51,436 bases of DNA from an uncultured Anaeromyxobacter sp. (GTDB lineage Bacteria; Myxococcota; Myxococcia; Myxococcales; Anaeromyxobacteraceae), in the NCBI GenBank assembly GCA_903904005.1, contig CAIVAR010000007.1:1-51436 (forward strand), in the 5' to 3' direction. The notes beneath the pieces are model-generated. The model saw only the letters and a list, made by a program, of their open reading frames with translations, did no database searches and had not been told where the DNA came from. The translations under genes and the position numbers were made by a program. Below, one piece after another: positions 1 through 51,436 of this stretch. Within the stretch, counting starts at the first letter, position 1. Each line of letters opens with the position of its first letter.

Positions 1-270
1 CCGCTGACCGGGACCGCGGACCGTGACCGCTGACCGGGACCGCTGACCGCTGACCGTGACCGCTGACCGTGACCGCGACCGTGACCGCGTCCGTGACCGC
101 GTCCGTGACCGCGTCCGCGACCGCGTCCGTGACCGCTGACCGTGACCGCTGACCGTGACCGCTGACCGTGACCGCTGACCGCGTCCGCTGACCGTGACCG
201 CGTCCGCGTCCGCTGACCGTGACCGCGTCTGTGACCGGTGACCGCGTCCGTGACCGCGTCCGGAGGAGCC
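1..270. repeat. degenerate GACCG minisatellite (continues off the left edge)
   Basis: The first 270 bases consist almost entirely of 6-7 bp units such as GTGACCG, CTGACCG and CGTCCG in varying order, with longer composite units of about 12-13 bp repeated several times. The array reaches the left edge of the window, so its full length is unknown. I see no convincing gene inside it. Short open frames exist only because the unit has few stop codons. Together with the hairpin at 273-323 it fills the 329 bases before the first gene. Confidence 0.85.
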
Positions 271-272
271 GT

Positions 273-323
273 CTCCTTTCCTGGGGTGGGGTCGCCTGGG
301 GCGAAACCCCACCCGGAAAGGAG
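273..323 (+). promoter_or_regulatory. long stem-loop covering the ribosome binding site of the S23-type gene
   Basis: CTCCTTTCC (273-281) pairs perfectly with GGAAAGGAG (315-323). After a 2-nt bulge, GGGTGGGGT (284-292) pairs with ACCCCACCC (306-314), and a further 4-bp stem (CGCC with GGCG) closes the loop. The 3' strand contains AAAGGAG, the Shine-Dalgarno sequence of the gene starting at 330, so the folded RNA would hide it. This could be a translational switch, a terminator-like element or the inverted end of a small mobile element. There is no U-run after it, which argues against a simple terminator. Confidence 0.6.
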
Positions 324-329
324 CCGCAG

Positions 330-653
330 ATGGCGTTGGAGGTCTTTGAAGTCGCGGTGCAGATGGTCGGTTCGCTGCGCGAACCGCTGGCGGTGCTGGA
401 AAGGCGCGATCCGGACCTGGCGCGTCAAGTGCGGCGGGCTGCCGCTTCCGTCGCCCTGAACATCGGCGAGGGAAGGCGACGCAACGGCAAGGACCGCATC
501 CACCTGTGGCGCGTGGCGGCGGGGAGCGCGGACGAGGTCGCAACGGCGATGCGCGTGGCGGAGGCGTTCGGGTACCTTCGCGGGGGTGACGTCGCCGCTC
601 CGTTGAAGCTCTGCGACCGCGTCCTCGCGATGCTCTGGCGCCTCACCCGGTGA
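330..653 (+). CDS. four helix bundle protein (23S rRNA intervening-sequence S23 family)
   Basis: The 107-residue product is helical throughout and has the conserved central pattern of the S23/IVP four-helix-bundle family: RQVRRAAASVALNIGEG near residues 33-49, followed by a charged turn and the segment AAGSADEVATAMRVAEAFGYL. These proteins are found inside 23S rRNA intervening sequences and also as stand-alone genes; their biochemical function is not established. The ATG at 330 was chosen over an upstream in-frame start at 219 because the latter translates the minisatellite, and AAAGGAG lies 7 nt before 330. It converges on nadA with a gap of 17 bp. Confidence 0.75.
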   Translation: MALEVFEVAVQMVGSLREPLAVLERRDPDLARQVRRAAASVALNIGEGRRRNGKDRIHLWRVAAGSADEVATAMRVAEAFGYLRGGDVAAPLKLCDRVLAMLWRLTR

Positions 654-670
654 CCGGGCGGCGCCACCGG

Positions 671-1675
671 CTACGCGTCGCGCGGGACCGCGATCATCCG
701 CTCCAGCGCGCGGCGCGCACCGGCGGCCACGTCGGCCGGGACGTCGATCACGTGCTTGCCGCGGACGAGCGCGTCCCGGACCATGACGAGGTCGATCATC
801 TTCATGTACGGGCAGTGCATGCGGCAGCCCAGGCAGCCGTCGGCGATCACGAACTCCTTGTCCGGGAATCGCTTCTTCAGGCCGGTGAGGATGCCGTGCT
901 CGGTCGCCACGATGAAGGTCTTCGCCTCGGGGTGACGGGCCACCGCCGCGGTCATGCCGGTGGTCGAGCAGACCTCGTCGGCCAGCTCCAGCACGTCGGC
1001 GCGGCACTCGGGGTGGGCGATGACCACCGCGTCGGGGCGCTGCCCGTGCACCTTCTCCACGCTGGCGCTGCGCAGGACGTCGTGGATGGGGCAGGCCCCG
1101 TCGTAGACCACGACCTCCTTCTCCGGAACCTTCGACTTCACCCAGGCCCCGAGGTTGCGATCGGGGGTGAAAAGGATCTTCTTCTCGGGCAGGGAGCGCA
1201 CCACGCTCGCGGCGTTGGCGCTCGTGCAGCAGATGTCGGAGAGCGCCTTCACCTCGGCCGTGGAGTTCACGTAGGTGACCACGGCGTGCCCCGGGTAGCG
1301 TTCCTTCCAGTCCTCGAGCGACTCGGCGGAGATCGAGTCGGCGAGCGAGCAGCCGGCCGAGAGGTTGGGGAGGAGCACCGTCTTCGCCGGGTTCAGCACC
1401 TTGGCCGACTCGGCCATGAAGTGGACGCCGCAGAAGACGATGGTCGCCTGGGGCACCCGCTGGGCCTCGATGGCGAGTTGCAGCGAGTCCCCCACCACGT
1501 CGGCCAGCCCCTGGATCTCGGGCAGCTGGTAGTTGTGGGCCAGGATGACCGCATCCTTCTCCCGCTTGAGTTCGCGGATCTCGGCCTCGAGGTCGCGCAC
1601 CTGCTCGGCGGAGAGATCGGTCCCGGTGACCGGATGGGCGATCGGATCGTGGACGGAGACGACGGGAAGGCTCAT
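671..1675 (-). CDS. nadA: quinolinate synthase
   Basis: NadA condenses iminoaspartate with dihydroxyacetone phosphate to quinolinate in de novo NAD synthesis, using an oxygen-sensitive [4Fe-4S] cluster in the cytoplasm. The 334-residue protein has the hallmark AHNYQ (residues 46-50), the SAGCSLAD loop (Cys109), HPEC (Cys224) and a C-terminal CLGCRMHC motif (Cys281, Cys284, Cys288). One cysteine from each of these three regions is expected to ligate the cluster. An N-terminal stretch of about 40 residues precedes the core, as in many full-length homologues. The start is an ATG at 1675, only 20 bp from the divergent methyltransferase start, so any promoters must overlap the neighbouring gene. 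nadB and nadC are not in the window. Confidence 0.95.
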   Translation of the reverse strand: MSLPVVSVHDPIAHPVTGTDLSAEQVRDLEAEIRELKREKDAVILAHNYQLPEIQGLADVVGDSLQLAIEAQRVPQATIVFCGVHFMAESAKVLNPAKTVLLPNLSAGCSLADSISAESLEDWKERYPGHAVVTYVNSTAEVKALSDICCTSANAASVVRSLPEKKILFTPDRNLGAWVKSKVPEKEVVVYDGACPIHDVLRSASVEKVHGQRPDAVVIAHPECRADVLELADEVCSTTGMTAAVARHPEAKTFIVATEHGILTGLKKRFPDKEFVIADGCLGCRMHCPYMKMIDLVMVRDALVRGKHVIDVPADVAAGARRALERMIAVPRDA

Positions 1676-1695
1676 GGCAGGGGTATAGATACCCG

Positions 1696-2466
1696 GTGCG
1701 CCTCGCCGTCACCACCCCCTTCGAACCCTCCCCGGCCGTCCTGGAACGGGCACAGGCGGCAGCGGCACGGCGCGCGCTGCCCTTCCACCGCCGCGCCACC
1801 CGTTCCCTCGCCGAGGTGGCCGGGGACGCCGGGGCCGACGCCCTGCTCGTCCTGGGCGCCCATGCCTCCCTCTGGTTCGACGGCTCCGAGCAGCGCTGGC
1901 ACCCGGGGATGGGCGGTCTCCGGGCCAAGCGGCTCGCCCAGGGGGAGCGGACCACCGTCGACTCGTTCCTGGAGGCGGCCCGCCTCGCGCCGGGCGACGC
2001 GGTGCTCGACTGCACGCTCGGCCTGGGGGCCGATGCGCTGGTGGCGGCCACCGCCGTGGGAGCCGGGGGCCGGGTGGTGGGGCTCGAGAGTTCGCCGGCG
2101 CTCGCCGCCTGGGCCGGCGAGGGGTTCGCGCGCCTCCCCGGCGAGGCCGCCGCCCGGGTGGAGGTCGTCGCCGCCGATCACGCCACCTGGCTCGCCGCCG
2201 CCCCGGACCGGAGCTTCGACGTGGTGGTCTTCGACCCCATGTTCCGGCACGGCCGCGCCGCGGCGCCCGAGTTCGACCTGCTGCGCCGCCTCGGCGACGC
2301 CCGCCCGCTCTCCCGGGAGGCGCTCGACCGGGCCCGGCGCGTGGCCCGGCGCGGGGTGCTCGTGAAGGACGGAACGCCGGGCTGGGACCTGGGGCGGCTC
2401 GGGATCGCACCCATGGACGGACGGCGCGGCGCACAGCGGCTCTACGCCTGGCTCGACGCGGACTGA
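1696..2466 (+). CDS. class I SAM-dependent methyltransferase (RsmJ/YpiP-like)
   Basis: The 256-residue protein has an N-terminal portion of about 95 residues, then a Rossmann methyltransferase fold: motif I VLDCTLGLGADAL near residue 110, an acidic residue ending the second strand (VVGLESSPAL), and DVVVFDPMFRHG near residue 176. The DPMF motif is typical of RsmJ (16S rRNA m2G1516) and the related YpiP proteins, so an RNA or protein guanidino/amino substrate is likely but not proven. Start is GTG at 1696, divergent from nadA. It converges on lon with a 45-bp gap. No repeat of the dispersed 12-bp family occurs here. Confidence 0.75.
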   Translation: MRLAVTTPFEPSPAVLERAQAAAARRALPFHRRATRSLAEVAGDAGADALLVLGAHASLWFDGSEQRWHPGMGGLRAKRLAQGERTTVDSFLEAARLAPGDAVLDCTLGLGADALVAATAVGAGGRVVGLESSPALAAWAGEGFARLPGEAAARVEVVAADHATWLAAAPDRSFDVVVFDPMFRHGRAAAPEFDLLRRLGDARPLSREALDRARRVARRGVLVKDGTPGWDLGRLGIAPMDGRRGAQRLYAWLDAD

Positions 2467-2511
2467 CGCCCGCGGTCCGGCGGGCGCCATCCCGGCTCCA
2501 TCCGGCGCGAC

Positions 2512-4914
<2,403 letters not shown>

Positions 4915-5041
4915 GGGACGACCTCCGATCCCCTACTTCTACCACCGGAGGGTGGGGCGCACCCGTTCCTGACCCCATCGGGAACCGGTGAAAATGGGTG
5001 TTCCTTGTGGGCCCGGACGGGGCGGGATAGAAACCCGCGGG

Positions 5042-6733
5042 ATGGCCGCCTTCGAAGATATCGCCGCCCGGTTCCGGGAGGCCGAGTCCGGCCGCGGCGC
5101 GCGGATCCCCACCCCTTTCGGGCCACGCCTGCTCCAACCCGCCGACGGGACGGCCACCGGCCACCACCTCGACCTGGTGGAGCGGTGGGTCGACGCGCTG
5201 CGCCCCCTGTACGCGAACACCCACACCGCCGTCTCCACCACCGGCCGGGTCATGAACGGGCTGCGCGAGCAGGCCCGCGCCCAGGTCGCACGTTCGGTGA
5301 ACGCGGGGCCCGGGGACGTGGTCCTCTTCACCGGCAGCGGCGCCACCGCGGCGGTGAACAAGCTGGTGGGCCTGCTCGGCCTGCGCATCCCCGAGCCCCT
5401 GGAGCGGGAGCACCACCTCTCGGCCCACGTGCCCGCGGACCGCCGCCCGGTGATCCTGGTCGGCCCCTACGAGCACCACTCCAACGTGCTCCCCTGGATC
5501 GAGAGCATCGCCGACGTGCAGGAGATCGGCCTCGACGCGGCGGGGCTCATGGACCTCGAGGACCTGCGCCGGCGCGCCCGGGCGGCGCGGGGACGCCCCT
5601 TCGTGGCCGGCGCGTTCTCGGCGGCCTCCAACGTGGACGGCCTGCTCACCGACGTGGCGGCGGCGGCCCGGGTGCTCCACGAGGAGGGGGCGCTCGCCTT
5701 CGTCGACTACGCCGCCGGCGGTCCCTACCTCCCCATCGACATGCACCCCGCCGACCCGCTCTCCCGGCTCGACGCGGTCTTCGTCTCGACCCACAAGTTC
5801 CCGGGCGGCCCGGAGGGGTCGGGCCTGCTCGTGGCCCACCGCGACCTCTTCCGCACCCGCGTTCCCGAACGTCCGGGCGGCGGCACCGTCGACTACGTCT
5901 CCGGATGCCGGCACGACCAGGTCGACTACGTCCGATCGCTCGCCGAGCGGGAGGAGGGGGGCACCCCCGACATCGTCGGCGACCTCCGCGCCGGGATCGC
6001 CTTCGCGCTGAAGGACGCCGCCGGCGCCGCCGCCATCCGCGATCACGACGTGGCGCTGGCCCGCGCCGCGGTGGAGCGCCTGTCGCGCCACCCGGCCATC
6101 CAGGTCTACGGCCCGCTCGACGCGCCGCGCCTCCCCATCCTCTCCTTCAACGTGCAGGGGCTGCACCACGACCTCGTGTCGGCGCTGCTCGACCACCTGT
6201 TCGGGATCCAGAACCGCGCCGGCTGCTCCTGCGCCGGCCCTTACGGCCACCGGCTGCTCGGCATCGAGGGGGAGACCTCCGAGCGCTACCGCCGGCTCAT
6301 CGCCGCGGGCGTCACGGGTGCGAAGCCCGGCTGGGTTCGGGTCTCGCTCCCCTGGTACGCCGCGCCCGAGGACGTGGAGTTCACGCTTCGTTCGGTGGAG
6401 TTCGTGGCCTCCCGCGGCGAGGCCTTCGTGCCGCTCTACCGGCTCGACTGGCGGGACGGGGTGTGGCGCCACCGGGAAGCGGAGGTGGCGGAGCCCTCGC
6501 CGGTGCGGCTCACCGCGGCCTCGCTCCTCGAGGGCCCTCCGCCGGCCGGGCCGGTCCCCTCCCCCGACGAGCGCCGGGCCGAGCGGGCGCGCTACCTGGC
6601 CGAGGCGGAGGCACTGGCCGACCGGCTCGACGCCCGCTGGCGGGATGCGCCGCCTGCCTGGAACCGCCCCACCGGGCAGTCCGAGGTCGACGCGCTTGTG
6701 TGGTTCCGCTACGTGGAGACCGAGGGGCTGTAG
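5042..6733 (+). CDS. class V aminotransferase / cysteine desulfurase-like PLP enzyme
   Basis: The 563-residue protein has the fold-type I PLP features of the class V family: a TGSGATAAV phosphate loop near residues 97-105, EHHSN at 144-148, PLP-pyridine Asp222 in VDYAA, and Schiff-base Lys252 in STHKFPGG. A cysteine-rich loop, [11 protein letters not shown], lies where cysteine desulfurases carry their active-site loop. It is about 150 residues longer than SufS/IscS, and the tail beyond residue 430 is not a domain I recognise. Substrate is unknown; desulfurase, selenocysteine lyase or an unrelated transaminase are all possible. ATG at 5042 lacks a strong Shine-Dalgarno; an upstream in-frame start at 4988 would add 18 unconvincing residues. 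Confidence 0.8.
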
Positions 6734-6763
6734 CCCCCCCGGCGACGCCGGCCGCGGGACGCC

Positions 6764-8011
<1,248 letters not shown>

Positions 8012-8026
8012 CTTCCGATCCTAGCG

Positions 8027-8632
8027 CTACTTCGCCTCGGCCGCCTTCTTCGTGACGATCACCTCGTCGATGAGGCCGTAATCCTTGGCCTCCTGCGGCG
8101 ACATGAAGTAGTCCCGGTCGGTATCCTTGGAGATCCGCTCGATGGGCTGGCCGGTGTGGCGGGCCAGGATCTCGTCGAGGGCGTGCTTGAGCCGGAGCGC
8201 CTCCCGGGCCTGGATCTCGATGTCGCTGGCCTGGCCGGAAAACCCGCCGGAGAGCTGGTGGATCATGATGCGGGCGTTGGGCACGGCGAAGCGCTTGCCC
8301 TTGGCCCCGGCCGACAGCAGCACGGCAGCCATGCTGGCCGCCTGCCCCAGGCAGATGGTGGAGACCGGCGGCTTCACGTACTGCATGGTGTCGTAGATGG
8401 CGAGGCCCGAGGTCACCGACCCGCCCGGGCTGTTGATGTAGATGGAGACGTCCTTCTCCGGGTCCTCCGACTCGAGGAAGAGGAGCTGGGCGGTGACCAC
8501 GTTGGCCACGTCGTCGTCGATGGCCGTGCCGATGAAGATGATCCGGTCCTTGAGCAGGCGCGAGTAGATGTCGTAGGAGCGCTCGCCCCGGTGGGTCTGC
8601 TCGATGACGTAGGGCATCGGGATGTAGGGCAT
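8027..8632 (-). CDS. clpP: ATP-dependent Clp protease proteolytic subunit ClpP
   Basis: ClpP forms the tetradecameric proteolytic chamber that works with ClpX. The 201-residue protein has the complete Ser-His-Asp triad at S100 (GQAASMAA), H125 (MIHQLSGG) and D174 (DTDRDYF); the 25- and 49-residue spacings match E. coli ClpP. The N-terminus [13 protein letters not shown] is typical of a form with a short or absent propeptide. ATG at 8632 is preceded by GGAGG in the 39-bp gap after tig. The gene sits between tig and clpX, so co-transcription is expected. Confidence 0.97.
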
Positions 8633-8671
8633 CGTTCCTCCGGGGCGCCGCGCTGGCGGGCCCGATCTGAA

Positions 8672-9952
8672 TTACTGGTAGTTCGCGGCCGCCGCCAGCA
8701 GGGCAACGACCTTGTCCTCGCGGATGCGCTGGCGGAGCGCCTGGAGCCCCTCGCCCTTGGGCTGGAGCCGGGAGGGCGGCACGCCCATCTCGTCGGCGCG
8801 GCGCTGGATCTCCTCCTGCTCGTCCTGCGCCCCCACCTCGATCTTCTCGGCCAGCGCGATGGCCTCGAGCAGCAGCGCGGCCTTCACGGTGAGGAGCGCC
8901 TGCTCCCGCATGTCGCCGCGGATGCGCCCCAGGTCGAGGTCGAGCTGCCGGATGTCCACGCCCTGGCGGGCCAGCCGCTGCGCGGTGTTCTCCACCATGG
9001 CGTCGATGGTGCGCTCGACGAGCGCCGGGGGGACCTCGAAGTCGTTCTTGTCGAGCGCGCCCTTCACGAGCGCGTCCCGCTCCTCGGCCTCGACGCGCCG
9101 CTTCTCGCGCTTCTCGAGGTCGGCGCGCATGCGGTCGCGGAGCGCGGGGAGGGTCTCCACCCCCTCGATGCCGACCTCCTTCGCGAAGGCGTCGTCGAGG
9201 GGCGGGATCTTCTGGGTGCGCAGCGACTGGAGCGTGATGGCGAACTTGCCCTGCTTGCCGGCCAGCGCTGTGTCCCGGAAGTCGGCCGGGAAGGTCTGCT
9301 CGGTCTCGAAGGCGTCGCCGATCTTGCGCCCCTGCAGCACGGCCATCTCGCCGGCGAAGAAGTTGCCGTCCTTCGCCTGGATGAGCGCGCCCTTGGCGGA
9401 GCCACCGTCGAAGACCTTGCCGTCGACCGAGCCCTCGTAGTCGATGACCGCCCAGTCGCCCGCCTCGGCGACGTCGCGCCCCTCGAGCGGGACCATCTCG
9501 GCGTAGGACTGGTGGATCCGCTCGATCTCGGCCTCGACGGTGGCGTCGGCGACCTCGACCGGCTTCCGGGTGACGGTGAGCCCCCGGTAATCCTTCGGCG
9601 CGATGACCGGCTTCACCTCGACACGCGCGGTGTAGGAGAAGGGGCGGTCCGGGCCGATGCCGCCCTCGGCGATCTGCACGCGCGGCGCGGCCACGGCCTC
9701 GAGGTCCTGCTCCTTCGTGGCCTCCTCGAAGCTCCTCTGGACGAGCTTCTCGACCACGTCGGCCTCGACCTGGTCCTTGAAGTTGCGCTCCAGCACCGTG
9801 CGCGGCGCCTTGCCCGGGCGGAAGCCGCGGAGCTTCACGCGACGTCCGAGGCTGGCGTAGGCGCGGTCGATCTCCTTCGCCACCTCGGCGGGCTCGATCT
9901 CGACGGTGACCTTCTTCTCCACGGGGGAGAGCTTCTCGACCTGAATCTTCAT
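8672..9952 (-). CDS. tig: trigger factor
   Basis: Trigger factor is the ribosome-associated chaperone and peptidyl-prolyl isomerase at the polypeptide exit tunnel. The 426-residue protein contains the ribosome-binding signature FRPGKAPR (residues 44-51), an FKBP-like PPIase domain in the middle ([13 protein letters not shown] through the FPADF segment) and a long helical C-terminal chaperone domain. ATG at 9952 is preceded by AAGGAATT. It is the first gene of the leftward tig-clpP-clpX unit, a pairing of folding and degradation found in many proteobacteria. Confidence 0.96.
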
Positions 9953-10045
9953 TCGGGGAATTCCTTCAAGCGGAACGGGGGCATAGACCTACGGCCGCGG
10001 GGGCCCCGGGTCAAGGGAAATGGGGGTACCTGTTGCCGTTCGGAG

Positions 10046-10127
10046 TGGGCGGGGAGGGACTCGAACCCTCATGCCTTTCGGCACCGGATCCTAAGTCCGG
10101 CGCGTCTGCCAGTTCCGCCACCCGCCC
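10046..10127 (-). tRNA. tRNA-Leu (anticodon UAG)
   Basis: The minus strand folds as a class II-like tRNA. The acceptor stem GGGCGGG/CCCGCCC has discriminator A, the D arm contains GGCAGACGC, and the anticodon loop in CCGGACTTAGGATCCGG gives UAG. A variable arm (GCCGAAAGGC) and a T arm GAGGG-TTCGAGT-CCCTC complete it. The 3' CCA is not encoded (CTC follows). It is transcribed away from the SspB-like gene. Confidence 0.95.
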
Positions 10128-10196
10128 GCGGGCGCCCGCAGACTATCCGATCGGCCGCCGGGCCGGCGCGCCCCGTTTCGTTGTAGAACCTCCCCC

Positions 10197-10601
10197 GTGG
10201 ACGCCCCCCACGAGCACCCCCCCGAGGCCGCCTGCACGCCGGCCTGCCCGCGCTGGAGCGAATGGGCTTTGCATTTCTACTTCCTGCAGCAGCGCTGGCC
10301 GGAGATGCTGGCCGCCTGCCGGGAGGCCGCGGCCATCGAGTGGGTGATGGTGGCGCCGGGCGTGGCCGGGGTGAACGTGCCCGATTACCTGCTCACCGAG
10401 CAGCTCGTCCGGCTCAACATGGTGGCCGGGCGGGACACCCCCGAGGTGATGCTCGACGAGTGGGGGATCCGCTGCGAGCTCACCTTCCGGGGGCTGCGCA
10501 ACGAGGTGGCGCTGCCCTGGGCGTCGGTGGTGGCGGGGACGCTGCGGCCACCGGAGCGGAAGAAGCCGCGCTTCGGGCTCATCCAGGGCGGGAAGAAGTA
10601 G
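10197..10601 (+). CDS. sspB: SspB-like ClpXP adaptor (stringent starvation protein B family, divergent)
   Basis: The 134-residue protein resembles SspB across the substrate-binding fold. An N-terminal helix (ALHFYFLQQRWP) is followed by VMVAPGVAGVNVPDYL, VRLNMVAGR and a ...RCELTFRGLRNEVALPWASVVAG stretch that parallels the E. coli pattern GVQVP...IVLNI...ARFGG...VSVPLAAVLAI. SspB binds ssrA-type degrons and tethers them to ClpX through a short C-terminal peptide. Here the tail RKKPRFGLIQGGKK is basic and hydrophobic and could play that role, though it is not the exact E. coli tail. Its position 250 bp from the tig-clpP-clpX operon supports the call. Start GTG 10197 has no clear Shine-Dalgarno. 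The assignment is by pattern; a structure comparison would settle it. Confidence 0.6.
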   Translation: MDAPHEHPPEAACTPACPRWSEWALHFYFLQQRWPEMLAACREAAAIEWVMVAPGVAGVNVPDYLLTEQLVRLNMVAGRDTPEVMLDEWGIRCELTFRGLRNEVALPWASVVAGTLRPPERKKPRFGLIQGGKK

Positions 10602-10628
10602 CGCGGCCACGGAGCCGCCGCACCTACG

Positions 10629-10658
10629 AAAAAGCCCCCCTGGTCTACCCAGAGGGGC
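10629..10658 (-). terminator. rho-independent terminator of the tRNA operon
   Basis: On the minus strand a 10-bp stem GCCCCTCTGG/CCAGGGGGGC with a 5-nt loop is followed by five U residues. It lies 14-43 bp beyond the end of tRNA-Lys. Facing the SspB-like gene the stem is followed by only three T, so it is probably mainly leftward. Confidence 0.8.
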
Positions 10659-10671
10659 CTTTCGTGATGCT

Positions 10672-10747
10672 TGGTGAGCGCAGAAGGAATCGAACCTTCA
10701 ACCTATGGATTAAGAGTCCATTGCTCTGCCAGTTGAGCTATGCGCCC
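10672..10747 (-). tRNA. tRNA-Lys (anticodon CUU)
   Basis: The acceptor stem GGGCGCA/TGCGCTC is followed by discriminator A and an encoded CCA. The anticodon stem-loop ATGGA-CTCTTAA-TCCAT gives CUU, and the T loop TTCGATT is standard. It is the last of five tRNA genes read leftward and is followed by a terminator. Confidence 0.95.
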
Positions 10748-10818
10748 GGAAATTCGGGGGACTTCGGATGGCTCTGGCGAAGGGCGGCCGATCTACCAGC
10801 CGCCCCCAGGGTTGTCAA

Positions 10819-10895
10819 TGGCGCGCCCGGAGGGAATCGAACCCCCGACCTGCGGCTTCGAAGGCCGACGCTCTATCCAACTGAGCTACGGGCGC
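10819..10895 (-). tRNA. tRNA-Arg (anticodon UCG)
   Basis: The acceptor stem GCGCCCG/CGGGCGC has discriminator G and an encoded CCA. The anticodon loop CTTCGAA gives UCG, and the T arm is GGGGG-TTCGATT-CCCTC. The sequence is very close to the tRNA-Arg(UCU) gene 120 bp away, which suggests a duplication followed by anticodon change. Confidence 0.93.
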
Positions 10896-10929
10896 GAGCG
10901 GCGGGTCGTTCCCGCAGCCCGTGAAGGTA

Positions 10930-11006
10930 TGGGGTGAGTGATGGGGTTCGAACCCACGACCCCCGGATCCACAGTCCAGTGCTCTACCGATTGAGCTACA
11001 CTCACC
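10930..11006 (-). tRNA. tRNA-His (anticodon GUG)
   Basis: The acceptor stem GTGAGTG/CACTCAC carries the histidine-specific extra G at -1 (complement of 11006) opposite discriminator C73. CCA is encoded. The anticodon arm CTGGA-CTGTGGA-TCCGG gives GUG. Confidence 0.95.
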
Positions 11007-11016
11007 GTAAAATTAT

Positions 11017-11093
11017 TGGCGCGCCCGGAGGGAGTCGAACCCCCGACCCGCGGCTTAGAAGGCCGCTGCTCTATCCAACTGAGCTACGGGCGC
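11017..11093 (-). tRNA. tRNA-Arg (anticodon UCU)
   Basis: The acceptor stem GCGCCCG/CGGGCGC has discriminator G and an encoded CCA. The perfect anticodon stem GCGGC/GCCGC surrounds loop CTTCTAA, giving UCU. Second gene of the leftward tRNA operon. Confidence 0.95.
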
Positions 11094-11161
11094 AAGTCGG
11101 CCCCGTCCTCCGCTGCCGGGATCTTCGGAACCCCCGGCCATCCGATTCTGCTTTCAAAGAG

Positions 11162-11235
11162 TCGGGGCGGCCGGATTCGGACCGGCGACCTCCTGCGCCC
11201 AAGGCAGGCGCGCTACCAGGCTGCGCTACGCCCCG
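11162..11235 (-). tRNA. tRNA-Pro (anticodon UGG)
   Basis: The acceptor stem CGGGGCG/CGCCCCG has discriminator A. The anticodon arm CCTGC-CTTGGGC-GCAGG gives UGG, and the T arm is GCCGG-TCCGAAT-CCGGC. The CCA is not encoded (CTC follows). First gene of the five-tRNA operon. Confidence 0.95.
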
Positions 11236-11280
11236 GCACCTTACGACATTTCTCCCGTCCGCCCGGGCCCGAGAGCGCCG

Positions 11281-11309
11281 TGTCTAGCGTCCCTCCGGGG
11301 TTTTGTCAA
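11281..11309 (-). promoter_or_regulatory. sigma70-type promoter of the tRNA-Pro-Arg-His-Arg-Lys operon
   Basis: On the minus strand a perfect -35 TTGACA (11309-11304) is separated by exactly 17 bp from TAGACA (11286-11281), followed by a GC-rich discriminator as expected for a stable-RNA promoter. The -35 overlaps the rdgB stop codon. The architecture matches the rplM promoter candidate at 19786-19814. Confidence 0.6.
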
Positions 11310-11935
11310 AGGTTGGCTGAGATCCGGCGCAGTTCGGGGAGCAGCCTGCGCAGCGCCTCGCCCCGGTGGGAGAGGGCATCCTTCTCCGGGGCGGAGAGCT
11401 CGGCCATGGTCTTCCCGGGCGCACCCTCCGGGAGGAAGTACGGGTCGTAGCCGAAGCCCCCCTCCCCTCGCGGCGCCTCGCCGATGGTGCCGCGGCAGCT
11501 TCCCTCGGCGGAGGCCAGCACCGTGCCGTCCGGGGCCGCGAGCGCCACCACGGCCCGGTACTCGGCACCGCGGTGCTCGGGCCAGACCCCGTGCATGACC
11601 ATGACGAGCTTGTCGTTGTTGGCCCGGTCGCGCTCCTGCCCCGAGAGGCCCGGACTTTCGTCCTCCGACCAGCGCGCCGAGCGGATGCCCGGCTTGCCCC
11701 AGAGCGCGTCGATGCAGAGCCCCGAGTCGTCGGCGAGCGCGTGCATCCCGGCGGCGCGGGCGTACTCCGAGGCCTTCTTGGCCGCGTTCTCGGCGAAGGT
11801 GGAGCGGTCCTCCTCCACCTCCGGGATCGGGCCGGGGAGGTCGTCGAGCGAGACCACCCGGACGTCGAGGCCGGTGACGAGGCGGCGCAGCTCCCGGAGC
11901 TTGCCCGGGTTCCGGGTGGCGAAGAGCAGGTTCAC
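11306..11935 (-). CDS. rdgB: XTP/dITP diphosphatase (RdgB/HAM1 family)
   Basis: This enzyme hydrolyses non-canonical purine nucleoside triphosphates (ITP, XTP, dITP) to monophosphates and so keeps deaminated bases out of nucleic acids. The 209-residue protein starts with the family signature LLFATRNPGK (residues 3-12) and has FAENAAKKA, ADDSGLCIDALWGKPG (catalytic Asp region near 70), GSCRGTIG and EGGFGYDPYFLP in canonical order. Start is GTG at 11935. It follows rph by 12 bp, and the rph-rdgB pairing is common. Its stop overlaps the tRNA promoter. Confidence 0.95.
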   Translation of the reverse strand: MNLLFATRNPGKLRELRRLVTGLDVRVVSLDDLPGPIPEVEEDRSTFAENAAKKASEYARAAGMHALADDSGLCIDALWGKPGIRSARWSEDESPGLSGQERDRANNDKLVMVMHGVWPEHRGAEYRAVVALAAPDGTVLASAEGSCRGTIGEAPRGEGGFGYDPYFLPEGAPGKTMAELSAPEKDALSHRGEALRRLLPELRRISANL

Positions 11936-11947
11936 GCGGGGGCGGGG

Positions 11948-12667
11948 TCAGGGGGCCAGGAGCGCCTTCGCCTGCATGGCCTTGAGGTCCGCGATCCCGG
12001 CCAGGGCGCAGTCGAGCATCTCGTCGAGCTGGGTGCGGCCGAAGGCCTTCCCCTCGGCGGTGCCCTGCACCTCGACCAGGTCGAGGTCGCCGGTGGCGAC
12101 CACGTTCATGTCCACCTCGGCGGTGGAGTCCTCCTCGTACTCGAGGTCGAGCCGGACCTCGCCCTTCACCACGCCGACGCTGACGGCCGCCACGTGCCGG
12201 ACGATGGGGGCGCCCTTCACCACGCCGGCCTTTCGGAGCTTGTTCACCGCGAGCGCAAGGGCGACGAAGCCCCCGGTGATGGCCGCCGTGCGGGTGCCGC
12301 CGTCGGCCTGGATGACGTCGCAGTCGATGGTGAGGGTGCGGGGGCCGAGCACGGAGAGGTCGATGGAGGCGCGCAGGGCGCGGCCGATGAGCCGCTGGAT
12401 CTCGAGGGTCCGCCCGCCCTGCTTGCCGCGGGCCGCCTCGCGCGCCATGCGCTCGTTGGTGGAACGGGGCAGCATGCCGTACTCGGCGGTGACCCAGCCG
12501 GCGCCGGTGCCCATGACGTGGGGTGGGACCCGGTTCTCCAGGCTGGCGGTGCAGAGGACATGGGTGTCGCCGAAGCGCGTGAGGCAGGAGCCCTCGGCGT
12601 GCTTGGAGACGTTCACTTCGAGAGAGATGGGCCGGAGCTGGCCGGCCTGCCTGCCGTTCGCGCGCAT
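11948..12667 (-). CDS. rph: ribonuclease PH
   Basis: RNase PH is a phosphorolytic 3'-exoribonuclease that trims tRNA 3' ends. The 239-residue protein shows the expected order: an R-rich N-terminus with [27 protein letters not shown]-type segment ([13 protein letters not shown]), [38 protein letters not shown] and the C-terminal [16 protein letters not shown] at 12667. Because two of the tRNA genes just downstream (Leu, Pro) lack an encoded CCA, 3' processing by this enzyme is relevant to them. Confidence 0.96.
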
Positions 12668-12702
12668 GGGGCGCGTAGCATAACCGCGGGGTGGAGCGGG
12701 GG

Positions 12703-13440
12703 CTACCGCGCCGCGGCGGTGTTCGAGGCCTTTCGCCAGGCCGCGACCCCTGCGGCCACGGCCCCGGCGATGGCCTCCTGGCGTGCCGGGCGGGCGAGTT
12801 CCTTGCCCTCCACCGGATGGGAGACGAACCCCAGCTCGAGCAGCACCGCCGCCATCCGCGCGCCGGCGAGGACGTGGAACGGTGCCTGTTTCACGCCCCG
12901 GTCGGGGGAACGGGTACCGCGCACCAGGGCGCCGTGGATGGCATGGGCGAGGCGCGAGCTCTCGGCGAGGTTGGCCTGGTCCTCCAGGTCCTCGAGGATG
13001 CCGCCGATGGTGTCGGTGGGGCCGGTGCGGAGCCGGTCGGCGTTCTCCCGGGCGGCCACCGCGCTCGCCGCGGCGTCGGTGGCGTCGGCCGAGAGGAAGT
13101 AGGTCTCGATGCCCCGGGCCTTCGAGCCCGGACCGCCGGGCGCGGAGTTCAGGTGGAGCGACACGAAGAGGTCGGCCTCCTCGGCGTTGGCGATGGCGGC
13201 GCGGCGCGGGAGGTCGACGGTCTCGTCCTTCGCGCGGGTGAGGACGACGCGGGCGCCCTGCTTCTCGAGCTTCTTCTTGAGGAGCCGGGCGATCTGCATC
13301 GTGATGTCCTTCTCCGGCCGCCCCTCCACCGAGAGTGCGCCATCCTTCTCGCCGCCATGGCCGGGGTCGACGACCACCACGAAGGCGGGGGTCGGGGGCG
13401 GCGCGGCGAGGAGCAGGGCGGCGGCGAGGGCGGCGATCAC
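12703..13440 (-). CDS. N-acetylmuramoyl-L-alanine amidase (AmiC-like, Amidase_3)
   Basis: This exported zinc amidase cleaves the bond between MurNAc and the stem peptide in septal murein. The 245-residue protein begins with a hydrophobic signal sequence ([20 protein letters not shown]) and contains [14 protein letters not shown] (zinc His), SLHLNSAP (zinc His) and LLELGFVSH (catalytic Glu), the order seen in Amidase_3 enzymes. I chose GTG at 13440, 10 nt after the selD stop, because it places the signal peptide at the N-terminus; the frame stays open to 13524 inside selD, but those residues are arginine-rich and unlikely. Confidence 0.85.
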
Positions 13441-13450
13441 GGCATTCCCG

Positions 13451-14509
13451 TCACGGCGTCCCCGCGACCACGAGGGCCGGGCCGGACGGAGCCTCGCGGA
13501 CCTCGCCGATGTGCGCGGCCGCAACCCCCCGGTCGGCGAGGAGGCGCATCACGTTGGCGAACCGATCGGGGTGGACGGCGGCGAGGAGGCCGCCGTTCGT
13601 CTGCGCGTCGGCGAGCACGGTGCGGAAGGGCAGCGGCACGGTCGCGTCGAAACGGACGTGGGGGGCGACCCAGGCGAGGTTGGCCTTGCTGCCGCCCGGC
13701 ACGACGTCCCGCTCGGCGAGCTCGACGGCGCTGGGCTGGACCGGGATGGCCGCGGCCTCGAGGTGCAGCACCACCTTCGAGCCCTCGGCCATCTCCCAGG
13801 CGTGGCCGAGGAGGCCGAAGCCGGTGACGTCGGTGAGGGCCGAGACGGCGCCGCATGCGGCGAGCACCTCTCCGGCGGCGCGGTTGAGCTCGGACATGAC
13901 CGCCGTGACGCCGGCGATCTGCGCCGGGGTGGCCGTGCCGCGCTTGATGGCGGTGGTGAGGATGCCCGAGCCGAGGGGCTTCGTGAGGAGCAGCTGGTCA
14001 CCGGGGCGGGCCCCGACGTTGCGCAGGATGCGGTCGGGGTGGACGAGCCCGGTGACGGCCATGCCGTACTTGGGTTCGGGGTCGTCGATGCTGTGGCCGC
14101 CCAGGATGGGCGCGCCGGCGGCGGCGGCGGTCTCCGCGCCTCCGCGGAGGATCTCGGCGAGGATCTCCATGGGGAGCACGTTCACCGGGAAGGCGACGAG
14201 GTTGAGCGCGAAGATGGGGCGGCCGCCCATGGCCCAGACGTCGGAGAAGGCGTTCGCCGCTGCGATCCGGCCGAACCAGTAGGGGTCGTCGACGACCGGC
14301 GTGAAGAAGTCGACCGTCTCGACGATGGCCTCGGTGGGCGACAGTTGATACACGGCCGCGTCGTCGCGCGTCTCGTGACCCACGAGGGCGCGTGCATCCT
14401 CGACCTTCGGTAGATGGCGCAGGACCTGCGCCAGGTCCGCCGGGCGGATCTTGCAGGCTCAACCAGCGCCGTGCGACAGCGCGGTGAGCCGCGGGGGGCT
14501 CTCGCTCAT
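13451..14509 (-). CDS. selD: selenide, water dikinase with selenocysteine (UGA) at residue 17
   Basis: SelD makes selenophosphate from selenide and ATP, the selenium donor for selenocysteine and selenouridine. A conventional frame starts at GTG 14383 (VGHETRDDAAVY) but lacks the catalytic N-terminus. Reading further upstream in frame gives MSESPPRLTALSHGAG, then TGA (14461-14459), then ACKIRPADLAQVL, matching the E. coli SHGAGCGCKISP motif. The TGA is at residue 17, exactly where E. coli has Cys17, and Lys20 is preserved. The full product is 352 residues (E. coli 347), starting at ATG 14509 with AGGAGAGG directly before it. Downstream are DDAAVY, GGHSIDDPEPKYG and TDVTGFGLLGH. An annotation that stops at the TGA would be truncated. 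Confidence 0.93.
14416..14432 (-). promoter_or_regulatory. candidate bacterial SECIS element inside selD
   Basis: The RNA GGCGCAGGUCCUGCGCC forms a 7-bp stem with GUC at the tip and closely resembles the apical hairpin of the E. coli fdhF SECIS (GGUUGCAGGUCUGCACC). It begins 26 nt after the UGA at 14461-14459, which keeps the apical G-U within the distance range known for bacterial SECIS elements. An overlapping alternative hairpin, GGACCU/AGGUCC (14438-14422), also exists. Confidence 0.6.
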
Positions 14510-14560
14510 CCTCTCCTGCCGTTTGCCGACTTCGGTGGTGCTGCCGGGTACGTCGGGGAG

Positions 14561-15295
14561 CTACGTGGGTGGCGTGGCCGGCGGCGCGCCCGATGGGTCG
14601 ATGCCGGCGAACTTGAGGTAGAGCTCGGCGCTGTGGTTGCCGGGGGAGACGCGCAGGACCTCGCTCCACTGGTCGGCGGCCTCCGACTTCCGGCCGGCGG
14701 CGTAGAGCGAGAGCCCCAGGTTGAGGCGTCCCGGGATGAAGGCAGGGTTCTGCCGGACGACCTCCTCGTACTCCACGATGGCCTCGTCGCGGCGCCCGGA
14801 GTCGCGCAGCGCGGCGGCCAGGCGGGCGCGGATGTCCACGAAGGCGGGGCAGAGGGCGAGGGCGCGGCGGAGCTCGGCGATGGCCTCGGCGTAGAGCCCC
14901 GAGGAGAGGTAGACGTCGCCGATGTCGGCGTACATGTTGGCGAGCTTGCCGCGGACGAAGTTGTCGAGCTGGCCGGGGGCGGCGCCGGCGGTGCTGAGGG
15001 CCTGCTGGTAGGCCTCCTGGGCCTCCTTGTAGCGGCCGGTGTCGTTGTAGGTGATGGCGAGGTTCAAGGCGGCGTCGGTGTAGGCGGGGTTGAGCCGGAG
15101 CGCCGCCTCGAAGGCCCGCTGGGCCTTCTGGTAGTGCCCCTGGTCGTGGAAGCAGACGCCGAGCATGTTGTAGACGTCGGCGAAGGTCGGGTTCCCCTCG
15201 ACGACCTGGGTCAGGTACTGCTCGGCGCGCGCGAACTCGCGCCGGACGTAGTGGAAGCGGCCGAGCGCCAGCTTTTCCTTGAGAATCTCGTCCAT
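14561..15295 (-). CDS. tetratricopeptide repeat protein
   Basis: The 244-residue protein is built of consecutive TPR units from about residue 8 to 225. Typical lines are AEQYLTQVVEGNPTFADVYNML, AQRAFEAALRLNPAYTDAALNL, AIAELRRALALCPAFVDIRARL and EAIVEYEEVVRQNPAFIPGRLN (each partially quoted in one to two helices). It has no signal peptide, so it is probably a cytoplasmic scaffold; the partner is unknown. ATG at 15295. It precedes selD by 51 bp on the same strand and ends in a short Pro/Thr-rich tail. Confidence 0.85.
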   Translation of the reverse strand: MDEILKEKLALGRFHYVRREFARAEQYLTQVVEGNPTFADVYNMLGVCFHDQGHYQKAQRAFEAALRLNPAYTDAALNLAITYNDTGRYKEAQEAYQQALSTAGAAPGQLDNFVRGKLANMYADIGDVYLSSGLYAEAIAELRRALALCPAFVDIRARLAAALRDSGRRDEAIVEYEEVVRQNPAFIPGRLNLGLSLYAAGRKSEAADQWSEVLRVSPGNHSAELYLKFAGIDPSGAPPATPPT

Positions 15296-15350
15296 GTTCG
15301 TCCCCCTCGCCGTTCGGCCCCGTCGCCCGCCGGGAGTCTACCATCGGGCC

Positions 15351-15362
15351 GGTGCCGGACGT
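15351..15362 (+). repeat. dispersed repeat GGTGCCGGACGT, exact copy
   Basis: Exact 12-mer; its last base is also the last base of the stop codon of the membrane protein gene ending at 15362. Confidence 0.9.
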
Positions 15363-16192
15363 CAGAGGCCGGAGGTGAACACCCAGCGTTCGCCGCGCCG
15401 CTCCAGCCGGTAGCGGGCCCGCTGGGCGCCCACACCCCGGTGCCGGACGTCGGGCTCCTCGTAGTCCTCCCCCACCTCGGCCGAATCCCGCTCGACCCGG
15501 ATCTGCCATCCCTTCACCCGCAGGTCCGGCCGGGGCTCGGTGAGCTCCTTCCGGAGGCGGCTCTCCAGTGCCGCCCGGTCGGTCGTGCCGTCCCGGTAGT
15601 CGGGGGCTGCGAGCGAGAGCACCGTGGCGGGGTCCCCGCCCCGCGCGGCGTCGAGCCGGCGGAACAAGGTCCGTAGAACGGCCCGGAGGCGCGCGAACTG
15701 GTCGCCCTCGGCGCACCAGAGGGCGATCTTGCAGGGCTTCATGTGGAACTGCTCGCGGCCGATGTACGAGACCGTGGCGGCCTGGTCCCGCCATACCGCC
15801 CTCCCCTCGGCGTCCAGCACCGCGACGACGGTGGCCCGATTCCCCTCCACGTCCGGCACCACGTCTGCGTAGCGGACCGGGACGAGTTCCAGCGTCCCGC
15901 CCGCCTTCCATCCGTAGATGTCCTCGAGGTGCGCCCGCCCCTGCGCGGCCAGGGCCGTCCGCACCTGGCTCTCCGGGCTCTGCAGGGTCGCAGTGGACCC
16001 GGCGTCGAGCAATTCGGCGCGCCAGAACCAGGCGCCGGCGGCCACGGCCGAGGCGACGAGGAAGGGGGCTAGGTAGGGAGCACCGGAGCGAAAGCGGACC
16101 CGCCGCCTCCGCCCGGGCAGACTACCAGGGGGTCTTCCAGAGCTCGGGGTGCTCGGGCTGGGACCGGAGTTCGACAAGGAGCTTCTCGGCAT
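15362..16192 (-). CDS. membrane-anchored protein with C-terminal NTF2/SnoaL-like region, function unknown
   Basis: The reading frame encodes up to 276 residues. A single transmembrane segment (PYLAPFLVASAVAAGAWFW, about residues 39-57 from the ATG) is followed by about 85 residues of mixed sequence and then a segment of NTF2-like character (RLRAVLRTLFRRLDAARGG...). The start is uncertain: ATG 16192 and TTG 16177 lie inside the upstream bamD-like gene, and the only start after that gene's stop is a rare CTG at 16120. Two exact copies of the 12-bp repeat lie inside, one read as VVPDV (15849) and one as PDVRHR (15439) in different frames, and a third overlaps the stop. I cannot assign a function. 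Confidence 0.6.
   Translation of the reverse strand: MPRSSLSNSGPSPSTPSSGRPPGSLPGRRRRVRFRSGAPYLAPFLVASAVAAGAWFWRAELLDAGSTATLQSPESQVRTALAAQGRAHLEDIYGWKAGGTLELVPVRYADVVPDVEGNRATVVAVLDAEGRAVWRDQAATVSYIGREQFHMKPCKIALWCAEGDQFARLRAVLRTLFRRLDAARGGDPATVLSLAAPDYRDGTTDRAALESRLRKELTEPRPDLRVKGWQIRVERDSAEVGEDYEEPDVRHRGVGAQRARYRLERRGERWVFTSGL
15439..15450 (+). repeat. dispersed repeat GGTGCCGGACGT, exact copy
   Basis: Inside the membrane protein gene, read antisense to the gene so that it encodes D-V-R-H-R. Confidence 0.9.
15849..15860 (-). repeat. dispersed repeat, exact copy on the minus strand
   Basis: Inside the same membrane protein gene as the copy at 15439 but in the opposite orientation; here it encodes V-P-D-V. 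Confidence 0.9.
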
Positions 16193-16952
16193 TCCCGCGC
16201 TGCGAGCTCGTCGGGTACTTCACGATGAGCGTCTGGAGGGTCTTCTGGGCCTTGAAGCGCTCGGAAAGCTTCACGTACATGTCGGCCAGCTGCCAGAGCG
16301 CCTCCGGCTCCCGGGGACTGCCCGGGAATTCCTTCATGATCCGTTCGAGGCGGAAGGCCGCTCCCTGCCACTTCTCGCGCTGCTTGTAGAACTCGAAGGC
16401 GTACCAGTCGCGCTCGGCCAGGATGCCCTGCGCCTTGGCGAGCTTCTCCCGGGCGTCGGGCGCATACCTGGACGTCGGGAACTTGTCGACGAACGTCTGC
16501 AGCCCCTCCGTCGCCTTGATGATCTGGGAGAGGTCACGCTCGTGCATCGGGGGGAAGAGGAAGAACTCGCTCGGCGCATCGGCCCACCGGGACATGGCCG
16601 AGCGGTAGGCCGCGTAGTCGACCTGGGGGCTCGAGGGGTGGATCTTCACGAACCCGGCGTAGGAATCGGCCGCCTCGATGAACTTGCCCTGCTCGTACTT
16701 GAGGTCGGCGAGGCGGAGTTCCGCCAGCGCGCCGTACTTGGAGTACGGGTACTTGGTGCGCACCCGCTCCAGGATCTTCTGGGCGTCGGGGAAATCACGG
16801 TCGTCGAGGGCGGTCACGCCGGCCGTGTACTCCTGCTCGGCCTGCGACTCGTACTTCACGGCCGGAGCCTTCTTCGCGCAGGCGGTGATCGCCAGGGCGG
16901 CCGCGAGGATCGGCCAGATCCGGTTCCGGGGGTTCATCGGGGCGGGGAACAT
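16122..16952 (-). CDS. bamD: outer membrane protein assembly factor BamD-like TPR lipoprotein
   Basis: BamD is the essential TPR lipoprotein of the BAM complex that inserts beta-barrels into the outer membrane. The 276-residue protein has a lipoprotein signal peptide ending in the lipobox ITAC (Cys about 25), then TPR-like helices with the family features YTAGVTALDDRDFPDAQKILE, TKYPYSKYGALAELRLADLKY and the later VDKFPTSRYAPDAREKL. ATG 16952 comes 1 nt after the recX stop with GGAAG upstream, suggesting coupling; a second ATG lies at 16937. Substrates in this window include the barrels at 19878 and 34249. Confidence 0.85.
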   Translation of the reverse strand: MFPAPMNPRNRIWPILAAALAITACAKKAPAVKYESQAEQEYTAGVTALDDRDFPDAQKILERVRTKYPYSKYGALAELRLADLKYEQGKFIEAADSYAGFVKIHPSSPQVDYAAYRSAMSRWADAPSEFFLFPPMHERDLSQIIKATEGLQTFVDKFPTSRYAPDAREKLAKAQGILAERDWYAFEFYKQREKWQGAAFRLERIMKEFPGSPREPEALWQLADMYVKLSERFKAQKTLQTLIVKYPTSSQRGNAEKLLVELRSQPEHPELWKTPW

Positions 16953-16953
16953 A

Positions 16954-17457
16954 TCAGCGGTCTTCCGCGTCGTCCACGTACACCCCGAGGGCGGCGGAGA
17001 CGGCCCGGCCGGAGAACCCCCGCCCCAGGAGGAACCGGGAAAGTCGTGATTTTTCGCGGTCGTCCAGGGCGGCCGGGGAGCCCCTGGCTCGCCGTTCGGC
17101 CAACGTCCGGCACCGGGCCACCTCGTCGTCCCCGAGCGCCTCCTGGACGGCGCGACGGGCCGCCTCGCGAGGAATCCCAGCGGCGACGAGCCTTCGCTCC
17201 GCCATCCGCGGACCGAGCCGTCCCGGCGCCACGAGTCCGGCCGCCCGGTCCCGGGCGAAGGCGGCGTCGTCGAGGTACCGGAGGTCCTTCAGCCAGGCGA
17301 CGACCGCCTCCACCTCGTCGGCGAACCCCGCCTGGACGAGCCGCTCCCTCAGCTGCGCCTCCGTGCGGGGGCGAGCAGCGAGCAGCCGGAGCGCCCTGGC
17401 TCGGGCGCTAGAAGCGCTCGATCTGGAAGTCGTCGTCGGGAGGCGCGGCGGGCGCAT
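16954..17457 (-). CDS. recX: regulatory protein RecX
   Basis: RecX binds RecA filaments and usually limits their growth. The 167-residue protein is a series of three-helix repeats with the family patterns RTEAQLRERLVQAGF, VVAWLKDLRYLDDAAFARDRA and GPRMAERRLVAAGIPREAAR. ATG 17457 lies inside the 3' end of pilT, a 50-bp overlap; its first 20 residues are low complexity and the core starts near residue 22. recA itself is not in the window. An exact copy of the 12-bp repeat (17103-17114) falls in the gene, in the frame read as C-R-T. Confidence 0.88.
   Translation of the reverse strand: MRPPRLPTTTSRSSASSARARALRLLAARPRTEAQLRERLVQAGFADEVEAVVAWLKDLRYLDDAAFARDRAAGLVAPGRLGPRMAERRLVAAGIPREAARRAVQEALGDDEVARCRTLAERRARGSPAALDDREKSRLSRFLLGRGFSGRAVSAALGVYVDDAEDR
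17103..17114 (-). repeat. dispersed repeat, exact copy on the minus strand
   Basis: Inside recX, in the third possible reading frame (encodes R-C-R-T-L), which shows the site is not conserved for one peptide. Confidence 0.9.
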
Positions 17458-18697
17458 CGGTGGGACGGGCCGCGACCCGCCCGATGGGAACAGCCGGACC
17501 GGGCGGGGGGCGAGGAGCGGTCGGCGCCACGGGGGCCGCCGGGCGGGCCGAGGGCCGAGGGGAGGACGGCCGGGGGGGGGCGGCCTCGGCGGTCGGCTCG
17601 AAGTTGTCCCACTTCGAGTCGCTGGTGCCGGAGATTCCCGAGACGCGCAGCGCGAAATCGTCCGGGTTCGTGGCCTGGCGCAGCGCCTCCTCGTAGCTCA
17701 CCAGCCCGGAGCGGTACAGCCCCATGAGCGACTGGTCGAAGGTCTGCATCCCGTAGGTGACGTGACCCTGCGCGATGGCATCCGGGATTTCCTTGGTCCG
17801 GTCCTTGTCCTCGACCAGTTCGCGGACCCGGGTGGTCGCGAGGAGGACCTCCGTTGCCGGGACGCGGCCGTGGCCGTCGGCCCTCGGGACGAGCCGCTGG
17901 CTGATGACGGCGCGGAGCACGGCGCCGAGCTGGAGCCGGACCTGCTTCTGCTGGTAGGGCGGGAAGGCCGAGATGATGCGGTTGATGGTCTCGGTGGCGT
18001 CGAGGGTGTGGAGGGTCGACATCACGAGGTGGCCCGTCTCGGCCGCGGTGAGCGCGGTCTCGATCGTCTCGAGGTCGCGCATCTCGCCGACCAGGATGAC
18101 GTCGGGGTCCTGGCGCAGCGCGCTCTTCAGGGCCTGCCCGAAGCTCATCGTGTCGACGCCGACCTCGCGCTGGTTCACGATCGACCGCTTGTCGCGGATG
18201 AGGAACTCGATCGGGTCCTCGATCGTCATGATGTGGCAGGTCTCGGTGGCGTTGATGAAGTCGACCATCGCGGCCAGCGTCGTCGACTTTCCCGAGCCGG
18301 TGGTGCCGGTGACGAGGATGAGGCCGCGCGACTCCCCGGCGATCTTCTCCAGTACCTTCGGCATCATGAGCTGCTCGATGGTCTGGATCCGGAACGGGAT
18401 GACGCGCAGGACCACGCCGATCGAGCCGCGCTGCTGGAAGACGTTGACGCGGAAGCGACCCAGGCCGGGAACCCCGTAGGCGAGGTCCACCTCGTTGGTC
18501 TGCTTGAACTTCTCCTTCTGGTACTCGTTCATGATGCCGAGCGCCATCCGCGCGATCTCCTCGGGCGGCAGGCGGCGCGCGTCCTTCAGCGGGACGAGCG
18601 CACCGTCGATGCGGAACATCGGCGGCAACCCTGCCTTGAGGTGGATGTCGCTTGCGCCGGAACGCAGGGCGATCTGAAGGATCTCGTTCAGCTCCAT
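17408..18697 (-). CDS. pilT: twitching motility retraction ATPase PilT
   Basis: PilT is the hexameric cytoplasmic ATPase that powers type IV pilus retraction, needed for twitching and for DNA uptake. From the ATG at 18697 the 429-residue protein begins with the canonical MELNEILQIALRSGASDIHL. It has Walker A GTTGSGKSTTL, the Asp and His boxes (IMTIEDPIEFL, STLHTLDATETINR), and GMQTFDQSL typical of PilT. After about residue 360 there is a non-conserved Pro/Ala/Arg-rich tail of about 70 residues, longer than usual. A GTG at 18739 would add 14 residues. recX overlaps its 3' end. Confidence 0.93.
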   Translation of the reverse strand: MELNEILQIALRSGASDIHLKAGLPPMFRIDGALVPLKDARRLPPEEIARMALGIMNEYQKEKFKQTNEVDLAYGVPGLGRFRVNVFQQRGSIGVVLRVIPFRIQTIEQLMMPKVLEKIAGESRGLILVTGTTGSGKSTTLAAMVDFINATETCHIMTIEDPIEFLIRDKRSIVNQREVGVDTMSFGQALKSALRQDPDVILVGEMRDLETIETALTAAETGHLVMSTLHTLDATETINRIISAFPPYQQKQVRLQLGAVLRAVISQRLVPRADGHGRVPATEVLLATTRVRELVEDKDRTKEIPDAIAQGHVTYGMQTFDQSLMGLYRSGLVSYEEALRQATNPDDFALRVSGISGTSDSKWDNFEPTAEAAPPRPSSPRPSARPAAPVAPTAPRPPPGPAVPIGRVAARPTDAPAAPPDDDFQIERF

Positions 18698-18777
18698 GTC
18701 GGGATGGAAGCGTACCACCTGGGGGGCCCCGGTTTCCACGAATGGGGCGTGCCGGCGATACCGGCCGGTGCCCGGCC

Positions 18778-18789
18778 GGTGCCGGACGT
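18778..18789 (+). repeat. dispersed repeat GGTGCCGGACGT, exact copy
   Basis: Lies in the 200-bp gap between pilT and rpsI, preceded by a partial copy (GGTGCCCGGCC, 18767-18777). I see no gene in this gap. Confidence 0.9.
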
Positions 18790-18898
18790 TGCCGCGTGCG
18801 ACAGCCCCGCAGTCCCCTGCCCCGCCGGAATGCGAACGCCGCCCGGGCCTGGTGGCGCGGACGGCGTCGGTGCTGCGGCCGGGAAGTGGCCGGAACTG

Positions 18899-19291
18899 CT
18901 AGCGCTTCGAGAACTGGAAGCGCTTGCGGGCGCCGGGCTGGCCGTACTTCTTGCGCTCGACGGCGCGGGCATCGCGGGTGAGGAACCCGGCCTTCTTGAG
19001 GACGGGGCGCCACTCGGGATTCATGGTGACGAGCGCACGGGAGATGCCGTGGCGGATCGCGCCGGCCTGGCCGGAAAGGCCACCGCCGTTGGCGTTCACG
19101 AACACGTCCATCTTGCCCATCTGGTCGACGAGCTTGAGCGGCTCGACCAGGATCATCTTCGAGGTCTCGCGACCGAAGTACTCGTCGAGCGTGCGACCGT
19201 TCACGGTGATGTTCCCGGTGCCCGGGACGACCCGGACGCGCGCAACGGAAACCTTGCGCCGACCGGTGGTGATCTTCTGCATCGTGGCCAT
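18899..19291 (-). CDS. rpsI: 30S ribosomal protein S9
   Basis: S9 is a small-subunit protein whose C-terminal tail reaches the P site. The 130-residue protein shows [24 protein letters not shown] at the start, [19 protein letters not shown] in the middle and the diagnostic C-terminal [17 protein letters not shown] ending in Lys-Arg. ATG at 19291, preceded by AAGGAT. It lies 11 bp downstream of rplM in the universal rplM-rpsI operon. Confidence 0.98.
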
Positions 19292-19302
19292 CGATTATCC
19301 TT

Positions 19303-19749
19303 CTAGGCGGAGATCTTGAGGGCTTCGGGCTTCTGCGCGGCGTGCGGGTGTACCGCGCCGGCATAGACCTTCAGCTTGGTCATCATCTGGCGGCCGAGGG
19401 CGCTGCGGGGAAGCATGCGCTTCACGGCGAAGATGAGAATGTCCTCGGGGTGCTTGGCGCGGACCTTCTCCGCGGGCGTCTGCTTCGCGCCACCGGGGTG
19501 CATCGTGTGGGAGAAGTAGAGCTTTTCCTGCTCCTTCTTGCCGGTGAAACGGACCTTCTCGGCGTTGACGACGACGACGAAGTCCCCGGTGTCGAGGGAG
19601 GGCGTGTACGACGCCTTGTGCTTGCCCTTGAGGAGGGTGGCAATGCGGGTGGCCGCGCGGCCGACGGTCAGGTCGGTCGCGTCGATGATCCACCACTTGC
19701 GAGCCCGGAGGGCTTCCGCCTGGGTGGTGCTGTGGGTAGCCTTGTTCAT
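19303..19749 (-). CDS. rplM: 50S ribosomal protein L13
   Basis: L13 is an early-assembly large-subunit protein. The 148-residue protein contains KWWIIDATDLTVGRAATRIA near the start, YTPSLDTGDFVVVVNAEKVRFTG, the YFSHTMHPGG segment and the VKRMLPRSALGRQMMTKLKVY block, with the C-terminal HPHAAQKPE. ATG at 19749. First gene of the rplM-rpsI operon, with a good promoter candidate 37 bp upstream. Confidence 0.98.
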   Translation of the reverse strand: MNKATHSTTQAEALRARKWWIIDATDLTVGRAATRIATLLKGKHKASYTPSLDTGDFVVVVNAEKVRFTGKKEQEKLYFSHTMHPGGAKQTPAEKVRAKHPEDILIFAVKRMLPRSALGRQMMTKLKVYAGAVHPHAAQKPEALKISA

Positions 19750-19785
19750 GGAAAACCTAGTGTTGCGAGCAATTCGGGAGGGGCG

Positions 19786-19814
19786 TTCCTAGCGGAACCC
19801 CCCCCCTTTGTCAA
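19786..19814 (-). promoter_or_regulatory. sigma70-type promoter of rplM-rpsI
   Basis: On the minus strand TTGACA (19814-19809), a 17-bp spacer containing nine consecutive G, then TAGGAA (19791-19786). A small inverted repeat, GTTCC-GCTA-GGAAC (19798-19785), overlaps the -10 and could be an operator or a leader hairpin. Confidence 0.5.
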
Positions 19815-19848
19815 GGAAGGACCGGATCAGGCAGGCCCGGAAGTATTC

Positions 19849-19860
19849 GGTGCCGGACGT
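19849..19860 (+). repeat. dispersed repeat GGTGCCGGACGT, exact copy
   Basis: Intergenic, 17 bp beyond the stop codon of the barrel gene ending at 19878 and upstream of the rplM promoter. Confidence 0.9.
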
Positions 19861-19877
19861 TCGAGCGCTACGGAGCG

Positions 19878-20573
19878 CTACGGGAGCCGATAGCCGAGGA
19901 AGAGCTGCGTGGTGAAGGCGAAGTTGGTGTTCGTTCCGCCCGAAATGCCCTGGTAGGAGGAATAGGCGTCGATGGCCGCGCCGAAGCGGGTGTTGAGACC
20001 CACCGAGAGGTTGGGCGCGGGGTGGTACTCGACGTAGGGACCGACCGCCGGGCCGAAGATGAACTGCGGGGAGAAGTGCCCGGTGACGATGAGGGTCATG
20101 TTGAGGTCGAGGCCAACGCCGATCTCGAGGTTGGGCTGGACTGGGAAGCCCATCACGATGCCAACCGGGAACTGGAAGCCAAACTGGGCGCTGCTCATCG
20201 TGTAGAGCTTCAGGCCCGGATCCACGTGGAGGACCAGCTTGAAGTCCCGGTTCTCGAGCACCTGGAACCGCAGGGGCGCGTAGAACGACAGCCCGAACTG
20301 GCTGTTGGTGGTGCCCTCGTACCCGTAGAGCAGGCCAAACCTGAGGCCGATGTCGGACGAAGCAGACGTTCCGAATGTGTACCCGAACGTGGTGCTGGGC
20401 CAGCCGGTCTGGACGTCGATCACGGGGCGGCCCGAGACGGTCTCGGTTCCGACGACGCTCCAGCCGGTGAGGCCTGGACGGCCGGCGGCATCGGACTGGG
20501 CCAGTGCGATGACCGGGGTAGTTGCAGCGAAAAGGGCGATGGCGGCTACGGTGGCGCGAATCCGGTTCGTCAT
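19878..20573 (-). CDS. exported small outer-membrane beta-barrel-like protein, function unknown
   Basis: The 231-residue protein starts at ATG 20573 with a strong AAGGAGG 9 nt upstream and has a clear signal peptide (TVAAIALFAATTPVIALAQ). The mature part is a succession of short amphipathic strands rich in Gly, Phe and Tyr (FGYTFGTSASSDIGLRFG, FGLSFYAPLRF, FGFQFPVGIVMG) ending in FTTQLFLGYRLP, whose last residues look like a barrel-terminal strand. I do not recognise a named family. An open frame upstream of the chosen start, to 20669, has no signal and is not used. Confidence 0.75.
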   Translation of the reverse strand: MTNRIRATVAAIALFAATTPVIALAQSDAAGRPGLTGWSVVGTETVSGRPVIDVQTGWPSTTFGYTFGTSASSDIGLRFGLLYGYEGTTNSQFGLSFYAPLRFQVLENRDFKLVLHVDPGLKLYTMSSAQFGFQFPVGIVMGFPVQPNLEIGVGLDLNMTLIVTGHFSPQFIFGPAVGPYVEYHPAPNLSVGLNTRFGAAIDAYSSYQGISGGTNTNFAFTTQLFLGYRLP

Positions 20574-20713
20574 GGGCTCTACCTCCTTCGGGTGCTCGCG
20601 TCTGACGGCGTCCTGAACGAGAAGGCCGCGACGACGTGGGACGAACCCTTTATCGGGCGACGACACCATGCGTCAAGGGCGTTTGTCCCTTGCTTCGGGG
20701 ACTCGTTTCTCTC

Positions 20714-22792
20714 TCAGCGACGTCCAGTCATGCGCGCGCGGAGCGCCTGAAGAACCTCGGCGGACCGCGTCGAGGCCGCGGCGGCCGACTCTCCGCTCGC
20801 GGGGTCGTGCCGGACGTGGGCGCCCGGCGGCAGGTCCTCGAGGAACCTGCTCGGCGTCCGCGGCTCGATACGACCGCGCCTCGTCCGCGCCGACGCTCTC
20901 GTGACCCAGAGCACCTCACGGGCCCGAGTGATTCCGACGTAAGCGAGCCGCCGCTCCTCCTCGAGGTCCCGCGCCTCGCCCTGGATTCCAGATACCGGCA
21001 GCAGGTCCTCCTCGACTCCGATGAGAAACACGACCGGAAACTCGAGCCCCTTCGCGGAGTGGAGTGTCATGAGCGTCACCCCGTCCGCGTCCTCCGGCTC
21101 CTCGTCGCGAGAGTCGAGGGCAAGTCGATGGAGGAAGCTCCCGAGGGTCGACCGCGGGTCGCGCCGTTCATGCCACTCGAGGGAGCGGAGGAGCGCATCG
21201 ACCGACTCGGCCTTTCGCGTCCCTGCCTCGGGCGACGCGACGGTCTTCCGGAACCAACCCCGGAGGTCGAGGTCCTCGAACATGGCCCGCGCCGGCTCGG
21301 CGATCCGTCCGGCGCCGAACCGGCTCCGGAACCGGTCCAGCTGGTCGGCGAACTGGCCCATCTTTTCGGGCGCCCCCCTCGGAATGTCCGGCACCTGGTC
21401 AGCGAGCTTCAGCGCAGCGGAGATAGCCATCCGGTTCCCGGACGCCCAGTTGCCGAGCCGCTCCATGGCCACGTCGCCGATTCCCCGAGGAGGAACGTCG
21501 ACGATTCTCGAAAGGGAGACGTCGTCTTCCGGGAACGCGCAGGCCTTGAGCCAGCCCACCACGTCACGGACCTCCGCTCGGTCGAAAAACGCCGGCCCCC
21601 CCCGCACCTTGTGGGGGATCCCGACCTCCCGGAGCGCCTCCTCGAGCGGCTGGCTCTGGGCATTGAGCCGGTAGAGGACTGCGAAATCCGACGGAGCCCT
21701 TCCCTCGGCGAGTCCCCGCGCCACCTCGCCCGCCACGAATCGAGCCTCCTCCTGCTCGTCGGGTAGCGCCACGAGGCGAACCGGATCTCCCGGATCGGCT
21801 TCCGTCCACAGCCGTTTCGGTCGGCGGTCGGCCGACCGGGCGATGACGCCGTTCGCGCAGTCGAGGATCCGCGCGGTGGACCGGTAGTTCTGCTCCAGCC
21901 GGATCACCTGCGCGCCCGGGAAGCTCCGCTCGAACTGCCGGATGTTCCGGACGTCGGCGCCGCGCCACCCGTAGATCGCCTGGTCATCGTCCCCGACTGC
22001 GCACAGGCTTCGCCCGCTCCAGTCGGGCGAGCGGGTTCTCGACGTGCAGAGGATTTCGAGCAGTTCCAGCTGGATCCGGTTCGTGTCCTGGTACTCGTCC
22101 ACCAGCACGTGCCGAAATTGCTCCTGGTACTTCTTGCGCATCGCACGATCCCCGGACAGCAGGGCCACGGGACGGACGAGCAGATCGTCGAAGTCGAGGG
22201 AGCGCTGCGCCCGGAGCGCCTGCTCGTACCGGGGAAGGATCTCCGTGGCGATGACCTCGTAGTCATCGTCCGGCACCGAGCCTGGCACCGAGCCGGCCGC
22301 GCCCGAGCCGGCCGATCCCTTCACCTTCCGCCTGGGCGCTCCTGCAGCCTCGTTCTTCCGACGGGAGATCACGGCGAGGAGGCGGCGAACGTCGAACCGC
22401 CTGGAGTCCATCTGAACGTCCCGGAGGCTCCGCTTCAGCAGGCTGGCCTGGTCCCCCGCGTCGCAGATCGAAAACCACTTCGGAAGGCCGGCGGCCAGGT
22501 GCTCCTGCCTCAGGAACCAGAGGCCGAACCCGTGGAACGTCGCGATGTGACACCCGGCACCGGCGGCCTTCGAAAGGCCCTTCACCCGGTCCTTCATCTC
22601 GACCGCGGCCTTGTTCGTGAAGGTCACGGCCAGGATCTCGCCCGGGTCGGCGCCCTGCTCGACCAGCCAGGCGATCCGGTGCGCGATGACACGGGTCTTT
22701 CCCGAGCCGGCTCCGGCCAGGACGAGGGCGGGCCCCTCCTCGACCGTGACGGCCAGTCGCTGCGGTGGGTTCAGGCGGGACAGATCGAGCAC
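20714..22792 (-). CDS. ATP-dependent DNA helicase, UvrD/Rep superfamily I
   Basis: This 3'-5' helicase family acts in repair and replication restart. The 692-residue protein starts with LNPPQRLAVTVEEGPALVLAGAGSGKT (Q motif and Walker A, Lys32, quoted in part), and has FDDLL, VLVDEYQDTN (Walker B), LCAVGDDDQAIYGWRGA, LEQNYRST, GLEFPVVFLIGVEEDLLP and ERRLAYVGITRA in order. GTG start at 22792 with AAGAGG upstream. Between motifs Ia and II there is a low-complexity insert (KGSAGSGAAGSVPGSVPD) made partly of near-copies of the 12-bp repeat, and two more near-copies fall at 21384 and 20806. Rep, UvrD or PcrA cannot be separated here. Confidence 0.92.
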   Translation of the reverse strand: MLDLSRLNPPQRLAVTVEEGPALVLAGAGSGKTRVIAHRIAWLVEQGADPGEILAVTFTNKAAVEMKDRVKGLSKAAGAGCHIATFHGFGLWFLRQEHLAAGLPKWFSICDAGDQASLLKRSLRDVQMDSRRFDVRRLLAVISRRKNEAAGAPRRKVKGSAGSGAAGSVPGSVPDDDYEVIATEILPRYEQALRAQRSLDFDDLLVRPVALLSGDRAMRKKYQEQFRHVLVDEYQDTNRIQLELLEILCTSRTRSPDWSGRSLCAVGDDDQAIYGWRGADVRNIRQFERSFPGAQVIRLEQNYRSTARILDCANGVIARSADRRPKRLWTEADPGDPVRLVALPDEQEEARFVAGEVARGLAEGRAPSDFAVLYRLNAQSQPLEEALREVGIPHKVRGGPAFFDRAEVRDVVGWLKACAFPEDDVSLSRIVDVPPRGIGDVAMERLGNWASGNRMAISAALKLADQVPDIPRGAPEKMGQFADQLDRFRSRFGAGRIAEPARAMFEDLDLRGWFRKTVASPEAGTRKAESVDALLRSLEWHERRDPRSTLGSFLHRLALDSRDEEPEDADGVTLMTLHSAKGLEFPVVFLIGVEEDLLPVSGIQGEARDLEEERRLAYVGITRAREVLWVTRASARTRRGRIEPRTPSRFLEDLPPGAHVRHDPASGESAAAASTRSAEVLQALRARMTGRR
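20806..20817 (+). repeat. dispersed repeat, one mismatch (CGTGCCGGACGT)
   Basis: Near the 3' end of the helicase gene, in a flexible C-terminal region. Confidence 0.65.
21384..21395 (-). repeat. dispersed repeat, one mismatch (GGTGCCGGACAT)
   Basis: Inside the helicase gene, read as V-P-D-I. Confidence 0.6.
22266..22277 (-). repeat. dispersed repeat, one mismatch (GGTGCCGGACGA)
   Basis: In the low-complexity insert of the helicase, followed by a further partial unit (GGCACCGAG). Confidence 0.6.
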
Positions 22793-22881
22793 GGGGCGTG
22801 CCTCTTGCCACGCTCCGGCCGGGTCTTCAAGCCCTTGACATGTCCTCGATTCTCCGCGACAGGAAGGCGCGCCGACCTAGA

Positions 22882-22893
22882 ATGTCCGGCACC
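22882..22893 (-). repeat. dispersed repeat, one mismatch (GGTGCCGGACAT)
   Basis: In the leader of the hydroxylase gene; it overlaps a possible -10 hexamer TAGAAT (22878-22883). Confidence 0.65.
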
Positions 22894-22926
22894 GGGTTCA
22901 CCCGGCACCCTCGAGGAGATGTCCCC

Positions 22927-23586
22927 ATGTTCTGGCTCGTTCCCCGGCCCCCCGGCCATCACGCCCCGCAGAACGGAAGCCCGCGGATGTTCAGGGTGGA
23001 CTGGATCGAGAAGTACCTCTCGCGGGTCAGGCCCTGGCACGTGCTCCTCGTCTGGGTGCCGGTGGTGGCGTACCTGATCTACAGGGGGCTCCAGGTCCCG
23101 AGCATCTCCAAGGGCGCATTCGTGGGCGCCCTGGCGGGCGGACTCGTCTTCTGGACCTTGCTCGAGTACGTGCTGCACCGGTGGGTGTTCCACTTCACGC
23201 CCAGCCCGAACTCCGAACTCTCCCAGGACGTCCACTTCCTCATCCATGGCGTCCACCACGACTGGCCGCACGACCCCGACCGTCTGGTGATGCCGCCCGT
23301 CATGTCGATCCTGCTCGCGGTCGTCCTCGGCTACCCGATCTTCCTCGTCGTCGGGGCGCGCTACTTCGACCCCTTCTTCGCCGGGCTCGTGGTCGGCTAC
23401 CTCTGGTACGACATGACCCACTACGCCGTTCATCACGTGAAGCCTCGAACCGAGGCCGGCGCCAGACTGCGGAAGCACCACTACCTGCATCACTTCAAGA
23501 CGCCGGAAGCGCGGTACGGGGTCTCGACGCCGCTCTGGGACGTGGTGTTCGGTACCCTTCCCCGGGACGATCGCGCCGCGCCGTAG
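22927..23586 (+). CDS. fatty acid hydroxylase-superfamily membrane protein (di-iron)
   Basis: The 219-residue integral membrane protein carries the histidine clusters of the fatty acid hydroxylase superfamily (FA2H/sterol desaturase type): HRWVFH (His84, His89), HFLIHGVHH (His103, 107, 110, 111), HYAVHH (His165, 169, 170) and HHYLHH (His184, 185, 188, 189). Four hydrophobic helices surround them. These enzymes use a di-iron centre and O2 to hydroxylate acyl chains or related lipids. ATG 22927 follows GAGGAG; a second ATG at 22987 (MFRVDWIEKY) is possible. Its closeness to a ceramide-type operon suggests a sphingolipid hydroxylase, which is inference. Confidence 0.85.
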   Translation: MFWLVPRPPGHHAPQNGSPRMFRVDWIEKYLSRVRPWHVLLVWVPVVAYLIYRGLQVPSISKGAFVGALAGGLVFWTLLEYVLHRWVFHFTPSPNSELSQDVHFLIHGVHHDWPHDPDRLVMPPVMSILLAVVLGYPIFLVVGARYFDPFFAGLVVGYLWYDMTHYAVHHVKPRTEAGARLRKHHYLHHFKTPEARYGVSTPLWDVVFGTLPRDDRAAP

Positions 23587-23603
23587 GCGTCATCCCCTCC
23601 CCC

Positions 23604-23615
23604 GGTGCCGGACGT
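23604..23615 (+). repeat. dispersed repeat GGTGCCGGACGT, exact copy beside the RAYT gene
   Basis: Sits in the 68-bp gap between the hydroxylase stop (23586) and the RAYT start (23655), 39 bp before the start codon. Confidence 0.9.
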
Positions 23616-23654
23616 TGAGGTCTTCTCGGCCCGCCGCTTGCTTGGCGGGGCCTC

Positions 23655-24323
23655 GTGCCTCGCTTCCCACGCTCCCGCCTCGTCGGCCACGGAACCGTCC
23701 ACCACTGCTTCTGGCGGAGCCACAACAGGTCCTCCGTCTTCGACTCCGACGAGGCCCGAAGAAAATTCCTGGGCCTTCTCGCGAAGTACAAGGATCGGTA
23801 CGGCATCGAGGTCCGAAGCTACTGCCTCATGTCGACTCATCCCCACGTGGTTTGCCGGGCGACGCGCGGCCAGATTCCGTTCAGTGCGTTCTGGAAGGTG
23901 GTCAACCAGTGCTTCGCGCGCTGGTCCAATCGGCGGACCGGCGGCCGCGGCCAGGTCGTGATGGAACGCCTCGGATCCCCCAGGGTCCACAGCGGGGGGC
24001 GGCACGAACTCGAGGTGATGTTCTACGGCGACATGAATCCGGTCCGGGCCCAGATGGTCCCGGATCCGGGGGACTGGCCTTGGTCCAGCCACCGCCACTA
24101 CGCGTTCGGGGTGCCCGACCCGCTCGTCACCGATTCCCCGGCCTACCTCGCGCTGGGGAGCACGACCGTGGCTCGCCGGATCGCGTACCTTCGCCTGCTC
24201 AGCCGGAGGTTCGCGCGCCGGGTCCTGCGCCATCGTCCCGACTTCGTACGTCGCCCATTCTTCGGGCCTTCTCGCTGGATCGCTGCCGCGATGGCCGAAC
24301 TGGAGGGGCTGCCCAGCGGATAG
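23655..24323 (+). mobile_element. REP-associated tyrosine transposase (RAYT, Y1_Tnp / HUH family)
   Basis: The 222-residue protein matches the Y1 transposase fold of TnpA-REP proteins. It has an opening HGTVHHCFWRSHNR strand, SDEARRKFLGLLAKYKDRYGIEV, the metal-binding HUH motif STHPHVV (His62, His64; the usual form is MPNHFH), and the helix YGDMNPVRAQMV with the presumed catalytic Tyr124, followed by WPWSSHRHY. All key residues are present, so it may be active. RAYTs are single-copy domesticated relatives of IS200/IS605 transposases linked to dispersed REP hairpins. GTG start at 23655; no flanking inverted repeats seen. It converges on the ceramide-type operon with a 9-bp gap. Confidence 0.88.
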
Positions 24324-24332
24324 CGCGCTCGA

Positions 24333-25325
24333 TCAAACCAACCCGCGCTCCCGGAACCACCGGACCGAATCCCGCATCCCCTCGGCAAGCGACACGCGCG
24401 GCACCCATTCCAGCTCGCGGCGCGCCTTGTCCGCCGAGCAGGTCCATGCCGCCTCTCGAATCTCCATCATCTTGTCGAGGGAAAGGATGGCCGGGCGGCC
24501 CGTCATCCGTGCGGCAGCGGAGGAGGCTCCCGCGGCGATCCAGCTCACGAACTCGGGCACGGGCACCACGGCGCCACGCTTGCCGAGCGCCGCCATTGCT
24601 CCCGCGGCGAGCGCCTCCCACGTGTAGTCCACGCCATCGGCTGCGAAGTAGACGCCGGCGGGCCCGGCCTCGTCGACTCGGGCGCCGCGGCGGGCGACGT
24701 CGATGATCAGGGCGACCAGGTCGTCGACATGGATCAGGCTGTAGTGCTTCTTGCCAAGGCCCGACTTGGCGACCACGCCCAACTTCGCCATCCGGAAAAG
24801 CGCCGGCAGGAACTCCTTGTCCCGCGCCCCGTAGACGATCGGGGGCCGGATGATCGAAGCGTCCAGCCTCGATGCGAACGAGCGGAGCGCGTCCTCCGCA
24901 GCGAGCTTGCTCTGTCCGTACAGGCTCACCGGTGCCGGACGATCGGTCTCGACACGCGGGCGCCCAGGTGACGAGGGCCCCGCCGCCGCCAGGGACGACA
25001 CGAGTACGAACTTCGCCCCGCCGGTCCGCGCCGCGGTCTCCGCGAGGGAGCGGGTCCCCGCTGCATTGACGGCGAAGAGCTCCTCGCGTGTCAGCGCCTT
25101 GACGAGCCCCGCAAGGTGGACCACGACGTCGACGTCCGGCACCGCGTCGAGGAGCGAGCCCGGGTCGGACACGTCGCCTCGCACCAGCGCCGCGCCCATC
25201 CCCTCGAGTTCCCGGGCACGACCGGGGTCCCTAACCAGCGCCCGCACCTCGTCACCCCGGGCGAGAAGGCGCTCGACGAGCGTCGTCCCGATGAATCCGG
25301 TCGCCCCGGTGACGAGCCAGCGCAC
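24333..25325 (-). CDS. cerR: NAD(P)-dependent epimerase/dehydrogenase, candidate ceramide reductase
   Basis: The 330-residue extended short-chain dehydrogenase has the GATGFIG nucleotide motif (residues 7-13), VVHLAG near 68, a Ser in LVSSLAAAG and the catalytic Tyr136/Lys140 pair in YGQSK. In Caulobacter an enzyme of this type (CerR) reduces the 3-keto group of oxidised ceramide. Here it follows a ceramide synthase-like and an SPT-like gene, so the same role is likely; hopanoid or sugar epimerases are alternatives. GTG 25325 lies 3 nt after the upstream stop. An exact 12-bp repeat encodes V-P-D-V at residues 62-65, and a near-copy lies at 24931. Confidence 0.75.
   Translation of the reverse strand: MRWLVTGATGFIGTTLVERLLARGDEVRALVRDPGRARELEGMGAALVRGDVSDPGSLLDAVPDVDVVVHLAGLVKALTREELFAVNAAGTRSLAETAARTGGAKFVLVSSLAAAGPSSPGRPRVETDRPAPVSLYGQSKLAAEDALRSFASRLDASIIRPPIVYGARDKEFLPALFRMAKLGVVAKSGLGKKHYSLIHVDDLVALIIDVARRGARVDEAGPAGVYFAADGVDYTWEALAAGAMAALGKRGAVVPVPEFVSWIAAGASSAAARMTGRPAILSLDKMMEIREAAWTCSADKARRELEWVPRVSLAEGMRDSVRWFRERGLV
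24931..24942 (+). repeat. dispersed repeat, one mismatch (GGTGCCGGACGA)
   Basis: Inside the cerR-like gene, antisense to it. Confidence 0.6.
25132..25143 (-). repeat. dispersed repeat, exact copy on the minus strand
   Basis: Inside the cerR-like gene, encoding V-P-D-V in the normally aligned part of the Rossmann fold, with no evident insertion. Confidence 0.9.
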
Positions 25326-25328
25326 GGC

Positions 25329-26510
25329 CTATTCGACCGGCATCTCGTAGAGACGGTACGTCTTCGACCGCCTCGCACCCGCGGCTTCGATGGCCTTGTT
25401 GATGAGGGTGTTGTCCTCGAGGGTCCAGCTCACCTCGCCTCCCTCGTAGCCCGCCTGGTCCGCGCGGCGGATGGTCTCGACGATGAGAACCGCGTCAATT
25501 CCGCGTCGACGCCAGCCCTCCTTGATGCCGAGCGCCATGAGCCGGACCTTGGTGATCCGCTTCTGGAACCAGAGCAGCTTCGCGAGACCGATCGGAAGGC
25601 CGAAGGTCGTCAGCTGTCCTCCCACCTTCTTGAAGGCCTGGTTGATGTCCGGCACCGTCAAGGAGAAGGCGATCGGCTCCCCGTGCGCCTCGGCGATGAG
25701 CGCCAGCTCCGGCACCACGAGTTGCTTGAGATCCTTCGCCAACTTGTCGAACTCGGCGTCGGTCATGGGGACGAATCCCCAGTTCTTTTCCCAGGCCGAG
25801 TTGTAGACGGCCTTGATCCGGACGACCTCGGCCTCGAAGTTCGCGACGTCGAGGGGGCGGACCGTGATGCCCTCGTGCGCCCGGATCTTGTCGGCGACGC
25901 GGACGAAGCGCTCGGGCGCCGGCACCTTGGCGGACCGCTCGAACCCGTAGAGGTCCTTCGCCTTTCGGAACCCGCAGGCCTCGACGAGGTCGGCGTAGTA
26001 GGGCGGGTTGTACGGCATCATCACGTAGGGCGACGAGTCGAACCCGTCGACGAGCAGCCCGCACTCCTGGTTCGTCGAGAGATTCATCGGGCCGATGATC
26101 TGGATGAGCCCGCGCCACCGTGCCCAGTTCTTCGCCGCCGCGACGAGCGCCGCGGCGACACCCGGGTCATCGATGCACTCGAAGAGCCCGAAATACGCGA
26201 CCTTGCAGCCATGGAACGCGTTGTAGTTCCGGTCCTCGACCGCCGCGATGCGCCCCACCAGCTTCCCGTCCCGGCGGGCCAGGAAGAGGGCGACCTCGGC
26301 GTGGCGGAAGAACGGGTTCTTCGAGGAGTCCAGGAACTCGTGTCGCTCCATGACGAGCGGAGGGACCCAGAACGGGTCGTCCCGGTAGAGCTCGAAGGGG
26401 AGCCGGATGAACCGGTCCTTCTCGATCCCCGACATCACGAGGGAAACCTCGACGTCCTTGGCGGGATGGGCGGCCTCGGTGACGTCCGGCACGACGACGG
26501 GTCGGTTCAT
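25329..26510 (-). CDS. bcerS: GNAT-like N-acyltransferase, candidate bacterial ceramide synthase
   Basis: The 393-residue protein begins at ATG 26510 and runs in frame to TAG at 25329. Recognisable parts are IRLPFELYRDDPFWVPPL near residue 35, FFRHAEVALFLARRDGKLVGRIAAV, IIGPMNLSTNQECGLLVDGF, PYVMMPYNPPYYADLVEACGF and a C-terminal GNAT-like half ending with LMALGIKEGWRRRGIDAVLI. This layout fits the uncharacterised acyltransferases shown in Caulobacter to N-acylate 3-ketosphinganine (bCerS). Placement between SPT-like and CerR-like genes strengthens the call. The first 15 residues contain VVVPDVTEA from a near-copy of the repeat and are probably an added leader. Confidence 0.75.
   Translation of the reverse strand: MNRPVVVPDVTEAAHPAKDVEVSLVMSGIEKDRFIRLPFELYRDDPFWVPPLVMERHEFLDSSKNPFFRHAEVALFLARRDGKLVGRIAAVEDRNYNAFHGCKVAYFGLFECIDDPGVAAALVAAAKNWARWRGLIQIIGPMNLSTNQECGLLVDGFDSSPYVMMPYNPPYYADLVEACGFRKAKDLYGFERSAKVPAPERFVRVADKIRAHEGITVRPLDVANFEAEVVRIKAVYNSAWEKNWGFVPMTDAEFDKLAKDLKQLVVPELALIAEAHGEPIAFSLTVPDINQAFKKVGGQLTTFGLPIGLAKLLWFQKRITKVRLMALGIKEGWRRRGIDAVLIVETIRRADQAGYEGGEVSWTLEDNTLINKAIEAAGARRSKTYRLYEMPVE
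25645..25656 (-). repeat. dispersed repeat, one mismatch (GGTGCCGGACAT)
   Basis: Inside the bcerS-like gene, read T-V-P-D-I. Confidence 0.6.
26482..26493 (-). repeat. dispersed repeat, one mismatch (CGTGCCGGACGT)
   Basis: Within the first ten codons of the bcerS-like gene, read V-P-D-V. Confidence 0.65.
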
Positions 26511-26539
26511 GGCGGGTTCCTGGCGTGTGGGGGAACGCG

Positions 26540-28078
26540 TCAGGCGTCCCGCTGGCTGTTGCTGCTGTTCTGCTGTCGTCGAGCCATGAAGTTCATGCCG
26601 GCGGAGAGCAGCATCGTGGGGAGCTGCCGCCGCTTCTCCCAGAGCTTCACCGGAAGCTCCTTCAACTGTTTCACGTCGTCCGGCCCTGCGTTGATGGCCC
26701 GCCAGGTGATCATCTCGGCGGCGTTGGAAAGGCGGCGGGACCAGGGCTCGTCGGCCTGGGTGAGGACGTCGAGGATCTCGAGGCGCGCCCCGCCGTCCTG
26801 GGCACCGGTGGCGGTCGTGGCCCCCTCGTGGGACGAGTAGAAGCCGGTCACGCCGGGGCGGGCCATCTTCACCTCGACGCGGGTGTGGGGGCGCTCGGCC
26901 GGGATGATGCCGAGGTCGCGACCCGCCTTCTGGAACATCTCGAGGGCCCGGTCGATCTGGTCGTCGGTGTGCGTGGCCATGAAGACGGTCCGCACGAGTT
27001 CGTGCTCGACGGCCGGCTTCACCACCGGGCTCGCGAAGAGCCCCAGGTCGGTGAGCTTCCTCCAGAACTTGAAGGTCAGGGCCTGATCCCCGATGACCAC
27101 CGGCACCACGGGGGAGACGGACGGCTGGGTGTCGAACCCCAACCCCCGGAGTTCCCGGTGCACCCGCTCGGAGATGTCCCAGAGCCGCTCGCGCCGCTCC
27201 GGCTCCTGCTCGATGATCTCGAGGGCCTTGAGCGCCGCCGCCGCCGCGGGCGGGGTCATCGACGCGCTGAACACCAGCGCGCGGGCCTTGTGCTTGATCC
27301 AGTTGATCACGTCGGCCGGCCCGGCGATGACGCCGCCGATCGACGCGAGCGACTTGGAGAACGTCGTCATGATGAGGTCGACGTCGTCGTGGACGCCGAA
27401 GTGCTCCCCGGTGCCCGTGCCGTTCGGCCCCATGACGCCGAACCCGTGGGCCTCGTCGACCATGAGCCGGGCGCCGTACTTCTTCTTCAGTTCCGCGATG
27501 GCGGGCAGGTTCGCGAGATCGCCCTCCATGGAGTAGACGCCGTCGACGACGATGAGCTTCCCGGCTTCGGGGTTGGAGTTGGCGAGCAGCCGCTCCAGGT
27601 CCTCCATGTTGTTGTGGCGGAAGCGCTTGGTCTCCCCGTACGCCGCCTGCATGCCCTCGACGAGCGACGCGTGGACCATGCGGTCGGCGAAGATCAGGTC
27701 GTGCCGGAGGACGAGGGAGGAGATGGTCCCCAGGTTGGTCCCGAAGCCCGTGGAAAAGCACACGGCGGCTTCCTTCCCGAGGAACTTCGCGAGCCGGCGA
27801 TCGAGCTCGTCGTGGAGGGTCATCGTGCCGTTCAGGACGCGGGACCCGCAGGTCGACGCACCCCACTGGCGCGCCGCGTCGGCCGCCGCCTCCATCACGC
27901 GCGGGTCGTTGGCGAGCCCAAGGTAGTTGTTCGAGCAAGCCATGATGAGGCGCTTGCCGTCGACGACCACCTCGGTCCCGTCGGTCTCCTGGATGACCCG
28001 GTAGTACGGGTAATGACCGGCAAGCTTGAGGACCTGCGCGTCCTTCCAGTTGGCACACTTGTCAAAAAGATCAGCCAT
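26540..28078 (-). CDS. spt: alpha-oxoamine synthase, candidate serine palmitoyltransferase, with C-terminal extension
   Basis: The enzyme would condense serine with an acyl thioester to 3-ketosphinganine, the first step of sphingolipid synthesis. The 512-residue protein has the alpha-oxoamine synthase fold: SNNYLGLANDP (residues 49-59), GFGTNLG near 111, PLP-stacking His136, DEAHGFG (Asp208, His211) and Schiff-base Lys242 in TTFSKSLAS. KBL/glycine C-acetyltransferase is the main alternative, but the downstream genes favour SPT. About 100 residues beyond residue 410 (from AERPHTRVEVK to the end) have no counterpart in standard 400-420-residue members. ATG at 28078. Confidence 0.8.
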   Translation of the reverse strand: MADLFDKCANWKDAQVLKLAGHYPYYRVIQETDGTEVVVDGKRLIMACSNNYLGLANDPRVMEAAADAARQWGASTCGSRVLNGTMTLHDELDRRLAKFLGKEAAVCFSTGFGTNLGTISSLVLRHDLIFADRMVHASLVEGMQAAYGETKRFRHNNMEDLERLLANSNPEAGKLIVVDGVYSMEGDLANLPAIAELKKKYGARLMVDEAHGFGVMGPNGTGTGEHFGVHDDVDLIMTTFSKSLASIGGVIAGPADVINWIKHKARALVFSASMTPPAAAAALKALEIIEQEPERRERLWDISERVHRELRGLGFDTQPSVSPVVPVVIGDQALTFKFWRKLTDLGLFASPVVKPAVEHELVRTVFMATHTDDQIDRALEMFQKAGRDLGIIPAERPHTRVEVKMARPGVTGFYSSHEGATTATGAQDGGARLEILDVLTQADEPWSRRLSNAAEMITWRAINAGPDDVKQLKELPVKLWEKRRQLPTMLLSAGMNFMARRQQNSSNSQRDA

Positions 28079-28157
28079 TTGCCCTCGTGGTCCCTCGGGA
28101 AAAGCCGGGTTCCCCCGGGCTTACCTACCGGCCGCAGGTGAGGCGAGTCAAGGCCCC

Positions 28158-28228
28158 GGTGCCAGGCCCCGGTGCCGGACGTGGTGCCACGTGGTGGTGC
28201 CGGACGTGGCGGACGTGGTGCCGGACGT
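28158..28228 (+). repeat. cluster of three exact and several partial copies of the dispersed repeat
   Basis: Exact 12-mers at 28171-28182, 28196-28207 and 28217-28228, all in the same orientation, with fragments (GGTGCCAGG, GGTGCCACGT, GGCGGACGT) between them. It occupies the 224-bp gap between the divergent spt-like and dodecin genes, where promoters for both would be expected. Confidence 0.9.
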
Positions 28229-28302
28229 CAAACGGGAGGTTACATCCCCTGGGTCCGGTTCAACTCCCCAACCCCGCCGAAAATCCCGAAAGGAAGCAAC
28301 CC

Positions 28303-28506
28303 TTGGCCACCTACAAGAAGATCGAGGTCGTCGGAACCTCCCCGAAGAGCGTCGCCGACGCGATCAAGTCCGCCGTCGCCAGCGCCAGCAAGTCGGTCCG
28401 GAACGTCAGCTGGTTCGAGGTCGCAGAGATCCGCGGGGCCGTGAAGGGCGGCGAGGTTTCCGAGTTCCAGGTGACGGTGCGGATCGGCTTCAAGGTCGAG
28501 AGCTAA
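28303..28506 (+). CDS. dodecin family flavin-binding protein
   Basis: Dodecins are small dodecameric flavin stores or buffers. The 67-residue sequence fits the family over its whole length: YKKIEVVGTSPKSVADAIKSA, the flavin-stacking Trp37 in NVSWFEVAEIRGAV, and the closing EFQVTVRIGFKVE strand. The start is TTG at 28303, with GGAAG 6 nt before it; longer frames upstream translate the repeat cluster and are rejected. It is divergent from the spt-like gene and convergent with bacteriohemerythrin. Confidence 0.93.
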   Translation: MATYKKIEVVGTSPKSVADAIKSAVASASKSVRNVSWFEVAEIRGAVKGGEVSEFQVTVRIGFKVES

Positions 28507-28539
28507 CCGCCCTCGCAGGCCGCGCGGCGACCCGGCGCG

Positions 28540-28965
28540 TCACGGACCGTCGAGGTCGCCGCTCGCCACCTTCGTGGCGAGAAAGCGCCCGAGTTCCATG
28601 TCGGACCTGCTGATGTGCTGCCGCAGCCATTCCGCGATCCAGTTGTTGATCCGGATGCCCGCGAGCACGTTCGGCCCCTTCTCGCGGAATTCCTGGGTCA
28701 TGTGGTCGTAGTCGCGGATGAAGCGCTCATGTTCCGCCTTGTGCCGGACGTAGTCGGGGTAGGCGCTGCGAAGCATCCAGCGCTCCTCGGCCCCGAAGTG
28801 CTTCACGACGTACTGGCTCAGGAATTCCAGGAGTCGTTCGATGTCAGGCGAACTTCCTCGAGCGACACCCTCCACGAGTCGCTCGATGCGGACGAACAGT
28901 TCCTGGTGCTGGTGGTCGATCTCGGGGACGCCGATGGCAAGAGCCGGAGTCCACGGAATGGCCAT
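28540..28965 (-). CDS. bacteriohemerythrin
   Basis: This O2-binding protein has a non-heme di-iron site and serves as an oxygen store or sensor in microaerophiles. The 141-residue four-helix bundle has every ligand in place: His20 (DHQHQELF), His56 and Glu60 (HFGAEE), His75 and His79 (HKAEH), His117 and Asp122 (HISRSD). ATG 28965 with GGAGGGAG upstream. A near-copy of the dispersed repeat sits at 28740-28751 in the gene. Confidence 0.96.
   Translation of the reverse strand: MAIPWTPALAIGVPEIDHQHQELFVRIERLVEGVARGSSPDIERLLEFLSQYVVKHFGAEERWMLRSAYPDYVRHKAEHERFIRDYDHMTQEFREKGPNVLAGIRINNWIAEWLRQHISRSDMELGRFLATKVASGDLDGP
28740..28751 (+). repeat. dispersed repeat, one mismatch (TGTGCCGGACGT)
   Basis: Inside the bacteriohemerythrin gene between the second pair of iron ligands (Y-V-R-H-K), so here the motif overlaps a functional histidine codon. 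Confidence 0.65.
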
Positions 28966-29109
28966 GATGTTCGCTCCCTCCAGGGTCGTCGGCGCCGGGC
29001 GCCGCCAGCCATCGGGTTGATGGGCCGAGGGAAGGGCTCTAGCAAAGGGAAATGTCCGGCGCAGGCCTGATTCGGGCCGTGCCTCGCAGATTCCCCATCT
29101 TCAACATCT

Positions 29110-30177
29110 TCAACGTCCGGCACCGACCTCGGCACCCGCCTCGAACGCGGCAGCGAGGAACGCGTCGTTCTCCCGTGGAGTCCCGACCGAGACGCGCAGG
29201 CATCCCTCCAGGCCAGGAAGGTGGTCCTGCCGCCGGACGAGGATCCCGCGCGCGAGAAGGGAGCGCCACGCGGCCTCGGCGTCCGGGGTTCGGACCAGGA
29301 AGAAGTTGGCCTGGCTCGGGTGCGGGCGCCAGGTCGGGTGGCGGGCGAGGCCCGCGATCACGCGGTCCCTTTCGGTCGCGAGGCCCGAGGCCACCTCCTC
29401 GGCTCGGCCGGGGGACTCGAGAACGGTCTCGATCACCGCGGCGGTGTGCACCGGAACGTCGAAGGGCGGGAGCATCGCCTGGACCTTGGCCGCCACGTCC
29501 GGCACCGCGAGGAGAAACCCGGCTCGAACCCCGCCGAGGCCAAATGCCTTGGAGAAGGTGCGCAGCACCACGACATTCGGGTTCGCCCTGGCCAGGGGCC
29601 GGAGGTCGGTGCGGGAGAACTGGCAGTAGGCCTCGTCGATAGCGAGGAGCCAGCCACGCCTCCTGGCTGCCTCGGCGACCCGCTCCACGTCCGGCACCGG
29701 GAAGACCGCCCCCGTCGGCGCATGGGGCGACGCAACGAAGACCACCCCGGCCTCCCCCTGGTCCATCTCCCGGACCAGGCCGTCCACCGGGAGGCCAAAA
29801 TCCGGACCGAGCCGCACGGCGCGGTACGGCGTCCCGGTAACCCGCGCAGCTCCCTCGTAGAAGGCGAAGGACGGCGACGTGTCGAGCACCCGCCTCGCAG
29901 CCATCGCCAGCGCCAGTACCAGGAAGTTGGACCCGGGAGCGACGACGATCCCGTCGGCGGGCCATTCGAGGAACCGGGAGAGCAGCGATCGGACTCCCTC
30001 CGCGTGCATGTCCGGGTATCGGTTCCACGGTGCGTCGCGCATCCGGTCGAGCGCGCGATTCTTGAGATCTTCCGGCAGGTCCCAGGGGCTTTCGTTCTGG
30101 TCCAGCTTGATTGCCGCTTCTACCTTCCTGTAGGGGTAGGCACCCAGTCCAGAAAGGTGCGGCTTGAAGGCGTCCAT
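29110..30177 (-). CDS. hisC: histidinol-phosphate aminotransferase
   Basis: HisC converts imidazole-acetol phosphate to histidinol phosphate in histidine synthesis. The 355-residue fold-type I PLP enzyme has KLDQNESPW (residues 24-32), ASPHAPTGAVF at 149-159, DEAYCQF with Asp181 and Tyr184, and Schiff-base Lys210 in RTFSKAFGLGG. The neighbouring genes are not histidine genes, so a broader aromatic specificity is possible. Two exact 12-bp repeats encode V-P-D-V at residues 161-164 and about 227-230. Its ATG (30177-30175) overlaps the start codon of the divergent M23 peptidase. Confidence 0.9.
   Translation of the reverse strand: MDAFKPHLSGLGAYPYRKVEAAIKLDQNESPWDLPEDLKNRALDRMRDAPWNRYPDMHAEGVRSLLSRFLEWPADGIVVAPGSNFLVLALAMAARRVLDTSPSFAFYEGAARVTGTPYRAVRLGPDFGLPVDGLVREMDQGEAGVVFVASPHAPTGAVFPVPDVERVAEAARRRGWLLAIDEAYCQFSRTDLRPLARANPNVVVLRTFSKAFGLGGVRAGFLLAVPDVAAKVQAMLPPFDVPVHTAAVIETVLESPGRAEEVASGLATERDRVIAGLARHPTWRPHPSQANFFLVRTPDAEAAWRSLLARGILVRRQDHLPGLEGCLRVSVGTPRENDAFLAAAFEAGAEVGAGR
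29113..29124 (-). repeat. dispersed repeat, exact copy on the minus strand
   Basis: Immediately at the 3' end of hisC, overlapping its stop region. Confidence 0.9.
29495..29506 (-). repeat. dispersed repeat, exact copy on the minus strand
   Basis: Inside hisC, encoding V-P-D-V after the PLP-lysine domain. Confidence 0.9.
29687..29698 (-). repeat. dispersed repeat, exact copy on the minus strand
   Basis: Inside hisC, encoding V-P-D-V at residues 161-164, just after the NPTG-equivalent loop. Confidence 0.9.
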
Positions 30178-31216
30178 GGCGCGACATTACTTCAGATTCC
30201 TCGCCGTCGCCGCCGTCGCCCTCCTGGCACGGCCCGCCTTCTCCGCCGAGACCCGTCCGCCCCCGGGACCCACCGTCCGCGTCTCGCCCGATCGCGCCCG
30301 GGCCGGCGATGCGCTGCTCGTCAGCCTCGAGGGAGGCGGCGTCTCCTCGCCCTCTTCGCCCTCCTCCACGTCCGGCACCGCGTCCGGCACCGCGTTTTCC
30401 GGCACCGCGTTTTTCCCCGCGCCTCCGACGTCCGGCACCGCGGAAGGCACCGCGGAACCCGCAGCCACGCCCCCGCCCCGCCCCCTCCGCTTCTACCCCA
30501 CCCCCACCGGCGCCCAGGCCATCCTCGCCCTTCCGATCGAGCTCACGTCCGGCACCGTGCGGATCGAGGTCCGCGTCCCCGGTCGCCCCGACCCGCTCGT
30601 CGCCACCGTCACCGTCGTCGACCCGGGCTTCCCCGAGACCCAGCTCTCCGTCGAACCCAAGTTCCTCGCCCCGTCCCCGGAGCAGAAGAAGCGGATGGAG
30701 GAGGACCAGGCCGCCTTCCGCGAAGCCTTCGCCCGCCCCTTCGAGCCCCCCCTCTTCGCCAGCCCCTTCGCCCCTCCCCGCGACGCCCGGGTCACCGGCC
30801 TCTTCGGGGAGCGGCGCGTCTTCAACGGCAAGAAGCAGAGCCAGCACTACGGCACCGACCTCGCCGGCGCGGTCGGCGACCCCATCCTCGCCACCAACGA
30901 CGGCGTCGTGGTCCTGGTCCGCGACTGCTTCGCCTCCGGCAAGAGCATCGCCCTCGCCCACGGCGGCGGCCTCTTCTCCGTCTACTTCCACATGTCGGGC
31001 TTCGACGTCCGCGCTGGCGACCAGGTCCGCCGCGGCCAGCCCATCGGCAAGGTCGGCGCCACCGGCCGCGTCACCGGCCCGCACCTGCACTTCGGGATCA
31101 AGGTGGTCGACCTCTACGTCGACCCCGACTCCGTCTACCGGCTCGCCTTCGCCCCGCCGTCGGCAGCGCCGCCGCCAGGCGCCCCGGCCCCGCCGCCGCC
31201 CACCGCCGCCCCCTGA
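30176..31216 (+). CDS. M23 family metallopeptidase (LytM-type), exported
   Basis: The 346-residue protein has a signal peptide (MARHYFRFLAVAAVALLARPAFSAE), a linker of about 100 residues, a small beta domain (EVRVPGRPDPLVATVTVVD) and a LytM domain with zinc motifs HYGTDLAG and HLHFGI. Such enzymes cleave peptidoglycan cross-bridges or regulate amidases. The linker (residues about 45-85) is an expanded run of the dispersed repeat read as TSGT/ASGT, and a further exact copy encodes LTSGTVR. ATG 30176 overlaps the divergent hisC start; TTG 30164 is an alternative. The C-terminus is Pro/Ala-rich and overlaps the convergent IMPase-family gene by 82 bp. Confidence 0.9.
   Translation: MARHYFRFLAVAAVALLARPAFSAETRPPPGPTVRVSPDRARAGDALLVSLEGGGVSSPSSPSSTSGTASGTAFSGTAFFPAPPTSGTAEGTAEPAATPPPRPLRFYPTPTGAQAILALPIELTSGTVRIEVRVPGRPDPLVATVTVVDPGFPETQLSVEPKFLAPSPEQKKRMEEDQAAFREAFARPFEPPLFASPFAPPRDARVTGLFGERRVFNGKKQSQHYGTDLAGAVGDPILATNDGVVVLVRDCFASGKSIALAHGGGLFSVYFHMSGFDVRAGDQVRRGQPIGKVGATGRVTGPHLHFGIKVVDLYVDPDSVYRLAFAPPSAAPPPGAPAPPPPTAAP
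30368..30439 (-). repeat. expanded run of the dispersed repeat in the M23 linker
   Basis: Exact copies at 30368-30379 and 30428-30439, a one-mismatch copy at 30380-30391 directly abutting the first, a more degenerate one at 30395-30406, and further CGGCACCGCG fragments. Read in the gene's sense it gives repeated T-S-G-T. Confidence 0.9.
30545..30556 (-). repeat. dispersed repeat, exact copy on the minus strand
   Basis: Inside the M23 peptidase gene, encoding T-S-G-T in the beta domain. It is the last copy before a gap of more than 16 kb. Confidence 0.9.
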
Positions 31217-32019
31217 TCCCCCCGCACCTCGGCGAGCACCTCGAGGAGCAGCCGCTGCAGCGCCGGCCCGGCCGCACAGATCGTCCCGCCGTGGAGCATG
31301 TCGTCACCGCCCGTGAAATCGGTAACCGCCCCGCCCGCCTCCTGGACGAGCAGGATCCCCGGCGCCACGTCCCACGGCTTGAGCCTCGCCTCCCAGAACC
31401 CGTCGAAGCGCCCGCACGCCACGTAGGCCAGGTCGAGCGCCGCCGCCCCGAACCGCCGCACCGCCCGGGCCCGCTGGATGTAGGCCCGGAAGAGCCGGAG
31501 CAGGGGATCGGGATCCTCCTGGATGTCGTACGGGAACCCGGTGCAGAGGAGCGCCCGCTTCATCTCGGACGTCGCCGTCACGTGGAGCCGCTCCCCGCCG
31601 AGCCACGCCCCCTCCCCGCGCCCGGCGAGGTAGAGCTCCTCCCGCAGCGGGTCGAGCGTGGCCCCCGCCGCGATCCCCGCGCCGTCCACCACCGCCACGT
31701 TCACCGCGAAGTGCGGCACGCCGTGCGCGTAGTTGGTCGTCCCGTCGAGCGGGTCGACGAACCAGCGCAGCCCGTCGCCCGCCGCGCCCGCGACGGCCGC
31801 GCGCGCCCCCGACTCCTCCGCCAGCACCGCGCTCCCCGGAAAGCGCCCCACCAGGAACTCGAGCAGGGCCTCCTCGCTCGCCCGGTCCGCGTCGGTGACG
31901 AGGTCGATGCCGCCCTTGTAGTCGATGGTGCGGCGCGTCCCCCACTTCTCGCGCAGGACCGCACCCCCCCTCCGGGCCGCCTCCGCGCACGCCTCTCTCA
32001 GTTCGCCGATCGCCGTCAC
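31135..32019 (-). CDS. inositol monophosphatase family protein
   Basis: Members are Mg-dependent phosphatases acting on inositol phosphate, PAP or fructose bisphosphate. The 294-residue protein has DLVTDADRASE, the metal motif FVDPLDGTTNYAHG, GGERLHVT and the C-terminal KPWDVAPGILLVQEAGG in canonical order. GTG 32019 has GGAGG 5 nt upstream; an ATG at 32049 would add 10 residues. The last 25 residues are Gly/Ala-rich and overlap the 3' end of the convergent M23 gene by 82 bp. Confidence 0.9.
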   Translation of the reverse strand: MTAIGELREACAEAARRGGAVLREKWGTRRTIDYKGGIDLVTDADRASEEALLEFLVGRFPGSAVLAEESGARAAVAGAAGDGLRWFVDPLDGTTNYAHGVPHFAVNVAVVDGAGIAAGATLDPLREELYLAGRGEGAWLGGERLHVTATSEMKRALLCTGFPYDIQEDPDPLLRLFRAYIQRARAVRRFGAAALDLAYVACGRFDGFWEARLKPWDVAPGILLVQEAGGAVTDFTGGDDMLHGGTICAAGPALQRLLLEVLAEVRGDQGAAVGGGGAGAPGGGAADGGAKASR

Positions 32020-32094
32020 GGGACCTCCCTGGGTCGCTCGCGCCACCATAGCGCCGCCGACGTCGCGTGCTAAGTTCTCCCCGGGAGGAAATGG

Positions 32095-32355
32095 ATGAAA
32101 ACCCTCGCGGCCGTCCGCATCGTCTTCTTCGTTCTGCTGCTCGCCTACACGCTCTACGCGATGCCGTGGTCCTACGTCGTCCTGCCCAAGGAGGGGACGA
32201 GCCTGGCGCTTCCGCTCGTCATCGCCGACGTGAAGGCGCTCGCCATGGCGGCCTGGCTCGCCGTGGCCTGGATCGGCATCGACGCCTACCTGAGCTTCCG
32301 CCTGCTCCACCGCGAGCGCGCCTCCGCCGCGCGCACGCCGGAGGCGGCGAAGTAG
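32095..32355 (+). CDS. small two-helix membrane protein, function unknown
   Basis: The 86-residue protein has two hydrophobic segments, IVFFVLLLAYTLYAMPWSYV (residues 9-28) and ALAMAAWLAVAWIGIDAYL (about 48-66), and a basic C-terminal tail. GGAGG lies just before ATG 32095. It ends 16 bp before the deacetylase-family gene on the same strand, so the two are likely co-transcribed. I do not recognise the family. Confidence 0.75.
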   Translation: MKTLAAVRIVFFVLLLAYTLYAMPWSYVVLPKEGTSLALPLVIADVKALAMAAWLAVAWIGIDAYLSFRLLHRERASAARTPEAAK

Positions 32356-32371
32356 CCGGCCACTCCCCGTG

Positions 32372-34111
32372 ATGGGCGTCGGCCCACGGGCCCTCTTCTA
32401 CCGCCTGCGCTGCCTGCTCAAGCGGCGCGAGGTCGACGTCTGGTACGACCCGGCCTACCGGCTCCCCTTCACCGGGGTCGAGTTCACCGGCCTCGACCCC
32501 CGCCGGGCCGACTTCGCCGCCTGGTGGCTCCGCTCGAGCAAGGCCATCGCCCCGAGCTGGTGGCGCTCCCCCCGGCGCGCCTCCTACGCCGAGCTCGCCC
32601 GCGTCCACGACGCGACGCTCCTCGAATCGATGTCGCGCCCCGACACGCTCGCCGCCGTCTTCGGCGTCGATCCCTCCGACGTCCCGGTCGACGAGGTGAT
32701 GCGCACCGTCCGCCTCGCCACCGGCGCCACCATCCAGGCGGCCGGCGAGGCGCTCCGCCGCGGGAAGCCCCAGCTCAACCTGCTCGGCGGCTTCCACCAC
32801 GCCGGCCCCAGCTCGGCGGGCGGCAACTGCCCGGTGAACGACATCGCCGTGGCCATCGCCTCGGTGCGGGCCGACGGCTTCGACGGCCGGGTGGCCGTGC
32901 TCGACCTCGACGCCCACCCGCCCGACGGCATCGCCGCCTGCCTCGCCACCGATCCGAACCACTGGATCGGCTCCATCTCCGGCTCCGACTGGGGCGAGCT
33001 CCCGGGGGTCGACGAGGTGGTGCTCGCGGAGGGCACCGGCAACGACCTCTACCTGGAGGCGCTGCACGGTCTCCTCGGGAGGATGCCCCCCGTCGGACTG
33101 GCCTTCGTCATCGCCGGGGGCGACGTGCTTCGCGGGGACCGGATGGGGAAGCTCGACCTCACGCTCTCCGGCACGCGCAAGCGCAACGTGGCGGTGGCCG
33201 CCCACCTCGAGGGGGTCCCGTCGGTGTGGCTGCCCGGCGGCGGCTACAGCAAGAACGCCTGGAAGGCGCTCGCCGGCGTGGGGCTGGCCCTCTCCACCGG
33301 CTCGCTCGACCCCATCCCCGAGGACTACGACCCCATCGGCCACCGCTTCGCCCGCATCGCCGCGCAGCTCGACAAGTCGAACCTCTCCGACTCGGGGGAG
33401 CTCACCGACGACGACCTCGCCGAGGCGCTGGGGATGCGCCCCAACCGGCAGCGGCTCCTCCTCGGCTTCTACACCGAGGCCGGGATCGAGTTCGCGCTGC
33501 AGCGCTTCGGTATCCTCGACCAGCTCCGCCGGCTCGGCTACGACCACTTCCGGGTCGAGTTCGGCCAGCAGCACCCCGGCGAGCGCATCCGGGTCTACGG
33601 GGAGTCGGACGGCAAGGAGCTCGTCCTCATGGAGCTGGTCCTCGAGCGCAAGCGCGTGTCGGGCCACCCGGTGCTCTACGTCCACTGGCTGTCGCTGCGC
33701 CATCCCCGCGCCCAGTTCAGCCTGCTGCGCCCCCGCCTCCCCGGGCAGGAGGTCCCCGGGCTCGGCCTCGCGCGGGAGACCGGCGAGCTTCTCGCCCTCA
33801 TGGCGCTGCGCCTCCAGCTCACCGGCGTGGTCTACCGGCCCGCACATTTCCACACGGCCTTCGCCGGGCGCCACCACTTCTCCTTCGTGGACGCCGCCCG
33901 TCACGGCCGGTTCGAGGCCCTCGTCCGGGACCTGGGGAAGATGCCGCTGCTCGACGCCACCCGCGCCATCGACGAGGGGCGCGTCCATCTCGACGGCAAG
34001 CCCTATGCCTGGGAACCCGACGAGATGGTGCTCTGGCTGCGGGAGTACCCGGAGGAGCGGGGGGAGGTCGCGCTGGAGCGGGACCACGCCCACTTCTCTG
34101 TGACCGTGTGA
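32372..34111 (+). CDS. histone deacetylase-family hydrolase with a long unknown C-terminal region
   Basis: The first 310 residues are an arginase/deacetylase-fold zinc hydrolase. They contain the catalytic pair GGFHHAGPS (His142, His143), GGNCPVND, zinc ligands Asp180 and His182 in DLDAH, a third ligand Asp251 in AGGDVLRGD, and the Tyr292 loop LPGGGYSK. Bacterial relatives deacetylate proteins (AcuC) or polyamines. Residues from about 320 to 579 are unlike AcuC and contain a segment with FRVEFGQQHPGERIRVYG and SFVDAARHGRFEALV; I recognise no domain. acs, a classical AcuC target, lies 6 kb downstream. The start is ATG 32372, directly after GTG 32369. Confidence 0.82.
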   Translation: MGVGPRALFYRLRCLLKRREVDVWYDPAYRLPFTGVEFTGLDPRRADFAAWWLRSSKAIAPSWWRSPRRASYAELARVHDATLLESMSRPDTLAAVFGVDPSDVPVDEVMRTVRLATGATIQAAGEALRRGKPQLNLLGGFHHAGPSSAGGNCPVNDIAVAIASVRADGFDGRVAVLDLDAHPPDGIAACLATDPNHWIGSISGSDWGELPGVDEVVLAEGTGNDLYLEALHGLLGRMPPVGLAFVIAGGDVLRGDRMGKLDLTLSGTRKRNVAVAAHLEGVPSVWLPGGGYSKNAWKALAGVGLALSTGSLDPIPEDYDPIGHRFARIAAQLDKSNLSDSGELTDDDLAEALGMRPNRQRLLLGFYTEAGIEFALQRFGILDQLRRLGYDHFRVEFGQQHPGERIRVYGESDGKELVLMELVLERKRVSGHPVLYVHWLSLRHPRAQFSLLRPRLPGQEVPGLGLARETGELLALMALRLQLTGVVYRPAHFHTAFAGRHHFSFVDAARHGRFEALVRDLGKMPLLDATRAIDEGRVHLDGKPYAWEPDEMVLWLREYPEERGEVALERDHAHFSVTV

Positions 34112-34182
34112 GCGCCCCCTGTCACCCGGGCGCGTGACATCCACTCTGTCAAAATCCCCCGCGTTGGGGTATTCGATCGGGT

Positions 34183-34217
34183 CGAGAGCGCCCCGTCCGG
34201 GTGGTGGTGCGCTCTCG
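34183..34217 (+). promoter_or_regulatory. inverted repeat in the leader of the barrel-cytochrome operon
   Basis: CGAGAGCGC (34183-34191) and GCGCTCTCG (34209-34217) form a perfect 9-bp inverted repeat with a 17-nt centre, ending 31 bp before the barrel start codon. It could be an operator or a leader hairpin. A smaller CCCC-GCGTT-GGGG hairpin lies just upstream. Confidence 0.45.
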
Positions 34218-34248
34218 CCGTACAGACCCGAACCGGGATGGACACCCC

Positions 34249-35664
34249 ATGAGACTCAGGCTCGGCCCCGCAGCAATCGCCGCCTTGGCGCTCCTCGCGC
34301 CGACGGCAGGCCTCGCGAGCGAGCTGGAGGCGTACTCCAGCACGCAGCTCAACGTGCAGTCCCAGTGGCGGAACGGGGCGAGCACGACCGTCGTGCCGCT
34401 CTACGAATTCCTGAGCCTCACCGGGCGTGAAGTCGCCATTCCCGGAGGCCAGCTCTACTTCCAGGTCGACGGATGGGGCGCCGCCAACCTCGGCTCGAAC
34501 CCCTGGTGGAACGGCTTCACCAACTCCGGGGCCTTCAGCGGCGACCTGAACCTGGCCTGGGTCCAGGGGCGCTTCTTCGAGAACCAGTTCCGGGTCACCA
34601 TCGGTCGCCAGACCGTGGGCTACGGCAACTCCCGGATGCTGCAGCTCGACGGCCTCTCCCTCCAGGGGGTCATCGCGAAGATGGTCACCCTCGACGCCTA
34701 CGTGGGCGTGCCGACCACGCAGCGCTTCACCGCTTACGGAAACCTCTACTCGGCGAACCCCACCATCGGGGACTTCGCCGTGGGGGCCCGGGCCGGCTTC
34801 GCCTGGACCACCTGGCTCAACGCCGGCGTCTCGGCCGCCTTCGCGTGGGACACCTGGCCGGCCACGAGCGAGTGGAAGCCCTCCCGCGAGGACCTCGCGG
34901 TCGACGTCCGCTTCTCGCCGGTCTCCTGGGTGACGCTGCTCGGCTACCTCGACTGGAGCCTCTTCGCGAGCAACTACTTCAGCGGCTTCGGCGGACAGAT
35001 CGCCGACGCCAACCTGAGCCTGATCTTCCCGGTCAACCCGTACCTCCAGTTCACCGGCGAGTACACCTACTCGGTCCCGGCCCTCGCCCTCCCCTACAAC
35101 TCGATCCTCTGGGTCTTCACCGACACGGCCCACCAGTACGCCGGCGCCACGGCGCGGGTCGGGCTCGAGCTCTTCAAGATCAAGGTGCCGCTCGACATCG
35201 AGGTCGGCTACCGGCGCATCTTCGAGAGCTGGAGCGGCCTCGCCACCTCCGCCGGCGCCGGCGACCGTTACGTCCTCAAGGCCACCTGGCGTGCCACCAA
35301 GACGGCCACCCTGGGCGCGGAAGGGGCCCGCCTCTACCTGCCCGGGGCCTCCGTCCCGGTCGCGCCGGGCGTGTCCGAGAGCCTCGCCAACGAGGGTTAC
35401 TGGCAGGCGCGTGCCTTCGGCACGATGAAGGCCTACGGGGTCACCGGCACGCTCGACTTCCAGGGCTACTGGTTCGACCAGCCCGTGAACGCCGTGAAGC
35501 AGTCGATCATCGGCTCGGCCACCCTCGGATACGACGTGGGCGGCGGCTTCGCGGTGGTCGGCGCGCTCCAGGCCGGCACGACGCCGTTCTACGCGAGCTA
35601 CATGAACGGTCTCGTCAAGCTCACCTACAACGCGACGTACCGGTCCCGCGAGGTGTACGAATGA
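34249..35664 (+). CDS. outer-membrane beta-barrel protein, candidate porin partner of the multiheme cytochrome
   Basis: The 471-residue protein has a signal peptide (MRLRLGPAAIAALALLAPTAGLASE) and then many alternating amphipathic strands with Trp/Tyr/Phe girdle residues (LYFQVDGWGAANLG, NLAWVQGRFFENQFRVTIGRQ, VSWVTLLGYLDWSLFASNY, LQFTGEYTYSVPALALPYN) ending with VKLTYNATYRSREVYE. It has no CXXCH motif. The stop codon overlaps the start of the cytochrome gene (ATGA), so translation is coupled. By analogy with porin-cytochrome conduits it may hold the cytochrome across the outer membrane; the family itself I cannot name. ATG 34249. Confidence 0.75.
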   Translation: MRLRLGPAAIAALALLAPTAGLASELEAYSSTQLNVQSQWRNGASTTVVPLYEFLSLTGREVAIPGGQLYFQVDGWGAANLGSNPWWNGFTNSGAFSGDLNLAWVQGRFFENQFRVTIGRQTVGYGNSRMLQLDGLSLQGVIAKMVTLDAYVGVPTTQRFTAYGNLYSANPTIGDFAVGARAGFAWTTWLNAGVSAAFAWDTWPATSEWKPSREDLAVDVRFSPVSWVTLLGYLDWSLFASNYFSGFGGQIADANLSLIFPVNPYLQFTGEYTYSVPALALPYNSILWVFTDTAHQYAGATARVGLELFKIKVPLDIEVGYRRIFESWSGLATSAGAGDRYVLKATWRATKTATLGAEGARLYLPGASVPVAPGVSESLANEGYWQARAFGTMKAYGVTGTLDFQGYWFDQPVNAVKQSIIGSATLGYDVGGGFAVVGALQAGTTPFYASYMNGLVKLTYNATYRSREVYE

Positions 35665-36680
35665 ACTCCCGGCTCCTGCTCCTGCCCCTCGCGCTCCTCG
35701 CCGTCGGCTGCCAGAACGGGTCGAAGAAGGCGGAGGCCTCCGCGCCGCAGCCCTACAAGTTCCCGCACGCCATGCACATCGAGTCGGGCGTGGCCTGCGT
35801 CGAGTGCCACGCGCCCATCCTCAAGTCTTCGGCGCTGCGGACCAACGCCGTCGACGTGGCGATGCCGGCCAAGGCCGAGCTCTGCCTGGGCTGCCACGAC
35901 CCGGTTCCCGACTACAAGCCGGTGATGCGCTTCGCGCCGGCGGTGATGTTCGACCACGCCGCCCACATCCCGCGCCAGAAGGGCGTGAAGGACGAGTGCC
36001 AGGGCTGCCACGCCAAGATCGCCGAGCCCGGCACCTTCAACGTCATCACGCCGGCGATGGCCACGTGCACCGCCTGCCACAACCACAAGCAGGACTACGC
36101 GGTCGGGCGCTGCACGCCCTGCCACACGAATCTGAAGATGTACGAGAAGCCGGTGAAGGATTACAGCCACGAGGCGAACTTCCTCGAGACCCACGGCAAG
36201 TGGGCCCGGGCCTCGGTCACCACCTGCTCGTCCTGCCACGACCAGACGATGTGCGCGAAGTGCCACACCGCGGCGACGCGCCCCATGCCGCCGTCGATCC
36301 AGTTCCCGGAGAAGGTGACGGCCGACTTCATCCACCGCGGCGACTGGATCTCCCGCCACGCCATCGACAGCTGGGCCGACCCCACGAGCTGCACGAAGTG
36401 CCACGGCACCGGCTACTGCCAGAGCTGCCACTCGTTCCAGGGCGTGGCCCCCGGCAACGGCTCGTTCCGCGACCCGCACCCGGTCGGCTGGATCTCGGTC
36501 CACGGCCCGGCGGCACGGCAGAACATCGTCTCCTGCGCGGCTTGCCACAACCAGGGCGCCCAGTCGATCTGCGTGGTCTGCCACACGTCGAAGCGCGTGA
36601 ACCCGCACCCGCCAAGCTGGAAGGGCACGCGGTCGCAGATCGACGGCAACCAGATGTGCAAGATCTGCCACAATTTGTAG
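35661..36680 (+). CDS. dodecaheme c-type cytochrome lipoprotein
   Basis: The 339-residue product has a lipoprotein signal (LLLLPLALLAVGC, lipobox Cys17) and twelve CXXCH heme-attachment motifs: CVECH, CLGCH, CQGCH, CTACH, CTPCH, CSSCH, CAKCH, CTKCH, CQSCH, CAACH, CVVCH and CKICH. Extra histidines between them can serve as distal ligands. It is therefore a periplasmic or outer-membrane-anchored electron carrier, likely for extracellular or long-range electron transfer. Its start codon overlaps the stop of the barrel gene by four bases (ATGA). No other electron-transfer gene is nearby. Two independent signals (lipobox and heme count) make this call firm; the redox partner is unknown. Confidence 0.93.
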   Translation: MNSRLLLLPLALLAVGCQNGSKKAEASAPQPYKFPHAMHIESGVACVECHAPILKSSALRTNAVDVAMPAKAELCLGCHDPVPDYKPVMRFAPAVMFDHAAHIPRQKGVKDECQGCHAKIAEPGTFNVITPAMATCTACHNHKQDYAVGRCTPCHTNLKMYEKPVKDYSHEANFLETHGKWARASVTTCSSCHDQTMCAKCHTAATRPMPPSIQFPEKVTADFIHRGDWISRHAIDSWADPTSCTKCHGTGYCQSCHSFQGVAPGNGSFRDPHPVGWISVHGPAARQNIVSCAACHNQGAQSICVVCHTSKRVNPHPPSWKGTRSQIDGNQMCKICHNL

Positions 36681-36742
36681 ATCGCCAGGACCCCGATCCC
36701 CCTCGACCTCCTCGAACGCCGCCTCGACCGCCCCCCTTCACG

Positions 36743-36770
36743 GGACGGTCGGGACGGTCGGGACGGTCGC
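36743..36770. repeat. short tandem repeat GGGACGGTC x3
   Basis: Three direct copies of a 9-bp unit lie in the 238-bp gap between the convergent cytochrome and mpl genes. I see no gene or clear terminator in this gap. Confidence 0.7.
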
Positions 36771-36918
36771 GGCGGCCTTCAGCGGTGGTCCAAGGTGATC
36801 GCCCCTCCCCCAACATCCCGAGAGTCGGGCCGCGGCGACCCTCGCCCCGCCAGGCGCCAGGGGTGGCCTCGGCGCGGGGCGCCGACCCGTCCCGAGGGTC
36901 GCCCGCTTCCACCCCACC

Positions 36919-38340
36919 CTACGCGCGGCGTGACGGCACGGCCGCGATCACCTTCGTCCAGAACGCTCCAAAGGCCCCGTTCGACATCCCGACCACCACA
37001 TCGCCGGGCCTCGCCTTCGCGGCGACGTCGGCGACGATCTCCTCCACCGTCGCTCTCGCCGACGCCGGCACGCCCCGCGCCGTGACCTCGGCGGCGAGCC
37101 GGTCCACGTCGAGCCGCTCCGCCTCCGGCACCCGGTCGGTCGGAGCCGGCCGGAGCAGCCACACCTCCGCCGCCGCGCCGAAGCTCCGCGCGTACTCCTC
37201 CTGGTGGAGGTTCCGTCGCGACGTGTTGGACCTGGGCTCGAAGGCGACGAGCAGCCGCGCCCCCGGATAGGAGCCCTGGATGGCGGCGAGCGTCCGGTCG
37301 ACCGCGGTGGGGTGGTGGGCGAAGTCGTCCACGACCGTCACGCCCCCCACCACGCCGCGCACCTCCTGGCGCCGCTTCACCCCGCGGAAGGCCTCGAGCC
37401 CCGCCGCGATCTCCTGGAACGACAGCCCGAGACGGGTCGCCGCCGCGGCCACGCCGAGCGCGTTCTCCACGTTGTGGGCCCCGCCCACGGTGAGGCGCAC
37501 CGGCCCCAGTTCACGGCCGCCCCGGACGAGCCGGAACCGCGCACCGTCCGGCCCGAGGGAAAGCCCCCGCGCCTCCCAGTCGGCCGGCCGCTCCACCGAG
37601 TAGGTCTCGACGGTGCAGCGCGCCTTCCGCGAGATCGCGACCACGCTCTCCCAGGTCGAGCAGGCGGCCAGGAAGCCGTCGGCCGGCAGGATGTCGACGA
37701 AGCGCTCGAAGGCGCTTTGGTAGTGGGCCTCGTCCCGGTAGATGTCGGCGTGGTCCAGTTCACACGACGTGAAGATGGCGGTCCGCGGCCGGTAGTGCAG
37801 GAACTTGGGCCCCTTGTCGAAGTAGGCCGTGTCGTACTCGTCCCCCTCGACCACGAAGGGCTCGCCTCCGCCCAGCCGGAAGTTGGAGTCGAAGTCGCGG
37901 GTCACGCCCCCCACCAGGAAGGACGGATCGCGCCCGGCGTGGTGGAGCAGGAACCCCATGATCGCGCTCGTGGTGGTCTTCCCGTGCGTCCCCACCACCA
38001 CGACACCGTGGCGCGGCCCGATGAAGAGCTCGCCCAGCGCCTGCGGGAAGGAGACGTGCGGCAGCCCGCGCTCCCGCATGGCCGCGGCCTCCGGGTTCAC
38101 GGCCCGTACCACGTTGCCCACCACCACCACGTCGGGCCGGGCCCGGTCGAGGTTCTCGGCCCGGTACCCCTGCATCGCCTCGATGCCCCAGCGCTCGAGC
38201 TGGGTCGACATGGGCGGGTAGACGTTCTCGTCCGACCCGGTGACCTCGTAGCCGGCCGCCTTCAGCATCCCGGCGAAGGAGCCCATGCCGGTGCCGGCCA
38301 CGCCGATGAGGTGAACCCGCCGGACCTTCTTCCAGTCCAC
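36919..38340 (-). CDS. mpl: UDP-N-acetylmuramate:L-alanyl-gamma-D-glutamyl-meso-diaminopimelate ligase
   Basis: Mpl joins recycled murein tripeptide to UDP-MurNAc. The 473-residue protein is a Mur ligase: N-terminal VHLIGVAGTGMGSFAGML, ATP loop VVGTHGKTTTSA, EGDEYDTAYFDKGPKF (a stretch favouring Mpl over MurC), HADIY and the C-terminal DDFAHHPTAV. The GTG at 38340 lies 8 nt after the preceding stop. It is the last gene of a leftward operon with ldcA and a serine hydrolase, which fits tripeptide supply and reuse. Confidence 0.9.
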   Translation of the reverse strand: MDWKKVRRVHLIGVAGTGMGSFAGMLKAAGYEVTGSDENVYPPMSTQLERWGIEAMQGYRAENLDRARPDVVVVGNVVRAVNPEAAAMRERGLPHVSFPQALGELFIGPRHGVVVVGTHGKTTTSAIMGFLLHHAGRDPSFLVGGVTRDFDSNFRLGGGEPFVVEGDEYDTAYFDKGPKFLHYRPRTAIFTSCELDHADIYRDEAHYQSAFERFVDILPADGFLAACSTWESVVAISRKARCTVETYSVERPADWEARGLSLGPDGARFRLVRGGRELGPVRLTVGGAHNVENALGVAAAATRLGLSFQEIAAGLEAFRGVKRRQEVRGVVGGVTVVDDFAHHPTAVDRTLAAIQGSYPGARLLVAFEPRSNTSRRNLHQEEYARSFGAAAEVWLLRPAPTDRVPEAERLDVDRLAAEVTARGVPASARATVEEIVADVAAKARPGDVVVGMSNGAFGAFWTKVIAAVPSRRA

Positions 38341-38348
38341 CGCTCCGC

Positions 38349-39473
38349 TCAAGCCGCCTCCGTCACCGCATCGTGAAAGGCCTGCCGCACGGCCAGGATC
38401 TCGGCCGGCCGCCGTCCGCCCGGAGAGACGTGGTTCGTGAGCAGCACGCAGACCAGCTGCCGATCCCGGTCGATCCAGAGCGAGCACCCCGTGTAGCCCA
38501 GGTGGCCGATCGCGCCAAGGGGTCCCTTCCCCAGCTTGGTGCCGATCGACGATCCGGCCGCGCTCGGCGTGTCCCAGGCGAGCGCCCGCTCGCTCCCCGG
38601 CGTCCCGTCCCGGCGTGCGAACTCGCGGGCAAGCCGGGCGTCGAGGATCCGCCCGTGCCCTTCCATGGCGAGGAGCCACTCCTGCCCCAGGCGGGCCAGG
38701 TTCCCCGCCGTGGAGAAGAGCCCGGCGTGGCCGGCGACGCCCCCCATGGCCCAGGCGTTGTCGTCGTTCACGGTGCCCTGGTTCAGCTCGTGCCGGTGCG
38801 CGCACTGCTCGGTCGGTGCGTACCGGCGCCCGGCGCAGGGCCCCTGCCCGGTGGCGAGCCTCCCGGCGGTGACGAAGAAGGTGTCGGCCATCCCCATCGG
38901 CGCGGCCACACGCTCGGCGAACTGCCGGTCGAGCGGCGCGCCGCCGGCGGCCTCGACGAGGAGCCCGAGCGCGATGAACCCCGGATCCCCGTACAGCGCG
39001 CGCGTCCCCGGGGGCGCCTCGAGCGGCTCCCCGGCGAGCGCCGCCTCCACGATCTCCCGCCCCCGCGCGAAGGCGGGCGCGAGGTCGGCCGGACGCCCGT
39101 CCGGCGGCAGGAAGGCCTGTCCGGCGAGGGGATCGGCCATGGCCCGCTCGTACCAGGGGCGCCACGAGGGGAGCCCGCTCGAATGGGCGAGGAGGTGGCG
39201 GACCGTGATCTGCTCCTTCCCTCCCTCCCGGAAGCCCGGCAGCCACTCCGCCGCCGGCGTGTCGAGCCCGATGCGCCCATCCTTCACGAGGAGTGCCGCG
39301 AGGGTCCCGGTGACGAGCGGCTTGGTGAGGGAGGCCACGTCGAAGAGCAGCGGCCCTCCTGCGCCGCCGCTCGCGCCCCCGTCACTCCCCGCGAAGGTGA
39401 CCACGCCGTTGCGGAGCACGACCGCGTCCCAGGCCGGTGCGACGCTCGCAGGAACCCCGAACTTGACGGTCAT
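38349..39473 (-). CDS. serine hydrolase, beta-lactamase/class C-like penicillin-binding family
   Basis: The 374-residue protein has the active-site SxxK in DVASLTKPLV (Ser about 48), HLLAHSSGLPSW, a Tyr in RALYGDPGF and a C-terminal IGHLGYTGCSLWIDRD in the position of the KTG-type box. It has no signal peptide, so it is probably cytoplasmic or non-classical, and true beta-lactamase activity is unlikely. Its ATG overlaps the ldcA stop (ATGA), indicating coupling. Sitting between LdcA and Mpl, it may hydrolyse a murein-derived peptide or amide; that is inference. Confidence 0.82.
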   Translation of the reverse strand: MTVKFGVPASVAPAWDAVVLRNGVVTFAGSDGGASGGAGGPLLFDVASLTKPLVTGTLAALLVKDGRIGLDTPAAEWLPGFREGGKEQITVRHLLAHSSGLPSWRPWYERAMADPLAGQAFLPPDGRPADLAPAFARGREIVEAALAGEPLEAPPGTRALYGDPGFIALGLLVEAAGGAPLDRQFAERVAAPMGMADTFFVTAGRLATGQGPCAGRRYAPTEQCAHRHELNQGTVNDDNAWAMGGVAGHAGLFSTAGNLARLGQEWLLAMEGHGRILDARLAREFARRDGTPGSERALAWDTPSAAGSSIGTKLGKGPLGAIGHLGYTGCSLWIDRDRQLVCVLLTNHVSPGGRRPAEILAVRQAFHDAVTEAA

Positions 39474-40420
39474 GTCGTCGCGCCCTGCTCGAAGGAGAGG
39501 CGGGGCGGCCCCTCCTCGGGCTGGCGCGGCGCGACCACGGTCACCATCGACCCGAAGGGGAGCGCGTAGTTGTCGTCCTCGTGCCCGGCCGGCACGCCCT
39601 CGATGGTCGGGACGCCGAGATCCCAGGCGGTCCGCCGCACCACCTCGACCCCCTCCAGCTCGGGGTCGTCACACTGGGTGAACTGGCCGATGGCGATCCC
39701 GACCACCCGGTCGAGCGCGCCGGCGAGGCGCAGCTGGGTGAGCATCCGGTCGATCCGGTAGGGGCGCTCGCCGACGTCCTCGAGGAAGAGCACCGCCCCG
39801 GCGAAGCGGGGCGCCCAGGGGGTCCCGCACAGGTGGGAGAGCACGGTGAGCGACCCGCCGAGGAGCTGGCCGGAGGCCATCCCCGGCCGCAGCGTGGCCC
39901 GGGCCACCACCCCGCGACCCGGCGGCGGCACCGGCGCGCGCCGGTCGGAGAGGGGGGGCGAGCCGCCGAAGAGGAGCCCCTCCAGGTGATCGAGCGCCTC
40001 GGGCCCCATCCGCCCGAGCTGGGTGACCACCGGACCGTGCACGGTGACGAGGCCGCTGCGGTTCAGGAGCACGTGGAGCGCGGTGATGTCGCTGAACCCC
40101 ACGAAGACCTTTGCGGGGTGGAAGAGGCGTGCCGCCTCGAGCCGGGGCAGCAGCCGCATCGCCCCGTAGCCGCCCCGGGCGCACCAGACCGCCTTCGCCT
40201 CGGGGTCGCTCGCCGCCTCGTGCATCTCGGCGAGCCGCCGGGCATCGTCCCCGGCCAGGTAGCCGGTCCGGGAGACGATATCGTCCCGCATCCGGGGAAC
40301 GAGCCCCAGCCGGTCCCGGAGCACCGCGAGCCCCTTCTCGAACGCCTCCGGGTCGAACGGACCGGACGGGGCGACGATCCGGACCACGTCTCCCCTCTTC
40401 AAGGCTGGCGGCTTGATCAC
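39470..40420 (-). CDS. ldcA: LD-carboxypeptidase (S66 family)
   Basis: LdcA removes the terminal D-Ala from murein tetrapeptides in the cytoplasm, giving the tripeptide that Mpl reuses. The 316-residue protein starts KPPALKRGDVVRIVAPSGP after GTG 40420 and has CARGGYGAMRLLP, the nucleophile motif FVGFSDITAL, VHGP and the later LGGSLTVLSHLCGTPWAP and PAGHEDDNYALPFG blocks. The upstream open frame to 40648 runs into the acs leader and is rejected. No clear Shine-Dalgarno is seen at 40420. Confidence 0.9.
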   Translation of the reverse strand: MIKPPALKRGDVVRIVAPSGPFDPEAFEKGLAVLRDRLGLVPRMRDDIVSRTGYLAGDDARRLAEMHEAASDPEAKAVWCARGGYGAMRLLPRLEAARLFHPAKVFVGFSDITALHVLLNRSGLVTVHGPVVTQLGRMGPEALDHLEGLLFGGSPPLSDRRAPVPPPGRGVVARATLRPGMASGQLLGGSLTVLSHLCGTPWAPRFAGAVLFLEDVGERPYRIDRMLTQLRLAGALDRVVGIAIGQFTQCDDPELEGVEVVRRTAWDLGVPTIEGVPAGHEDDNYALPFGSMVTVVAPRQPEEGPPRLSFEQGATT

Positions 40421-40494
40421 CGCCGGAGCATATCCGTAGGGCCCACCCGGGTCGAGATCGCCGCACCGCGTCAAGATCTCGTTCCGGGGGGCGT

Positions 40495-40524
40495 TTGTTG
40501 GGGCCCCGGCCCCTTTGCTAGGTT
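40495..40524 (+). promoter_or_regulatory. possible acs promoter with GC palindrome
   Basis: TTGTTG (40495-40500) and TAGGTT (40519-40524) are spaced by 18 bp, and GGGGCCCCGGCCCC, an imperfect inverted repeat, fills the spacer. The TAG-type -10 resembles the two other promoter candidates in this window. Confidence 0.3.
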
Positions 40525-40545
40525 GCCACCGAGAGGAACTCCGAC

Positions 40546-42441
40546 ATGACCGACAGGATCTCGCCCGACGGTGAAGTCTACTACCCCACCCCCGAGGTGG
40601 TCGCCCAGGCCCGCGTGAAGGACTGGGACGCGCTCGCCAAGGTGGCACTCGCCGATCCCCAGGCCTTCTGGGCCAAGGAGGCCGAGGAGCTCGAGTGGTA
40701 CCGGCGCTGGGACAAGGTCCTCGACGACTCGAAGAAGCCCTTCTACAAGTGGTTCGCCGGCGCGCAGTGCAACATCGTCCACAACGCGCTCGACCGGCAC
40801 CAGAAGAGCTGGCGCAAGAACAAGCTCAGCCTCGTGTGGGTGGGCGAGCGCAACGAGGTCCGCACCTACTCGTACTTCGCGCTCAACCGGGACGTCTGCA
40901 AGTTCGCCAACGTCCTCAAGGCCATGGGCGTCCGCAAGGGCGACCGGGTCACCATCTACATGCCGCGCATCCCCGAGATCGTCATCGCGATGCTGGCCTG
41001 CGCGAAGATCGGCGCCATCCACTCGGTGGTCTACGGCGGCTTCAGCGTCGACGCGCTCCAGGGGCGCATCGAGGACAGCGAGTCGAAGGTGGTGGTCACC
41101 GCCGACGGCGGCTTCATGAACGGCAAGGTCGTCGAGCTGAAGAAGATCGTCGACGACGCCGTCCGGCACGCACCCACAGTGGAGACGGTCATCGTGGTGC
41201 AGCGCACCGGCCACGAGGTCCGCATGGAGGCGGGGCGCGACTACTGGTACCACGACCTCATGAAGCTGCCGCTCGCCACCGGCGTGTCGGCCACCGAGGT
41301 GATGGACGCCTACGACCCGCTCTACATGCTCTACACGTCGGGCACGACGGGCAAGCCCAAGGGGCTCATCCACTGTCACGGCGGGTACATGGTGGGGGTC
41401 TACTCCACGCTCAAGTACGTCTTCGACCTGAAGGACGAGGACCGCTACTGGTGCGCCGCCGATCCGGGCTGGGTGACCGGCCACTCGTACATCGTCTACG
41501 GGCCGCTCCTCATGGGCGCGACCACCTTCATGTACGAGGGGGCCCCCACCTACCCGTATCCGAACCGCTGGTGGCACCTCGTCGAGAAGTACGGCATCAC
41601 CATCCTCTACACCGCGCCCACCGCCATCCGCGGCCTGATGCGCTTCGGCGAGTCGTGGCCCAACCGGCACGACCTCTCCACCTTGCGCATCCTCGGCTCG
41701 GTCGGCGAGCCCATCAACCCGGAAGCCTGGAAGTGGTACCACCGGGTCATCGGCAAGGGGCGCTGTCCCATCATGGACACCTGGTGGCAGACCGAGACCG
41801 GCATGTTCCAGCTCACCCCCACGCCGGTGGTCCCGCTCAAGCCCGGCTCGGCCACCCGCCCCTTCTTCGGGCAGGACGCCGAGATCCTCGACGAGGCCGG
41901 AGCCCCGGTCGCCGACGGCGAGGAGGGGTTCCTGGCGCTCAAGAACCCGTGGCCGGCGGCCGCCATCACCATCTACAAGGACCCCGATCGCTACGTGAGC
42001 CAGTACTGGTCCAAGTACCCGGGCAAGTACATGGCCGGCGACTCGGCCAAGCGGGACAAGGACGGCTACTTCTGGGTCATCGGCCGGACCGACGACGTCA
42101 TCAAGGTCTCCGGCTACCGGCTCGGCACCGCCGAGGTGGAGAGCGCGCTCGTCAGCCACCCCGCCGTCGCCGAGGCGGCCGTCATCGGGATCTCCCACGA
42201 GGTGAAGGGGCAGTGCATCCACGCCTACTGCATCCTCCGCAAGGGCTTCAAGGAGTCGGAGGAGCTGGCCGACGAGGTGAAGGCCCACGTGGGCAAGCAC
42301 ATGGGACCCATCGTCCGCCCCGAGAAGATCACCTTCGTCGACTCGCTGCCCAAGACCCGCTCCGGGAAGATCATGCGACGCGTTCTCAAGGCACGCGCGC
42401 AGGGGCTCCCCGACGGCGACGTCTCCACCCTCGAGGAGTAG
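40546..42441 (+). CDS. acs: acetyl-CoA synthetase (AMP-forming)
   Basis: Acs activates acetate with ATP and CoA to acetyl-CoA. The 631-residue protein has the adenylation core: YTSGTTGKPKGLIH, the DTWWQTETGM motif with the Trp that shapes the acetate pocket, YMAGDSAKRDKDGYFWVIGRTDD, and the C-terminal PKTRSGKIMRR whose lysine is the usual acetylation switch. ATG 40546 follows GAGAGGAA. It is transcribed away from ldcA. A deacetylase-family protein is encoded 6.4 kb upstream, but no acetyltransferase regulator is adjacent. Confidence 0.95.
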   Translation: MTDRISPDGEVYYPTPEVVAQARVKDWDALAKVALADPQAFWAKEAEELEWYRRWDKVLDDSKKPFYKWFAGAQCNIVHNALDRHQKSWRKNKLSLVWVGERNEVRTYSYFALNRDVCKFANVLKAMGVRKGDRVTIYMPRIPEIVIAMLACAKIGAIHSVVYGGFSVDALQGRIEDSESKVVVTADGGFMNGKVVELKKIVDDAVRHAPTVETVIVVQRTGHEVRMEAGRDYWYHDLMKLPLATGVSATEVMDAYDPLYMLYTSGTTGKPKGLIHCHGGYMVGVYSTLKYVFDLKDEDRYWCAADPGWVTGHSYIVYGPLLMGATTFMYEGAPTYPYPNRWWHLVEKYGITILYTAPTAIRGLMRFGESWPNRHDLSTLRILGSVGEPINPEAWKWYHRVIGKGRCPIMDTWWQTETGMFQLTPTPVVPLKPGSATRPFFGQDAEILDEAGAPVADGEEGFLALKNPWPAAAITIYKDPDRYVSQYWSKYPGKYMAGDSAKRDKDGYFWVIGRTDDVIKVSGYRLGTAEVESALVSHPAVAEAAVIGISHEVKGQCIHAYCILRKGFKESEELADEVKAHVGKHMGPIVRPEKITFVDSLPKTRSGKIMRRVLKARAQGLPDGDVSTLEE

Positions 42442-42506
42442 GCCGCCTTCCTCTTCCGGCCGCCGCGGTTTCGGGGTAAACACCTCGAAACCCGCAAGGA
42501 GAACTC

Positions 42507-43451
42507 ATGAGAATCCTCGTCGCCGCAGCGCTGCTCGCCCTCTCGGTCCCGGCCTTTGCCGCCACCCCGGACCCCAAGACCGAGGAGGACAAGACCGTCT
42601 ACGCTCTCGGCGCCCTGGTCTCCCGCAACTTCAAGGAGTTCAAGCTCAACGCCAAGCAGGTCGAGCAGGTCCAGAAGGGCATGACCGACTCGCTGACCGG
42701 CAAGAAGCTCGCGGTCGACATGGAGAAGGTCCAGCCCAAGGTGATGGACTACCTGAAGGCGAACACCCCCGCCTCGCCCGGCGCTCCCAAGGACGCGAAG
42801 CCCTCCACCGCCCCGAAGCCGGTCCCCGACCAGAACACCCTCTACGCGCTCGGCGTGCTGGCCTCGAAGAACCTGACCGACCTCTCCCTCACGCCCGCCC
42901 AGGTCGCGATGATGGAGCGGGGCATGGCCGACGGCATCAACGGCAAGAAGGCCCCCATCGACGTCGCCACCTACGAGCCCAAGGTGCAGGAGTTCGCCAA
43001 GGGGCGGGTGATGGCCGCCGCCGAGGCCCGCAAGACCAAGGAGTCCGGTGAGGCCGCCGCCTACGAGAAGAAGCCGGGCGCGCAGAAGACCGCCTCGGGG
43101 CTCATCTACGTCCCGGTCCGCGCCGGCACGGGTGCCTCCCCCGCCGCGACCGACAAGGTCAAGGTGAACTACGAGGGAACGCTGATGAACGGCACCGTCT
43201 TCGACAGCTCCTACAAGCGCGGCCAGCCCATCGAGTTCGGCCTGAACCAGGTCATCCCCTGCTGGACCGAGGGCGTGCAGAAGCTGAAGGTCGGTGGCGA
43301 GGCCACGCTGGTCTGCCCTCCGTCGATCGCCTACGGCGAGCGCGGTTCCCCCCCGACCATCCCGCCCAACTCCACCCTGGTCTTCCGGGTCGAGCTGCTC
43401 GGCACCACGCCCGGCACGCCCGCTCCCGCCCCCGCTCCCGCCGGAAAGTGA
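42507..43451 (+). CDS. exported FKBP-type peptidyl-prolyl isomerase with duplicated N-terminal domain
   Basis: The 314-residue protein has a signal peptide (MRILVAAALLALSVPAFAA), two copies of an FKBP_N-like helical unit (KTVYALGALVSRNFKEFKL and NTLYALGVLASKNLTDLSL, about 95 residues apart), and a C-terminal FKBP domain with KVNYEGTLMNGTVFDSS, QVIPCWTEGVQKLKVGG and IPPNSTLVFRVELL. The FKBP_N units normally give a dimer, so a single chain with two is unusual. It is probably a periplasmic folding factor. The next FKBP gene starts 1 nt after its stop. Confidence 0.9.
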   Translation: MRILVAAALLALSVPAFAATPDPKTEEDKTVYALGALVSRNFKEFKLNAKQVEQVQKGMTDSLTGKKLAVDMEKVQPKVMDYLKANTPASPGAPKDAKPSTAPKPVPDQNTLYALGVLASKNLTDLSLTPAQVAMMERGMADGINGKKAPIDVATYEPKVQEFAKGRVMAAAEARKTKESGEAAAYEKKPGAQKTASGLIYVPVRAGTGASPAATDKVKVNYEGTLMNGTVFDSSYKRGQPIEFGLNQVIPCWTEGVQKLKVGGEATLVCPPSIAYGERGSPPTIPPNSTLVFRVELLGTTPGTPAPAPAPAGK

Positions 43452-43452
43452 C

Positions 43453-44142
43453 ATGACGACCACCGCCCTCCTCCTCCTGGCCCTCGCAGCGGCTCCGGCC
43501 GCGGCGCCCGCCGAGATGACCGAGCGCCAGAAGACCCTCTACGCGCTCGGCGTCTCGGCTGCAGACAGCTTCAAGGTCTTCGAGCTCAAGCCGGACGAGG
43601 TGGCGGTGGTGCAGCGCGGGCTGTCCGACGCGATGCTCGGCAAGAAGCTCAAGGTGGACATGAAGGTGTATCGCCCCAAGGTGAACGAGCTCGCCTCCAA
43701 GGGCTACGCGGCGCAGAGCACGGCGCTCGTGGCCCGCTTCGGGGCGCAGAAGGGGGCGGTCACCACCGCCTCCGGGCTCGTCTACATCGAGGTTTCGCCG
43801 GGCTCGGGCGCGAAGCCCGGCCCGGAGGACACCGTCAAGGTGAACTACGAGGGCAAGCTGCCCGACGGCACCGTCTTCGACGCCAACCGGCGCCGGAGCG
43901 ACGCCCCGGCCACCCTGCCGCTCGACAAGGTGATCCGCTGCTGGAAGGAAGGGATCCAGAAGATGAAGGTGGGCGGCAGGGCCACCATCGTCTGCCCGTC
44001 CGAGCTCGCCTACGGCGAGGCCGGCCGTCCGCCCACGATCCCGCCCAACGCGGCGCTGGTCTTCGAGGTCGAGCTCGTCGGGATCGACGCGCCCGGCGCC
44101 CCGGCTCCCGCGTCGGCTCCGGCGTCGGCTCCGGCGAAGTAG
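43453..44142 (+). CDS. exported FKBP-type peptidyl-prolyl isomerase
   Basis: The 229-residue protein has a signal peptide (TTTALLLLALAAAPAAAPA), one FKBP_N unit (KTLYALGVSAADSFKVFEL) and a C-terminal FKBP domain with KVNYEGKLPDGTVFDANRR, KVIRCWKEGIQKMKVGG and IPPNAALVFEVELVG. It looks like a tandem duplicate of the preceding gene that has one N-terminal unit instead of two. ATG 43453 lies 1 nt after the upstream stop, so the two are translationally coupled. The C-terminus ends in a short Ala/Pro/Ser repeat. Confidence 0.9.
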   Translation: MTTTALLLLALAAAPAAAPAEMTERQKTLYALGVSAADSFKVFELKPDEVAVVQRGLSDAMLGKKLKVDMKVYRPKVNELASKGYAAQSTALVARFGAQKGAVTTASGLVYIEVSPGSGAKPGPEDTVKVNYEGKLPDGTVFDANRRRSDAPATLPLDKVIRCWKEGIQKMKVGGRATIVCPSELAYGEAGRPPTIPPNAALVFEVELVGIDAPGAPAPASAPASAPAK

Positions 44143-44223
44143 CGCCCCGCGGGGCCACGCCCCGGTAGGGACAGCCCCGAGCGAACGCTGGCGAAGGTCC
44201 TCGCCATGGCCCTGAATGGGGCC

Positions 44224-45342
44224 ATGTCACGACCCGTCAAGCTCGCCGCCGCGGCCCTGTCGTCCGTCCTCCTCGCCTTCCTCGCGCTGGCACCGGGCGA
44301 CGCCTCCCCCTGCACCACCTTCCGGATCCGGTCGCAGGACGGCGCCATCCTCATCGGCCGCTCGATGGAGCTCGGCATGCCGCTCGAGAGCGCGGTGATG
44401 ATCGTGCCGCGCGGCATCACCATGTCCTCGACCCGGCCGGATCTCAAGCCCGGGACCTCCTGGGTGGTGAAGTACGGCTTCGCGGGGATGAACACGCTCG
44501 GTCACGACATCTCGACGGACGGGCTGAACGAGGCGGGGCTCTCGGTGGGCGGGCTCTACATCCCCGAGTACGTGCGCTACCAGCCCTTCCCGGCCGCCGC
44601 CCGCGCGCCGGCCATCTCGAACCTCGAGCTCTCGAACTGGCTGCTCGGCAACTTCGCGACCGTCGACGAGGTCCGCGCCGCGCTCCCCAAGATCACGGTC
44701 TACGACCTCACCATGCCGCCGGCCGGCCCGCAGCCGCTCCACTGGGCCATCTCCGACGCGAAGGGCGGCGCCATCGTGGTCGAGTACGTGGAGGGGGCGC
44801 TCCGCATCCACGACAACCCCATCGGCACGCTCACCAACTCCCCCAACTTCGAATGGCACCTCACGAACCTCCGGAACCACGTCGACCTCACGAACCAGAA
44901 CTTCGATCCGCTCCGGCTCGGCTCGGTGGTCGTGAAGCCGCTCGGCCAGGGGTCGGGCATGCTCGGGATCCCCGGCGACTACACCCCGCCGTCCCGGTTC
45001 ATCCGGGCCACCGCGCTCGCCTGGTCGACCGTCCCGCCGGCCACCGCCACGGAGGGGGCGAACGCCGCCTTCCACGTGCTGAACGCCGTCGACATCCCCA
45101 TCGGCGCGGTGGCGCAGCGCATCCCGGGCAAGGACGGCGCGGCCCCGACGCTCGCCTACGAGCAGACCCAGTGGGCCACCGTCCACGACCTCGTGAACCG
45201 GCTCCTCTACTACCGGACCTACGGCAACCTCGCGATCCGGGTGGTCGATCTCAAGAAGGTCGACTGGACCGGCAAGGCGATCCGTCACATCCCCATGCCC
45301 ACCGCGATGCAGGCGGAGGACGTGACGGCGCTGGCGAAGTAG
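44224..45342 (+). CDS. linear amide C-N hydrolase, choloylglycine hydrolase / penicillin V acylase family
   Basis: These Ntn-hydrolases cleave amide bonds with an N-terminal cysteine exposed after processing. The 372-residue protein has a signal peptide ending near APGDASP and then Cys30 in CTTFRIRSQDG, followed by GRSMELG, TDGLNEAGLSVGGLY, the VVEYVEGALRIHDNPIGTLTNSP segment with the expected Asn, and a late WATVHDL. The natural substrate is unknown; N-acyl homoserine lactones, bile salts and penicillin V are substrates of relatives. ATG 44224 was chosen over 44206 because it gives the better signal peptide. Confidence 0.88.
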   Translation: MSRPVKLAAAALSSVLLAFLALAPGDASPCTTFRIRSQDGAILIGRSMELGMPLESAVMIVPRGITMSSTRPDLKPGTSWVVKYGFAGMNTLGHDISTDGLNEAGLSVGGLYIPEYVRYQPFPAAARAPAISNLELSNWLLGNFATVDEVRAALPKITVYDLTMPPAGPQPLHWAISDAKGGAIVVEYVEGALRIHDNPIGTLTNSPNFEWHLTNLRNHVDLTNQNFDPLRLGSVVVKPLGQGSGMLGIPGDYTPPSRFIRATALAWSTVPPATATEGANAAFHVLNAVDIPIGAVAQRIPGKDGAAPTLAYEQTQWATVHDLVNRLLYYRTYGNLAIRVVDLKKVDWTGKAIRHIPMPTAMQAEDVTALAK

Positions 45343-45352
45343 GCCGCCGCCG

Positions 45353-46456
45353 CTACTCGGAGACCGCGACCACCCGCTTCAGCCCCGAGAACGGGGTCTT
45401 GAAGGCCTCGACGGCCTCGTCGATCGACACGCGGCTCGCGATGAGCCGCTGCAGCGCGCCCGGCCAGCGGCGCGCGAAGAGCCCCAGGTCCTGGATGGCG
45501 GCGCGGAAGGCCTCGGCGCTGGGGTGGACCGGCCCGATGATGACCTGGTTCTTCTGCACCATCCCGTGGAGCAGGAAGCCGGCGTCGAGGGTGAAGGCGC
45601 CGCGGCGGCCGGGCACGCCCGTCAGCAGGTAGACGCCGTTTCGCCCCAGGTGCTCCATGGCGGCGAGCGCGTCGGGGGTGGCTCCGGTGGCCTCGAACAT
45701 GACGTCGATGCGCCCGAGGTGTCCGGCGAGCGACTGGAGCTGCTCCTCCTCGGCGGTGACGAACTGGGCCCCGATCGACTCGGCGAACTCGGCCTTCTCG
45801 CCGCGGCCGGCGTGGGAGTAGATGGTGACCTTGTAGCCGCGGACGACGAGCGCCATCGTGCCGAGGAGGGCCACCGGACCGGCGCCGAGGACGAGCGCCC
45901 GCTTGCCGGAGCCGCCGGTCTCGCCCAGCGCCGCCCAGGGGAGTCGCTTCTGCACCTGCTCGAGCTCGGCGATGGCCGTCTCGGCGATGGAGAGGGGCTG
46001 GGTCAGCACGGCGACGTCGCGCAGCTCGCGGGGCACCGGCTGGAGCCAGCGGGCGTCGTCGGAGAAGCGCTCGCAGAGGAAGCCGTGGGCGTCCTTGATG
46101 CCGCGCTGGGCGTACTCGCCGGAGAGGCAGAAGTCGGGGCGCCCCATCCGGCAGGCGCGGCAGGTCTCGCGGCGGCAGGGGCGGCGGACGGTCGGGACGA
46201 CCAGGTCGCCGGGGCGGATGCGCCGGACGGACGAGCCCACCTCGACCACCTCGCCGAGGGCCTCGTGGCCGAGGATGAGGTAGGGCGAGTCGGTGGGCGG
46301 GGAGCCCATGCGGAAGGAGGCGATCTCCCGGTCGGTCCCGCAGAAGCCGACGTCCAGGACCTTCACCACCACGTCGCCCGGGGCGAGGATGGCGGGTTCG
46401 CGGTGGTCGACGAGGCGGAGCACGCGCTCCTCGGGGAAAACGGCGACGGCTTTCAT
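45353..46456 (-). CDS. zinc-dependent MDR dehydrogenase, glucose 1-dehydrogenase-like
   Basis: The 367-residue protein has the catalytic zinc region GFCGTDREI and GHEALGEVVEVG, the four-cysteine structural-zinc loop (CRRETCRACRMGRPDFC) and a Rossmann motif VLGAGPVALLGTMAL. The C-terminal half resembles glucose dehydrogenase C-domains (ATGATPDAL, HPSAEAFRAAIQDLG). Substrate could be a sugar or another polyol. ATG 46456 is preceded by GGAGGAACG. It converges on the amidase-like gene with a 10-bp gap. Confidence 0.85.
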   Translation of the reverse strand: MKAVAVFPEERVLRLVDHREPAILAPGDVVVKVLDVGFCGTDREIASFRMGSPPTDSPYLILGHEALGEVVEVGSSVRRIRPGDLVVPTVRRPCRRETCRACRMGRPDFCLSGEYAQRGIKDAHGFLCERFSDDARWLQPVPRELRDVAVLTQPLSIAETAIAELEQVQKRLPWAALGETGGSGKRALVLGAGPVALLGTMALVVRGYKVTIYSHAGRGEKAEFAESIGAQFVTAEEEQLQSLAGHLGRIDVMFEATGATPDALAAMEHLGRNGVYLLTGVPGRRGAFTLDAGFLLHGMVQKNQVIIGPVHPSAEAFRAAIQDLGLFARRWPGALQRLIASRVSIDEAVEAFKTPFSGLKRVVAVSE

Positions 46457-46601
46457 CTTTTTCGTTCCTCCGGGCGGGTTTGAAGCCCTTCGCCGCGCAC
46501 CCTACAAGCGGGTCGGCCCCGGGACAAGGACCGTCGTGCCCGGGTCGGCCCCGGCTCCTGCCCGGGTTGCGCGGGGTGGGGATGGGTGGGATGTTTCGCG
46601 C

Positions 46602-47741
46602 GTGGAATCGCCGGCATCACAGCCCTCCCGCCCGGCGCGCAAGCCCCGCTGGCCCGTCGCCCTGGCGGCCAGCGTGGCCTTCCACGCCCTCCTTGGGGTC
46701 GCGCTGTGGCGCGGGTGGCCGGCACCCGCCCCCCTGCCCCGCCGGCCGGCCCCCATCGAGTTCACCCTCGTCCACCTGCCGCCCCTGCCTGCGGCGCCGG
46801 CCGCGCCCTCGGTGCCGGACGTGGAGCCATCGGCGACCCCCCGTGGGACGCCCGGAAGCGCGCCGGAGGCCCGCCAGGTCGCAATTCCATCGGTGCCGGA
46901 CGTGGAGGTTTTCGCGCCCGGCGCCCCCCCGGACGCGCACCCCGACCTCGCCTGGGCCTCGGCCGCCGTCCCCCAGACCGGTCCGCGTCCCGACCTCGCC
47001 GTCCGCCCCCCGGCCGAGGTCGTGGCCTTCTACGCGCCCACCCCACCCACGCCCGAGGGGCGCCTCCAGCGCCTGCTCCGGGAGGACCAGGGGCGCGAGA
47101 AGGTCCGGAGCGGCCTCGCCGACCCCTTCTTCCTCGACTTCGGCCGGTCGATGCTCGCCGCCTGGGAGCCGGAGAAGGTGGTCACCGACCGGGGCTTCTC
47201 CGGCTACCTGAAGCACCTCGGCGTCGCCGTCGTCGACTGGGCCGCCACCTACGCCACCCAGGCGGCCAGCTACGGCCGCTCCGGCTCCCCCTTCGGCCCC
47301 GGCGGCGCCCCGCTCTCCCTGACCGGCCTCACCGCCGTCCCGGAGGGGATCACCACCCGGATCTCCGACCAGATGGCCGGGATGCGGGCCATCGCCGACC
47401 AGTCCCGGACCCGGCACGCGGCGCTCGTCCGGGTCGTCCAGCGGGCCGACGGCCGGCTCGTCTCGGTGGAGATCCTGCGCCCCTCCGACGACTCCTCGGT
47501 CGACGCCCAGGCGCTCCGGGACCTGCGCGAGGCCGCGGCGCGCCTGCCCGCCCCCACCTCGTCGGCGCTCGCCGGCCGGACCCAGGTCGCCTCGGTCTGG
47601 GAGTTCTCCCTCGAGATCTCGATCACGCCGCCGCTGCCGATGATCACGGTGCAGTTCGACGAGGTGCTCGGCCTCGTCGACGCACGCGTGCCGCTCGACC
47701 GGCGGCTCTTCAAGCTCGTCCGGCTCGTCTCGGTCGACTGA
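46602..47741 (+). CDS. TonB-like energy transducer
   Basis: The 379-residue protein has one N-terminal transmembrane helix (WPVALAASVAFHALLGVAL), a long Pro/Ala-rich periplasmic linker and a C-terminal domain in which VVQRADGRLVSVEILRPSDD and SVDAQALRDLREAAARLP follow the TonB C-terminal pattern. It would couple the proton gradient to outer-membrane transport, but no ExbB/ExbD genes are nearby. Two exact 12-bp repeats encode SVPDVE in the linker (46811, 46892). The GTG at 46602 is the best start; upstream frames cover the intergenic region. Confidence 0.7.
   Translation: MESPASQPSRPARKPRWPVALAASVAFHALLGVALWRGWPAPAPLPRRPAPIEFTLVHLPPLPAAPAAPSVPDVEPSATPRGTPGSAPEARQVAIPSVPDVEVFAPGAPPDAHPDLAWASAAVPQTGPRPDLAVRPPAEVVAFYAPTPPTPEGRLQRLLREDQGREKVRSGLADPFFLDFGRSMLAAWEPEKVVTDRGFSGYLKHLGVAVVDWAATYATQAASYGRSGSPFGPGGAPLSLTGLTAVPEGITTRISDQMAGMRAIADQSRTRHAALVRVVQRADGRLVSVEILRPSDDSSVDAQALRDLREAAARLPAPTSSALAGRTQVASVWEFSLEISITPPLPMITVQFDEVLGLVDARVPLDRRLFKLVRLVSVD
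46811..46822 (+). repeat. dispersed repeat GGTGCCGGACGT, exact copy
   Basis: In the linker of the TonB-like protein, read V-P-D-V. Confidence 0.9.
46892..46903 (+). repeat. dispersed repeat GGTGCCGGACGT, exact copy
   Basis: 81 bp after the previous copy, same strand and same reading frame of the TonB-like gene. Confidence 0.9.
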
Positions 47742-47770
47742 CGCGGGCGGCGGCGCCGCCGCCCTTCGCC

Positions 47771-48757
47771 CTACATGTTCTGCGACAGGATCAGGTTCAC
47801 GTACTGTGCGCGCTCGAAGGCGCGGGGGTCGCGCGCCTCCTTCTGCGACAGGGATCCGCGGAAGTCGGCGACGGCCGAGTAGTGCCCGCGCTCCATCCAC
47901 TCGTCGAGGCCGGTCTTGAGCGCCGCGAGGTGGGTGACGCCGTTTCGCAGGAGCGACGCGGCGAGCTGCACCACGGTGGACCCGGCGAGGAGCATCTTCA
48001 CCACGCCGGTCGTGTCATGCACGCCGGTGGAGGCGGCGAGGTCGGCGTTCACCCGCCCGTAGAGGATGGCCGTCCAGCGCAGCGGGAGCAGCATCTCCCA
48101 GGGGTGGGAGAGCTGCATGGAGCTGTTCAACGCCATGCGGTCGAGGTCGATGTCGGGCTGCAGGAACCGGTTGAACAGCACGAGCGCGTTCACGCCCTCG
48201 GCGTCGAACTTCTTCGCCACGTTGGCGAAGGAGGTGAAGAACGGGGAGACCTTGAGGGCGATGGGCACCTTCACGGCCTTCCGAACCGAGCGGACGATCT
48301 GGATGCACTCGGCCTCGATCTGCTCGCCCGTGACGGCCGCGTCGGCCCCCACCTGGTAGATGTTCACCTCGATGGCATCGGCGCCGGAGGCCTCGAGCTG
48401 CTTCGCGTACTCGCTCCAGCTGCCGGCGGCGGCGGCGTTCAGGCTCGCGATGACCGGAATCTTCACCGACTTCTTCGCCTTGTCGAGGAGGCGCAGGTAC
48501 TCGCGCGGCCCGATGCGCTGGGGCGGCAGGTAGCTGCGGGCCTCCGGGTTCGCGTCGGCCTGGAAGCTCACCGCCTCCTCGAGCGCGGTCTCGGCGGCCT
48601 CGATCTGCTCCTCGAAAAGGGAGCGGAGCACGATGGCGCCGGCGCCGCTCGCCTCGGCGGCGGCGAAGTTCTCCGGCTTGTTGGAGATGGAGGAACTGGC
48701 AACGACCAACGGACTCGGCAGTTCGAGCCCCATGTACCGCGTCGATAGATCGCTCAT
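47771..48757 (-). CDS. dihydroorotate dehydrogenase-like flavoprotein
   Basis: The 328-residue TIM-barrel protein has the DHOD-like features LSTRYMGLELPSPLVVAS, IPVIASLNAAAAGSWSEYAK, ADAIEVNIY (Asn of the substrate/FMN region), IALKVSPFFTSFANVAKKF and a C-terminal STGVHDTTGVVKMLLAGSTVVQ phosphate site. It is shorter and divergent relative to PyrD, and such homologues often lack the normal DHOD active-site context, so pyrimidine synthesis is not certain. ATG 48757. Its start region is divergent from rarD with 26 bp between. Confidence 0.82.
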   Translation of the reverse strand: MSDLSTRYMGLELPSPLVVASSSISNKPENFAAAEASGAGAIVLRSLFEEQIEAAETALEEAVSFQADANPEARSYLPPQRIGPREYLRLLDKAKKSVKIPVIASLNAAAAGSWSEYAKQLEASGADAIEVNIYQVGADAAVTGEQIEAECIQIVRSVRKAVKVPIALKVSPFFTSFANVAKKFDAEGVNALVLFNRFLQPDIDLDRMALNSSMQLSHPWEMLLPLRWTAILYGRVNADLAASTGVHDTTGVVKMLLAGSTVVQLAASLLRNGVTHLAALKTGLDEWMERGHYSAVADFRGSLSQKEARDPRAFERAQYVNLILSQNM

Positions 48758-48783
48758 AGGACCGACATCCTCTCCCGATCGGG

Positions 48784-49749
48784 GTGGCTTGTGAAGGGTT
48801 TCTGGAAGGGGTAGGACTCCGCCCTCCCGGAGGCCCCATTTCCCCTTCCCCCCACACGGCCGGCCTCGGCTACGCGCTGGCGGCCTACCTGGCCTGGGGG
48901 CTCTCCCCCATCTACTTCAAGGCGCTCCGCCCCGCCGGCCCCCTCGAGATCCTCTCCTGGCGGGTGGTGGCCTCGGTGGCCCTGCTGGGGGTGATGACCG
49001 TCGCCATGGGGCGGGGGGCCGAGGTGGCCCGGTCGCTCCGGGACGGGCGCCGGGCGCTCACCTTCGTGGCGACCACGGTCCTCATCTCCATCAACTGGCT
49101 CCTCTACATCTGGTCGGTGAACGCCGGGCACCTGCTCGAGGCGAGCATGGGCTACTTCATGAACCCGCTCGTCACCATCCTGCTCGGGGTTGCCTTCCTG
49201 AAGGAGGGGCTCGACCGGCGGCAGCAGGTCGCCGTCCTGCTGGCCGCCATCGGGGTCGGCTGGATGGTGGTGGCGCACGGGCGGGTACCCTGGATCTCGC
49301 TCGCGCTGGCCTTCTCCTTCGCCCTCTACACGCTGCTCCGCAAGAAGGCGCACATCGACGCGGTGGCGGGGTTGCTCGTCGAGACGTCGCTCCTCGCGCC
49401 GCTCGCGGCGGGATGGCTCGCCTGGCTCTGGTGGCGCGGCGAGGCCCACTTCGGCACGTCGCCGGGGATGTCGGCGCTCTTCCTCTCGGCCGGGCTCATC
49501 ACCGCGCTCCCCCTCGTGTGGTTCACGATGGGTGTCCACCGGCTGCGCCTCTCCACGGTGGGGATCCTCCAGTACGTGGCGCCGACGCTCCAGTTCTCGC
49601 TCGCGGTGCTGGCGTACAAGGAGCCGTTCGACCGGACCCATGCCGTGACCTTCGCCTTCATCTGGTCGGGGCTCGCGCTCTACACCATCGACGCCATCGG
49701 GAAGGCCCGGCGGCGGGAACCGGTGCCGGACGTGCAGCCGCTCGACTGA
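48784..49749 (+). CDS. rarD: EamA-family transporter RarD
   Basis: The 321-residue integral membrane protein has ten predicted hydrophobic helices and the RarD signature start GYALAAYLAWGLSPIYFKAL. Other segments are LISINWLLYIWSVNAGHLLEASMGYFMNPL (quoted in part) and LRLSTVGILQYVAPTLQF. RarD is linked to chloramphenicol resistance, but its native substrate is unknown. Start is GTG 48784, the only in-frame start before the core. The C-terminal EPVPDVQPLD comes from an exact repeat copy plus the start of a small tandem repeat. Confidence 0.88.
   Translation: MACEGFLEGVGLRPPGGPISPSPHTAGLGYALAAYLAWGLSPIYFKALRPAGPLEILSWRVVASVALLGVMTVAMGRGAEVARSLRDGRRALTFVATTVLISINWLLYIWSVNAGHLLEASMGYFMNPLVTILLGVAFLKEGLDRRQQVAVLLAAIGVGWMVVAHGRVPWISLALAFSFALYTLLRKKAHIDAVAGLLVETSLLAPLAAGWLAWLWWRGEAHFGTSPGMSALFLSAGLITALPLVWFTMGVHRLRLSTVGILQYVAPTLQFSLAVLAYKEPFDRTHAVTFAFIWSGLALYTIDAIGKARRREPVPDVQPLD
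49722..49733 (+). repeat. dispersed repeat GGTGCCGGACGT, exact copy
   Basis: At the very end of rarD, encoding V-P-D-V seven codons before the stop. Confidence 0.9.
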
Positions 49750-49802
49750 CATGCAGCCGCTCGACTGATGGCCGCTCGACCGACGGCCGCTCGACCGACC
49801 GG
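49734..49802. repeat. degenerate tandem repeat around the rarD stop codon
   Basis: Units of 15-17 bp related to GCAGCCGCTCGACTGA occur about four times, the first two containing a TGA stop in frame with rarD and the later ones drifting to GGCCGCTCGACCGAC. It fills the gap to the next, convergent gene. Confidence 0.75.
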
Positions 49803-50288
49803 TCAGTCGTCGTCGCCGTCGTCGCCGAGCCGGCAGCCGGCCCACCCGGACTCGGCCATGGCGGCCTGGATGAGCGGCCACTCGTTGGTCATCCGCGGAT
49901 CGTTCTCGTGGAAGCCCCAGGCGTGGCCCAGCTCGTGGAAGATGGCGGAGCGTTCGAAGCAGTCGGACACGAACGGGGCGACGTGGATCTCGCGCTCGTC
50001 GGCCCAGCAGTACCCGTCGTAGTTGGTCCCGTCGACGACCACCTGCTCGGGACCGAACTCGAGCCGCCAGCCGACCAGGGAGCCCCGCGGATGGTCCCAG
50101 TACTCCTCGGCCCGGGCGAGGACGCGGGCCACGCGATCGGCCGTGAGCGAGATCCCGCCGCTGGCCGTCCAGCAGGCGCCGCGGACCACGACTCCTTCGC
50201 ACGCGGGGGGCGCTGGCTCGGACTCCGCCGATCCGCCGCATCCGGCGAGGACCAGGATCACTGCGAGGATGGCGGGTGTGACCTTCAC
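49803..50288 (-). CDS. lipoprotein with metzincin-like zinc protease motif
   Basis: The 161-residue protein has a lipoprotein signal peptide (ILAVILVLAGC, Cys17) and a short mature domain centred on IFHELGHAWGFHEND (His118, Glu119, His122). In canonical metzincins the third ligand is HExxHxxGxxH; here the next His is at residue 127, one position early, so the metal site may be slightly different. Several cysteines (30, 39, 94, 110, 157) could form disulfides. GTG start at 50288. The substrate is unknown and I find no matching family beyond the motif. Confidence 0.7.
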   Translation of the reverse strand: MKVTPAILAVILVLAGCGGSAESEPAPPACEGVVVRGACWTASGGISLTADRVARVLARAEEYWDHPRGSLVGWRLEFGPEQVVVDGTNYDGYCWADEREIHVAPFVSDCFERSAIFHELGHAWGFHENDPRMTNEWPLIQAAMAESGWAGCRLGDDGDDD

Positions 50289-50371
50289 AACTCATAGTGA
50301 AGGCATCCCAGGGGCGAACGTCGAGTCGATCGAGCGCGCGACCCCTCACGACCTGTCACATGGAGCGGGGA

Positions 50372-50821
50372 CTACTTCTGCGGCCTGACCGTCACGACCG
50401 GCATCGGGGCGCGGCGAACCACCCGTTCCGCCACGGATCCGAGCAGGACGTGGGCGAGGCCTGTGCGTCCGTGTGTGCCCACGACGATGGCGTCGTACTT
50501 CCCGTCCTCGGCGGCGGCCACGATCTCGGCGGCCGGCTCACCGACCGACTTGCCGGTGCTGACCCGCGGCGCGCCGTCCTTCAGGGCGTCGGCCTTCCAG
50601 CGCTCCAGCAGCGCGTCGGTCTGCTCGGCCAGCTCCTGCAGCATGCCGGTGGCCGGGAGCACCGTCCCCTCCGGCAGGGTGTAGCCGGGGAGCGGGTAGG
50701 CGTGGAAGACGGTGAGCTCCCCGTCGAACCGCCTGGCGAGCTCCGAGGCCACCTTGAGCGCGCTCTTCGACGCATCGGAGAAGTCGACCGGACAGAGGAT
50801 CCGCTTCCATTCGAGGGCCAT
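50372..50821 (-). CDS. universal stress protein UspA family
   Basis: The 149-residue protein shows the Usp fold: KRILCPVDFSDASKSALKVASELARRF at the N-terminus and the ATP-binding C-terminal pattern VVGTHGRTGLAHVLLGSVAERVVRRAPMPVVTV (G-x2-G-x9-G-S type, quoted in part). Such proteins bind ATP or act as chaperone-like stress factors. ATG 50821 overlaps by one base the stop codon of the 61-residue ORF upstream (TGATG), so the two are coupled. AAGGA precedes the start. Confidence 0.93.
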   Translation of the reverse strand: MALEWKRILCPVDFSDASKSALKVASELARRFDGELTVFHAYPLPGYTLPEGTVLPATGMLQELAEQTDALLERWKADALKDGAPRVSTGKSVGEPAAEIVAAAEDGKYDAIVVGTHGRTGLAHVLLGSVAERVVRRAPMPVVTVRPQK

Positions 50822-51006
50822 CAGGTGTCCTTCCAGTTGCCGAAGAGGAACTCCTCCTCGGCCGGGGAGAGGTCGAACCGCTGACCCGCCTCGGAGATGA
50901 GCTTCGCGCGCGACGCCTTCGGGTCGGACATCCGCCGCTCGGCGAGCCACTGCAGGGCCCGTCGCAGCGCATCCCCTTTCGGGGCCATCCCGTCACCTTC
51001 ACCCAT
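50821..51006 (-). CDS. conserved small protein coupled to uspA, function unknown
   Basis: This 61-residue ORF has the pattern ALQWLAERRMSDPKASRAKLI followed by RFDLSPAEEEFLFGNWK, which looks like a compact helical protein and not a random frame. The stop overlaps the uspA start codon. Two starts are possible, ATG 51006 and ATG 50988; the second has AAGGTGA upstream. I recognise no characterised homologue. Confidence 0.65.
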   Translation of the reverse strand: MGEGDGMAPKGDALRRALQWLAERRMSDPKASRAKLISEAGQRFDLSPAEEEFLFGNWKDT

Positions 51007-51118
51007 GACGCGTAACCTACGCTACCTGTGCGGGTCCGCAAGAACCCTGAGAGGCACTGGAAGGCCCGGACAGGCATCGTGCGGGCAGGTCCCGTCGTCC
51101 CGTGGCATCCTTCCGTCC

Positions 51119-51436
51119 ATGCGATTCGCCACCCTCCGCGACGGCACCCGCGACGGAAAGCTCTGCATCGTCCGATCCGACGGCACCCGGCTCGCCGACG
51201 CCTCCCACATCGCCGGGAGCCTCCAGTCCGCGCTCGACCGCTGGGACGAGGTGGAGCCGAAGCTTCGCGAGTTCGACGCCGACCTCGAGAACGGGCGCGT
51301 CGCGACCGATCCGGTGAACGTGGGGCAGCTCATGGCGCCCCTGCCGCGTGCCTACGAGTGGATCGACGGCTCGGCCTACCTGAACCACGTACGGCTCGTC
51401 CGGAAGGCCCGCGGCGCCGACCTGCCGGCCTCGCTC
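51119..51436 (+). CDS. fumarylacetoacetate hydrolase family protein, N-terminal part (runs off the right edge)
   Basis: The last 318 bases are an open frame from ATG 51119 with no stop: MRFATLRDGTRDGKLCIV, then a helical section with SALDRWDEVEPKLREFDADL, and then MAPLPRAYEWIDGSAYLNHV and RLVRKARGADLPASL. This is the usual N-terminal half of the FAH-family enzymes that act on fumarylpyruvate or acylpyruvates in aromatic degradation. The catalytic glutamate motifs are expected past the window end. It is divergent from the uspA pair, about 110 bp apart. Confidence 0.88.
   Translation, partial: MRFATLRDGTRDGKLCIVRSDGTRLADASHIAGSLQSALDRWDEVEPKLREFDADLENGRVATDPVNVGQLMAPLPRAYEWIDGSAYLNHVRLVRKARGADLPASL

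Follow-up and report, generated by a model that had tools for sequence, protein, structure and literature searches.

A Y1/HUH, REP-associated-tyrosine-transposase-like (RAYT) gene lies in the window, a stretch of 51,436 nucleotides that forms contig C7 of an Anaeromyxobacteraceae MAG (Myxococcota, 4.56 Mb), and is surrounded by copies of a 12-nt word, GGTGCCGGACGT. The association between RAYT and word is close to certain. The explanation we favour, with a probability of about 0.58, is that a TIRYT-like RAYT acts in cis on its recognition word, so that its neighbourhood fills with copies. The word is nearly restricted to about 10 kb on each side of the gene and has taken the place of short pieces of neighbouring genes, which suggests that such enzymes can rewrite nearby DNA instead of spreading repeats genome-wide. 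Most of the genomes compared below are MAGs with heuristic gene calls, and genome-wide statements are based on pattern searches and on a 160-kb sample of the window genome.

The gene is a 222-aa ORF starting with GTG (23655-24323, + strand). One copy of the word (23604-23615, +) ends exactly 39 bp before its start codon, which bears out the earlier note, and the GTGCCGGAC core is conserved there in all four congeneric genomes. The protein matches Pfam Y1_Tnp (PF01797) with an E value of 1.9e-5, which passes the curated cut-off, and is the only Y1_Tnp protein of the window genome. The HUH histidine pair (H62, H64) and the single Tyr (Y124) had been read as intact; together with N128-P129, they are indeed invariant in 22 orthologues. 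The Tyr motif is Y124-x3-NP, and the HUH motif reads H-P-H in these orthologues, with a proline at the “U” position that falls outside the L/V/I/F/Y/M list of PMC6006769. With its Y1_Tnp domain, HUH pair and Y-x3-NP motif, the protein qualifies, judging by its sequence, as a class-2 RAYT / TnpA-REP protein; its score against the NCBIfam equivalog NF047646 (REP_Tyr_transpos), 42.4 bits, is below the cut-off of 80. A TnpA-REP fold is also predicted by the AlphaFold2 model (mean pLDDT 76.9, the C-terminal 39 residues, 184-222, being unreliable), whose top PDB match is 4er8, the E. coli TnpA-REP in complex with its REP hairpin (E 1.6e-6, TM (target) 0.63). By resemblance, the window RAYT appears to be a divergent class-2 RAYT, an H-P-H variant near TIRYT / subclass 2.1, a placement made from motifs and flanking repeats rather than from a tree against the published subclasses. 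It is found at the same site in 4 of 4 congeneric genomes, between a fatty-acid-hydroxylase-like and an epimerase-like gene, and in this genus it is single-copy, vertically inherited and under purifying selection. The four congeneric copies differ with a dN/dS of about 0.2 (values of 0.08-0.12 were also obtained), from which we conclude that the gene is maintained.

The window contains 20 exact 12-mers, and 29 words with at most one mismatch, against 0.94 expected from shuffles. Genome-wide, 28 exact copies of GGTGCCGGACGT were found, 20 of them on the 51-kb RAYT contig, where about 0.32 would be expected (Poisson P ~3e-29). At least two of the eight copies found outside (contigs C64 and C151) are the same ordinary coding sequence, so that outside copies really number 7 or fewer. 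C64 and C151 (G000; L166 1-150 and L167 1-100) are short contigs, with identical 12-mer-bearing coding sequence. Density of the core GTGCCGGAC in the four congeneric genomes decreased with distance from the gene, from 2.5 per kb within 500 bp upstream of the RAYT to ~1.8 per kb up to 2 kb, 1.3-1.4 up to 5 kb, 0.9-1.0 up to 10 kb, and 0.07-0.34 beyond. Copies on contig C46 of G002 do not represent spread in trans: C46 is the orthologue of window 42-51 kb, and therefore belongs to the same neighbourhood.

Many of the window copies sit inside genes, on either strand and in several frames, and many of these read VPD (GTG CCG GAC). A codon-usage or compositional artefact, by which this codon string would simply be common in a GC-rich genome, could be thought of, all the more so as a few in-gene copies, for instance in a GNAT-like gene, are probably ancestral protein motifs. 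Genome-wide counts refute it, and its probability is practically nil: the 9-mer core occurs at 0.025 per kb elsewhere in the same genome (eight stretches, 160 kb), intergenic and other-frame copies are enriched too, and relatives do not have the word at homologous codons.

Copies on the upstream side of the RAYT comprise two 12-mers at 15351 and 15439 (15351-15450, +; in G002 the first site contains degenerate tag repeats, ggcggtgcc), one in CDS 15362-16192 (15849-15860, −; VPD frame, conserved in three genomes), one in CDS 16954-17457 (17103-17114, −), two intergenic ones (18778-18789 and 19849-19860, both +), and a core copy, GGTGCCGGACAT, near the 5′ end of the fatty-acid-hydroxylase-like gene (22882-22893, −). 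On the other side, an array of three 12-mers whose copy number varies between species lies between kbl and a hemerythrin-like gene (28171-28228, +), followed by a core copy, TGTGCCGGACGT, in the hemerythrin-like CDS (28740-28751, +). Farther out are two outlying 12-mers in a Pro/Ala-rich ORF (46811-46903, +; the G002 orthologue has a small array, and G003 no core copy in the region), and one ~25 kb from the RAYT (49722-49733, +). Orientations are mixed around the window RAYT, and no clean inverted pair flanks the gene.

Three resident genes were compared with their orthologues in relatives that have no RAYT of this group alongside. The UvrD-like helicase gene (20714-22792) carries core copies at 20806, 21384 and 22266 (20806-22277), and the motif was found at 1 of 33 homologous codon positions in 11 relatives. 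The hisC-like gene (29110-30177) carries 12-mers at 29113, 29495 and 29687 (29113-29698, −), the last two being found at none of 14 positions in seven relatives. Core copies of the NAD-epimerase-like gene, at 24931 (+) and 25132 (−) (24931-25143), are missing from the homologous codons of three relatives. Altogether, seven word sites of the RAYT-bearing genus are absent at 52 of 53 homologous positions. At gap-free sites the word replaces the homologous codons with no indel, and the protein is changed, as in VFPVPDVER of the window genome versus LFATGDVER in G006. Some gap-free gains are specific to one species: 30545 in the window, the homologue of 31007 in G002, and that of 31786 in G003. 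Core copies 25645 and 26482 of the GNAT-like gene (25645-26493, −) are probably at least partly ancestral, because the orthologue in RAYT-less relatives contains a core copy or lies beside one.

Such replacement is a difficulty for a cis-acting RAYT, as known Y1 cleave-and-rejoin chemistry does not obviously give a 9-12-nt replacement of the same length; changing codons without gaps therefore calls for templated conversion or else for selection in favour of the word. In a tentative and somewhat unlikely variant, the RAYT, as a domesticated HUH enzyme, would directly overwrite short neighbouring patches, resident codons included, with its recognition word, a cis-acting local rewriting with no repeat insertion. 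The main rival of the cis-acting RAYT is that the word is a binding site, for a domesticated RAYT or another factor, accumulated by point mutation and selection. Many word sites are shared by all four species, at ~75-80% nucleotide identity, the copies in genes change amino acids whichever way they point and in several frames, as would be expected of a DNA word that is itself favoured, and the single-copy, vertically inherited RAYT under purifying selection fits a domesticated protein. We nevertheless consider binding-site selection unlikely, since array-specific 5′ tags, recent changes of copy number and irregular linkers, described below, resemble copying, and since clusters recur around RAYTs at unrelated loci.

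Genes at 19878-30177, except kbl, show a divergence of 0.45-0.56 at 4-fold sites between congeneric genomes, compared to about 0.2-0.4 for most other window genes. Local hypermutation near the RAYT was considered and rejected: the raised divergence was not seen around RAYT_a of G006 and G019, and the GC3 of those genes, ~0.86, is ordinary for the window genome.

Array anatomy was analysed on arrays of at least three copies from 15 loci. Agreement at positions −5 to −2 was 0.69-0.86 within arrays and 0.29-0.34 between arrays, and at positions +8 to +11 it was 0.74-0.84 within and 0.31-0.43 between. Beyond about −7 to +12 agreement fell to background, and linkers varied in length and sequence. 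This means that the reiterated unit is about 18-20 nt long; it is made of a 6-nt array-specific tag from the local site, GTGCCGGA, and 4 lineage-specific nucleotides. Different arrays at one locus may have different tags. A hairpin formed by the tag and the 3′ flank was rejected, as folding with DNA parameters was better than that of tag-swapped controls in 12 of 26 arrays, which is no excess. Arrays change fast. At window ~30370, G002 and G003 have one copy, whereas three clustered 12-mer/core copies and a partial one are present in the window genome; this in-gene array (30368, 30380 and 30428, plus 30545; 30368-30556, −), of which one copy is conserved in G002 and G003, expanded in situ at 30368-30439, through small indels, in the window genome only. 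Array sizes are also unequal between G006 and G019. Array growth could result from slippage alone, which weighs against the cis-acting model.

The clusters vary together with the RAYT lineage. The four congeneric genomes all have them at one shared locus; in sister genera, where RAYTs lie elsewhere, the clusters accompany the gene and consist of lineage variants of the word (GTGCCGGACAT, GTGCCGGAGTC), so the proposal that RAYT and 12-mer belong together holds. Around the RAYTs of genera g2 and g5, which occupy unrelated loci, the word reads GTGCCGGACAT; it reads GTGCCGGAGTCA in genus g4, and GTGCCGGAGG in G005 and G022. The window 12-mer is the form taken in its genus by a common core, GTGCCGGA with 4 lineage-specific nucleotides. 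In the complete genome G006, 26 of the 31 copies of its 12-mer GGTGCCGGAGTC are within ~10 kb of its two RAYTs. Relatives without a RAYT had no cluster, only scattered background copies, and their epimerase-GNAT-kbl region contained 1-3 core copies in 25-40 kb. Two observations that would have spoken against the association, RAYT-less genomes with many 12-mers and another repeat family around the window RAYT, were looked for and not found. Three RAYT loci of the group with little or no cluster (G013, G009_C111 and G031_C14, the gene of the last being possibly truncated) do count against the cis-acting model. Just upstream of the G013 RAYT (L055, contig C13), the 5′ end of the gene is partly duplicated, and an array of a tag-like unit, gtactcgg, is found in which the word is degenerate (GGTGACGGACAT).

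Orientation is strict in g2/g5 and g4: upstream copies are on the RAYT strand in 88 of 88 cases and downstream ones on the opposite strand in 27 of 27, so that all 115 scored copies point towards the RAYT. This is not a general rule, as it is false in the window, and the mixed orientations of the window, against strict inversion in sister genera, are a further point against the cis-acting model. Alternatively, the copies might be what is left of the terminal inverted repeats of the RAYT (TIRtron ends, as described in PMC3733652) after repeated short hops, multiplied by ordinary replication slippage. In the sister genera, inverted arrays do flank RAYTs, and these RAYTs are multi-copy, with assemblies breaking inside them. 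Such an origin is nevertheless distinctly unlikely: recurrent hopping is not seen in the window genus, where the RAYT is at the same site in four species, and slippage explains neither the gap-free replacement in genes nor unit boundaries with variable linkers. Several similar RAYT copies are present in G004 and G007, with ~35 bp 5′ and 25 bp 3′ conserved, so the gene is itself a mobile one in those genera. Contig ends fall inside RAYT genes at L096 (G007, C9), L102 (G004, C29) and L103 (G004, C4).

The earlier note had suggested that, if the RAYT handles the 12-mer, this would be a REP system with a very short element. The association stands; the REP identity does not. E. coli TnpA-REP with its REP/REPIN sequences (REPtron; PMC8266576, PMC3116915) shares with the window system the superfamily, the fold, a repeat-flanked gene and a unit of ~20 nt, and TnpA-REP proteins cut single-stranded DNA beside their repeat (PMC8266576). 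However, no conserved GT[AG]G, expected at the foot of the REP stem-loop, was found 5′ of the word, no hairpin signal was detected, in line with the remark that the usual GTAG/GGAG hairpin layout is lacking, and there is no genome-wide population: instead of high-copy intergenic dispersal, 20 of 28 copies are on one 51-kb contig, many of them in genes. The RAYT-word system is therefore not a REP system. The IS200/IS605 elements (IS608, ISDra2) have the same single-domain Y1 HUH transposase fold, but the window RAYT has Y-x3-NP rather than Y-x3-Q and is found as one copy at a conserved site in the genus; neither tnpB nor subterminal hairpins were seen.

TIRYTs are closer. A TIRtron consists of a RAYT-like gene with inverted repeats that carry a GGGGWSAS motif (Di Nocera et al. 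2013, PMC3733652). RAYTs, defined as those TnpA-Y1 proteins that are not of the IS class, are described as occurring in about one species in four, and TnpA-Y1 subclass 2.1 corresponds to group 1 of Bertels (PMC6006769; Quentin et al. 2018). Likeness to TIRYT and subclass 2.1 lies in the RAYT-like Y1 protein, the NP after the Tyr motif and the C-terminal extension, and, in sister genera, in the inverted short motifs flanking the RAYT. Differences are several: TIRYTs have NHxH, whereas the window protein has H-P-H and its word is GTGCCGGA+N4; the window word, GGTGCCGGAC, does not fit GGGGWSAS and merely resembles it; and published TIR families (PMC3733652) are described as genome repeats, whereas the window word is confined to the surroundings of the gene. 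No REP-like sequences were reported for subclass 2.1 in a search of +/−1 kb (PMC6006769), which left the role of such proteins open, while clusters around the window RAYT extend to ~10 kb from the gene and also occupy coding sequence. We did not find clusters confined to RAYT neighbourhoods described in the part of the literature that was covered. A RAYT group related to subclass 2.1 is now tied to a short word by evidence of four independent kinds: confinement, decay with distance, co-variation with the RAYT lineage, and unit-bounded arrays. Substrate, cleavage site and cis action can thereby be tested directly.

The transposases of several insertion sequences prefer to act near their own gene. 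A cis-acting RAYT would similarly work mainly on transiently single-stranded DNA close by, with GTGCCGGA and four lineage-specific bases (CGTG in the window genus) as its putative recognition and cleavage word. It would cleave next to the word, and a unit of ~20 nt, comprising the core with ~6 nt of the local sequence 5′ of it and 4 nt on the 3′ side, would be rejoined or copied, building irregular arrays. Long residence at one locus may seed single copies 10 kb and more away, and copies in genes would be tolerated where the residues VPD, VRH or TSGT do little harm. Processing of single-stranded DNA in cis would account for locality, inverted arrays and unit boundaries. We infer that RAYT catalysis makes the copies, that it prefers cis, and that its chemistry can replace sequence in place. 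In the resident genes, a transposase-linked DNA word overrides protein sequence, a type of local change in the genome that escapes ordinary repeat searches.

At more distant Myxococcota RAYTs the words are different: CAGCGACTCG, GGGGACGGAG, GGGACAGAC and GGGGACACTCG. The last fits the GGGGWSAS motif of TIRYTs (PMC3733652), strict GGGGACAC-type motifs were also found, and GGGGACAC/GGGGACGGAG-type words in general fit or resemble it. In G036, 16 of the 18 genome copies of the word CAGCGACTCGTC are beside the RAYT; at L071/L072 (contig C58, 28576-29007) CAGCGACTCGTC forms a tandem array with 21-bp spacing. The word of G051, CGAGTGTCCC, is spread genome-wide (165 copies), which means that confinement belongs to the RAYT group of the window and not to all RAYTs. 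At 3763-4602 of L132 (G051, contig C190) and on other G051 contigs, the RAYT lies between inverted tandem arrays whose unit, GGGGACACTCGTT, is 13 bp long. On several contigs of this genome, oppositely oriented arrays are also found about 0.7 kb and 7-8 kb apart, possibly corresponding to RAYT-less or larger mobile segments.
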